Shown one piece after another: positions 1 through 43,607 of a DNA stretch of 43,607 nt. This DNA comes from Candidatus Zhuqueibacterota bacterium (GTDB taxonomy: Bacteria; BS750m-G25). The translations under genes and the position numbers were made by a program. The stretch spans positions 1 through 43,607 of the forward strand of contig JADHWK010000017.1 in NCBI GenBank assembly GCA_016783505.1, in the 5' to 3' direction. How positions within the stretch are numbered: position 1 is the stretch's first letter; each line of letters starts with the position of its first letter. The notes under the pieces are model-generated. The model was not told the DNA's origin. It saw only the letters and a program-made list of their open reading frames with translations, and did not search any database.

Positions 1-844
1 CCAGCTTCAATTCGGTGGCGCCGTAGATGGTGGCCATGGCGATCACCGTCTGCACCCCATCGTTGTAGATCAGAAAGGCGATCAGGAATTTCACCATCTC
101 CTTAAAATCCCCGATCTTCCTTAAGGTTTTGAAAAGGGTCGAAAATCCTAAAGATACATAATTCTTACCATCTGGTAATGTCACCGAATTTCTGCGCTCC
201 CGGACGAAGAGAAAAATGGGAATGGCAAAGACCGCCCACCACAGCCCCACGGTGGCAAAGCTGGCCCGGGTCCCCATCGCCTTGGTGGAAAACCCGAACC
301 ACTGGTATTTGGTAATCATTACTAAATTAATAACCAGCAGGAGGCCGCCGCCCAGATAACCGTAGGCGAACCCTTTTCCCGAAACCCAGTCAATTTCCTT
401 TTCGGTGGTGATGTGCCGCAAAAAGGCGTTGTAAAAGACATTCCCCCCGGCAAACCCAATGTTACCAAGGGCGAAGAAGACCATTGCCATCCAGTAATCC
501 CCGGTTTGGACGAAGAAAAGGAGGCCGGTGAATAGACAACCCAGGTAACAATAGACAAACAGAAATCTCTTTTTGGAATTGGAAAAATCGGCAATGGATC
601 CCAGCACCGGAGCGGAGAAGGCCACCAGCAGCATGGATAGGGAAACGGTGTAGGCCCACAGGGAGCTGGCGGCGGTGGTAAACTTTAGACCAAACAGGTG
701 GATGGGAACCCCGTTGGCGGGAACGATGGAGGCAAAATAGATGGGCAGGACCGCGGCTAAAATGGTGGTGGCAAAGGCTGAGTTGGCAAAATCATACATC
801 ACCCAGCCGAATATCTCTTTTTTCTTTTTTGGGTCCATTTTCAT
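1..844 (-). CDS. MFS transporter, UMF1 (Atg22-like) family, 3' end cut by window
   Basis: An open frame runs from ATG at 844 to the left edge with no stop, so only the N-terminal 281 residues are visible. The start reads MKMDPKKKKEIFGWVMYDFA, and the WVMYDFANSAF block followed by repeated hydrophobic helices is typical of UMF1/Atg22-like major facilitator proteins, probably inner-membrane exporters or permeases of unknown substrate. A second ATG six bases downstream is an equally good start; no clear ribosome binding site is seen for either. It begins 11 bp after the lipA stop codon and is probably cotranscribed with lipA. The family call rests on the N-terminal motif and helix pattern; substrate cannot be inferred. 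Confidence 0.8.
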   Translation of the reverse strand, partial: MKMDPKKKKEIFGWVMYDFANSAFATTILAAVLPIYFASIVPANGVPIHLFGLKFTTAASSLWAYTVSLSMLLVAFSAPVLGSIADFSNSKKRFLFVYCYLGCLFTGLLFFVQTGDYWMAMVFFALGNIGFAGGNVFYNAFLRHITTEKEIDWVSGKGFAYGYLGGGLLLVINLVMITKYQWFGFSTKAMGTRASFATVGLWWAVFAIPIFLFVRERRNSVTLPDGKNYVSLGFSTLFKTLRKIGDFKEMVKFLIAFLIYNDGVQTVIAMATIYGATELKL

Positions 845-855
845 AAAAATTCGGT

Positions 856-1752
856 TTACAAATCCCGGTTAAAATAATCTTCCGCATTGAACGAACTGCG
901 GGCAAAGGGGGCCGAGAAAACATATTCGAACCCCAATTCATAACCCTTGCGGGCATATTCCTCGAAAAGTTCGGGATGAATGTATTCGGAGACAGGAAGA
1001 TTTACCCTGGTAGGCTGGAGGTATTGGCCGATGGTTAAAATGTCACATCCCACCGATCTTAAATCTTTCATCAGTTCGAAGATCTCAGAGGGGCTTTCCC
1101 CCAACCCCACCATGGCACCGGATTTGATCTTGATCCCTGGGAACAGCCTTTTAGCCTGGGCCAGAATCTTAAGGGAGCGGTCATATTGGGCCTGGGGCCT
1201 GACGGCGGGATAAAGTCTTTTAACTGTTTCCAAATTATGATTAAAAATGTCGGGCTTTTCATTCAACACCGTCCCCAAGGCATCCATCGAACCCATAAAG
1301 TCCGGGGTCAGCACCTCCACGGTGGCCCGGGTAAGAAATCGTCTGATCTGTCGAATGGTACACGCAAATTGCTCCGCTCCCCCATCGGGGAGGTCGTCCC
1401 GGGTTACGGAAGTAATGATGACGTGCTTTAATCCCAGCCCCCGGGCCGTCTCGGCCACCCGTCGGGGCTCATTGGGGTCCAAGGCTCCGGGGGAACCGTG
1501 CTCAACCCCACAGAAGCGGCAGGCCCGTGTGCAGAGATCCCCTAAGATCATGAAGGTGGCGGTGGGTTTGGCAAAGCACTCCCCGATGTTGGGACAGCGG
1601 GCGCTCTCACAGACCGTGTGCAGATTTTGCCGGTGCAGAATTTCCCGCATCCGTCTCATCCCACTGGGGGCGGGTATCCTCTTCTTCAGCCACGGCGGCT
1701 TTCTATTAAGTTTCTTCATCCTTCTATGGTTAATGCCAAAAATTTCTGTCAT
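856..1752 (-). CDS. lipA: Lipoyl synthase LipA
   Basis: 298 residues, the normal length for LipA. It inserts two sulfurs into octanoyl groups on carrier proteins such as GcvH and E2 subunits. Both cluster motifs are visible: the auxiliary 4Fe-4S ligands in [12 protein letters not shown] (about residues 48-59) and the radical SAM CX3CX2C in CTRACRFC (about 75-82). The C-terminal [10 protein letters not shown] block, which includes the conserved serine ligand RSSF, is also present. Met12 is an alternative start. It probably heads a two-gene unit with the downstream transporter. Functionally it links to gcvH further along the window, whose lysine needs lipoylation. No lipB or lplA is seen here. 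Confidence 0.95.
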
Positions 1753-1852
1753 GAGTATACCTTAATGATGATGACTTGGAACAATGAATTAACATAATAA
1801 AAATAGACTTAAAAGTCAACAAGAAATACAGAAATCTTAAAAATAATCAGTA

Positions 1853-1876
1853 TAGAACCGCTCTAAAGAGCGGTTC
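1853..1876. repeat. Perfect 11-bp inverted repeat hairpin
   Basis: AGAACCGCTCT, two A residues, then the exact complement AGAGCGGTTCT. There is no following T-tract on either strand, so this is not an obvious intrinsic terminator. It resembles other perfect palindromes in intergenic DNA here (29234-29259, 43278-43300). Confidence 0.7.
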
Positions 1877-2101
1877 TGGCTAACTAACTGTTTAACAAAA
1901 CATTAACGAGTCCGCCGAGCCCGGTCCCAAGATCGCTTTGCGACTAGGGCAGGAGGCTACGCTCAATCATATCCCGATAGTTTGGTGTAGGTTCTGTACA
2001 TTAGCAACGTTCATTAGTTGTGCCACTTGCCCTTCCTGATTAACTCCAAAGGATTAACCTGAGAAAATAGGGGACATTCTGGTACAATCAAAAAAAAGTC
2101 C

Positions 2102-2130
2102 TTGCAAAAAAAAAATCAAATCAGTATATT
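2102..2130 (+). promoter_or_regulatory. Sigma70-type promoter of mpl
   Basis: -35 TTGCAA at 2102-2107, a 17-bp spacer and -10 TATATT at 2125-2130. Transcription would begin near 2137, which places the upstream TTG at 2140 on the first transcribed bases and supports ATG 2167 as the translation start. Confidence 0.6.
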
Positions 2131-2166
2131 AGACATCATTTGAAATTTTCCTTCAAAAGGTATTAT

Positions 2167-3609
2167 ATGGAAAAAGGCAAACCCTTCGTTGGAATTACAG
2201 GAAAAGCCGTCCGCTCGATCTACTTTATCGGCATCTGCGGCACCGCCATGGCTTCGGTAGCCACCCATCTCAAATCCCAGGGGTTTCAGGTTGCCGGATC
2301 TGATGAGAACGTCTATCCCCCCATGGACGCCTTTTTAGCCGCCCACGAGATCGTTCCCTTTCAGGGGTATGACGAGGCCCACCTCGACCCACCGCCGGAT
2401 CTGGTGGTCATTGGCAATGCCCTCTCCCGGGGAAACCCAGAGGTGGAAAGGGTTTTAGAACGCAAATATCCTTACACCTCCCTTCCCGATCTGATAAGGG
2501 ACTTCTTCATTCGGGGGAAAAGATCCATTGTTATTGCCGGCACCCACGGAAAGACGACCATCTCCTCGCTTTTGGCCTGGATATTGAAAACGGCGGGGAA
2601 GGACCCTAGTTTCATGATCGGCGGCATCCCCATGAATCTTAATACCGGTTTCCGGATTGGCAAGGGGACTGACTTCGTCATTGAAGGGGACGAATACGAC
2701 ACCGCCTTCTTCGACAAGACCGCCAAATTCCTCCATTACCTGCCGGACATCGTGGTTATAAACAACATAGAATTTGACCACGCCGACATCTACGAGAATC
2801 TGGACCAGGTGATTTTAGCCTTCAAACGCTTGATCAACCTTATTCCCCGGAACGGTCTTTTGATCGCCAACGGAGACGACCCCATCGTTAAGAACCTCAT
2901 TCCACTGGCCTTCTGCCCGGTGGAAAGTTATGGGTTGGGGACAAAATACCCGTGGCTTGTCGGGAACATCGAACATAGAGGGGAAATAACTACTTTTTCC
3001 GTAACTAGGCGGGGGAAACCCTGGGGGGCTTTTGAAACCCATCTACTGGGGAACTACAACGTCACCAACGCCTTAGCGGCCTTGGTCATTGCCGACCATT
3101 TGGGAATTGATCTACCAGCTATCCAGGAGGCCTTAAAAACCTACCAAGGGGTTAAAAGAAGGCTGGAGGTTCGGGGGGAGGTAAACGGGATTACCGTCTA
3201 CGACGACTTCGCCCATCATCCCACCTCGGTGAGAGAAACCCTCAAAGGGTTGAGAGGGCGTTTTCCCGACCGGCGTATCTGGGCTGTCTTTGAGCCCCGC
3301 ACCAACACCACCCGGCGGAATATTTTTCAGGAGGAGTTAGCCCGGGCCTTTGTCCCTGCCGACGGGATTATCATCGCCAAACTTGATCGCCCCCATCTCC
3401 TCAAACCCGAGGAAAGGCTTTCTACGGAAAAACTTATCGAAGACCTTCGTTGCATGGGAAAAACCGCCCATTTTATTCCAGAAGTAGATGACATCGTAAC
3501 TTTTTTATCCAAAAACCTCAAAGGCCCTGACCTGGTTGTCATCCTCTCCAACGGCAAATTCGGGGACATTCATACCAAGCTGCTGGATCGTCTAAAGTGC
3601 GAAGTGTGA
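2167..3609 (+). CDS. mpl: UDP-N-acetylmuramate:L-Ala-gamma-D-Glu-meso-DAP ligase
   Basis: 480 residues from ATG 2167. Recycles the murein tripeptide by ligating it to UDP-MurNAc in the cytoplasm. The FIGICGTAMASVA glycine-rich N-terminus separates Mpl from MurC; the ATP-binding GTHGKTT loop, the central ligase domain with NNIEFDHAD, and the C-terminal YDDFAHHPTSV motif follow in order. The frame can be opened at TTG 2140, but AAAAGG at 2155-2160 is well placed before ATG 2167 and the promoter leaves no leader for the TTG, so the ATG is preferred. It is a single-gene unit, and it implies a Gram-negative type wall with meso-diaminopimelate. Confidence 0.93.
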   Translation: MEKGKPFVGITGKAVRSIYFIGICGTAMASVATHLKSQGFQVAGSDENVYPPMDAFLAAHEIVPFQGYDEAHLDPPPDLVVIGNALSRGNPEVERVLERKYPYTSLPDLIRDFFIRGKRSIVIAGTHGKTTISSLLAWILKTAGKDPSFMIGGIPMNLNTGFRIGKGTDFVIEGDEYDTAFFDKTAKFLHYLPDIVVINNIEFDHADIYENLDQVILAFKRLINLIPRNGLLIANGDDPIVKNLIPLAFCPVESYGLGTKYPWLVGNIEHRGEITTFSVTRRGKPWGAFETHLLGNYNVTNALAALVIADHLGIDLPAIQEALKTYQGVKRRLEVRGEVNGITVYDDFAHHPTSVRETLKGLRGRFPDRRIWAVFEPRTNTTRRNIFQEELARAFVPADGIIIAKLDRPHLLKPEERLSTEKLIEDLRCMGKTAHFIPEVDDIVTFLSKNLKGPDLVVILSNGKFGDIHTKLLDRLKCEV

Positions 3610-3995
3610 AATTACCCATTCTAGCCCGAATCCCGAACCTTCGGGACTGACCGAAGGGCAGTAGAATTATAAAAGTTTGGGGCTTCAGTGAGATACCTTC
3701 GCCCTAGCGAATTTTGGAATTTCGTACTTTTTAGACTTCGAACTTCTCACTTCGCACTCCAAACTTAACACTCAAAAACTTTTAACCCAAACACAGTTAC
3801 AAACTGTGGTTAATCAGAATTTATATACCCAAGTGAAGTATACGTCTCGGAATTTTTAAGACATATTGTAGTGTTATTTAAGCATTTTCCAATATTGGTG
3901 GAATGGATTATCGGATAATTATTTATCCATTTATCCACTTATCCATTTGTCAATCTATTATTCCAATTAGGGCGTACCCCTAAGTTTTATAATCC
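3610..3995. other. Intergenic region between mpl and the suhB-like gene
   Basis: Non-coding, AT-rich. After the mpl stop there is a short hairpin TCCCGAA-CC-TTCGGGA (3631-3646) without a T-tract. Around 3715-3770 lies a degenerate run of ACTTCG/CACTTCGCACT phrases, and at 3923-3947 three tandem TTATCCA octamers. No protein-coding signal was found. Confidence 0.55.
3923..3947 (+). repeat. Three tandem TTATCCAY octamers (DnaA-box-like)
   Basis: TTATCCAT, TTATCCAC and TTATCCAT follow directly one after another. Each is one or two bases from the DnaA box TTATCCACA. With only three copies, no dnaA/dnaN neighbourhood and no clear unwinding element, an origin is not supported; it may be a plain tandem repeat. 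Confidence 0.35.
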
Positions 3996-4862
3996 GTGAG
4001 ATCCGTGATTAAAATTGCAAAACAAGCCGCCCGCATCGGCGGGAAAGTGCTGTTGGAACATTTAGGCAGGGTAAAGGAAGGTGAGATTGAACATAAGGGC
4101 CGCAGCGACTACGTCACCCGGGTGGACCGACGTTCGGAAGAGGCCATCATTAGTTATCTATCGGCTGAGACACCAGGCTTTTCGGTATTGGCGGAGGAAT
4201 CCGGACCACCCCAAAAGGTCGGCGATTACGTCTGGGTTATTGATCCTTTGGACGGCACCACCAACTACATCCAGGGATTTACCATGTTCGCCGTTTCCAT
4301 AGCCCTCGTCCGACGGACTACCCGAAAAGATGCCCCCCAAATTCCCGGACTGGGCCCGGTGGAGGTTCTTTTAGGGGTTATTTTTAACCCCAGCAACGGG
4401 GAAATGTATACGGCAGAAAAAGGCCAAGGGGCTTATTTAAACGGCACCCGTTTACGTATATCACAAAAGTCTGATTTTTCCCTCTGCCTTCTGGCCACCG
4501 GTTTTCCCTTCAGGGCCAAAGATTACATCAAGCCTTATCTGACCTGTTTTGAAGAATTATTCTGGGCAGCCAGTGGCATCCGTAGGGCGGGGTCGGCAGC
4601 CCTGGACCTCTGTTACACCGCCAGTGGGGTCTTCGACGGTTTCTGGGAGCTGAAGCTCTCTCCCTGGGACATGGCGGCAGGAACCTTAATGATCGAGGAG
4701 GCGGGCGGAGTAGTCACCGATTTTAATGGAGGAAAGAACCATTTCAGCTCGGGGAACATTATCGCGGCCAATCCCTTTATTCACAAAAGGATGGTAGAAA
4801 TTATCAGAAAACATTTTTATCATGAAAATAGATTTGTCCCTGTTCCCGGGACAACATCCTGA
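3996..4862 (+). CDS. Inositol monophosphatase family protein (SuhB-like)
   Basis: 288 residues. A Mg-dependent sugar-phosphate phosphatase of the FIG superfamily. Metal-binding and catalytic motifs are complete: EES at about residue 67, WVIDPLDGTTNY near 79-90 and WDMAAGTLMIEEAGG near 227-241. The start is GTG at 3996 or GTG at 4005; neither has a strong ribosome site. It is slightly longer than E. coli SuhB, with an insertion before the central GVIFNP block. Inositol-1-phosphatase, histidinol-phosphatase or fructose-bisphosphatase activities are all possible for this family, and context does not decide among them. Confidence 0.88.
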   Translation: MRSVIKIAKQAARIGGKVLLEHLGRVKEGEIEHKGRSDYVTRVDRRSEEAIISYLSAETPGFSVLAEESGPPQKVGDYVWVIDPLDGTTNYIQGFTMFAVSIALVRRTTRKDAPQIPGLGPVEVLLGVIFNPSNGEMYTAEKGQGAYLNGTRLRISQKSDFSLCLLATGFPFRAKDYIKPYLTCFEELFWAASGIRRAGSAALDLCYTASGVFDGFWELKLSPWDMAAGTLMIEEAGGVVTDFNGGKNHFSSGNIIAANPFIHKRMVEIIRKHFYHENRFVPVPGTTS

Positions 4863-5096
4863 ACTAACCGGGTTGATTTATAACCGCGAAACAGAATTTA
4901 AACCGCGAAAATTAAAGAGCAGAATTTTAAATTTATCCAATTTCGCGTTAAAAGAGCTTTCGCGGTTACAAACTATATTAGATCAGAATTCTACAGAATT
5001 TTGTTGGTTTTCGATAGAATCTCTCTATACTCGTGAGGGTGTTGTCATCCTCAATGGAGATATGAAAAAGCCTACTTTTGAGTCGGCTTTCTTAAT
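4863..5096. other. Intergenic region with repeated AACCGCGAAA words
   Basis: Contains two direct copies of AACCGCGAAA (within 4881-4910) and an inverted copy TTTCGCGGTT (about 4958-4967), so it could fold into a large imperfect hairpin. A plus-strand open frame covers it, but has no family resemblance or good start. The right end is the terminator of the small minus-strand gene. Confidence 0.5.
5067..5090 (-). terminator. Intrinsic terminator of the small membrane protein gene
   Basis: Read on the minus strand: AAAGCCGAC, loop, GTAGGCTTTTTC. The stem is nine pairs with one mismatch and is followed by a run of T. It lies 6 bp past the stop codon of the small minus-strand gene at 5097-5273, which supports that gene being real. 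Confidence 0.65.
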
Positions 5097-5273
5097 TTAT
5101 TTCTCTGAAGTTCGTTTATCTATCCTCTTATGAATAACCTTCCTCCGTCGGCGGGAGGACCTGCGTTCCTTTTTATGCTTTGTTTTTTCAATATAATAGG
5201 GAAATATCCACAAGGATACCACCAGAAATGCCGTCACCCCTGCAATGTAAACAATAACTTTCAGCAAACTCAT
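5097..5273 (-). CDS. Small single-pass membrane protein, 58 aa, unknown
   Basis: I do not recognise this gene. It is a 58-residue frame starting MSLLKVIVYIAGVTAFLVVS: one hydrophobic helix (about residues 5-28), then a very basic cytoplasmic tail containing RRSSRRRRK. Support for it being real is the ribosome site AGGGGA seven bases before the ATG, the single helix obeying the positive-inside rule, and an intrinsic terminator directly after the stop. It stands alone between the suhB-like gene and the dinB remnant, on the opposite strand to the former. A role cannot be given; basic single-pass peptides often bind membrane complexes. Confidence 0.65.
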   Translation of the reverse strand: MSLLKVIVYIAGVTAFLVVSLWIFPYYIEKTKHKKERRSSRRRRKVIHKRIDKRTSEK

Positions 5274-5446
5274 CGCCCGTCCCCTAAAGTTTTATAAGTG
5301 GAAATGTCCACCCTCTGATAATTTTCTGTTTAAATAGTATACGAAATAATTTCCTAATTATCAAGAAAAAAATTTACTGCGTTTAATCAGAATTAATAAC
5401 TATGCTCATCGAATTCACACTTAAAAATATTTGTAAAGAAGATGCC
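5274..5446. other. Short AT-rich intergenic region
   Basis: 173 bp between the start of the small membrane gene and the stop of the dinB remnant. No further gene, hairpin or convincing promoter was recognised. Confidence 0.4.
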
Positions 5447-6433
5447 TTAGTGATGCCCAGTTGGAACGACTCTGGTTTGGAATCTGGAATAATGGATACG
5501 TCCGGCAAATGACGAAGCCCGACCGATAATTCCCTCGCCGAACCGATCCCTGAGGTGATCTACGGTCCGGTAAAGGCGGCTCGTCTTCCAGTCCCAATCC
5601 ACGGTAAAAAGATCCAACTGGTGGTGCAGGTTTTCCGGCCCGGACTTTATAAGGTGAGAGAGACACACCCCCACGAGGCGCACCATGCGACCGGGTGAGT
5701 AAATTTCATAGAATAAAGATTGCACCGTTTGGAATAATATTCCCTCATCATTGGTTAAAAATCCTAAGGTCCTCTGGTGGGTGTAGGTAGAAAAATCATC
5801 ATACCGAATTTTTAAGGTTACCGTACGCCCCTGAAGGAACCCTCCCCGCAGTCTTTTCCCCGTCTTCTCCACCAGATACCAGAGTTCTGATTCTATTTGA
5901 GTCCGGTTATTAGTATCTTCCGAAAAGGTATGTTCATGCCCCATGGATTTCTCATCCGGCCTCTCAACTTCCGTCAACACCCTCCCATCGTCCTCCCCCC
6001 GGGCCAGCTTTTGCAGGGTGCTCCCCCACTTTCCCATCCTCCTCAGGAGGCTGTCTTCGGGAAAATGGGCCAGAGCGCCTATGGTTCGGATACCCAGTCG
6101 GTCAAGGACATCCTCAACCCCGGGGCCCTCCCCGATGAGCCGGGAAATGGGTAGGGGATAAATCCTTTCCCCGAGATCCCCCTTTCGAATAACGACCAGC
6201 CCGTCCGGTTTTTCCAAGCGGGAAGCTATCTTGGCAAGGATTTTGTTGGGTCCGATCCCCACCGAAGCGGTTAGGTTCAATTCCCGACGGATATCATCTT
6301 TGAGGGTTCTGGCAATTCTTTCGGCGCCCCCGAAGATATGGACCGTATGGGTAATATCCAGAAAGGCCTCGTCAATGCTGTAGGGTTCTACCAGGGGGGT
6401 ATATTTCTGGAATATTTCCCTTAGCCGTTTCAC
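5447..6433 (-). pseudogene. dinB: DNA polymerase IV (Y family), N-terminally truncated
   Basis: 328 residues from a GTG, beginning in the middle of the palm domain at REIFQKYTPLVEPYSIDEAF. The retained parts are the SIDEAFLDIT catalytic Asp/Glu pair, the SVGIGPNKILAKIAS block, the helix-hairpin-helix (LIGEGPGVEDVLDRLGIRT) and the little-finger domain to the end. Missing are about 80-100 N-terminal residues, including the first metal-binding aspartate (the DMDAF-type motif) and the fingers. Only 61 bp separate it from the DUF6504 stop, and neither frame there restores the missing part. It therefore cannot be a working polymerase unless a partner supplies the domain. It lies downstream of an SOS box. 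Confidence 0.8.
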
Positions 6434-6494
6434 GCAACATATCAGTCGGGCACTTGACCAATTTGTTAAGAAGTTGGCTTATGAAGACGGCTAG

Positions 6495-6749
6495 TTATCC
6501 CGCCAAGCAGACCCTGGTGATCCGCCAGTTCATTCCTACAGAATCGAAGCATAGCTCGAAGACATCGTCGGTTCCGCACAGGACGGCGTAATGATAGAAG
6601 CGACTAGCCCCCTCGTTAGTAACCCAGTGGCCGCTTATTTGGCTCACCTTATAGACCATCTGGTTCCACCGAAACCGCAGCGGTCTCATCTTCCCCCCCT
6701 GAGACAGGGAAATAACATCCACGGATTCGTTAATGTATTCATACCTCAT
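6495..6749 (-). CDS. DUF6504-like small protein, SOS-regulated
   Basis: 84 residues, probably the DUF6504 family of small proteins that commonly sit beside Y-family polymerase genes; molecular function unknown. Seen here: a start MRYEYINESVDV, a basic WNQMVYKV block and a C-terminal VGMNWRITRV strand, suggestive of a compact beta fold. A LexA-type operator lies 23-36 bp upstream of the ATG, and the truncated dinB follows 61 bp after the stop, so this is the first gene of a damage-inducible unit. The domain name is from memory of the family; the SOS regulation is directly supported by the operator shared with lexA. Confidence 0.65.
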   Translation of the reverse strand: MRYEYINESVDVISLSQGGKMRPLRFRWNQMVYKVSQISGHWVTNEGASRFYHYAVLCGTDDVFELCFDSVGMNWRITRVCLAG

Positions 6750-6771
6750 CTTAACTCACTAAATTAATTAC

Positions 6772-6785
6772 TGAACATTTGTTCA
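6772..6785 (-). promoter_or_regulatory. LexA operator (SOS box) before the DUF6504-dinB unit
   Basis: TGAACATTTGTTCA, arms TGAACA/TGTTCA around a 2-bp centre. It matches the operator in front of lexA in every arm position and in the flanking ACTGAACA and TTCAAAA bases. Confidence 0.8.
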
Positions 6786-6978
6786 AAAATGGGGCAAAAA
6801 AATAATAGGGCTTAAAATATCTATTTACAGATAACGTTAAAATGCTATAAGTAATCTCTTCATATCTATTTTCTTAATTTCATAGCTTAAAGGACTTACT
6901 CCTTTCCAAAAATCAACCACAGGCTTTACGCCTGCGGATGGCTCCGCACCCCGAGCCCTCAGGGTGCAGCTACTTCTT
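6786..6978. other. Intergenic region between the DUF6504 promoter and the TPR gene
   Basis: Non-coding apart from the two hairpins after the TPR gene at 6920-6967. The remaining bases are AT-rich and show no gene. Confidence 0.45.
6920..6967 (-). terminator. Double hairpin, probable terminator of the TPR gene
   Basis: On the minus strand, GCACCC...GGGTGC (6946-6967) is followed by CAGGC-GTAAA-GCCTG (6920-6934) and then TGGTTGATTTTTGG. The second hairpin plus T-rich tail resembles an intrinsic terminator about 45 bp after the TPR stop codon. Confidence 0.45.
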
Positions 6979-9324
6979 TTACTTCTTCCTCGCATACATT
7001 CCCGAATAGTAATTAATACTGAACTGGATTTGCTCCAGGTCGTATTCATTGAAGGCCTCGGGAAATTTTTCCATGGAGAACATAAGCACCGTTAGCCCAT
7101 CCACCAGATAGGAGTCAGCAATCTTAACCTTGGCGATCCCCTTTTCGATCTCGTCTCGATACTCCTGTTCCTTTTTAAACCCCTCCCTGAAAAATAGCTC
7201 AATGCTGTTCAGCCGTTCCTGGCCTGCCCTGAGGAACAGCTCCTTCACCCTCCTTGTCTCGGGGTCAGGACAGTCCAGTTCGGTTACCTCGTTTAAGAAC
7301 TTCTGGAAATATTCCCCGGCCTCATAGACCTCGGGGCTGATCTCATAGGAGACCCTGGGCTTGGTGAAAAGAAAGCGGCGCTTGTAGATAACCTTGGTCT
7401 GGTTCATCCCCTCCACGAACAGGTCGTTCCCCTTGGCGTAGTCTGCTTCGGCGGCGAGGAAGGCGGCCATCAGCCCCAACGGACCGGTGCCCACCGCCAG
7501 GCCCTTGATCTTCTCGGGAAACTCCTCCTTGGCCAGTTCCCCCCGAATGTTCTTCAGGATACGCTCCGCCTTCTCTACCCAACCCGCTTCCGCCGGTTGG
7601 TTGCGGGCCACTTCCAGATATTTGTTCAACTGGGCGATGGCCCGCTCCTTATCATCCCCAGCGAAGGTGTAGATGAGAGCCAGGTTGTAATGGGAATCGG
7701 CGTCCCGGGGATCGAGGGCGATGGCCTTTTGATACTCCTCAGCGGCCTTTTCGGGCATCTTAAGTTGGCTGTAGATGTAGGCCAATGAAAAATGATAATA
7801 AGGGATCACCGGGTTAAGTTCTGCTGCTCGCTGATATTCAGCCATCGCCTCCTCGAGCCTCTTCTTCTGCGCGTAGGCATACCCCAGGGAAAAATGATAG
7901 TGGGGGCTCTCGGGGCTGAGGTCAATGGCCTGCTGAAATTCTGAGATAGCCTCGTCCAATTTTCCGCTCTTGCTGTAGACATCCGCAAGGGAATAGTGAT
8001 ACAGGGCCTCCCCAGGGGAGAGGGCCACCGCTTTTTGGTAGGCCGCTTCTGCCTCGTCCAATTTTCCCTGCTGCATACTAGCATAGCCCAGGTTAGCGTA
8101 GGCTTTTCCCAACTGAGCATAGCCTAAATAGTACTCCTCCACGCCCCGTTCCTGCCATAGGACAATGGCCTTTCGATACTCAGAGGCGGCTCTCCCGAAA
8201 TTGCTCAACTGGTAGTTGTAAATGTCCCCCAGGGTGAGATAGGCGTTGCCATCGGCCGGGTCTATTTCCGTCACCCTCCGATACTCAGCGATGGCCTCCT
8301 CCAGCCGACCCCTGCGGTGGTAAATGCTGCCCAGGTTACGGTGGGCGGCGGTCAGGTTGGGGTCAATCCGCAAAGCCTGTTTATATTCTTGGATCACCCT
8401 ATCAAATTGTTTTTTTCTAACGTAGGTCAAGGCTAAAGTGAAATGGAGCTCGGCGTCCGGCGGACCTATTTCAACGGCCCCCTCCAGCTCCTCAGCAGCC
8501 AGATCATCATCCCCCTTATAGAAATAAAGGAGACCCAGTCCGTAATGAACCGTATAATCCTCTCCGGCTGCGCCTAAGGCCTGTTGATAGAGATCAACGG
8601 CAGCCCGGTATAACCCCTCGTTAAAATAAAAACTCCCACCATACAGATCACCCCCGGGATGATAATATTCCCCCAGGGGAACGACCCGCTTCAGCTCTTC
8701 TAAAGCCCCGGCATACCTTCCCCTGATGGCATAGATCAGTGCCAGGTTCAGATGGGCGTCCTTATTCCCGGGATCGCTCCTCAGCACAGCCTGACATTCT
8801 TCAGCCGCCCGCTCGATCTGATCCCCTTCCCGGTACAAAGACAACAGATCGTTGAAGATGCCTGAGCTGAAGCCATGGGTTAATGCCGATTTGTAGACCC
8901 TCACCGCCTTTTCAATTTCACCCGTTTTTTGATAGATCCTCCCCAACTCCCGATATTGATCCGGGAATTCGGGGTTTAACTTTAACGCCATTTCCAGCTC
9001 ATCGGTAGCGCCGGTTAAATTCCCTTGTTTTAGGTAAAGTTTGCCCAGGTAATAATGGGCAGCATGGTAGTCCGGGTCCAGGGCCACCGCCTTCTGGAGG
9101 AACTCGACGGCCTGACCGGGATTGGAACCCTTCACCCTGTTCGCCTTCACCAGCCACCCGTAGGCTTCCTCCGAGGTCGTCCCCTGCTCATTCAGTCCCA
9201 TGATCCGGGGCCCTTGAGGCCCCTCATTCCCTGAAACAGTAAAGATAATTAAAAGCAAAAAGAAAACCGACAACAAGGCAAGGGATAAACTTACCTTTTT
9301 TGGGGGACTACTCAATGCTTTCAT
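6979..9324 (-). CDS. Large TPR-repeat protein, exported or membrane-anchored
   Basis: 781 residues. The N-terminus has a basic stretch followed by a hydrophobic helix (SLALLSVFFLLLIIF, about 13-27), so it is a signal anchor or signal peptide. Residues 50-600 are some 14-15 tetratricopeptide repeats with the usual W/L-G-Y-A-P spacing, e.g. AIAEYRRVTEIDPADGNAYL. The last 180 residues carry no TPRs and are rich in charged helices (KRRFLFTKPRVSYEISPEVYEAGEYF). It has a strong AAGGAGAG ribosome site and stands alone between lexA and the dinB unit. It is probably a periplasmic scaffold; no partner can be named. Confidence 0.85.
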   Translation of the reverse strand: MKALSSPPKKVSLSLALLSVFFLLLIIFTVSGNEGPQGPRIMGLNEQGTTSEEAYGWLVKANRVKGSNPGQAVEFLQKAVALDPDYHAAHYYLGKLYLKQGNLTGATDELEMALKLNPEFPDQYRELGRIYQKTGEIEKAVRVYKSALTHGFSSGIFNDLLSLYREGDQIERAAEECQAVLRSDPGNKDAHLNLALIYAIRGRYAGALEELKRVVPLGEYYHPGGDLYGGSFYFNEGLYRAAVDLYQQALGAAGEDYTVHYGLGLLYFYKGDDDLAAEELEGAVEIGPPDAELHFTLALTYVRKKQFDRVIQEYKQALRIDPNLTAAHRNLGSIYHRRGRLEEAIAEYRRVTEIDPADGNAYLTLGDIYNYQLSNFGRAASEYRKAIVLWQERGVEEYYLGYAQLGKAYANLGYASMQQGKLDEAEAAYQKAVALSPGEALYHYSLADVYSKSGKLDEAISEFQQAIDLSPESPHYHFSLGYAYAQKKRLEEAMAEYQRAAELNPVIPYYHFSLAYIYSQLKMPEKAAEEYQKAIALDPRDADSHYNLALIYTFAGDDKERAIAQLNKYLEVARNQPAEAGWVEKAERILKNIRGELAKEEFPEKIKGLAVGTGPLGLMAAFLAAEADYAKGNDLFVEGMNQTKVIYKRRFLFTKPRVSYEISPEVYEAGEYFQKFLNEVTELDCPDPETRRVKELFLRAGQERLNSIELFFREGFKKEQEYRDEIEKGIAKVKIADSYLVDGLTVLMFSMEKFPEAFNEYDLEQIQFSINYYSGMYARKK

Positions 9325-9579
9325 GGTTTCTCTCCTTATTAGTTACCCCAAAATCACCTTTTCAAAAAATTCGGCGGAGGTAATAATCTGGGTGCCTTAA
9401 CGGTGATTAAACAAACTGTTAACTTCACATATATAATTTAATCATTCAAAAACAGAATATCAAGGTTTTTTTTATCCCAATTTAGCCTGAAGGCTGGTGA
9501 CTTGCAATGGGCGACCGGGGAGTTTCAATTTGACCTCTCGGATATCTTGTTTTTTATTTTAGATTTGAAATTGGGGGGG
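9325..9579. other. Intergenic region upstream of the TPR gene
   Basis: 255 bp. On the minus strand TTGATA, a 17-bp spacer and TAAATT lie around 9424-9465 and could drive the TPR gene. Nothing else is recognised. Confidence 0.4.
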
Positions 9580-10191
9580 TTATAACTTCCTCAGCAGTCC
9601 CACCACCTTCCCGGCGATCCGGAAGCCGGGGGTGTCTCGTTCCACCACGATGGGCCCGTAGGCGGGATTGGCCGGTTGTAGCCTCACCCGGCCGTTTTCG
9701 GGATAGAAATACTTGACCGTGGCTTCGTCCCCGATGATGGCCACCACAATGTCTCCCTTATCAGCCGTATCCTGGAGCCGGGCGAAGACCACATCCCCAT
9801 CGAAGATACCAGCGTCCCTCATGCTATCCCCCTTGACCTTCAGGGCAAAGGTATCCCGGATTTTAAAATAGGTGCTGTCTACCCGAATGGTTCCCTCCAC
9901 ATGTTCAATGGCTAAAATGGGCTCCCCAGCCGCCACCCGACCGATGATGGGCACCTCCCCGTCATCCCTGAACACCCAATCCGAAAGTTCAATCCCCCGG
10001 GAAAGCTGACTTCGGCGTTTGATATAACCCTTCTTCTCTAAGGCCAGTAATACCTGCCGCACCCCGTTGGTTGACCGGATACCGAATTCCTCCCCGATCT
10101 CTCGGATGGTGGGGGGATAACCCCGCCCCTGGATTTCAGATTTAATAAAAGCCAAAATCCCAGCCTGTTTTTCCGTCAATTTCCTGCGCAT
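9580..10191 (-). CDS. lexA: SOS repressor LexA
   Basis: 203 residues, normal for LexA. The N-terminal winged helix (LTEKQAGILAFIKSEIQGRG and TIREIGEEFGIRSTNGV) binds operators. The self-cleavage site is Ala-Gly in VAAGEP (around residues 86-88), followed by the catalytic Ser in KGDSMRDAG (about 119) and Lys in ATVKYF (about 157), so RecA-stimulated autoproteolysis should be intact. The ribosome site AGGAGGTAAAG precedes the ATG. The operator TGAACAAATGTTCA is centred in its promoter spacer, so the gene represses itself. The same operator stands before the DUF6504-dinB unit. Confidence 0.97.
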   Translation of the reverse strand: MRRKLTEKQAGILAFIKSEIQGRGYPPTIREIGEEFGIRSTNGVRQVLLALEKKGYIKRRSQLSRGIELSDWVFRDDGEVPIIGRVAAGEPILAIEHVEGTIRVDSTYFKIRDTFALKVKGDSMRDAGIFDGDVVFARLQDTADKGDIVVAIIGDEATVKYFYPENGRVRLQPANPAYGPIVVERDTPGFRIAGKVVGLLRKL

Positions 10192-10279
10192 CTTTACCTC
10201 CTATGCGTAAAATGACCCGTTTAATTGGTTAAAATCTTGAATCATTATTGCCGAGAATCATCTATCCACTTACATCCAT

Positions 10280-10308
10280 AATATACTGAACAAATGTTCA
10301 AAAGTCAA
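10280..10308 (-). promoter_or_regulatory. lexA promoter with LexA operator filling the spacer
   Basis: On the minus strand -35 TTGACT (10308-10303), exactly 17 bp, then -10 TATATT (10285-10280). The operator TGAACATTTGTTCA in this direction occupies 10300-10287, that is, nearly the whole spacer, so bound LexA would block RNA polymerase directly. Confidence 0.8.
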
Positions 10309-10674
10309 GAGAAAAAATAAGAAACCTGGGGGGGTCAGTAAAAACCTCCCCACCTTTATGCCGTAATCCCGTAGAGCTCTTCGGACAAATTCATTCCGCC
10401 CCAGAAAAATCTTGTAGATTAGTTCTGGAGAACTGCATTTTCTGCTTGGATAAATGAATTCGTATGAGTATATTGATCCCTAAAAAACTACGAGGATCCA
10501 TGGCACCGGAAACCTATCGATCAGGCGTCCAACTGATTAGGAAAGACTTAAAGATTCCAAAGAGGTAACCGTCCTCAGAAGAAGGATGGTTTAGTTCTTC
10601 TTCGAGCACCAACAAAGACGCCCCACTAAAAATGGGGCGGTCTCACCCGACGAGGTCATTTTAGAACACAACTA

Positions 10675-10707
10675 AAAAACCCCTGGCCACCGCTGACCAG
10701 GGGTTTT
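10675..10707. terminator. Intrinsic terminator after the chemoreceptor-like gene
   Basis: CCCCTGG...CCAGGGG stem flanked by A-run and T-run on the two sides (AAAAAACCCCTGG / CCAGGGGTTTT), so it can work in either direction. It lies about 40 bp beyond the stop at 10744 on the minus strand. Confidence 0.8.
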
Positions 10708-10743
10708 GATCTGACTAAACATTTCTATCGTCCCCTTCATTCA

Positions 10744-12450
10744 TCAAGGAACCACTTCGGTCTTTTCTGGGGTCTCTTTTTCAACAGCCTCACCTTGTTC
10801 AACGCCTTCCTCAGCAATGGTTTCCCCCTCAGATACAGGTCGTTCCGGCCTGCCAGTTTGGAATCGGTCAAGCAGGTTTTTCAGGTTACCGGTCAATCTC
10901 TTCAAGTCCTCAGCGGCCCGGGTAATGCTTTGGGCCCCCTGGGATGTCTGATTGACGGCTAAAGATATCCCCTCCAATCCCTTGTTAACGGTCTCTTGGA
11001 TATCCTCAGGAAGCTGATTGTCCTGTTCGATGGCCCGGATGGTCTCGGTCAGTTTATCCACTTCGGTCCGCAATTCCTGGATTGCTCCCCCCATCTTCTT
11101 TGCCAGATCCGTCTCATTATTGACCTCCTCATTCCCCTCCGCCACCGACCCCTGGGTTCCCTTTATCTCCTCGTCAATCTCGTTTAGGACGACCACCAGG
11201 TCTTTGGATACGTTCCCGACCCGTTCAGTCATCTTTTTGATCTCGTCGGTAACCACCACGAACCCCCCACCCCGCTCGCCGATGCGGGCCGCTTCAACGG
11301 CCGCAGTCAGGGCCAGTTGGTTAGCCTGAATAATGATGTCATTAATACTGTCAATAGCGGCATGGATCTTCTCAGCGTTGCGGTTGAAATTCTCCGACAT
11401 CTGGCTGAACACCCCGAACAGATGGACAAGATGGTCAATACCCCGGGACAACTGGGCGGCCAACAGATCCCCCCGTTCGCCGATCTCGCCCGCCCGGCGG
11501 GCAGTAACGCTGGCACTGGCCGCCCGCTGCTGGGTCTGGTTGATGGTCTCAGAAAGGTTTTCCACCTGATCAGCCACCTGCCTGGCCTGAGTATTCTGCT
11601 CTTCATAACCCGAGACCAGTCGGGAGCTTTCTACCGCCAGATTATCGGCTGTCTGAATGACCATCTCCGAGGAGCCGCCCATCTGGGAAATCACATTCTT
11701 TAGATTCACAGAAACGTCGCTTAACGCCTGAACCAGGGGAGCCAACGCCTCCCCCTGTCCCGGAGGAAACTCCACCGTTAAATCACCACCCTTCAGCGCA
11801 TTCAGCCTCTCTAAGATTCCCGGAAGTTCCTCCTCCAGAACCCCTTTTAGCTCCTGAACATCCTTCTCAGAAGCTTCATACTCCTTTAATTTGGTCTCCA
11901 ATTCTTCCACGGTACCCCGAAGCTCCTCCGAAATCCGACCCTTCTCTTCCATCTCTTTCTGGAGGGTCTCCTTCTCGGTTAACGCTTCATCCCTGGTTTT
12001 TACCGCCTCCGTCAGGGCATCCTTGGCCGATTTTTGCTGATCCTTGATCTCGTCCATTTCCCGGCGAATACTCACGACCATCTGGTTAAAGGTCGCCTCC
12101 AAGTCGCCGATCTCATCCCCGGAAACCACCCCCAGTTCGGCGCCCATATCCCCACTGGCCACCCGCTCCCCCGCCCTCTTCAATTCAACCAAGGGCGCAC
12201 CGATCTTCTTAGCCACCATCATCAAGGCTACGAAGAGAAAGACAACCCCCAATCCCACCAAGACACCTTGAAAAACTACCTCGATCCCGGCGGACACAGA
12301 AAAGCCGATCAGCCCGGAAATTACTATAATAGGTAGAAATAAAGCCAATACTTTAATGGTTATCTTCCGCTTAAAAAGCATCCACAACAGACCGGAGATA
12401 ACCAACGTCCCCAGGATCACCCCCCCCGACATAAGTAAAGATTTCATCAC
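10744..12450 (-). CDS. Methyl-accepting chemotaxis-like protein without periplasmic sensor
   Basis: 568 residues. Three hydrophobic segments occupy about 1-82, with only short loops, so there is no periplasmic ligand domain. A HAMP-like segment follows (VELKRAGERVASGDMGAELG), then a long Glu/Lys coiled coil (about 130-210), then an MCP signalling domain with the hairpin tip QANQLALTAAVEAARIGERG. The usual tip reads GFAVVADEVRKLAE; here it is GFVVVTDEIKKMTE. The acidic tail ends KTEVVP. It has its own promoter and terminator, and no che gene is nearby. It may respond to membrane or cytoplasmic state, or act as a non-chemotactic scaffold. Confidence 0.85.
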   Translation of the reverse strand: MMKSLLMSGGVILGTLVISGLLWMLFKRKITIKVLALFLPIIVISGLIGFSVSAGIEVVFQGVLVGLGVVFLFVALMMVAKKIGAPLVELKRAGERVASGDMGAELGVVSGDEIGDLEATFNQMVVSIRREMDEIKDQQKSAKDALTEAVKTRDEALTEKETLQKEMEEKGRISEELRGTVEELETKLKEYEASEKDVQELKGVLEEELPGILERLNALKGGDLTVEFPPGQGEALAPLVQALSDVSVNLKNVISQMGGSSEMVIQTADNLAVESSRLVSGYEEQNTQARQVADQVENLSETINQTQQRAASASVTARRAGEIGERGDLLAAQLSRGIDHLVHLFGVFSQMSENFNRNAEKIHAAIDSINDIIIQANQLALTAAVEAARIGERGGGFVVVTDEIKKMTERVGNVSKDLVVVLNEIDEEIKGTQGSVAEGNEEVNNETDLAKKMGGAIQELRTEVDKLTETIRAIEQDNQLPEDIQETVNKGLEGISLAVNQTSQGAQSITRAAEDLKRLTGNLKNLLDRFQTGRPERPVSEGETIAEEGVEQGEAVEKETPEKTEVVP

Positions 12451-12564
12451 CGATAATCCCCCTTTCTAATAGAAAATTTGTTTTGTAGCTTAATATAAAT
12501 AAACATTACATAAAAGTCAAGAAATTTCTTAAAAACAATCCATTAAAAACAATATATAATTAAT
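12451..12564. other. Intergenic region between gcvPB and the chemoreceptor-like gene
   Basis: 114 bp, AT-rich, holding the promoter of the chemoreceptor-like gene at 12492-12520. No strong terminator of the gcv unit is seen. Confidence 0.45.
12492..12520 (-). promoter_or_regulatory. Sigma70-type promoter of the chemoreceptor-like gene
   Basis: On the minus strand -35 TTGACT (12520-12515), a 17-bp spacer and -10 TATATT (12497-12492), 42 bp before the ATG. The hexamers are identical to those of the lexA promoter but without the operator. Confidence 0.65.
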
Positions 12565-14067
12565 TTATTCTAAATACGACACGTTTAGCCAACGCGCCGC
12601 CCTGACTTCATCCAATCTTTTCATCGGGGTAGTATGGGGGGCGTTATGCACCACCTCGGGGCGTCTTTCGGCCTCCCCGGCAATCTGCTCCATGGCTTGG
12701 ATAAAATGATCCAACGATTCTTTACCCTCGGTTTCAGTGGGCTCAATCATCAGGGCTTCGGGGACGATGAGGGGAAAATATACCGTGGGGGCATGAACAT
12801 CAAAATCTAAGAGGCGCTTGGCCACATCCAAAGCCTTCACCCCCATTTCCTTCTGTTTCACCGCTGAAAGCACAAATTCGTGCATGCAGGGTCCTGGATA
12901 GGGTAGATGGTAACAGGACTTAAGTTTTTCCATCACATAGTTAGCGTTGATGAGGGCATTTTCGGCCACCCTTTTTAGTCCCTTACCCCCTAACATTTTG
13001 ATGTAAACATAAGCCTTGACCAACACCCCAAAGTTGCCGAAAAAGCTGTGCATGCGACCGATGGAGTTTGGAAGTTCATAATCTAGATAATACCGGGATG
13101 CAGGACTTCTATTCATTTCTTCCGAAATTCCTGGCCTGGCGGGCTTGGATCTGGGCTCTAAAGTTCGCTGCTTTATGAGGGGAACCGGTAAGAATTCCGC
13201 CAGATGTTCCTTTACCCCAACGGGACCGCTTCCCGGTCCCCCACCGCCGTGGGGGGTTGAAAAAGTCTTGTGGAGGTTAAAGTGTACCACGTCGAACCCC
13301 ATATCCCCGGGTCGGACGATACCCATCAGGGCGTTGAGATTGGCCCCATCCATGTAAAGCAAGGCCCCGGCGTCGTGGACAACCCGGGCCACTTCCAGTA
13401 TCTGGGTCTCAAATAAGCCCAGGGTGTTCGGATTGGTGATCATAAAAGCGGCCACATCCTCGTCCATAACGCCCCTTAGGGCATCGAGGTCCACCAAACC
13501 CTGAGGGTTGGACTTTATCTCTACCCCCTCATAGCCGGCAAGATGGATGCTGGCCGGGTTGGTGCCGTGGGCCGAATCAGTAATGATAACCTTCCTTCTC
13601 GGATTTCCCCTCAATTTATGATAAGCCCGCATGACGAGAAGACCGGTCAGCTCCCCGTGGGCGCCGGCGGCCGGCTGCAGGGTTACCCTGTCCATGCCTC
13701 CGATTTCACAGAGATCCCGCCCCAGTTCATCCATCAAACGCAACGCCCCTTGAACGGTTTCCTCGTCCTGAAAAGGATGGATGTGGGTGAAGCAGAACCA
13801 TGAGGCGATTTCCTCATTGACCTTGGGATTATACTTCATCGTGCAGGAACCCAGGGGGTAAAAACCCTTATCCACGTGGTGATTCATTGAGGAAAGGTTT
13901 ATAAAATGCCGGATGACCTCGGGTTCTGATACTTCTAGTAGCCCTAAGTCCTTATTCCGCAGGAAATGCGCTGGGATAAGTCCATCCCTCTCCGGAATGT
14001 CCAAAGGGGGAAGCGAATAGCCCTTTTTCCCTTTTTTGCTGATCTCAAAGATTAATTTTTCAGGCAT
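12565..14067 (-). CDS. gcvPB: Glycine decarboxylase P-protein subunit 2
   Basis: 500 residues, the usual size of the C-terminal half of the split P-protein. With GcvPA it forms the PLP enzyme that decarboxylates glycine and passes the aminomethyl group to the lipoyl arm of GcvH. The PLP lysine is in [20 protein letters not shown] (about residue 270); [11 protein letters not shown] and the C-terminal [13 protein letters not shown] region are also typical. Its partner gcvPA lies upstream on the same strand, but a toxin-antitoxin pair separates them, which is unusual. No gcvT is in the window. Confidence 0.95.
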
Positions 14068-14116
14068 CGGGACCTTACTAAATATCTCAAAATTTTTATG
14101 GCAATATCAGCTTAAT

Positions 14117-14422
14117 TCAGGCTTTCACCAGTTCCCAGAACTTTTTGGGCTTAAGGATTTTAACGCCCAGAAATTCCCCCAATCCAAGCAGATGTTTATC
14201 ACCAGTAACGAGGATCTAACCTATAAATTCTGATTTATCAACATGGGTGAATTTGAATTTGGGATATTCTATAACCTTTTTAATTTCTTGCAGAATCTTC
14301 GGGGTTATATAAATTTCAATTTCACTCTGCAAACATTTCAGGAATATTTTATGGGGAACACCCCGCCAACCCAGAGCAGAGATTAAAACATTCGTATCCA
14401 AGACTACCTTCTTCTTGCCCAT
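14117..14422 (-). pseudogene. PIN-domain toxin (VapC/COG1569-like), internally deleted and stopped
   Basis: The frame starts MGKKKVVLDTNVLISALGWR, the classical first PIN acidic motif, and reaches KFKFTHVDKSEFIG before a TAG at 14216. Continuing in the same frame after the TAG gives ILVTGDKHLLGLGEFLGVK and the KILKPKKFWEL end, which is the C-terminus of this PIN family with the D of TGDKHLL. Full members are about 135-140 residues, so roughly 38 residues with further catalytic acids are missing at the TAG. The toxin is almost certainly dead. It overlaps the antitoxin gene by 19 bp, as in intact pairs. Confidence 0.75.
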
Positions 14423-14661
14423 TTTATAGCCTTATCAACATCCTTAGGGGTAATACCCTCATTTTTAAATTTCCTCCTTACTTTTTCAGAAAGGCTTCTA
14501 AATCTCTCATCAAGCGACGGCTTTCTAATTTTTCTTATTATTATGAAATCACCCCCACTAGAAACCAACAGATTGTCGTTTGGTTTCAAATGTAAATTTT
14601 CTTTTATCTCTTGAGGAAGCTCAAATTCCTTTTGGCTGTCAATAGTTAATATCCTTTCCAT
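14404..14661 (-). CDS. AbrB/MazE-type antitoxin of the PIN pair
   Basis: 85 residues from the ATG at 14661. A longer frame opens at 14673, but GGAGG lies five bases before the inner ATG and decides the start. The N-terminal half (ILTIDSQKEFELPQEIKENL, then KPNDNLLVS) is a swapped-hairpin AbrB-like DNA-binding fold; the C-terminal half is a basic helix (RFRSLSEKVRRKF) that would wrap the toxin. It should repress its own promoter together with the PIN protein. It sits between gcvPA (81 bp away) and gcvPB. It looks intact although its toxin is broken. Confidence 0.75.
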   Translation of the reverse strand: MERILTIDSQKEFELPQEIKENLHLKPNDNLLVSSGGDFIIIRKIRKPSLDERFRSLSEKVRRKFKNEGITPKDVDKAIKWARRR

Positions 14662-14754
14662 AACAACCTCCATAAAATTAAACCATCTAGAAAATTTAAT
14701 CAGAAATTTAAATCATGGAGAATCCTTAGAATACATTCAATACTTCACCTATCT

Positions 14755-16098
14755 CTATCCGTAAGAATTCCTGAGTGCTTTCACAAATCGATCCATTTCG
14801 TCTTTGGTCCTCTTCTCAGTAACCGCTACCAAAAGGCAATCGTTCAACCCATAATCAAAGCGACCGAGGTCAATGCCGGCAAATATCTCTTTCCCCCTCA
14901 ACTGACGGATCAAATCTCCAGGGGAAAGGGGAACTTGGAGGACGAATTCTTTGAAAAAAGGTCTGGGGATTCTGAGTTTGAACCCCTTTAATTGGGCAAT
15001 CTCTTCTGCCAAATAATGGCTTTTTTGAAGACAAAGTTGGGCCACCCCCCTTATGCCCTCTTTTCCCATTAAGGACAGATAGACAGCAGCCGCCAAGGCG
15101 TTTAGGGCCTGGTTGGAGCAGATATTCGACGTCGCTCTTCCCCTACGGATATGTTGCTCCCGGGTCTGGAGGGTCATTACAAACCCCGGTTTCCCCTCCC
15201 TGTCCTGTGTGGCCCCGACGATGCGCCCCGGAAGGCGGCGGATCAGGCTTTCCTTAACAGCAAAGATGCCCAGGTAGGGCCCCCCGTAGGAGAGGGAATT
15301 TCCCAGACCCTGCCCTTCTGCAGTCACCACATCAGCCCCGTAGTCCCCGGGCGGCTTGAGAAGGCCCAATGAAATAGGGTCAACGGAAACCACATAAAGC
15401 GCCCCCGACCGATGGACGACCTTTTCAAGCTCCTCCACTTCTTCCAAACATCCCAAAAAATTGGGATGTTGCACCAGGACGGCAGCAGTCTGGTCATCTA
15501 CCGTTTCCCCTAACCGATCTTCATCGGTAGCACCCTCCTTCAGGTCTACCTCAACTAAGCTCAGTCCCAAACCCTGAAGACTGGTGCGGAGAACGGATCG
15601 GTAATGGGGATGGATCCCTTTAGAGATCACCACTTTCCGGCGACCGGTGTGGTGATAGGCCAGAAAGGCCGCCTCCGCCAGCGCCGTTGCCCCGTCATAA
15701 AGCGAGGCATTGGCCGCATCCATACCCATAAGGCGGCAGATTAAGCTCTGGTATTCGTAGATCGCCTGCAGGGTGCCCTGGCTGACCTCGGCCTGGTAGG
15801 GGGTATAGGCGGTGTAGAATTCAGGCCTGGAGGTTACAGCCCGCACCGCCGCCGGGATGAAATGATCGTAAGCACCCCCACCTAGAAAGGAGACAAATTC
15901 ATTAACGGTTTCGTTCAAACCGCTGATTTTAGCCAGGGATCTTGTTATTTCAACTTCGGATAATCCCCCTTTTATGTCCAGCTCCCGATTTAAACGGACA
16001 CTTTTGGGAATGGGAACCAGCAGATCCTCAAAACCTTGGACGCCGATCTCAGTCAACATATCCGCCCGATCCCGATCCGTATTGACGATAAAGGGCAT
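14755..16098 (-). CDS. gcvPA: Glycine decarboxylase P-protein subunit 1
   Basis: 447 residues, normal for the N-terminal half of the split P-protein. The opening FIVNTDRDRADMLTEIGVQG, the FLGGGAYDHFIPAAV block and TAYTPYQAEVSQGTLQAIYE are family signatures. It pairs with GcvPB, which carries the PLP lysine. It follows gcvH by 28 bp with an AAAGG ribosome site, consistent with one transcript. Downstream of it the operon is interrupted by the AbrB/PIN pair before gcvPB. Confidence 0.95.
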   Translation of the reverse strand: MPFIVNTDRDRADMLTEIGVQGFEDLLVPIPKSVRLNRELDIKGGLSEVEITRSLAKISGLNETVNEFVSFLGGGAYDHFIPAAVRAVTSRPEFYTAYTPYQAEVSQGTLQAIYEYQSLICRLMGMDAANASLYDGATALAEAAFLAYHHTGRRKVVISKGIHPHYRSVLRTSLQGLGLSLVEVDLKEGATDEDRLGETVDDQTAAVLVQHPNFLGCLEEVEELEKVVHRSGALYVVSVDPISLGLLKPPGDYGADVVTAEGQGLGNSLSYGGPYLGIFAVKESLIRRLPGRIVGATQDREGKPGFVMTLQTREQHIRRGRATSNICSNQALNALAAAVYLSLMGKEGIRGVAQLCLQKSHYLAEEIAQLKGFKLRIPRPFFKEFVLQVPLSPGDLIRQLRGKEIFAGIDLGRFDYGLNDCLLVAVTEKRTKDEMDRFVKALRNSYG

Positions 16099-16126
16099 AA
16101 ATACCTTTGATAATCAATATTCCATT

Positions 16127-16504
16127 TTAACCGATCAGCTTTTTATAGTCCCCGGGGGAGAGGAGGTCGTCCTTCTCCCCTGGGTTGGAATTTTTTATCT
16201 TTATCATCCAGCCTTCCCCGTAGGGGTCTTGGTTTACCTTTTCGGGCGTCCCGTCCAGCTCCCTGTTCACTTCAACCACCTCCCCGGACATAGGGGCAAG
16301 CAGATCGGCCACAGTTTTTACCGCCTCGATGGTGCCGAAGCTCTTCCCCTGTTCCACCACCGTCCCCACCCCGGGGAGCTCCACGAAAACAACGTCCCCC
16401 AGCTCTGATTGGGCGTAGTCGGTGAGGCCCACCGTGGTACTATCATCCTCAATCAAAGCCCATTCGTGGTCCTTTGTATAAAGTAAATGATTGGGAACAT
16501 TCAT
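16127..16504 (-). CDS. gcvH: Glycine cleavage system H protein
   Basis: 125 residues, full length. Lipoyl carrier that shuttles the aminomethyl group among the P, T and L proteins. The lipoylation lysine is in GTIEAVKTVADLLAPMSGEV (about residue 62), in the usual hairpin between two beta strands; the start VPNHLLYTKDHEWALIE is also typical. AGGGAGGAG precedes the ATG. It lies 18 bp after accC and 28 bp before gcvPA, so the biotin carboxylase and glycine cleavage genes appear cotranscribed. LipA encoded at 856-1752 would complete its cofactor. Confidence 0.96.
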   Translation of the reverse strand: MNVPNHLLYTKDHEWALIEDDSTTVGLTDYAQSELGDVVFVELPGVGTVVEQGKSFGTIEAVKTVADLLAPMSGEVVEVNRELDGTPEKVNQDPYGEGWMIKIKNSNPGEKDDLLSPGDYKKLIG

Positions 16505-16522
16505 CTTCTCCTCCCTTCTGAT

Positions 16523-17860
16523 TTATCCAAAACGTTCCAGAAATCCGGTATCAAATTGACCCTTACGAAAATCGGGGTTGGTGATGACCCTCTGGTGAAA
16601 GGTAATGGTAGTCTTTACCCCTTCGACGACAAACTCTTCAAGTGCTCTTTCCATGCGGCCTAAGGCCTCCTCCCGGTTGCTGCCGTGGGTGATCACCTTG
16701 GCGAGCAAGGAATCATAATAGGGTGGGATCTCGTAACCGGCGTAGGCGTGTGTATCCACCCGAATGCCGGGTCCCCCAGGTACGTGGAAGGAGGTGATGT
16801 GACCCGGATTGGGCAAGAAGCTTTTATCGGGGTCCTCAGCATTGATACGACATTCAATGGCGTGGCCGTGGAGTTTGATGTCTGACTGGCGGCACCGCAT
16901 GGGCTCTCCCCCAGCCAGACGAATCTGTTCCTTAATGAGATCAATACTCGACACCAGTTCCGTAACCGGATGTTCCACCTGGATGCGGGTGTTCATCTCC
17001 ATAAAATAGAAGTTGCCATCCTTGTCCAATAGAAATTCGACCGTCCCCGCGCTCTGGTAGCCTATCGATTTGGCCCCGGTCACCGCCGACTGACAGATCT
17101 GCTGTCGTAATTCGGTATCAACGGCCGGGGACGGAGATTCCTCAATCAGTTTCTGGTGTCGTCGTTGAATCGAACACTCACGTTCTCCCAGATGGATCAT
17201 CTCCCCGTATTGGTCACCCAGAACCTGCACCTCTATGTGTCGGGGGTGATCCAGGTATTTTTCCAGATAGAGCTCCCCGCTGCCGAATCCGGCCTCGGCC
17301 TCGGCCCGGGCCATGTCGAAGGCGTTTTCCACGCCCCCCTCCTCCCTCACAATCCTCATCCCCCGGCCCCCACCACCGGCGGCCGCCTTGAGCATCACCG
17401 GATAACCGATCTCCCCGGCCAGTCTTCGGGCCTGGGACACATCCTCTAAATTACCATCGCTTCCCGGAATAACAGGAACCCCGGTCTTCTGCATGGTCAC
17501 CTTAGCCACCGCTTTATCCCCCATCAGAGAGATCATTTGGGCTGAGGGACCGATGAATTGCACACCGTTGGCGAGACAGATTTCCGCAAAGGAGGTGTTC
17601 TCCGCCAGAAAACCATAGCCCGGATGGATAGCATCAGAGGCGGTCACCTCAGCGGCGCTGATGATCCGGGGAATGTTGAGGTAGCTGGAGCCCACGGCAG
17701 GGGGGCCGATGCAAACCGCCTCATCGGCAAACCGCACGTGCAGGGAATCCCGATCAGCCTCGCTGTAGACGGCCACGGTAGCAATTCCCAATTCCTTGCA
17801 GGCCCGGATGATGCGGAGGGCGATCTCCCCCCGATTGGCGATCAATACCTTCTCTAACAC
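16523..17860 (-). CDS. accC: Biotin carboxylase subunit of acetyl-CoA carboxylase
   Basis: 445 residues from GTG 17860. It carboxylates the biotin on AccB in the first step of fatty acid synthesis. The ATP-grasp signatures are [14 protein letters not shown] (glycine-rich loop), [14 protein letters not shown] and [14 protein letters not shown]; the start reads [17 protein letters not shown]. An ATG 27 bases upstream lies inside the end of accB, whereas AAAGGA stands five bases before the GTG and the protein then matches the normal N-terminus, so the GTG is preferred. Ten bases separate it from the accB stop. Confidence 0.95.
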
Positions 17861-17870
17861 GGGGATCCTT

Positions 17871-18347
17871 TTATATACTGGCTTCAATCAAAAACAGGGG
17901 CTGGTTATATTCCACTGGTTGCCCATCCTCGACCACAATTCTGGAAATTCGTCCGCTTAATTCCGATTCAATTTCATTCATGATCTTCATAGCTTCAATA
18001 ATACACAGGGTTTGCCCCAGGACCACCGCATCCCCCACCTCGACATATGGATCGGCGTTTGGAGCGGGGGCCCGGTAGAAGGTGCCCACCATTGGGGATT
18101 TAACCTCCTGTATGTTTTTGATTTCAGCAGCGGGTGGGCCTTCCTCGGGGGGGGGAACCGAAGAGGTCGGAACTTCCTGGGCCGGGGCCATCTGGGTGAC
18201 AGGATTGGGGGCTTCTACAGGAAATGGATTGGGGGTGGGACTAGCTTTGCTCACCCGCACCCGGCTACCGTCCTCCTCAACCTCAAGCTCAAGGATGTTG
18301 CTCTTCTCAACCAGTTTTATAATCTTTTTGATCTCTGACAAATTCAT
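17871..18347 (-). CDS. accB: Biotin carboxyl carrier protein
   Basis: 158 residues. A short N-terminal helix region ([20 protein letters not shown]), a Pro/Ala-rich linker (about 36-75), then the biotinyl domain with the modified lysine in [14 protein letters not shown]. Length and order are normal. AGGAGA precedes the ATG. The efp-accB-accC order on one strand is widespread in bacteria and suggests one transcript continuing into the gcv genes. Confidence 0.96.
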
Positions 18348-18404
18348 GATCTCTCCTGATCAACTATCCATAGCTAAATTGATGACAATTTAGTAAACAG
18401 CATT

Positions 18405-18968
18405 CTATTTCTTGATCCTTTCGATGTAACTGCCGCTGCGGGTATCTATTTTCAAGATGTCCCCTTCCTCGATGAACAACGGAACGGTCACCACGGCGCC
18501 CGTCTCCACGGTGGCCGGCTTCGATCCCCCAGATGCCGTATCCCCCTTGAGTCCTGGTTCCGTTTTCTCAACTTTCAATTCTACGAAAAGAGGAAGTTCA
18601 ATTTGGACGGGCTGTTGGCCGTGGAATAGCACCTTTAAGGTCTCGCCTTCCTTTATAAATTTCCACCGCTCACCCAACAGTTTTCCTGACAGGGGAGTCT
18701 GTTCGTATGTGTCCTGATCCATAAAAAAATAGCTGTCCCCATCGCGGTAAAGATACTGCATGGGACGCCCCTCCAGCCTGACCTCCTCGATCTTTTCCCC
18801 GCCACGGAAGGTATTGTTAACTACCTGACCGGTGCGCACGTTTTTCAGCTTTGTCCGCACGAACGCCCCCCCCTTGCCCGGCTTCACGTGGAGAAATTCG
18901 ATAATCTCCCATAAGTTATCCCGGAACCTAATCGTCATTCCGTTTCTGAAATCAGCAGTGGTGGCCAT
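18405..18968 (-). CDS. efp: Translation elongation factor P
   Basis: 187 residues, three beta-barrel domains. Relieves ribosome stalling at polyproline. The KOW-like first domain has the modification loop VKPGKGGAFVRTKLKN with lysine at about 32-34; the C-terminal end IDTRSGSYIERIKK is also characteristic. It is first in the run with accB and accC. No modification enzymes (epmA or ymfI type) are nearby. Upstream, the AT-rich restriction island begins within 70 bp. Confidence 0.96.
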   Translation of the reverse strand: MATTADFRNGMTIRFRDNLWEIIEFLHVKPGKGGAFVRTKLKNVRTGQVVNNTFRGGEKIEEVRLEGRPMQYLYRDGDSYFFMDQDTYEQTPLSGKLLGERWKFIKEGETLKVLFHGQQPVQIELPLFVELKVEKTEPGLKGDTASGGSKPATVETGAVVTVPLFIEEGDILKIDTRSGSYIERIKK

Positions 18969-19035
18969 CTTTATATTACTTTATATTACTTTTAAAAATT
19001 AAATATCATTATGTGTTAAAACCAAGAATAATTAT

Positions 19036-19449
19036 CTATTGCTCCTCTAGAAATTCTCTTATTTTATCCATAGTTTCTTCTGTATGGCGTTCAATTTCAC
19101 ACTCCCATACTCGTAAGACCCGCCATCCGAGATCCGTTAATTCTTGCATATGTCTTTGATCTCGCTCTTTATTCTTTAAAAGTTTTTTAGCCCAATATTC
19201 GGTTCTAGTACCTGGTATTCTTCCCTCTTTACAATCCTTGTGCAAGTGCCAAAAACACCCATGAACAAATATAATTGCATTATATTTTTTTAAAACAATA
19301 TCTGGTTTTCCTATTAAATTTTTCACATTTATCCTGAATCTATAACCCATTGAATGCAAAAGGCTACGAACAAGCTTTTCAGGTTTCGTATCCTTACTTC
19401 GTATTCTTGACATCACTTCACTTCTTTTATCTTTAGTCCAAATATCCAT
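19036..19449 (-). CDS. vsr: Vsr-type very short patch repair endonuclease
   Basis: 137 residues. It nicks 5' of the T in T:G mismatches created when 5-methylcytosine deaminates. Family motifs are present: DKRSEVMSRIRSKDTKPE at the start, the FRINVKNLIGKPDIVLKKY catalytic-Asp strand, FVHGCFWHLHKDC zinc/active-site segment and WRVLRVWECEIE near the end. It is last in the four-gene island, 24 bp after the cytosine methylase stop, which fits a repair partner for that methylase. In some MORC/MutL-linked systems Vsr-like nucleases may serve as the cutting enzyme; both roles are possible. Confidence 0.93.
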   Translation of the reverse strand: MDIWTKDKRSEVMSRIRSKDTKPEKLVRSLLHSMGYRFRINVKNLIGKPDIVLKKYNAIIFVHGCFWHLHKDCKEGRIPGTRTEYWAKKLLKNKERDQRHMQELTDLGWRVLRVWECEIERHTEETMDKIREFLEEQ

Positions 19450-19473
19450 ACTGTAAGCTTATATTAATTATTC

Positions 19474-20604
19474 CTAATTCAAAATTTTTACAATAAATGA
19501 TTTTAAGGATTTTGCAAAATTAAAAGCAAGAGGCATAGGCACCCCATTGCTAATTAGCTTGAATTTGTTTGTTAAAGAACCACCTTCAGGCAGAATATAC
19601 GTGTCAGGTATCCCTTGGATCCTTATAACTTCCCTTACTGAAAGCCTTCTTGCTTTCCAAGGGTGAAGGTGAACTTCATTGTTTCCGTAACAGGCTGTCG
19701 GACTATATCGAAAACGGTGGAGTCTTTTAAATGATTTTCTGTATGTATCCCCCTCGTCAATTTCGTAAAACTTCTTAGAGTGTGGTTTAAAATATTCCAT
19801 ACCATTTGGCAAGTCTTCAGGCGAGGGATTAGTACTCAATGATGCATATACTGCCAAATTTTCCGGAATAAATTCCGGTTTTAAGACATTGCTTCCAAAT
19901 TTATTTCTAGTAGGCCATTCAATAGTTTCTATATTTTTAAATTTTCCTTTCGGAAAAGGAAACCAATTGGAATCGAAGTAATGTTTTGTAGTTTTGATTA
20001 TTTTATTCAATAATTGCATTCTCATACCGACTAAAAACATCCTTGGTCTGTCCTGTGGTACGCCAAATTGTAATGCATTTAAGATAGTCAAGTCTGTGAT
20101 GTATCTATTTTCTGTCAAATGTAATCTTAATTTTTCTAGAAACAATCTATGTTTTCTTATACGGAATAGACCAGATACGTTCTCCATAACAAAAAATGTA
20201 GGTTGCATATTAATTATCAATTCAATAAAAACCTGGGTCAATCTCCCTTTTTCACCACTAAATCCCAGGTTTTTACCACTATTGCTAAAATCTGGACAAG
20301 GCGGACCTCCTATAACACCCCAAATAGAAGGTTCTTGATTTCCAAAAGCTCTATCTTTGATTTCTTTAGAATTTAAGGATTCTATAGACCGTCTTTCTAT
20401 TATTTTTGCATCTTTTTTTATACCTTCAGCTTTTCGCCAGTGATTATATCCACATTCATATAACTCTATGAAACATGAATTGTTTTCATTGGTCCAAACA
20501 ATATCAAACCCGGCTTTCTCAAATCCCATATCCAAGAAACCAGCGCCTGTAAAAAAAGAAAGAATGGGAATATTTTTAAATAATTGTTCTTGATTATTTT
20601 GCAT
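19474..20604 (-). CDS. DNA (cytosine-5-)-methyltransferase
   Basis: 376 residues. Motif I is FFTGAGFLDMGFEKAGF (about 17-33), motif IV with the catalytic Cys is GGPPCPDFSNSGKN (about 97-110), motif VI is FVMENVSGL, motif VIII is QDRPRMFLVG, and the C-terminal motifs IX-X are RRLSVREVIRIQGIP and ISNGVPMPLAFNFAKSL. PCPDFS replaces the commoner PCQDFS. The target recognition region lies between VIII and IX and is not interpretable by eye. It is expressed with the helicase-nuclease upstream (53 bp) and vsr downstream, AT-rich like the whole island. It should mark host DNA for the linked defence genes. Confidence 0.92.
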   Translation of the reverse strand: MQNNQEQLFKNIPILSFFTGAGFLDMGFEKAGFDIVWTNENNSCFIELYECGYNHWRKAEGIKKDAKIIERRSIESLNSKEIKDRAFGNQEPSIWGVIGGPPCPDFSNSGKNLGFSGEKGRLTQVFIELIINMQPTFFVMENVSGLFRIRKHRLFLEKLRLHLTENRYITDLTILNALQFGVPQDRPRMFLVGMRMQLLNKIIKTTKHYFDSNWFPFPKGKFKNIETIEWPTRNKFGSNVLKPEFIPENLAVYASLSTNPSPEDLPNGMEYFKPHSKKFYEIDEGDTYRKSFKRLHRFRYSPTACYGNNEVHLHPWKARRLSVREVIRIQGIPDTYILPEGGSLTNKFKLISNGVPMPLAFNFAKSLKSFIVKILN

Positions 20605-20657
20605 TTTTGAAAATAAATAATTATTTTAATAATTCAAATTCATATATTTTAAATGAT

Positions 20658-22382
20658 TCACGATTTTTCATCATAATAATAAAATGGAGGAGGAAATCTT
20701 AGTATATGATCATCTTCGTCTGCATCCTGAATTGTTGTAACATCTTTCAACCATTCTCTGAGAAAGCTTTCTGCTCTTGGATCTTCACCGGTTTTATTAA
20801 CAAATTTTATAGGATTACCGAGCTTTAAATAGCGAGGAGTAGCTCCTAGCCTATTTTTAAGTTCAATACCAGCAGCAAAACGGCGAATATCAGACACGAA
20901 ATCTAAGACTATTACTTTATCTTTACCAGGGCTTATCCGTAATCCGCGGCCAAGTTGTTGTACAAATATTCGCCTACTATGTGTTACTCTCTGAAAAACC
21001 AATATATTTACATCTGGAACATCTATGCCCTCGTTAAAAATATCAACTGCACAAATTATACCAATAAGACCATCAGAAAAATCACATAACATTACACTAC
21101 GGTCTATTGGGCTCATCTTCCTTCCATTATAGGTCCCACTGTAAATTACAGTAGCATTCGTAAATCCGGTAGCATTTATTTTGTCTCTCATCGTAAAAGC
21201 ATGGTCTATCCTTGAACAAAAAACTATTGCTTTAGGGTTTTTCACTTGATACCATGTTTTACGAAGAACATCTATAACAGCATCGTCCCATTCCTTGATG
21301 AAAAGAGTGCGGTTTAAAGCTCGCGGGGTGACATTTTTAATTTCTACCAGCTGTTTCCAGTTAACGTTGTCTACATGCATCCTATAGTCCACGTTTGCTA
21401 GGAAACCGTTTGCCATGCCCTGAATTATATCTATGCAACATAGTTTTTCAGTGAAAAGTTCTTCAAGATCCTGCTCATCGCTCCGCCAGGGAGTTGCCGT
21501 CATTCCTAGCAAAAAAGGCCCACTACGGTTTCCTGCTCTGGTTTCACTTAATAGTCCCATGTAAGTTGGGCTTCCTGCATGGTGAGCTTCGTCTATTATA
21601 ATCATGTCGTAGGAAACAGGCAACTCTCCAAATTTTTTAAGTTCATTTGACACTGAGTCAACGCAGGCAAATGTGATTATACTAGATTCAAGATTTCCCC
21701 TTTCATAACCGTTCCATACTATAGTTGTTTGGTTTTTTGTAAGGAATGGCCAGAATGCTCTTTCAAGCTGATATACAAGTTCATTCGTATGTGCAAGCAC
21801 AAGGACTCTTCTTAATTTTTCAGGATTCCTGCTCAGCAACTGGCGGACTGCGGAAGCGGCAACAAAGGTTTTCCCTAAGCCGGTAGCCATAATTATGATT
21901 CCGGACTTATTATCTCCTGCTAGAAAACAATTTACAATATTTTTTATAGGGGATTCCTGGTATTTACGGTGGGATTTTAAACAACTACTGCTTTCTGGAA
22001 GCGAACCCCATTCCCTTTTCAATTTTGCGCCATCCCAGAGCTGCAGCGGTATGCCGCTAGCTTGAAGGGTAACTTGTCTCTGGTATACATCTGTTCGGAA
22101 AAACCGATTTGTTGCTATTATAGGTATTTCGGACCTGTATCTTCTGGAGGCTTCTATAATTTCGTCAACAACATCATTGTCAATATTCCCAGAGCTCCGA
22201 AACTTAACTTGTACAATGTAGCGTTTACCGTACCTTCTTGCCAAGATATCCGCACCTCCATCTCCTGTTCTGCCAACAAGCCTGACATCTTCAAAAAAAC
22301 CGTGAATCATTAACCTAGCAACCGCGCGTTCCATTGCCTGCCATGGCCCGCATGATATTAGCTCATCGCTGATAAATGGCAT
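20658..22382 (-). CDS. PD-(D/E)xK nuclease domain fused to SF2 helicase
   Basis: 574 residues. The N-terminal 130 form a restriction-endonuclease-like (Mrr_cat type) domain with GDGGADILARRYGKRYIVQV then K, i.e. D-x-n-Q-x-K. The rest is a superfamily 2 helicase: Walker A MATGLGKT (about 163-170), DEAH in IIIDEAHHAG (about 266), motif III TATPWR (about 297) and motif VI QQLGRGLRIS (about 472). A GGAG site precedes the ATG, and the GHKL ATPase gene ends 17 bp upstream. Presumably it translocates on and cleaves unmodified DNA. It is shorter than type I HsdR or type III Res subunits and has no specificity subunit nearby. Confidence 0.88.
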   Translation of the reverse strand: MPFISDELISCGPWQAMERAVARLMIHGFFEDVRLVGRTGDGGADILARRYGKRYIVQVKFRSSGNIDNDVVDEIIEASRRYRSEIPIIATNRFFRTDVYQRQVTLQASGIPLQLWDGAKLKREWGSLPESSSCLKSHRKYQESPIKNIVNCFLAGDNKSGIIIMATGLGKTFVAASAVRQLLSRNPEKLRRVLVLAHTNELVYQLERAFWPFLTKNQTTIVWNGYERGNLESSIITFACVDSVSNELKKFGELPVSYDMIIIDEAHHAGSPTYMGLLSETRAGNRSGPFLLGMTATPWRSDEQDLEELFTEKLCCIDIIQGMANGFLANVDYRMHVDNVNWKQLVEIKNVTPRALNRTLFIKEWDDAVIDVLRKTWYQVKNPKAIVFCSRIDHAFTMRDKINATGFTNATVIYSGTYNGRKMSPIDRSVMLCDFSDGLIGIICAVDIFNEGIDVPDVNILVFQRVTHSRRIFVQQLGRGLRISPGKDKVIVLDFVSDIRRFAAGIELKNRLGATPRYLKLGNPIKFVNKTGEDPRAESFLREWLKDVTTIQDADEDDHILRFPPPFYYYDEKS

Positions 22383-22399
22383 TATAAACTCCGTAATGT

Positions 22400-24931
22400 T
22401 TAAACTAGGCGATCCGTTACCATCCTCAAAGTCTGATTTATTTTCCTAATATAGTTAATGTCGGGATTCCTATATTCAGAGAACGCTAGCATATCCTCAA
22501 GGCACCTTTGGTATTTACCAACAATCTCTTTCTTAATCTTTTGCAGGGTCTGCGGATCAGGTACATCTAGTTTTTCATAAAGTTCTTCCCAGTATTTACC
22601 ATCGAAGAATTTATCAGGGTAGTTTCGGAAAAGGGTTACTATCATATTATCTGGTAAATACCTCAGGTATTCCCCGCTTTTAGTAAGTTCATCCTTCCTG
22701 TGCAAAAGGTTATTTTTGTGAAGTTGATCAATCACACATGACTGTTCCTTATCGTCCATGTTTTCATATATAGATTGCGATGTTCTTCCGAAAAGACTGG
22801 GGAGGGCATCACCCATCTGTCTGAAGAATTCTTTGACTTCTCTAGATACTTCTTCGCTGTCAAGCTCTACCCGTTTCCTCCAAACCTCAGAATGGATCAG
22901 GTAATATAGGTTGGAATGGGACCATAATTGTCTGCTTTCATCTGTAATCCTGCCCTGGTAGCTCTGCCATATCCATTTTGCAACTTCGATAGAAATAATA
23001 TCTTCTGGTCTGTCCTGGTATCTATTATAAATCGGGTGGGTCTGGTCGAGGAAAACATGCATTTCATTTGCAGTACAGTGCACCACTGCTGGCAACCTGA
23101 ATTCGCCTCTCTGCAATACTAAACCGTTATTTACGTAATAAGCCTTTAGCTGTAACGATGACATAGAGATGCCATCGGGAAGTTTAATAGAGAGGCTTTC
23201 GCTAGAAAGATCACCAACCATAGTAGAATTTTCTTTTAAATATTCAAATTTAAACGTATCTTCAACCCCTCGAGGTAGCCCGCACCTTCTACACTTAAAA
23301 GCATCGGGTGGGTTTCTCCGCAGACAAGAATTGCACGTCCATTCTCTTTCTTCTTCAGGTACCTGGTTTTTACCACAGTTAGGACATGTAGGGGCTGAAA
23401 GGGCTATATCTTGGCCGCATTCTATACATTTTTTAGCAATAAAAATGTGGCCGCAGTGACACTGTTCCTCATTTTTGAGACATTGCATACCACAGTTAGG
23501 ACACTCTTTCATTTCAGGTGCTGGTCGGATATCTGCCCTCTCAACAAGCGCCCACCATCCAGAATCGTCTTTGGGACCGTAACCGGGTTCATTTTTTTCA
23601 AACTTCTCGTACAATTCCTTTTCAACTTCTCTAGAAATACGGCTAGGACCACCTTTGCTTTCATCCCAGTAACCCAAATACATATCGGACCGTCCAGGTT
23701 TCCTGACTCTTCTATACCCCTGGAAGAGCTTATAAATTGGCGATTTGTTTTCTGGTTCGTTATAGGACCGCTGGGTCTCTGGCAAAAGAGAGCTATCTCC
23801 GCGCAGGAATTTTATTATTTCTATCCACTCAGGCGACGTACTCTGAAAATCAGTTTTTGTAAAATCTGTAGGTACATGGTCAATATGGACTTCCCCTACT
23901 ATACGCCCGTGTATTCCATCAACAACATATTCCTTAATTTTTTCTCCTGTAGCTTCAGGAGTCCAATAAAACACAGCTTCTTTTTCTTCTATAAGGATTG
24001 CCCTTCCGTTTCTAATAAAATCTATGCCATATTTATTTTGGTCATCGAACCGCTGAATTCCTACAAACCCTTTAATTAAACATTCCCTAGTTTTGACTTT
24101 ACCCGCTTTTCCGCAATGTTCACATTCATCCATATGCAATGGAACTAAGCTGCTACAGGTATAGCATCTTTTCTCTGTCCTGAGTATCTCATGAAAATCA
24201 AACCTCGCCGGGATACGTCCGTGCCCGATTCTTTCTACAAACCTGTTAGCTCCCCATACACAATGGTGAAAAACAGGGCATTCCCTGCTATTTACATTTA
24301 TATTTAATTTTTTCCTTAACAAAGTAGAGTACCTTCTACCAATCTGCTTTGTAAGCTTAGGAATACCTATGTTAACAAGTTTTTTTATAAATCCGTAATT
24401 CTGGGTCCCTTCCTCCCACCAGTCTGAAATTTCTACTTCAACACCTGTATATTCTTCATATGCTTTCGGGCATTCTTCAACGGGCACATCAAAAGTTCCA
24501 CCTTTGACTAGCTCTGGCAGATTAATTGTGATGCAAAAAAGATTTTTATCTTCTTTCCGCGCAGTTCTAAATACAGTTTTTTTTCCTAGTTTCCCTGTTG
24601 AAATATTAAAACCCATGCCGAAAAGTCCTAGTTTCCCGATTGCTTCATGTCCGCTGAACCCCGCCCTTACTGCGTCATTAGCTTCTTCCTTGCTTAATCC
24701 TGGACCATTATCTCTAATAATCACTCTACCGATTTCTTCATCAATTTCCCTCCTTGTAGGCAACGTAATGTCAATAGTTGGATTTTTAATTTCCAGCCCC
24801 TCCTCTTTTGCTTCACTAAATCCATCAACAGAATTATCAATTAATTCACAAATTGCATTAATAGGTGGCATAGGATTATGTGTAATAACTTCAAGGATTC
24901 TGGGATTCGGTGTAATATTAATAGTTTTCAT
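22400..24931 (-). CDS. GHKL (MutL/MORC-like) ATPase with zinc ribbons
   Basis: 843 residues. The N-terminus is a GHKL ATP-binding fold: N-box ELIDNS (29-34), RDNGPGL (73-79) and GLFGMGFN (102-109), followed by an S5-like transducer. About residues 255-275 is a CX2C...CX2C knuckle (CYTCSSL...CEHCGK); about 500-570 there are three more, CPNCGM, CIECGQ and a RanBP2-like WTCNSCLRRNPPDAFKC. The C-terminal 250 residues are helical and unrecognised. GGAGGG precedes the ATG. It is first in the four-gene island. Related ATPases in restriction operons have been proposed as ancestors of eukaryotic MORC proteins; here it probably couples ATP-driven DNA clamping to the helicase-nuclease. Confidence 0.85.
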   Translation of the reverse strand: MKTINITPNPRILEVITHNPMPPINAICELIDNSVDGFSEAKEEGLEIKNPTIDITLPTRREIDEEIGRVIIRDNGPGLSKEEANDAVRAGFSGHEAIGKLGLFGMGFNISTGKLGKKTVFRTARKEDKNLFCITINLPELVKGGTFDVPVEECPKAYEEYTGVEVEISDWWEEGTQNYGFIKKLVNIGIPKLTKQIGRRYSTLLRKKLNINVNSRECPVFHHCVWGANRFVERIGHGRIPARFDFHEILRTEKRCYTCSSLVPLHMDECEHCGKAGKVKTRECLIKGFVGIQRFDDQNKYGIDFIRNGRAILIEEKEAVFYWTPEATGEKIKEYVVDGIHGRIVGEVHIDHVPTDFTKTDFQSTSPEWIEIIKFLRGDSSLLPETQRSYNEPENKSPIYKLFQGYRRVRKPGRSDMYLGYWDESKGGPSRISREVEKELYEKFEKNEPGYGPKDDSGWWALVERADIRPAPEMKECPNCGMQCLKNEEQCHCGHIFIAKKCIECGQDIALSAPTCPNCGKNQVPEEEREWTCNSCLRRNPPDAFKCRRCGLPRGVEDTFKFEYLKENSTMVGDLSSESLSIKLPDGISMSSLQLKAYYVNNGLVLQRGEFRLPAVVHCTANEMHVFLDQTHPIYNRYQDRPEDIISIEVAKWIWQSYQGRITDESRQLWSHSNLYYLIHSEVWRKRVELDSEEVSREVKEFFRQMGDALPSLFGRTSQSIYENMDDKEQSCVIDQLHKNNLLHRKDELTKSGEYLRYLPDNMIVTLFRNYPDKFFDGKYWEELYEKLDVPDPQTLQKIKKEIVGKYQRCLEDMLAFSEYRNPDINYIRKINQTLRMVTDRLV

Positions 24932-24993
24932 CTTAACCCTCCATTACTATCAAAACTTTAACAACAATTCTTCCACACCATCAAAAAAGTACT

Positions 24994-26259
24994 TCAGTCT
25001 CGCATCGCACAATATTCCCCGCACATGGTGCACATTTGCTGGTCCGGGGTGGTCCCTCCTTGATCGTGCAATTCTTGAGCCCTTTTAGGATCAATGCTTA
25101 AGGCGATGTGTTCCTTCCAATCAAACCGCTTTCGGGCCTCGGAGAGCCGATCGTCCACCTCCCGGGCTCCAGGAATCCCTTTGGCGATGTCACCGGCGTG
25201 GGCAGCGATGCGGGCGGCGATCACTCCTTCCCGCACATCGTCCACATTGGGTAGACGTAGATGCTCCGAGGGGGTCACGTAACAGAGAAAATCGGCACCG
25301 GCGGCCGCCGCCATGGCCCCACCGATAGCCGAGGTGATGTGATCATACCCGGGGGCAAAATCGGTCACCAGGGGTCCTAATACATAGAAGGGAGCCCCAT
25401 GGCAGAGCTTTTTTTCCAGTTCTACGTTAATGGCCACCTCGTGCAGGGGGATGTGACCCGGCCCCTCCACCATAACCTGCACCCCGGTTTTCCGGGCCCG
25501 GTCCACCAGCTCGCCCAGGGTGATGACCTCTTCAATCTGGGTGCGGTCGGTAGCATCCTTTAAACTTCCCGGCCTCATCCCATCCCCCAGGCTTAAGGTA
25601 ACGTTAAACTCCCCGGCCATTTCTAACAACCGATCGTAATGCTCATAAAGAGGGTTTTCCCTGCCGTGATGCTGCATCCACTTGACTAAAAAAGATCCTC
25701 CCCGACTCACCACCCCCACTAAACGGCCCTCTTTTTCCATCCGTTCCACAGCGCTTAACGTCACCCCGCAGTGAACGGTAATATAATCAATCCCGTCTTC
25801 CAGATGGCGGCGAATGGCATCAAAGATATCATCAGGGGTCATCTCCACTATGTGCTTTTTTCGCTTAGCCATGTCGCAAGCAGCCTCGTAGATGGGAACC
25901 GACCCCACCGGAACAGTGGAAACCTCCATGATCCTTCGCCTGATTTCCCTTAAATTTCCCCCGATAGAAAGGTCCATAATGGTATCGGCTCCATTGGCAA
26001 TGGCCGTTCTCACCTTTTCCAATTCCATCTCAAGGTCAACTTTTTCGGGTGAAGTGCCCAGGTTGGCATTAACCTTCGTCCGGAGACCCTCTCCTACCGC
26101 CAACAGCTTTGCCTTCAGGTGCCGCTTGTTTCGGAACAGAACCACCCGGCCCGAGTTTATTTTCTCCTCCAGCTCCCGAACCGAAATACGTTCCTCTTCA
26201 CTTACTTGCTTAACCGCCGCCGCAAAATTTTTATCTTCAAACAAATGTGAATAGCTCAA
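24994..26259 (-). CDS. thiC: Phosphomethylpyrimidine synthase ThiC (short form)
   Basis: 421 residues. A radical SAM-like enzyme making the thiamin pyrimidine HMP-P from aminoimidazole ribotide. Typical blocks are GLRTKVNANLGTSP, TIMDLSIGGNLREIR, YITVHCGVT and the C-terminal cluster motif CTMCGEYCAM, spaced as in the short, non-E. coli type. No ATG start exists: TTG at 26271 opens the frame, but GGAG sits six bases before TTG 26259, which is preferred. No TPP riboswitch is visible upstream. It follows the broken HEPN gene closely. Paralogues that make hydroxybenzimidazole (BzaF) look similar, but ThiC is more likely. Confidence 0.9.
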   Translation of the reverse strand: MSYSHLFEDKNFAAAVKQVSEEERISVRELEEKINSGRVVLFRNKRHLKAKLLAVGEGLRTKVNANLGTSPEKVDLEMELEKVRTAIANGADTIMDLSIGGNLREIRRRIMEVSTVPVGSVPIYEAACDMAKRKKHIVEMTPDDIFDAIRRHLEDGIDYITVHCGVTLSAVERMEKEGRLVGVVSRGGSFLVKWMQHHGRENPLYEHYDRLLEMAGEFNVTLSLGDGMRPGSLKDATDRTQIEEVITLGELVDRARKTGVQVMVEGPGHIPLHEVAINVELEKKLCHGAPFYVLGPLVTDFAPGYDHITSAIGGAMAAAAGADFLCYVTPSEHLRLPNVDDVREGVIAARIAAHAGDIAKGIPGAREVDDRLSEARKRFDWKEHIALSIDPKRAQELHDQGGTTPDQQMCTMCGEYCAMRD

Positions 26260-26305
26260 TGTAATCTCCAAAGTTATTTTTCTTTTTGTTTAGAAGATAT
26301 ATTTT

Positions 26306-26731
26306 TTAATCCTCTTCAAATGTTATTCTTGCCAACACAAACCTTGAAATCTTCTCCGCTGCTTCAAAAGCCTCATATGCATCTCTCTCACCAATGGCTT
26401 CCCAGGGTAGATCTCCCGGGTAACGACCTTCTTCGATATATTCGTCTAACAGTTTGCATTCCTCTCTTAAATCTTCAAAGTCCGAATCAAACTCAATGGC
26501 ATAGGCTAACAGGTTCTCTTAATCGTGAATTTTCTTAAGTCTCCATCCATTCCAGATAAGGTAGGCTTTCAAGTATTTTTCTGCACATCCTTGACATATA
26601 AAACATACTGTATGGCATGGAATGAAATGTTCACCCTCAAAATCAGATTTAATAGATTTTTTTGCGGCAATCAAATTATCCCTTGCAAAAAGTAGCCATT
26701 CCTTAACATATTCAACATTATTTTTTTTCAT
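26306..26731 (-). pseudogene. HEPN-domain toxin (HepT-like), interrupted by an in-frame TAA
   Basis: From ATG 26731 the frame reads KNNVEYVKEWLLFARDNLIA, then CAEKYLKAYLIWNGWRLKKI-HD and a TAA at 26519-26521. Without the stop the same frame continues ENLLAYAIEFDSDFEDLREE through YEAFEAAEKISRFV to TAA at 26306, a normal 141-residue HEPN protein. One base change (for instance TTA or CAA to TAA) explains it. The RX4H RNase motif is RLKKIH, so the stop falls two residues after the active site. It overlaps the MNT gene by 14 bp. The truncated 70-residue product would lack the last helices; whether it retains activity is unknown. Confidence 0.8.
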
Positions 26732-27067
26732 ATAATACCTTTCCGTCCTTAAAGATATGATACAGATAAAAATGATCCCCCATTTCAAATCTTCGCTTAA
26801 CTTCTTCCGTTTTTCGAACCCATAAATCAACTGGAAATTTCCTGCCCCAGAGCAAATCTGCCACTTTTCTTCGCATCATCCGACTATTGTGGTCGCCGTC
26901 CTTGATAATAAATAAGTCTAAATCACTACTTTCACGATAATCTCCCTTAGCATAAGAACCAAATAAGATAATCTTTTCAGGATTAATGGCTCTTACAATT
27001 TTCTGAACGATATATTGTATTAACTCCGGGGTAATTTTAGAAGTAGCTAATTTTTTATCACCTGTCA

Positions 27068-27068
<1 letters not shown>
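26718..27068 (-). CDS. mntA: MNT-domain nucleotidyltransferase antitoxin
   Basis: 116 residues. The minimal nucleotidyltransferase motif GSYAKGDYRESSDLDLFII (GSX10DXD) is complete, with the third acid expected in PVDLWV. In HEPN/MNT modules this protein AMPylates and so silences the HEPN RNase. Its ATG shares one base with the ligA stop (TAATG), which implies translational coupling to ligA, and its end overlaps the HEPN gene. It appears intact although its toxin carries a nonsense codon. Confidence 0.85.
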
Positions 27069-29128
<2,060 letters not shown>

Positions 29129-29130
29129 CT

Positions 29131-29159
29131 AATTTAACACATATTTTGGTAAAAATCAA
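29131..29159 (-). promoter_or_regulatory. Possible ligA promoter
   Basis: On the minus strand TTGATT (29159-29154), a 17-bp spacer and TAAATT (29136-29131), 30 bp before the start codon. Both hexamers are imperfect. Confidence 0.4.
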
Positions 29160-29233
29160 TCATTTTTTATCAATTTTGCAAAAAACCCAATGCATAGGCA
29201 TTGGGGTCTTCTTATATAATGGTAGGAAGGAAA

Positions 29234-29259
29234 CCCACCCCGAGTACTCGGGGTGGGTA
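29234..29259. terminator. Perfect 26-bp palindrome, possible terminator of slipin-NlpC unit
   Basis: ACCCACCCCGAG joined to its exact complement with TA at the centre. On the minus strand it is followed by TTTCCTTCC, a poor T-tract, about 120 bp after the NlpC/P60 stop. It may instead belong to the dispersed palindromes of this genome. Confidence 0.5.
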
Positions 29260-29376
29260 CCAAATATAAAAGAACATATGCAACCGATTCATCGGTTTTC
29301 TATCAGGCGCCCGACTGATTCATGGGCTGCTAAAAGGTAAAATTCCGATCCGGGTAAAATTATCCGTTATTACATT

Positions 29377-29961
29377 TTAGCGCAATCGAGCAATCCTCCG
29401 GATCCCAACAAATCTCTTTTGAAAATAGTCATCCTTAAAATAGGCTAAGATAACCCCCTCGGCGGTGCTGGCGTGGACGAACAGGCCCTTGCCGTAATAG
29501 ATACCCACATGGTCCAACCCGCTGCCGTCCATTTCGAAGAATAACAAATCCCCGAATTTCAGCTCTCCTTTGGAGATCACTGTCCCCAGACGGTATTGTT
29601 GCTTGGAGGTACGGGGTAGGTCAATTCCCACCGCCTCCCGGAAGACGGTCTTCACCAGCCCCGAGCAGTCCATCCCCGCCCGGCTCTCCCCGCCCAACTG
29701 ATAAGGAGTCCCCAGATAATAGCGAATCCGCCTGTCCAGTTTCTGTCGAAATTCAGAGAAATCTATAGCTACTAACGGACTACTACTATCTGGAGTCCGG
29801 GCAACAGCAGGCTTCTGTGCACTGCTTGGGGGTGATCTAAATTTAGGGGCCGGTTTCAGCCCCAAGCATCCGGTCCCCAAGATCGTTCCAATCCCCAAGA
29901 TCGCTCCGACCGACCAGATGACAGCGGCAGGGAAGAAAAAGCTTTTTATCCCAGCGCGCAT
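29377..29961 (-). CDS. NlpC/P60 family peptidoglycan endopeptidase, lipoprotein
   Basis: 194 residues. The N-terminus is hydrophobic and ends in the lipobox LGTGC (about residues 28-32), so the mature protein is probably a lipid-anchored envelope enzyme. The catalytic domain has Cys in GMDCSGLVKTVFRE, His in LDHVGIYYGKG and a third polar residue near FVHAST, the normal Cys-His-His arrangement for cleaving gamma-D-Glu-DAP bonds. Seven bases separate it from slipin upstream, so the two are one transcript. Confidence 0.88.
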   Translation of the reverse strand: MRAGIKSFFFPAAVIWSVGAILGIGTILGTGCLGLKPAPKFRSPPSSAQKPAVARTPDSSSPLVAIDFSEFRQKLDRRIRYYLGTPYQLGGESRAGMDCSGLVKTVFREAVGIDLPRTSKQQYRLGTVISKGELKFGDLLFFEMDGSGLDHVGIYYGKGLFVHASTAEGVILAYFKDDYFQKRFVGIRRIARLR

Positions 29962-29968
29962 CGGGATC

Positions 29969-30733
29969 TTATTTTTTCTCAGGGGATGCCAGCTTCAGGT
30001 CCAGAAAAGGCTTGAACAGGTCAATGGGAACGGGAAATGCGATAGTAGAATTATTCTCAGCCCCCACTTCGGTCAGGGTCTGCAGGTACCGTAGTTGCAG
30101 GGCAATCGGATGTTCAGCGATGATACCCGCCGCTTCCGCCAGTTTAGCGGACGCCTGAAATTCACCATCGGCGTGGATGACCTTGGCCCTCCGCTCCCGT
30201 TCGGCCTCGGCCTGCTTGGCCATGGCCCGCTTCATTTCCTCGGGCAGGTCCACGTGCTTTACCTCGACGTTGGAGACCTTGATCCCCCAGGGGTCGGTTT
30301 GCCTGTCAATGATCTCCTGGAGCTGTTTGTTGATCTTCTCCCGGGCGCTTAAGAGTTCGTCCAACTCCGCCTGGCCCAGGATACTCCGCAGGGTGGTCTG
30401 GGCCAACTGAGAGGTGGCGTAGAGGTAGCGCTCCACCTCCACCACCGCCCTGCTGGGGTTGATCACCCGGAAGTAGAGCACCGCGTTCACCTTCATCGAG
30501 ACGTTGTCCCTGGTGATGATGTCCTGGGGTGGCACGTCCAGCACCACCGTCCGCAGGCTAACCCTCACCATGCGATCAACGATGGGGATGAGCAGAAAGA
30601 TCCCCGGCCCCTTGGCCCCGACCAACCTTCCCAACCGGAAGATCACCCCCCGCTCATACTCCCTACACACCCGCACGGCGCTGGCCAAAAGCAGCACCAG
30701 CAGGACAATAATGGTGACTAATCCTAACGGCAT
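29969..30733 (-). CDS. Slipin (SPFH/stomatin family) membrane protein
   Basis: 254 residues. One N-terminal membrane helix ([15 protein letters not shown]), then the SPFH core: [40 protein letters not shown], and the coiled-coil [20 protein letters not shown]. Slipins oligomerise on the membrane, and in many bacteria the gene is beside nfeD, whose serine protease cleaves the slipin C-terminus. Here nfeD is 11 kb away, with an integron cassette array between. A promoter stands 78 bp upstream. Confidence 0.92.
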
Positions 30734-30810
30734 ATTTCCATCCTCCTTTTAAATGATATTTCTCTTTTCTCGGTCTTTAATAGTGTTCATTATATTTGAA
30801 TATACAAAGT

Positions 30811-30839
30811 ATAATCAAAACTTGTTTGACTAATGTCAA
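30811..30839 (-). promoter_or_regulatory. Sigma70-type promoter of slipin
   Basis: On the minus strand -35 TTGACA (30839-30834, perfect consensus), a 17-bp spacer and -10 GATTAT (30816-30811). Confidence 0.5.
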
Positions 30840-30929
30840 AGATGTGACCCCTTATCGACTAACATGTTGTTATATCGCACTTTATCGCTTTCCCTTGAGA
30901 ATTTAAGATATGGCTTTCCTCCGGATTCA

Positions 30930-32054
30930 TCAGCTTTTCCATTTCACATTTACAAAAGTACCCCAGATACCGAAGAACACAAGATATGGAATATGTAATA
31001 GTGCAGATATGGGGAAATATGACATTAATTTACTTTCTTTTAAAAGTAATGACGTTTGATAAAGTAGAAAAAATTCTGAGACTGTCTTAATAGCGAATGA
31101 GATTATTGGTATTGTTGAAAAACCTAGTCCTAAGATAAAAGATGGTACTGTAATCAACAGGAGTAAATTATAAAAGAATACCGCTGATAGTGCAGCAGTC
31201 ATGGGAAGTGAATAATGCAATCCTTTGGATGCCCATCGCATTCGTTGCCTTAGAATTTGGATTAGAGTAAACGGTGGTACAGTATTGACAAATGACCCTT
31301 CTGATGAGGCAAACCGGAATTTCCAATGTGTTCTATCACGGATAAGCATCATCAATAAGTCGTCATCACCCGAGTCGAATTGTTTGATTTCAGAAAATCC
31401 GCCTACTTCATCAAAAGCCTTGCGGCGATAAGCAAGATTTCGTCCTGCACACAGGATGGGATAGCCACCACCAATTCCACCGGCACCAGCAGAGATGATT
31501 GATAGGTTGTCAAATTGTATCAGTCTATTAATAAATCCATTTCCTTCAATAGGAGAGTAACCAGCTACAAATCCTACATTGCTATCGAAGTATTTTACCA
31601 TTTCAGCTATCCAATACTGTGAGGGGAAGCAATCGGCATCTGTTGTGCATATGATTTCTCCTTTCGATATAGAAATTCCACGAGTAAGTGCATATTTTTT
31701 AGGTGATATCATGTAATCGTCCGGAACATCTTCAATTTCAATCAGATGCAAATTTGGATGGGTTGTCAAATATGATTTAACAATTTCACCCGTTTTATCT
31801 TCTGAGCGATCATTAACGATAATTACTTCATAAAGTTCCTTTGGATAGTTCTGATTGATAAGTGCCTTAATACATTCCTTTATTGTTTTTTCCTCGTTCC
31901 TTGCCGCGACAATTATTGAGATAAAAGGTTTATCTTTATTTAGTTTGTGTTGTGATTTTACTCTTCTGAGATAGTAAACACCAAAATTCAGCCACAAAAC
32001 AACAAGAAAGTAAAAACCTGTCAATCCAAAGAGTATTATCTCAATGACATCCAT
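30930..32054 (-). CDS. Family 2 glycosyltransferase, membrane-bound
   Basis: 374 residues. N-terminal helix (about 5-27), then a GT-A domain: IIVAARNEEKTIKECIKAL, IIVNDRSEDKTGEI, the DXD-like TTDADCFPSQYW and the processive-type motif RQRMRW (about residue 275), followed by three or so C-terminal membrane helices. It should transfer sugars from nucleotide donors to a lipid or polysaccharide at the inner membrane. It follows the radical SAM gene by 14 bp on the same strand. Both are AT-rich compared with slipin and nfeD, which suggests later acquisition. Confidence 0.85.
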   Translation of the reverse strand: MDVIEIILFGLTGFYFLVVLWLNFGVYYLRRVKSQHKLNKDKPFISIIVAARNEEKTIKECIKALINQNYPKELYEVIIVNDRSEDKTGEIVKSYLTTHPNLHLIEIEDVPDDYMISPKKYALTRGISISKGEIICTTDADCFPSQYWIAEMVKYFDSNVGFVAGYSPIEGNGFINRLIQFDNLSIISAGAGGIGGGYPILCAGRNLAYRRKAFDEVGGFSEIKQFDSGDDDLLMMLIRDRTHWKFRFASSEGSFVNTVPPFTLIQILRQRMRWASKGLHYSLPMTAALSAVFFYNLLLLITVPSFILGLGFSTIPIISFAIKTVSEFFLLYQTSLLLKESKLMSYFPISALLHIPYLVFFGIWGTFVNVKWKS

Positions 32055-32068
32055 ATAACCTTTTTATA

Positions 32069-33238
32069 CTAAAATCCCATTAGACCACAACATCGAGAAC
32101 ATATCGGTAACAGCCCTTTTTCTTTGAGCGTATTTCGGAAGAGCTGGTAGCGTTCATTATTCCAAATATCGAGAATGCTGCCTTTGGTAATATTTCCCGT
32201 AATATAATCAGAATAATCTCTACAAGTTACTACATCACCGTTTGGCATTATCTCACAAATCAACCAGGGTGCAACGCATTGTTTATAGCTAAACTTTTCT
32301 GATGCGTCTTGGTAATATTTGGGAATTTGTTCGGTTTTCAAGTCGGGCAGAAAGATGTATTGAAATTTCCATTTTTTGGATTTAATTCTTTGAACGTTTT
32401 CTTGAATGGCTTTTGTGTCAATCTTATCAATTGGAAGCAAGTATCCTGTCCATGATGTTGGTGTTATACCGAAATGTTCTTGCATAATTTCCACATATTG
32501 TTTGCCGATTTCTTGATTTGTAAACCACGAATAATAACATACTACTGCATCTGCGCCTACATCTTCAATAATTTTAAATAGATTATATAATTCATAGTTA
32601 TTACGATCTGAAATAGTAATTAAAAAGACTAAGTAAGGCAATGAACTATCATGCTTCAGTTTATATTCATGAACTTGTCTAACGCCATCCATTAGATGTT
32701 GGTAACTTTTGTTCCATCCACGAATTTTATTATGTACTTCTTCAGGACCATCGAGGGACATTAGTAACCCATCCAACTTCATTCGCACCAGTTCTTCTGC
32801 ATTTTTTACTAATCCAATACCATTTGTAACGATTGTAGTTGTTAGCTGCATTTCTTTTAGATACCATAATACATCCATAATTGAATGATACAAAAATGGT
32901 TCGCCACCCCATATATAGAAAATTGGATTGAAAGGTTTAATGTCATCAATCAAGTTTTCATAAACTTTGAAAGGTAATTCGACATTGATAACTTCGCCGG
33001 GTTTAGCAAAGTTATAACCTTTCTCACCCCATTGAGCACACATTTTACAGCTAAGATTACATTTGTTGGTAATCTTAAGGCTTAATTGACGGAATGGCGC
33101 ACTTCTACCTTTTTTGAAATAGTAATCATAATTTACCGTTAGATGTTTCCGTAAAAGTGAGGAAAAAACCTGCATTATAAGATGCGGCTGTTGTGTCAAA
33201 AGTCGTTTTAAAACAGTAAATGGGACATTACTATGCAT
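32069..33238 (-). CDS. Radical SAM/SPASM domain protein
   Basis: 389 residues. Radical SAM cluster CX3CX2C in KCNLSCKMCAQWG (about 58-65); a C-terminal SPASM-type region with CVAPWLICEIMPNGDVVTC, the NITKGSILDIWNN segment and CSRCC at the end. Such proteins modify peptides, sugars or lipids; the following glycosyltransferase makes a role in a surface glycan or modified lipid plausible, but the substrate is unknown. Directly upstream lies the most decayed nfeD 3'-end copy. Confidence 0.85.
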   Translation of the reverse strand: MHSNVPFTVLKRLLTQQPHLIMQVFSSLLRKHLTVNYDYYFKKGRSAPFRQLSLKITNKCNLSCKMCAQWGEKGYNFAKPGEVINVELPFKVYENLIDDIKPFNPIFYIWGGEPFLYHSIMDVLWYLKEMQLTTTIVTNGIGLVKNAEELVRMKLDGLLMSLDGPEEVHNKIRGWNKSYQHLMDGVRQVHEYKLKHDSSLPYLVFLITISDRNNYELYNLFKIIEDVGADAVVCYYSWFTNQEIGKQYVEIMQEHFGITPTSWTGYLLPIDKIDTKAIQENVQRIKSKKWKFQYIFLPDLKTEQIPKYYQDASEKFSYKQCVAPWLICEIMPNGDVVTCRDYSDYITGNITKGSILDIWNNERYQLFRNTLKEKGLLPICSRCCGLMGF

Positions 33239-33269
33239 GGTTTTTTTCTTGATTGAATTTTAAAGTATT

Positions 33270-33347
33270 ACCTTTCCTTAAGCAATTCCATTTTAAGGAT
33301 CATCCGATCCATGCCTACCACCTTTATTTTTGTTCCCGCCTTGATCT
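33270..33347 (-). repeat. Decayed copy 3 of the nfeD 3' end
   Basis: About 78 bp align with the last codons of nfeD (41628-41700), including ATCATCCGATCCA and TTGTTCCCGCC on the plus strand, with about 20 differences. It starts directly at the stop codon of the 86-residue gene at 33347, as copy 2 does at 34905. Confidence 0.7.
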
Positions 33348-33607
33348 TAATGCATTACCTTCAATAATTTTTCCCCTCGTTTTTCAATTATATCCTTTTT
33401 TGACCCCTCAACCAATTCTTTGACAGCTTCTGTTCGCAGTAGTTTTTTAACATTAAAATTCTTTGGTATTTTAAGCTGATGCCTAAAACAGTTTGCAGGG
33501 TGGTTATTGAGAAAAGCCGCTACATTAATAGTGGTATCATCATACAGCACCCGTATTTCATAGTCTTTTCCTTCAAATGTCATTGGAATTTTTTTAAATA
33601 GGTCCAT
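33347..33607 (-). CDS. Cassette protein of unknown function, 86 aa (copy A)
   Basis: I do not recognise a family. It begins MDLFKKIPMTFEGKDYEIRV and includes AAFLNNHPANCFRHQLKIPK and a basic C-terminus (KKDIIEKRGEKLLKVMH). It is 77/86 identical to the protein at 34905-35165. Start: the ATG at 33607 aligns with the only start of the other copy and has GGGGAT before it; an ATG two codons upstream is possible. Homology between the two genes extends upstream exactly to the GTTAGG core of attC-like site A and then stops. It may be a small DNA-related or antitoxin-like protein, but this is not shown. Confidence 0.75.
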   Translation of the reverse strand: MDLFKKIPMTFEGKDYEIRVLYDDTTINVAAFLNNHPANCFRHQLKIPKNFNVKKLLRTEAVKELVEGSKKDIIEKRGEKLLKVMH

Positions 33608-33636
33608 AATCATCCCCGTTCATCATTTTTGAAAAA

Positions 33637-33698
33637 ACCTAACGCCTGAGCTCACCTGCCCCGAGACTTCAGGGTCAGGTGACAACGACTTGCTATAC
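33637..33698 (-). repeat. attC-like site A
   Basis: On the minus strand it begins GTATAGC and ends GTTAGGT, 62 bp. The arms TCACCTG/CAGGTGA (plus strand 33652-33682) pair with a mismatch next to CCC/GGG, typical of short attC sites. One core deviates from RYYYAAC. Confidence 0.6.
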
Positions 33699-33777
33699 AT
33701 ATAGCTCTACCCTGCAATTGTCTTCGTAAAAATAGGAAGTATTGGAAGTTAGACCCTCTACTTGATCTCCTATTTGC

Positions 33778-34164
33778 CTATATTTCCAATATGCACTCTT
33801 TAAAGTCTATTTTTAGTTTAAGTTCAACCAACGATTTCAATCCAAGCAATCCGTCTACATAGCTTTTGGGTGGAAGATCATGGACAACAACCCCAGTCCC
33901 TTCTATCTTTTTACCCAAAACAACCATAGACTTCAGGGTGACCAAAGGTGCTTTTTCCACTCCACTGGCAGTAATTATCTCTATTCTCTCTTTGGATAAC
34001 TCTGGCTCTAACCCTAAAATATCAGCGGTGTTCCATGGAATCATAGAAAAGGTTGCCCCTGTATCAAGAGCCATCCTTATCTTTTGCTTAGAGTTACTGC
34101 TACCCTCCAATAGGACACTTAATATGATTACTGGTGCTTTGGTGTTAAATCTAAACTTTGACAT
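33778..34164 (-). CDS. Retropepsin-like aspartyl protease family protein
   Basis: 128 residues from the ATG at 34164 (a start five codons upstream is possible). The catalytic motif DTGATFSMIP (about residues 33-42) and the downstream VDGLLGLKSL flap/psi-loop segment indicate a single-domain clan AA protease, active as a dimer. It overlaps the preceding 76-residue gene by 14 bp, so the two are translated together. It lies between attC-like sites B and A. Confidence 0.75.
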   Translation of the reverse strand: MSKFRFNTKAPVIILSVLLEGSSNSKQKIRMALDTGATFSMIPWNTADILGLEPELSKERIEIITASGVEKAPLVTLKSMVVLGKKIEGTGVVVHDLPPKSYVDGLLGLKSLVELKLKIDFKECILEI

Positions 34165-34381
34165 AAAATGCAACCGCATAACCCTTTTGGGGAATCTTTC
34201 CTGTATAGAAATGGTAGGTATATTTACCTTTCGCCTGTTTCATTGCCCCATAGGTATCATCCCTATTTTTAGAATGGGCTATCATCTTCACTTCTGTTGG
34301 TTCTCCCAATTTATCCTCTTTTAATACCTCAACCAATACCCATTCATTCTTGTATTTTTCTTCTACCTCTTTAACCTTCAT
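34151..34381 (-). CDS. Small conserved-looking protein, 76 aa, unknown
   Basis: Starts MKVKEVEEKYKNEWVLVEVL from the ATG at 34381, preceded by AGGGG; an upstream extension of the frame has no ribosome site. The sequence HSKNRDDTYGAMKQAKGKYT and the aromatic end suggest a small beta protein. It is translationally coupled to the aspartyl protease gene and probably works with it. No family name is known to me. Confidence 0.65.
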   Translation of the reverse strand: MKVKEVEEKYKNEWVLVEVLKEDKLGEPTEVKMIAHSKNRDDTYGAMKQAKGKYTYHFYTGKIPQKGYAVAFYVKV

Positions 34382-34490
34382 TTCTACACCCCTATTTGTT
34401 TTGCGATATTTAGTGTCAAACCTAAAAGACGAAAAGTAGAATATAATTCTGCTTTCGAAATCTAACCCCAATTGCCCATTGAATACTGTA

Positions 34491-34692
34491 TTATCTAACA
34501 GTCTGGATTAACCCTATATCTCTTCTGAGCCAGTCGTTCACTATCGTCTCAATGTCCGTATCTTTTTCCCCAGCAAGGTTACGGATGAAATCAGCTATCT
34601 TTGGCTCCAGATAAACAGGGAAATTTAATTCGGCATCAGGATGATAAAACTTGCCACGCTCACCCTTGTAAAAAATCGTATTCTTTCTTCAT
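34491..34692 (-). pseudogene. Antitoxin-like gene with a one-base frameshift
   Basis: From ATG 34692 the start reads KKEYDF, then a run of six T shifts the frame; after removing one T it continues YKGERGKFYHPDAELNFPVY, LEPKIADFIRNLAGEKDTD, IETIVNDWLRRDIGLIQ and stops at 34491. This is the family of short antitoxins with the YDFxKGxRGKFYxPDA start and a C-terminal ribbon-helix-helix-like part. Overlapping its start in another frame are the last codons of a probable toxin (GGIAGETYEERIRF). That toxin is cut off at about 34757, where the nfeD-like repeat begins. So both members of the pair are damaged. Confidence 0.65.
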
Positions 34693-34904
34693 AAGTTTCA
34701 CCAGCAATACCCCCCAATTCCGTGAAAAATGTTAATACCCAATTTTTGAGTTCAAGATCTTTAAAATAGCATACCTAACTAAACCGTAAAATTTGGGTAA
34801 TTTCCAATATTTTTTTATCCTACAATCAACTTTCCCTAAACCGTTCCACCTTAAGGATCATCCGATCTACGCCGATCACCTTAACTCTTGTTCTCGCCTT
34901 GATC
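34693..34904. other. Toxin remnant joined to nfeD-like repeat
   Basis: 34693-34756 encodes only the end of a probable toxin on the minus strand (LELKNWVLTFFTELGG, in frame into the antitoxin start). From 34762 to 34903 the DNA is a copy of the nfeD 3' end and its downstream flank. Confidence 0.5.
34762..34903 (-). repeat. Decayed copy 2 of the nfeD 3' end plus downstream flank
   Basis: Aligns with 41566-41706: about 70 bp of the nfeD end (CTAAACCGTTCCACC, CCGATCACCTT) and about 70 bp downstream of it (CATACCTAACTAA, TAATTTGGGAT-like, ATTTTTTTATCCT). So the duplication includes non-coding flank and is not just a domain copy. It abuts the stop of the 86-residue gene at 34905. Confidence 0.8.
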
Positions 34905-35165
34905 TTAGTGCATTACCTTCAATAATTTTTCCCCTCGTTTTTCAATTATATCGTTTTTTGACACATCAATTAATTCTTTGACGGCGTCTGTTCGCAGTAG
35001 TCTTTTAACATTAAAATTCTTTGGTATTTTAAGCTGATGCCTAAAACAGTTTGCAGGGTGGTTATTGAGAAAAGCCGCTACATTAATAGTGGTATCATCA
35101 TACAGCACCCGTATTTCATAGTCTTTCTCTTCAAATGTCATTGGAATTTTTTTTAATAGTCTCAT
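34905..35165 (-). CDS. Cassette protein of unknown function, 86 aa (copy B)
   Basis: Near-duplicate (77/86 identical) of the protein at 33347-33607, starting MRLLKKIPMTFEEKDYEIRV. GGGGAT stands before its ATG. Upstream homology with copy A runs through TTTTTTC to the GTTAGG core of site B and then ends, as expected if both were inserted, or both sites were exchanged, at the integrase crossover. Downstream both run directly into an nfeD 3'-end copy. Function unknown. Confidence 0.75.
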   Translation of the reverse strand: MRLLKKIPMTFEEKDYEIRVLYDDTTINVAAFLNNHPANCFRHQLKIPKNFNVKRLLRTDAVKELIDVSKNDIIEKRGEKLLKVMH

Positions 35166-35194
35166 AATTATCCCCGTTCCTCATTTTTGAAAAA

Positions 35195-35266
35195 ACCTAA
35201 CGAAAAGCTAAGCTGTTGGAGCCCGCGAAAAACGGGTTTGAATCAGTTTGAGTGATAGGTTAAGAT
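35195..35266 (-). repeat. attC-like site B
   Basis: On the minus strand it begins ATCTTAAC and ends GTTAGGT, about 72 bp. The inner arms (CTGATT...ACCCG / CGGGCTCCAACAG) pair imperfectly. The GTTAGGT core marks the exact start of homology between the two 86-residue genes. Confidence 0.5.
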
Positions 35267-35310
35267 TTTATTTTGTGCTCAAATCCAATACTTTGGACCT
35301 AAACCCATCT

Positions 35311-35757
35311 TCATTTTAAGGGGTTGAGGTTGGCGTGGGCAATCCACTGCCAACCGCTGTCTGTCTTCAAAAAGACACTAAGCCTCGGGGCTGGCTTGGT
35401 TGACAGTCGTTTGCCCTCGATCGTCTCCTCCACTGAAACAAAGTAAGTTGCGATGATGACGGGGCCATTTTGAGTCACTTCAAAATTACTCAGAGTATAT
35501 TCGCCAATGTTCAGTCCCCTAAGTAATTCTATCTGTTGCTCCCGATTACGTGCGCCGTCCTCATGCACTGATTGAAAGCCTGGGGCGATCTTCTTTTCAA
35601 GCGCCGCCAAATTCCGCGCTTTCATATCAGCCCACAACTGACGCACCAATTTCTCGCCCAGGGTAGGTTCAGGGGCGGACTGCTCAGCGGTCAGGCGAAC
35701 TTGGCTGACAAACAGAAAGGCGAAGGCAAGCAATAATACTGATTTTAATGTATTCAT
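35311..35757 (-). CDS. Secreted NTF2-like (SnoaL/DUF4440) protein
   Basis: 148 residues. A signal peptide (LKSVLLLAFAFLFVSQVRLTA, cleaved after about residue 24) is followed by a cone-shaped NTF2-like domain: LVRQLWADMKARNLAALEKK, IAPGFQSVHEDGARNREQQI, and the C-terminal WQWIAHANLNPLK. Such domains bind small molecules or act as enzymes; no catalytic residue is certain. AGGAGGGAAAG precedes the ATG. It is a cassette between attC sites C and B, with the same 5' leader as the TIGR04076 cassette. Confidence 0.75.
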   Translation of the reverse strand: MNTLKSVLLLAFAFLFVSQVRLTAEQSAPEPTLGEKLVRQLWADMKARNLAALEKKIAPGFQSVHEDGARNREQQIELLRGLNIGEYTLSNFEVTQNGPVIIATYFVSVEETIEGKRLSTKPAPRLSVFLKTDSGWQWIAHANLNPLK

Positions 35758-35811
35758 CTTTCCCTCCTTTCTACGATTAACCTAAATTCCAAATGTGCAT
35801 CTACCACGAAA

Positions 35812-35874
35812 ATTCCGCAGTTCCTATTAATAGTAAGCGATCTAAAAAGCCCAGAAGCTACCCACGCACCTAAC
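35812..35874 (-). repeat. Shared cassette 5' leader, copy 1
   Basis: On the minus strand GTTAGGTGCGTGGGTAGCTT, CTGGGC, TTTTTAGATCGC and a CGGAATT end. It matches 38866-38934 almost base for base apart from a short indel and stops at the GTTAGG core, where the two attC sites diverge. Confidence 0.75.
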
Positions 35875-36004
35875 GGATTGCTGTTCAGCGGTGCAAGGAC
35901 TACGGCACACTGAACTTCATATTTAAAAAATGACTTTATGCGATGCAACAAACGCAACTAATTCTAAACATTGCCCTTGCATACGTTGTAACCGCTGGTT
36001 AGAC
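35868..36004 (-). repeat. attC site C
   Basis: On the minus strand it begins GTCTAAC and ends GTTAGGT, 137 bp: both cores fit RYYYAAC/GTTRRRY. Arms AGCGGT (35887-35892) with ACCGCT (35991-35996) and TGCAAGG with CCTTGCA (35975-35981) pair, leaving unpaired bases on one side as in attC hairpins. Confidence 0.8.
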
Positions 36005-36041
36005 ATGATCTATTATGACAAAATTAGAAATAAATCATAAA

Positions 36042-36830
36042 TTATTTTTCACTCAATAATAGTTCAGGTAATTCCCAAGATTTTCTATACTCGATAAAGA
36101 GTTGTTTTGTAAATTGTACTAAAATTGGATTTTTCAATGCGTCCAACCAATAAATAATATCTTTCATAGCTGAAGGAGCCATAGCTGTACAACCAGAGGT
36201 TGAATCTGTAGGACTAGACCAATTATGTAAGAAAATGCATGATCCAGCGCCTTTCTTACTGGGATTTTTATTATGATCAACCACAACACCCAACTCATAC
36301 CATATATCTGACAGACGCATTTTTTCAGACGAATGCCAATCAACGTTTTCAACTTCATTTCGGAGGACAATTAAATTATAGTACCTTGAATTCACGTCAT
36401 CCACACATTCCAGCATTTCGGTAACGTGAATATAAGGGATTTTTATACTATACATTTTTTCTACTGGAGAATAGGCAAATGCAGAACTCAACGTGAAAAC
36501 TCCTGCTGGACTTCTTCCATCTCCTTCTCTTTTAATTGGAATGTTTGTAGTATCTAATCTGTGCAATCCTATTCCCCAACCAAGTCCATTTTTCCCTATA
36601 ATAACATGTATTTTATCAACCAACTTATTCCAATCAGTTTCAGCATTATCGCGCTCAAAACGAAATAGAATCCCATTAGATTTCTTAAATGATTCAATTA
36701 TAACTAAAATCATCTGGCGACTAGATGAAGGGATTGGCGAAGTATTTTTAATTTGAGCAAAACAGAGTGAATTATTTAGAAGTGTAATAATAAGATAAAA
36801 TGAAAATTTCTTGGTTGCAGAAAAAGACAT
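36042..36830 (-). CDS. L,D-transpeptidase (YkuD) family protein, exported
   Basis: 262 residues from the ATG at 36830. The frame can open 20 codons earlier, but those codons lie in attC site D, and the inner start gives a clean signal peptide (KKFSFYLIITLLNNSLCFAQ). The YkuD signature is split as HNWSSPTDSTSGCTAM (His and catalytic Cys, about residues 200-215) with GDGRSPAGVFTL upstream. It would form or remodel 3-3 peptidoglycan links or attach proteins in the periplasm. It is a cassette gene between attC sites D and C. Confidence 0.8.
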   Translation of the reverse strand: MSFSATKKFSFYLIITLLNNSLCFAQIKNTSPIPSSSRQMILVIIESFKKSNGILFRFERDNAETDWNKLVDKIHVIIGKNGLGWGIGLHRLDTTNIPIKREGDGRSPAGVFTLSSAFAYSPVEKMYSIKIPYIHVTEMLECVDDVNSRYYNLIVLRNEVENVDWHSSEKMRLSDIWYELGVVVDHNKNPSKKGAGSCIFLHNWSSPTDSTSGCTAMAPSAMKDIIYWLDALKNPILVQFTKQLFIEYRKSWELPELLLSEK

Positions 36831-36851
36831 TTTTCTATTCTTCTTTAATAG

Positions 36852-36982
36852 GTCTAACGTTAAAATAAGCTGCTGGAACATACGGCGCACTGTATTTCAA
36901 TATTTTAAAAAACGTTTTGCGTGCACTGAAAATACAAATTCGCACATCGCTGTTCCAGACAGCTTAATTTTGATTGTTATAA
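36852..36982 (-). repeat. attC site D
   Basis: On the minus strand it begins TTATAAC and ends GTTAGAC, 131 bp. Arms AAGCTG (36867-36872) with CAGCTT (36960-36965) and TGGAACA (36874-36880) with TGTTCCA (36951-36957) are perfect. The spacers between them are one base on one side and two on the other, the extrahelical asymmetry expected of attC. Confidence 0.85.
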
Positions 36983-37002
36983 GGTATTTACCACAAAATA
37001 TA

Positions 37003-38235
37003 TTATTTTAATAAAACTAATTTTCGCGATTCTATAAAGCCCTTGTCCGTTTGTAATCTAGAATAATATATTCCACTGGCAAAACCACTAGCATCCCATT
37101 CCACATTATGATTACCTGCTGACTGTTTTGTGGATACCAACGTTGCCACCTTTTGACCAAGAAGATTGTAAATACTAATATCTACTTTGCTGATACTTGA
37201 TAATTGATATTCGATAGTTGTTACCGGATTGAATGGATTGGGATAATTTTGAAGCAAGGCAAAGCCTTCGGGAATTTCATTCTGTGAATCTCCAACCGAC
37301 GCGATTGCTCTCAGCTCCTCGATCACTTGGCTGCTCACCCAGTATGGATTGCCGTCCCATTGTTGATGCCGGTCGGAATGGAAAAACAGATACAATCCGT
37401 CGGGTGACACGAATGGTGCATTTTCCTGGGCAGAAGAGTTCACCGGCTCACCCATGTTTAAGGCGGGCGTCCATGAGCCGTCCGCCTTCTTGAAACTAAT
37501 GTATAAATCCGCCCCTCCATATCCCCCTGGACGATGGGATTCAAAGATCAAGTATTCATCGTCAGGATCGATATACGGTCCCAACTCCATGGATGATGAA
37601 TTGATGTTATCATCCAGCCTTTCAGGCGCTGAGTATATGCCGTTCACGCACCTGATGCAATAAATATCGGGATCCTGATTTCCAATCACCTCCATCCGCA
37701 AATAGAGGGTACCGTCCTTGGTGGCCGAAACCTCCCAGCCGCCGCCCAGGTTAGCAGGCCAAGGGAAATTGACTACCGTCGGAGTGGACCAACCGGTTTG
37801 TGTCCGTGTCGAAGTCCAGATCGATCCGCCGGGTCTATCGGAAATGAAATAAACGGTATTCCCGCTATCCGTAAAGGATGGGCTCGCAGTCATGAATCCT
37901 TCGGCAAATGAGGGCGTTTGAGGATCCGTCCACACATTGTCAACCATTTCCATGTAACGGATTCGAATCCCCTGATAATTGGCAGGCACATAAATGTCCA
38001 TATAAAACTCATTGCCGTCCTGCGTGAATGCCAGGGCGCCGTGCCACCACCAATCCGCATTCGACCGCAACTGGTTGGGTACGAACATTTGTGGCGTATT
38101 CCCCGGCGGCGCTTGCCCGAGATACGGCCCGGTGAGTTGTTGACCGAACGATAAACCAATACCACAGACAAAAATAGCAAATACGACCGTCAATAAAACA
38201 ACGGTCGTTACCGATGGAATGTTTTTCTTCTTCAT
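37003..38235 (-). CDS. Secreted PD40-like beta-propeller protein with T9SS sorting domain
   Basis: 410 residues. Signal peptide (VVLLTVVFAIFVCGIGLSFG) then repeated PD40/WD40-like strands with Asp-Glu-x-Tyr/Leu-x-Phe-x-Ser-x-Arg units: SPSFTDSGNTVYFISDRPGG, DDEYLIFESHRPGGYGGADL, DGLYLFFHSDRHQQWDG. The last 85 residues are a type A Por sorting domain: ALLQNYPNPFNPVTTIEYQL, then VDISIYNLLGQKVATLV and SGIYYSRLQT...ESRKLVLLK. It should be exported by the type IX system and anchored or released at the surface. GGAGAGAT precedes the ATG. It is a single-gene cassette between attC sites E and D. Confidence 0.88.
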   Translation of the reverse strand: MKKKNIPSVTTVVLLTVVFAIFVCGIGLSFGQQLTGPYLGQAPPGNTPQMFVPNQLRSNADWWWHGALAFTQDGNEFYMDIYVPANYQGIRIRYMEMVDNVWTDPQTPSFAEGFMTASPSFTDSGNTVYFISDRPGGSIWTSTRTQTGWSTPTVVNFPWPANLGGGWEVSATKDGTLYLRMEVIGNQDPDIYCIRCVNGIYSAPERLDDNINSSSMELGPYIDPDDEYLIFESHRPGGYGGADLYISFKKADGSWTPALNMGEPVNSSAQENAPFVSPDGLYLFFHSDRHQQWDGNPYWVSSQVIEELRAIASVGDSQNEIPEGFALLQNYPNPFNPVTTIEYQLSSISKVDISIYNLLGQKVATLVSTKQSAGNHNVEWDASGFASGIYYSRLQTDKGFIESRKLVLLK

Positions 38236-38332
38236 AAATATCTCTCCTGTTAATCATTTGATTTTTTCTAGAGTTTGCACATATGACATATATTCCTGAG
38301 ACAAGCATTCAAAAAAAAGTGTTATCTTTTCA

Positions 38333-38459
38333 TTATAACGTTTCGCATAACGGGCAAAACCGCTAAACGCGATAATAATGAAAGCAGACTTTAGACATAA
38401 AATTCAGAAACACTTAAAACGCTGCAGCGGTTTTGTCCCTGTTCAAACGATTGTTAGGT
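38333..38459 (-). repeat. attC site E
   Basis: On the minus strand it begins ACCTAAC and ends GTTATAA, 127 bp. Arms GGG (38352-38354) with CCC (38437-38439), AAAACCGCT (38356-38364) with AGCGGTTTT (38426-38434) and an outer CGTTT/AAACG are complementary, with one base unpaired on one side and two on the other. Confidence 0.85.
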
Positions 38460-38537
38460 CATCAGTTGTTAGTTCCTTGCCAGGCATTGCAAGAACGCGT
38501 ATCCCAGACTCCTTTCTATAATGCCACCATTACATGA

Positions 38538-38804
38538 TCAATCAATACGGCTTAACTTAAGCGTGATACCACACGGATCAGGGCAGTGGATTACAGCAAC
38601 CCCATTCTCGTCTTCCCAGGGGAAGTCCCCGCCATAACAAAGGGTCATTAGATAAGGAGCGATTGCTTCCCAAGCACCCAGACAGATCCCCTCAGGAGTT
38701 GTCTCATCTACCTTGAACACCTGGCCAACGACGTGAATGCCGCCTTGGCATACTCCGTCTTTGACTGTGATACTAACAGGCACTTGTGTTTTGTTATCTT
38801 TCAT
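38538..38804 (-). CDS. TIGR04076 family protein
   Basis: 88 residues. Members of this small family of unknown function share V...GVCQGGIHVVGQVFKVDETT, PEGICLGAWEAIAPYLMTLC and the HCPDPCGITLKL end with conserved cysteines, all seen here. The cysteine pattern suggests metal or cluster binding. AGGAG precedes the ATG. It is a cassette gene between sites F and E, with the leader also found before the NTF2-like gene. Confidence 0.75.
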   Translation of the reverse strand: MKDNKTQVPVSITVKDGVCQGGIHVVGQVFKVDETTPEGICLGAWEAIAPYLMTLCYGGDFPWEDENGVAVIHCPDPCGITLKLSRID

Positions 38805-38865
38805 ACTACGGGCTCCTAATGGCCGGGAGCTGAGCGGCGTCGGAACCTATTCTCCAATCTAAAAA

Positions 38866-38934
38866 ATCCGCAGTTCCTTTCAACCTACCAATATTAAACG
38901 ATCTAAAAACCCAGAAGCTACCCACGCGCCTAAC
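38866..38934 (-). repeat. Shared cassette 5' leader, copy 2
   Basis: Counterpart of 35812-35874, starting at GTTAGGC on the minus strand and ending near CGGATT. It may supply a promoter or ribosome-entry region to the cassette gene. Confidence 0.75.
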
Positions 38935-38970
38935 GACCACTGCTAACAGGCGCCGGGTAATCCTAAGACA
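38928..38970 (-). repeat. Partial attC-like site F
   Basis: Ends GTTAGGC on the minus strand with the inner GCGCCTGTTAGCAGTGGTC half, but no convincing RYYYAAC partner; the opposite half seems lost or replaced by the 3' end of the HEPN-like gene. Confidence 0.45.
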
Positions 38971-38975
38971 TGAAC

Positions 38976-39674
38976 TCATGCCTCAACTAAAAGCGTCCCG
39001 TTTATGACATTTTTAGACTTAACTTTCTTTTGTTTTTTTATTTGTTTTTTTTTTTTAATCATGCTGCGAATTTTCGATTTTGTCCCCATCAAAATATATT
39101 TCGACTGATAACTTTTTAAATATTTAACGGTCTTATCATAATCTTCTAATATTTTTGTGATATCATCATTATTAGAATCATCTTGATCCGGGTCGAAGTA
39201 TTTCCATTTATAATGAACAAATGCATTTCTGTGCTCCATCAATTGGAGCATCCTTAATTTATGATCATTGTGGAGGGGTTTAAAATTAAAAATTTCTAGT
39301 AGCCATGTAATTTTACCTATAAAAGAAACACTACGGATTATGTCCTTTATAACACTATATTTTATACCTTGCCTCCTACAAACTGATGAAATAATTCCAT
39401 TAATCCAATGTTCAGTCCATACTGCATACAGTAAACAAGATAAGTGTGGCTTCCCCAAGTTTCTGAATTCTCGTGCATTATTTAAAATGTCGGAAATATG
39501 ATCAATGGAAATTTCAAACCGAATGTTATTTAATTTGGGTAGATATTTTTCAAAGTATTTTTTAATTATAAGATGAAGTTCTTCAGGAGTTTTTTCTGAT
39601 GGATCTATCGTCCCATCGGCAATCATGCCTTCTAAAATACACCATACAAGTTCTTTCTCATAAGATTTTTTCAT
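38976..39674 (-). CDS. HEPN-like protein with RX4H motif, cassette gene
   Basis: 232 residues, almost all alpha-helical, very basic at the C-terminus (KSKIRSMIKKKKQIKKQKKV). HRNAFVHYKWK around residues 145-155 contains R-N-A-F-V-H, the RX4H arrangement of HEPN ribonucleases. The preceding segment (LLYAVWTEHWINGIISSVC) fits the first HEPN helices. No other family is recognised. It lies between attC sites G and F. It could be an abortive-infection or toxin-type RNase; no antitoxin is next to it. Confidence 0.6.
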   Translation of the reverse strand: MKKSYEKELVWCILEGMIADGTIDPSEKTPEELHLIIKKYFEKYLPKLNNIRFEISIDHISDILNNAREFRNLGKPHLSCLLYAVWTEHWINGIISSVCRRQGIKYSVIKDIIRSVSFIGKITWLLEIFNFKPLHNDHKLRMLQLMEHRNAFVHYKWKYFDPDQDDSNNDDITKILEDYDKTVKYLKSYQSKYILMGTKSKIRSMIKKKKQIKKQKKVKSKNVINGTLLVEA

Positions 39675-39708
39675 GAATTCAGAAATTTTGTTAGAAACCT
39701 TAGGTTAA

Positions 39709-39838
39709 GTCTAACGTTTTCGGCATCACCGGCCGAAACGCCAAGAGCAACTATCACGATTGATGTTATTCCACCAAACTTACAAACGCGGAATCAATGG
39801 ACCGCGGTTCGATCCGACTGCAGTTTTGTGTTATATGC
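39709..39838 (-). repeat. attC-like site G
   Basis: On the minus strand it begins GCATATAAC and ends GTTAGAC, 130 bp. CGAACCGC pairs with GCGTTTCG with one mismatch; the centre holds ATTGATGTTATTCC and GGAATCAAT. The arms are weaker than in C, D and E. Confidence 0.6.
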
Positions 39839-39932
39839 TCAAAAATAAATCTGAGTATTTATCCTTCTCTTCCGGACTAAGATCATGAACTCTAGTTCTT
39901 GAGGACAAATCCATAAACATGCCTTCAGTCAT
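39831..39932 (-). CDS. Possible small cassette peptide, 33 aa
   Basis: MTEGMFMDLSSRTRVHDLSP continues for 13 more residues and stops inside the first core of attC site G, a common placement for cassette genes. AAAGGA lies nine bases before the ATG. No homology is known to me, and such a short frame may arise by chance. Confidence 0.35.
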   Translation of the reverse strand: MTEGMFMDLSSRTRVHDLSPEEKDKYSDLFLSI

Positions 39933-40075
39933 GAAAAAATTTCCTTTATCGGCTAAGAATATCTAGTTTGTGTTTCTCCTGACAAATTCAACGAAGCACC
40001 TTGTTTAGACACAGTATAATAACGCCAACCCAAAACTGACTTCCCTAACCGCAATTTTAGGCATCTATGATTTTT
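39933..40075. other. Non-coding part of the H-G cassette
   Basis: About 140 bp between the membrane protein gene and the small peptide. I see no feature beyond AT-rich DNA. Confidence 0.35.
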
Positions 40076-40678
40076 CTATGTTGTTGCTATTCTTTTAGAA
40101 ACAGCGGCCATAAGTCCATAATATCCGTATGCAAGTACTAAAATAAAAATTATTTGAAGAGGGAAGAAAATATATGTTTTTAAAGACTTCCAAACTGTTC
40201 CTTCCATTAAGGCCGTTTTTATTACAATTACTTTATCGGCATATTGATTTTTATGCGCACGACTTAATTCATCAAAAATAGAAAATTCTTCGGTAAAGTA
40301 TTGTTGCAGGGTTATTGAGTCGTTCTCAAGCTTCCTGTTTAAATCAGCCAGATTAGTATCTTGATACGACATAGATTTAAAACTCGAAATTATTCTATTC
40401 TTAATAATTTTTTGATTTTCTTGTGAAAACCGTTCAAAGGGTATAAACTGTTTGAAAGCAGCAAATTCACTGCTTAATTGATCGTTGGCGGAGACTTGCA
40501 GAAGATTGGAAGCTCCCAATATTTCCAGAAAAACTGAATTCTGATATTCACTAATACGAAAATCCGCATATTGAATCAGAACCGATGAAACGAAAACAAA
40601 AATTAAGGAAATGATCTGTAGTCGGAGGATTCTAACCTCTTCGATGACTCTCATAATTTCCTCCGCTTTTTGCTTCAT
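40076..40678 (-). CDS. Two-helix membrane protein, 200 aa, unknown, cassette gene
   Basis: One membrane helix near the start (ILRLQIISLIFVFVSSVLI, about 17-35) and one near the end (YIFFPLQIIFILVLAYGYYG, about 168-187) enclose some 130 residues of charged helix with NRKLENDSITLQQYFTEEFS. The central part should be periplasmic or cytoplasmic depending on orientation. The ATG lies about ten bases after the GTTAGGC core of site H. No family is recognised; the layout recalls sensory or effector membrane proteins of defence genes, without firm evidence. Confidence 0.65.
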   Translation of the reverse strand: MKQKAEEIMRVIEEVRILRLQIISLIFVFVSSVLIQYADFRISEYQNSVFLEILGASNLLQVSANDQLSSEFAAFKQFIPFERFSQENQKIIKNRIISSFKSMSYQDTNLADLNRKLENDSITLQQYFTEEFSIFDELSRAHKNQYADKVIVIKTALMEGTVWKSLKTYIFFPLQIIFILVLAYGYYGLMAAVSKRIATT

Positions 40679-40687
40679 CCATTATTT

Positions 40688-40740
40688 GCCTAACATATTT
40701 TTGACTGCCCAATTACCGTGTTATAACATGGCGTTTAGGC
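40688..40740 (-). repeat. attC-like site H
   Basis: On the minus strand it begins GCCTAAAC (one extra A) and ends GTTAGGC, 53 bp, at the short limit for attC. It is the last site of the array, 60 bp from the nfeD 3'-end copy 1. Confidence 0.5.
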
Positions 40741-40798
40741 CGAATAAACGGCGTTCCAAAGAAATGAGCGAGAAAGAAATCCGTCAATATTATTCCCC

Positions 40799-41040
40799 GA
40801 CAATTAACCTTCCTTAAACCGTTCCACCTTAAGGGTCATCCGCTCCACGCCGATGACCCTGACCTTTGTTCCCGCCTTTATAGTCCGGGCGCTGGTGGCG
40901 TTCCATATCTCACCATGAACGGATACACTGCCGTCCTTAAAAACATTAGTGCGGGCCTCGCCGATCTCCCCCACCAGTCCCTCAGTCCCGGTGGCCACCT
41001 GGCGTTTATGGGCCCGTAAGCCCATGGACAGGGCGAAGAT
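40799..41040 (-). pseudogene. Copy 1 of the nfeD 3' end (73 codons)
   Basis: A frame of 73 codons (41025 to 40804) encodes the C-terminal OB-fold domain of NfeD with four differences from the intact protein (for example GLRAHKRQVATG for ALRAHKRQVSTG). DNA identity continues a few codons upstream of the ATG, ends abruptly at 41040 and includes about 5 bp after the stop. There is no ribosome site and no membrane segment, so it is probably a silent duplicate, though a free soluble OB domain is possible. Confidence 0.8.
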
Positions 41041-41093
41041 ATGGTTGCTACCAATTCCGTCTGAAATATTTCTTCAACAGCAAGGATGATTAA

Positions 41094-41121
41094 TGGCCCT
41101 AGGTTTGGAAACCCAGGGCCA
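41094..41121 (-). terminator. Hairpin after the small membrane gene
   Basis: TGGCCCT-A-GGTTT / AAACC-C-AGGGCCA, twelve pairs with symmetrical single mismatches, 35 bp after the stop of the 62-residue gene. There is no T-tract, so termination is uncertain. Confidence 0.4.
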
Positions 41122-41155
41122 CCCGCGAAATTAGTATCGAACTGTGCTTAATTGG

Positions 41156-41344
41156 CTACTTCTCAACCAACTTCTTAAAGGAAAAGCCAATTGCAAGGCA
41201 CATTCCAATTGCCAGAGCCCAGATACCAATAATGTTCAAAAGCATAGTACCATTGGCAAGACCAATAGTAATCAGTACTAATCCCCCAATTAGGAAGATG
41301 TGAGAGATTATCCATTGGGCGATAGTTAATACTTTTAAACCCAT
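41156..41344 (-). CDS. Small two-helix membrane protein, 62 aa, unknown
   Basis: Starts GLKVLTIAQWIISHIFLIGG and has two hydrophobic segments (about 9-28 and 31-54), ending in FKKLVEK. TAGGAGG stands well placed before the ATG. It lies between intact nfeD and its first 3'-end copy, so it may be native downstream of nfeD or part of the rearrangement. No family is recognised. Confidence 0.65.
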   Translation of the reverse strand: MGLKVLTIAQWIISHIFLIGGLVLITIGLANGTMLLNIIGIWALAIGMCLAIGFSFKKLVEK

Positions 41345-41627
41345 TGTTAAAACCTCCTATGTGTTTGTTTTATTAAAATCTCAATTTTTCTTTACTTTAA
41401 ACCATGCTAATATTATAACTAAGAACTTCCTGCTGGGGGGCTCCTTTCGTGGATGTTTCTAATATTCAGAATTTTTACTTTCACAATCATTCAAAAAAGG
41501 CTTGTAAAATACCTTGCATAGATATTGATATTAGGTATGGGTGTCAAAAGTCCACTTGTTCTTTAAAATTACATACCTAACTAACCCCATAATTTGGGAT
41601 AAATCTAATATTTTTTTATCCTGACAA
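41345..41627. other. Region between nfeD and the small membrane gene
   Basis: 283 bp. 41566-41627 is the nfeD downstream flank also found in copy 2. On the minus strand TTGACA with 17 bp to a weak TATCTA could be a promoter for the small gene. No gene is seen. Confidence 0.45.
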
Positions 41628-42923
41628 TTAACCTTCCTTAAACCGTTCCACCCTTAGGGTCATCCGATCCACGCCGATAACCCTGACCTTTGTTCCCGCC
41701 TTTATAGTCCGGGCGCTGGTGGCGTTCCATATCTCCCCATGAACGGATACACTGCCGTCCTTAAAAACATTGGTGCGGGCCTCGCCTATCTCCCCCACCA
41801 ATCCCTCAGTCCCGGTGGACACCTGGCGCTTATGGGCCCGTAAGGCCATGGACAGGGCGAAGATGAAGAACAGGGCGGTGAAGATCACCGCCGGCAGAAT
41901 GACCCCCAAGGAGACTTTAAAGAAGGGCTCGGGGGATTCGAACAACATAATGGAACCTAAAATCATAGAAATCACTCCTCCCACCGTTAACATACCGTAA
42001 CTGGTAATTTTGATCTCAGCGATGAACAGCACAATTCCCAACAGGATCAGCAGCAGCCCCGCATAGTTGATAGGCAGGGTCTGAAGGGCAAAAAAGGCTA
42101 AGATCAGAAAAATGGCCCCCACCACCCCGGGGAAAATGGAGCCGGGATTAGAAAGCTCGAAGAAAAGCCCATAGATCCCCAGCATGAGGAGAATATAGGC
42201 GATGTTGGGATTGCTGATCACACTCAGGATGCGATAGCGGAGGCCCATCTCCAACCGTTTTATCACCGCCTCCTTGGTTTTGAGGATTTTTTTACCCGCA
42301 AGCACCTCCACTTCCTTGCCGTCAATGCGGTCAAGGAGCTCTCTCAGGTTCTCGCAGACCATGTCCACCACCCCTATTTCCAGGGCTTCCTTTTCGGTAA
42401 TGGAGACGCTCTTTCTAACCGCATCCTCGGCCCAGTCCGGGTTGCGTCCCCGTTTTTCGGCGATGGAGCGGTTGAAGGTAGCCCACCAGTTGGTGTACTT
42501 TTCCATTTTGACATCAGAGGTATCCTGGGGACCGGGGGTAACCGGATGAGCCGCTCCGATGTTGGTGCCGCTGGCCATAACAGCGATGTGGGCCGCCAAG
42601 GTAATGGACACCCCGGCCGACACCGCCCCGGAACCGCTGGGAGCCACGTAAACGACGACGGGAACCTCAGAGGAAAGAATATGCTTGACGATGACCTGGG
42701 TGGCCTGAACCAGTCCGCCCGGGGTATCCATCATGATGATGAGGCATTCCGCTGAATCTTCGATGGCCTCCTCAATGGATTCCTTGATAAAACGAGAGGT
42801 CACCGGAGTGATGGCGTCGTTTATCTCAATCAAGTCCACCTGGGGCACTGCCCGGGTTTGAGAAAAACCCGACAGAAAAAACCCAAAAAAGCACAGACGT
42901 AAAAAAAGGGTATACTTTTTCAT
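41628..42923 (-). CDS. nfeD: NfeD-type membrane-bound serine protease
   Basis: 431 residues, full length. Signal peptide (LCFFGFFLSGFSQTRA), a ClpP-like domain with nucleophile Ser in GSGAVSAGVSITLAAH (about 100) and Lys in the EDAVRKSVS region, four to five membrane helices (about 235-355), and a C-terminal OB fold (GLVGEIGEARTNVF, GTKVRVIGVDRMTL). It processes slipin and similar membrane proteins. Slipin is normally beside it; here the cassette array intervenes. Its 3' end is the source of the three repeat copies. Confidence 0.93.
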   Translation of the reverse strand: MKKYTLFLRLCFFGFFLSGFSQTRAVPQVDLIEINDAITPVTSRFIKESIEEAIEDSAECLIIMMDTPGGLVQATQVIVKHILSSEVPVVVYVAPSGSGAVSAGVSITLAAHIAVMASGTNIGAAHPVTPGPQDTSDVKMEKYTNWWATFNRSIAEKRGRNPDWAEDAVRKSVSITEKEALEIGVVDMVCENLRELLDRIDGKEVEVLAGKKILKTKEAVIKRLEMGLRYRILSVISNPNIAYILLMLGIYGLFFELSNPGSIFPGVVGAIFLILAFFALQTLPINYAGLLLILLGIVLFIAEIKITSYGMLTVGGVISMILGSIMLFESPEPFFKVSLGVILPAVIFTALFFIFALSMALRAHKRQVSTGTEGLVGEIGEARTNVFKDGSVSVHGEIWNATSARTIKAGTKVRVIGVDRMTLRVERFKEG

Positions 42924-43007
42924 GGGATCAACCGACTATTTGATTGACAAAAGAACTTATCAAATATAATATATTAAAAAATTCAGTGATTAGCAACAGG
43001 TTTTTTG

Positions 43008-43112
43008 CTAAATCCGTTCTTTTTTCTTCTCTTTTTTGGCAGTCCTTCTTTCCTTCAACGACTTCTGGGGCTTTTTTTTCTTCTCATGCTTATACCGATC
43101 CTTTGTACCCAT
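43008..43112 (-). CDS. Small Lys/Arg-rich protein, 34 aa
   Basis: MGTKDRYKHEKKKKPQKSLK followed by ERRTAKKEKKKERI; more than half the residues are Lys or Arg. AAAGGAGGT stands four bases before the ATG, one of the best ribosome sites in the window, which is the main reason to accept it. It lies 84 bp upstream of nfeD on the same strand. The extreme charge suggests nucleic-acid or ribosome binding; no function is known to me. Confidence 0.65.
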   Translation of the reverse strand: MGTKDRYKHEKKKKPQKSLKERRTAKKEKKKERI

Positions 43113-43607
43113 GGTTACCTCCTTTCCTATTGTTTGGAGCATGAAGGTTTACGCTAAAAATGAAATCTCTATCCCTGAAAAAAAGATGTCATTCTGACCC
43201 CGTCCCAAGATCGTTCCGAAAGTTTCGGGGGAAGAATCTCTCTTTCCGTTCTGAAAGTAAAATTTTCATCTCTTAATGCTTCAAGGTGCAACCTTGAAGC
43301 AACAAAATAGGATTTTTTTCTCCCCTGTTCCCCCCTGGGAGCGTAGCCTCTTTCCGGACAGTAGCCCGGCCACCCTGGCCGTGCCTACGGGCGAGGCGGG
43401 CAGGCAGCCCTTCTGCTCCTCTGCCACTTTTTGATTTCAGATAGCTAAAAAATTACAATAGTTTTACGCGATAACTTTTTTAGTAATTCCCGGATTATTG
43501 TAAGTAGCAATATTTATATGAATTATTTTATAAATTGATTAACCCTCTATGAAGGGGTGATTACCACCAAGCCTACACTTCATCCCTTTAACAAGTCCCC
43601 CCTATTA
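43113..43607. other. Right-end intergenic region with repeats
   Basis: 495 bp without a convincing gene. It contains the perfect hairpin at 43278-43300, a GTCCCAAGATCG phrase and a GAGCGTAGCCTC phrase shared with 1918-1964, and a GGTG-ATTAC-CACC hairpin near 43557-43569. Confidence 0.5.
43278..43300. repeat. Perfect 10-bp inverted repeat hairpin
   Basis: GCTTCAAGGT, loop GCA, then ACCTTGAAGC. No adjacent T-tract. Similar in kind to the hairpins at 1853-1876 and 29234-29259. Confidence 0.65.

Follow-up and report, generated by a model that had tools for sequence, protein, structure and literature searches.

A member of the FCB group carries in its chromosome, between the host genes nfeD and slipin, a block of DNA that is very probably a CALIN, an integron cassette array with no integrase in view, which comprises about seven cassettes and was inserted together with two accessory genes. 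Our results support the initial annotation in reading the region this way. The window, by which we mean the whole stretch of DNA analyzed (43.6 kb), is an entire contig (C72) of a 2.5-Mb genome that was assembled into 89 contigs with a completeness of 59.9%. We place this genome in the FCB group, as had been presumed, because it encodes 82 type IX sorting tails and the PorU sortase, but we rejected a phylum name drawn from a tree of nfeD and slipin, for which the support was too weak. A CALIN has at least two attC sites less than 4 kb apart and no integrase; the block contains at least four clear sites separated by gaps of no more than 1.7 kb, and no match to TIGR02249 occurred anywhere on the contig, in keeping with the earlier statement that no integrase was visible.

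Other features of the contig lie outside the block. A long near-perfect inverted repeat (AACCGCGAAA...TTTCGCGGTT; window positions 4862–5009) directly follows an inositol monophosphatase gene and is unrelated to the array. The ORF of a Y-family polymerase (5447–6433) starts partway through the IMS domain, at profile position 77 of 148, and therefore probably has a mis-set start or is a truncated gene; LexA is encoded nearby, at 9580–10191. Glycine dehydrogenase is encoded as two subunits of the GcvPB and GcvPA type (12565–14067 and 14755–16098). Rfam at its gathering threshold gave no match within the window.

We searched for attC sites with two covariance models of our own. The first, R1, was trained exclusively on attC sites of other origin, seven of them taken from class 1 plasmids and one from an unrelated IntI-bearing genome. 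With both strands searched it found exactly three sites in the 43.6 kb, designated A, B and F, each of them within the block and on the minus strand. Because R1 was trained on short sites and misses those with long loops (D and E), we built a broader model, R2, from 27 R1 matches, including sites A and B but none of sites C–G; the R1 result is thus the independent one, since A and B belong to the R2 training set. One palindrome (L128) was left out of model training because its arms were almost fully paired, unlike those of attC. Run on the window with filters off, R2 matched seven of the proposed sites, all on the minus strand, whereas it gave no match up to an E value of 5 in a control of 1.2 Mb surrounding nfeD in 80 other genomes. 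Covariance modeling, the kind of check that the initial annotation had proposed, came out in favor of the array.

All seven sites lie on the minus strand. The best is A (33637–33698, 62 nt), with 37.3 bits (E 2.6e-7) by R1 and 50.9 bits by R2, followed by B (35195–35265; 18.5 bits, E 0.018, by R1 and 37.0 bits by R2). Two long sites, D (36852–36982, 131 nt) and E (38333–38459, 127 nt), scored 26.4 and 25.1 bits by R2, and F (38928–39018) scored 17.0 bits (E 0.013) by R2 and 13.3 bits (E 0.41) by R1. The remaining two were C (35868–36004; 15.2 bits, E 0.036), which has irregular arms, and G (39709–39836; 11.6 bits, E 0.27), which has the core CGTTAGAC. Eight palindromic sites had been counted originally; A, B, D and E are clear, F and C marginal and G weak, and the eighth, H, which had been proposed as the first cassette boundary, fails on the expected strand. 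It consists of a core only (GTTAGGC, 40688–40694, minus strand), with no minus-strand R2 match and no supported attC fold. Sites C, D and E had been singled out as bearing the hallmark of attC; the best sites are instead A and B. Several of the sites have decayed, in the R'' box of A (degenerate GTATAGC) and of F (GTCTAAA, although F retains the conserved extrahelical A) and in the arms of C and G.

A scanner, which searches for R boxes, scores the pairing of the arms and reports sites at or below −15, found three sites in the region, all on the minus strand: C (−15.5), D (−17.9) and E (−18). No site at or below −15 turned up in 400 shuffles or in the remaining 33.6 kb of the contig; in AT-rich control DNA the background was 0.07 sites per 10 kb. 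A first, strict scan, in which at least 6 of 7 R-box positions had to be complementary, had yielded only chance pairs; relaxing R'' recovered D. In folding energy relative to shuffles, only D (z −2.74) and A (z −2.0) stood out; E reached z −1.6, and B, F and H (z 0.08) did not stand out. Because several sites fold no better than shuffles, we rejected minimum free energy by itself as a test for attC.

An attC site is an imperfect palindrome in which an R'' (RYYYAAC) and an R' (GTTRRRY) box, and the L boxes between them, are paired; A, B, D and E, at 25–51 bits by R2, agree with this architecture. The strand polarity of attC is defined by extrahelical bases on the R''–L'' arm, near positions 16 and 23/24 (PMC2727003). 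Such bases appeared in the pairing output for D (positions 16 and 24) and for the class 1 controls; those of A, B, E and F were read partly by hand, with E carrying them at 16, 20 and 24, the positions seen in the Vibrio VCR. The polarity of the sites fits cassettes encoded on the minus strand. Compensatory changes in the model alignment numbered 99 cells as against 37 in shuffles (0/500), in an alignment that had been fitted to the structure. These observations bear on the idea that the palindromes are intrinsic terminators, REP elements or MITE-like repeats, with GTT and AAC cores present by chance. The sites are indeed intergenic inverted repeats, and on plain energy several of them look no different from shuffled sequence. 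However, they differ from one another in sequence while having in common their R and L boxes and the positions of their extrahelical bases, a model of attC finds them and finds nothing in the 1.2-Mb control, the compensatory changes are strong, and terminator-like sites occur near chance frequency and mostly elsewhere. We regard this explanation, which would also make the core-to-core duplication boundaries of both cassette pairs (see below) a coincidence, as having almost no chance of being correct.

A cassette consists of a gene followed by its attC site. When single-stranded, the plus strand of the window would fold each attC into a hairpin, which IntI, a tyrosine recombinase, would recognize through the R and L boxes and the extrahelical bases. 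Because the recombinase would cut at G/TTRRRY (the slash marking the cut), cassettes would be joined head to tail in one orientation. The sites and the genes of the block do all lie on the minus strand, as had been noted, with cores 595–1558 nt apart (0.5–1.5 kb had been claimed) and start codons 9–123 nt after GTTRRRY, in line with the remark that the genes begin just past the core.

Reading along the minus strand, the array begins with two cassette genes for which a family search found no family (40076–40678, 200 aa; 38976–39674, 232 aa). These are followed by cassette genes with family matches, which encode a TIGR04076 protein (38538–38804, 88 aa), a PD40 beta-propeller protein with a type IX secretion sorting tail (37003–38235, 410 aa), an L,D-transpeptidase of the YkuD family (36042–36830) and a DUF4440 protein (35311–35757, 148 aa). 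Next comes a small gene (34905–35165, 86 aa) that sequence comparison identified as a copy of the last cassette gene (33347–33613, 88 aa), which has no family assignment and whose protein had no relative in the plasmids or viral contigs searched. Between sites A and B lie an ORF of 106 aa with no family (34151–34471), a retropepsin-like aspartic protease ORF of 133 aa (33778–34179) and an nfeD fragment, contents that a simple one-gene cassette does not explain.

Contrary to the claim that the genes of the array were unrelated, the A and B cassettes carry the same small gene, 92% identical, and the C and F cassettes have a common leader. From GTTAGG on, the A and B leaders are identical at 20 of 20 positions, compared with 3 of 20 in the preceding 20 nt. 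Likewise, the leaders of the DUF4440 (C) and TIGR04076 (F) cassettes match at 19 of 20 positions from the core on and at 4 of 20 in the 20 nt before it. Both homologies begin exactly at CGTTAGG, as crossover at the R' core would have it, so that duplication boundaries fall at the cores of A and B and the leader homology starts at those of C and F. Two independent homologies starting exactly at the G/TTRRRY cut point are the footprint of integron recombination.

The gene nfeD (41628–42923, minus strand), identified by its Pfam NfeD domains, forms the upstream border of the block, and the slipin/SPFH gene (29969–30733, minus strand) forms the downstream border. In 74 of 80 other genomes the two are neighbors, separated by at most ~350 bp, whereas here they are 10.9 kb apart. 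Inside the block, next to slipin, are radical SAM–SPASM and glycosyltransferase genes (30930–33238, minus strand), which are without attC sites by R2. The 3' end of nfeD is present four times in and around the array, with falling identity: besides that of the resident gene (41601–41864), there is a partial copy 3 (40777–41040, about 92–95% identical to resident nfeD), a copy 2 that extends into the 3' flank (34758–34903, 82%) and a copy 1 (33267–33345, 76%), these three on the minus strand, with copies 1 and 2 fused to the duplicated small gene. Because these four copies sit at the borders of the block and inside it, and because the radical SAM and glycosyltransferase genes are without attC, one could suppose that the block owes its origin chiefly to recombination, homologous or illegitimate, at this repeated sequence, with the attC cassettes arriving as passengers. 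We consider this unlikely: within the array, the boundaries of the cassette pairs fall at attC cores rather than at nfeD sequence, and recombination at nfeD leaves the attC sites themselves unaccounted for. A further proposal is that the nfeD 3' end is a recurrent entry point for cassette DNA, at which each arrival regenerates or duplicates the 3' end of the gene, much as islands enter at tRNA genes. We think this improbable; if it were true, arrays could settle in a host operon far from attI without destroying the operon.

No match over the TIGR02249 cut-off was present anywhere in the assembled genome (60% complete), and neither an intact intI nor an attI was found there, so the assembled genome does not hold a complete integron. 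Recombinases on contigs C82, C62, C59, C36 and C87 were rejected as intI: they are either XerC/D-like or tyrosine recombinases of other kinds, and several are fragments. However, contig C44 carries an intI remnant (2866–3190) that matches TIGR02249 positions 1–55 and 262–304. Its N-terminal 55 residues match IntI, with IntI4 of V. cholerae as their only PDB match, and in comparisons with both families this part matched every IntI but no XerC/D. For the C-terminal part, identity was 76–89% with most of these IntI proteins and 64% with one, as opposed to 59–74% with XerC/D. About 630 bp (~207 codons) are missing between the two, including the IntI-specific extra domain. At the junction lies a common ACCTTGCGG, with conserved residues in both frames, followed by a jump to the C-terminal RHSFATHLLEAG...YTHVLN block; the gap is consistent with a deletion between short repeats. 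The remnant adjoins co-oriented genes with three attC sites. Further along C44 (7127–8916), an SfiI-type restriction endonuclease and N6/N4 methyltransferase pair is followed by an attC site, placing restriction-modification in a cassette context.

The array in the window has company in this genome. Genome-wide, R2 found at least 24 attC sites at E ≤ 0.05, spread over at least 11 contigs, with C44 counted from a direct search. Nearly all of contig C39 (6.1 kb) is made up of cassettes; the model places four attC sites there, and its genes are short and co-oriented, several of them lipoprotein-like. C77 carries another array (4844–8789), in which four attC sites lie between genes of 329–425 aa. 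An alternative to a CALIN is that the window array belongs to a functional integron system. Its intact intI and attI would then reside in the 40% of the genome that was not assembled, and the other contigs with attC sites would be fragments into which the assembler broke one or a few large arrays. The low completeness of the genome would allow this, as would the many attC contigs that are short or have sites near their ends (C39, C17 at 8.9 kb, C2 and C30), and draft genomes are known to inflate counts of CALINs (PMC9024848). Nevertheless, the window array is flanked on both sides by host genes (nfeD on one side and the radical SAM, glycosyltransferase and slipin genes on the other) and is therefore not the broken end of a larger array; the sole assembled IntI-like gene is a deletion remnant that adjoins a different array; and the attC sites of the window score below most of those on C39 and C17. 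We thus see a functional system as possible but doubtful, and favor a CALIN. Its builder was most likely an IntI, either the one now decayed on C44 or one from outside, although, with 40% of the genome missing, loss of intI can only be inferred. Because the assembled part is without an intact integrase and several sites are decayed, the array is probably static by now and in decay, barring an integrase that acts in trans.

If so, the block is a well-bounded example of a declining integron outside the Proteobacteria, in a genome whose attC sites range from intact to degenerate, whose integrase was broken by a single internal deletion and in which cassettes have been captured in a host operon. 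The cassettes of this genome, among them the SfiI-type restriction-modification pair and the type IX-secreted protein, support the idea that sizeable pools of cassettes exist in genomes of the FCB group. As to how arrays come to lie away from attI, the insertion next to repeated nfeD ends offers a testable lead.

The initial annotation had called a chromosomal array in this kind of genome poorly described, which overstated its novelty: CALINs are a very common, named class, with about six attC sites each on average (IntegronFinder, PMC9024848), and complete integrons have been published from Chlorobi, Ignavibacteriae and Bacteroidetes (PMC9024848, PMC9668308). Like published CALINs, the array has several attC sites spaced by less than 4 kb, in one orientation and with no adjoining intI (PMC9024848); what is less usual here is the location in an nfeD–slipin operon, the repeats of the nfeD 3' end and the survival of a deleted intI. 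Its attC sites also differ in being partly decayed. The complete integrons of the Bacteroidetes/Chlorobi group (Salinibacter, Chlorobi, Ignavibacteriae; PMC9024848) come from the same broad group and carry attC cassettes, but have an intact intI adjoining the array. Among 28 genomes that we reached through nfeD matches, 6 had an IntI over the cut-off, including, by record title, one of Ignavibacteriales, one of Bacteroidetes and two of Neomarinimicrobiota. The Bacteroidetes genome FK_Sedi_B_Bin.66 (L177) contains a candidate complete integron, with IntI at 9096–10031 and nearby R2 matches at 2823–3011, 5014–5200 and 6058–6245, all on the minus strand; intI and cassettes point the same way there, as in Treponema. 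In the chromosomal integrons of Treponema, cassettes likewise outlast intI, T. phagedenis having kept its attC sites after intI loss (PMC3607928), and intI points with the cassettes, as the C44 remnant does; here, in contrast, a physical remnant of intI is still present, next to a different array on a separate contig. Finally, the sites resemble class 1 attC (L131–L136) and the Vibrio VCR in their R and L boxes, the G/TTRRRY cut and extrahelical bases near positions 16 and 23/24 (16, 20 and 24 in the VCR), but their sequences are unrelated beyond the boxes, and the cassette genes here are not resistance genes.
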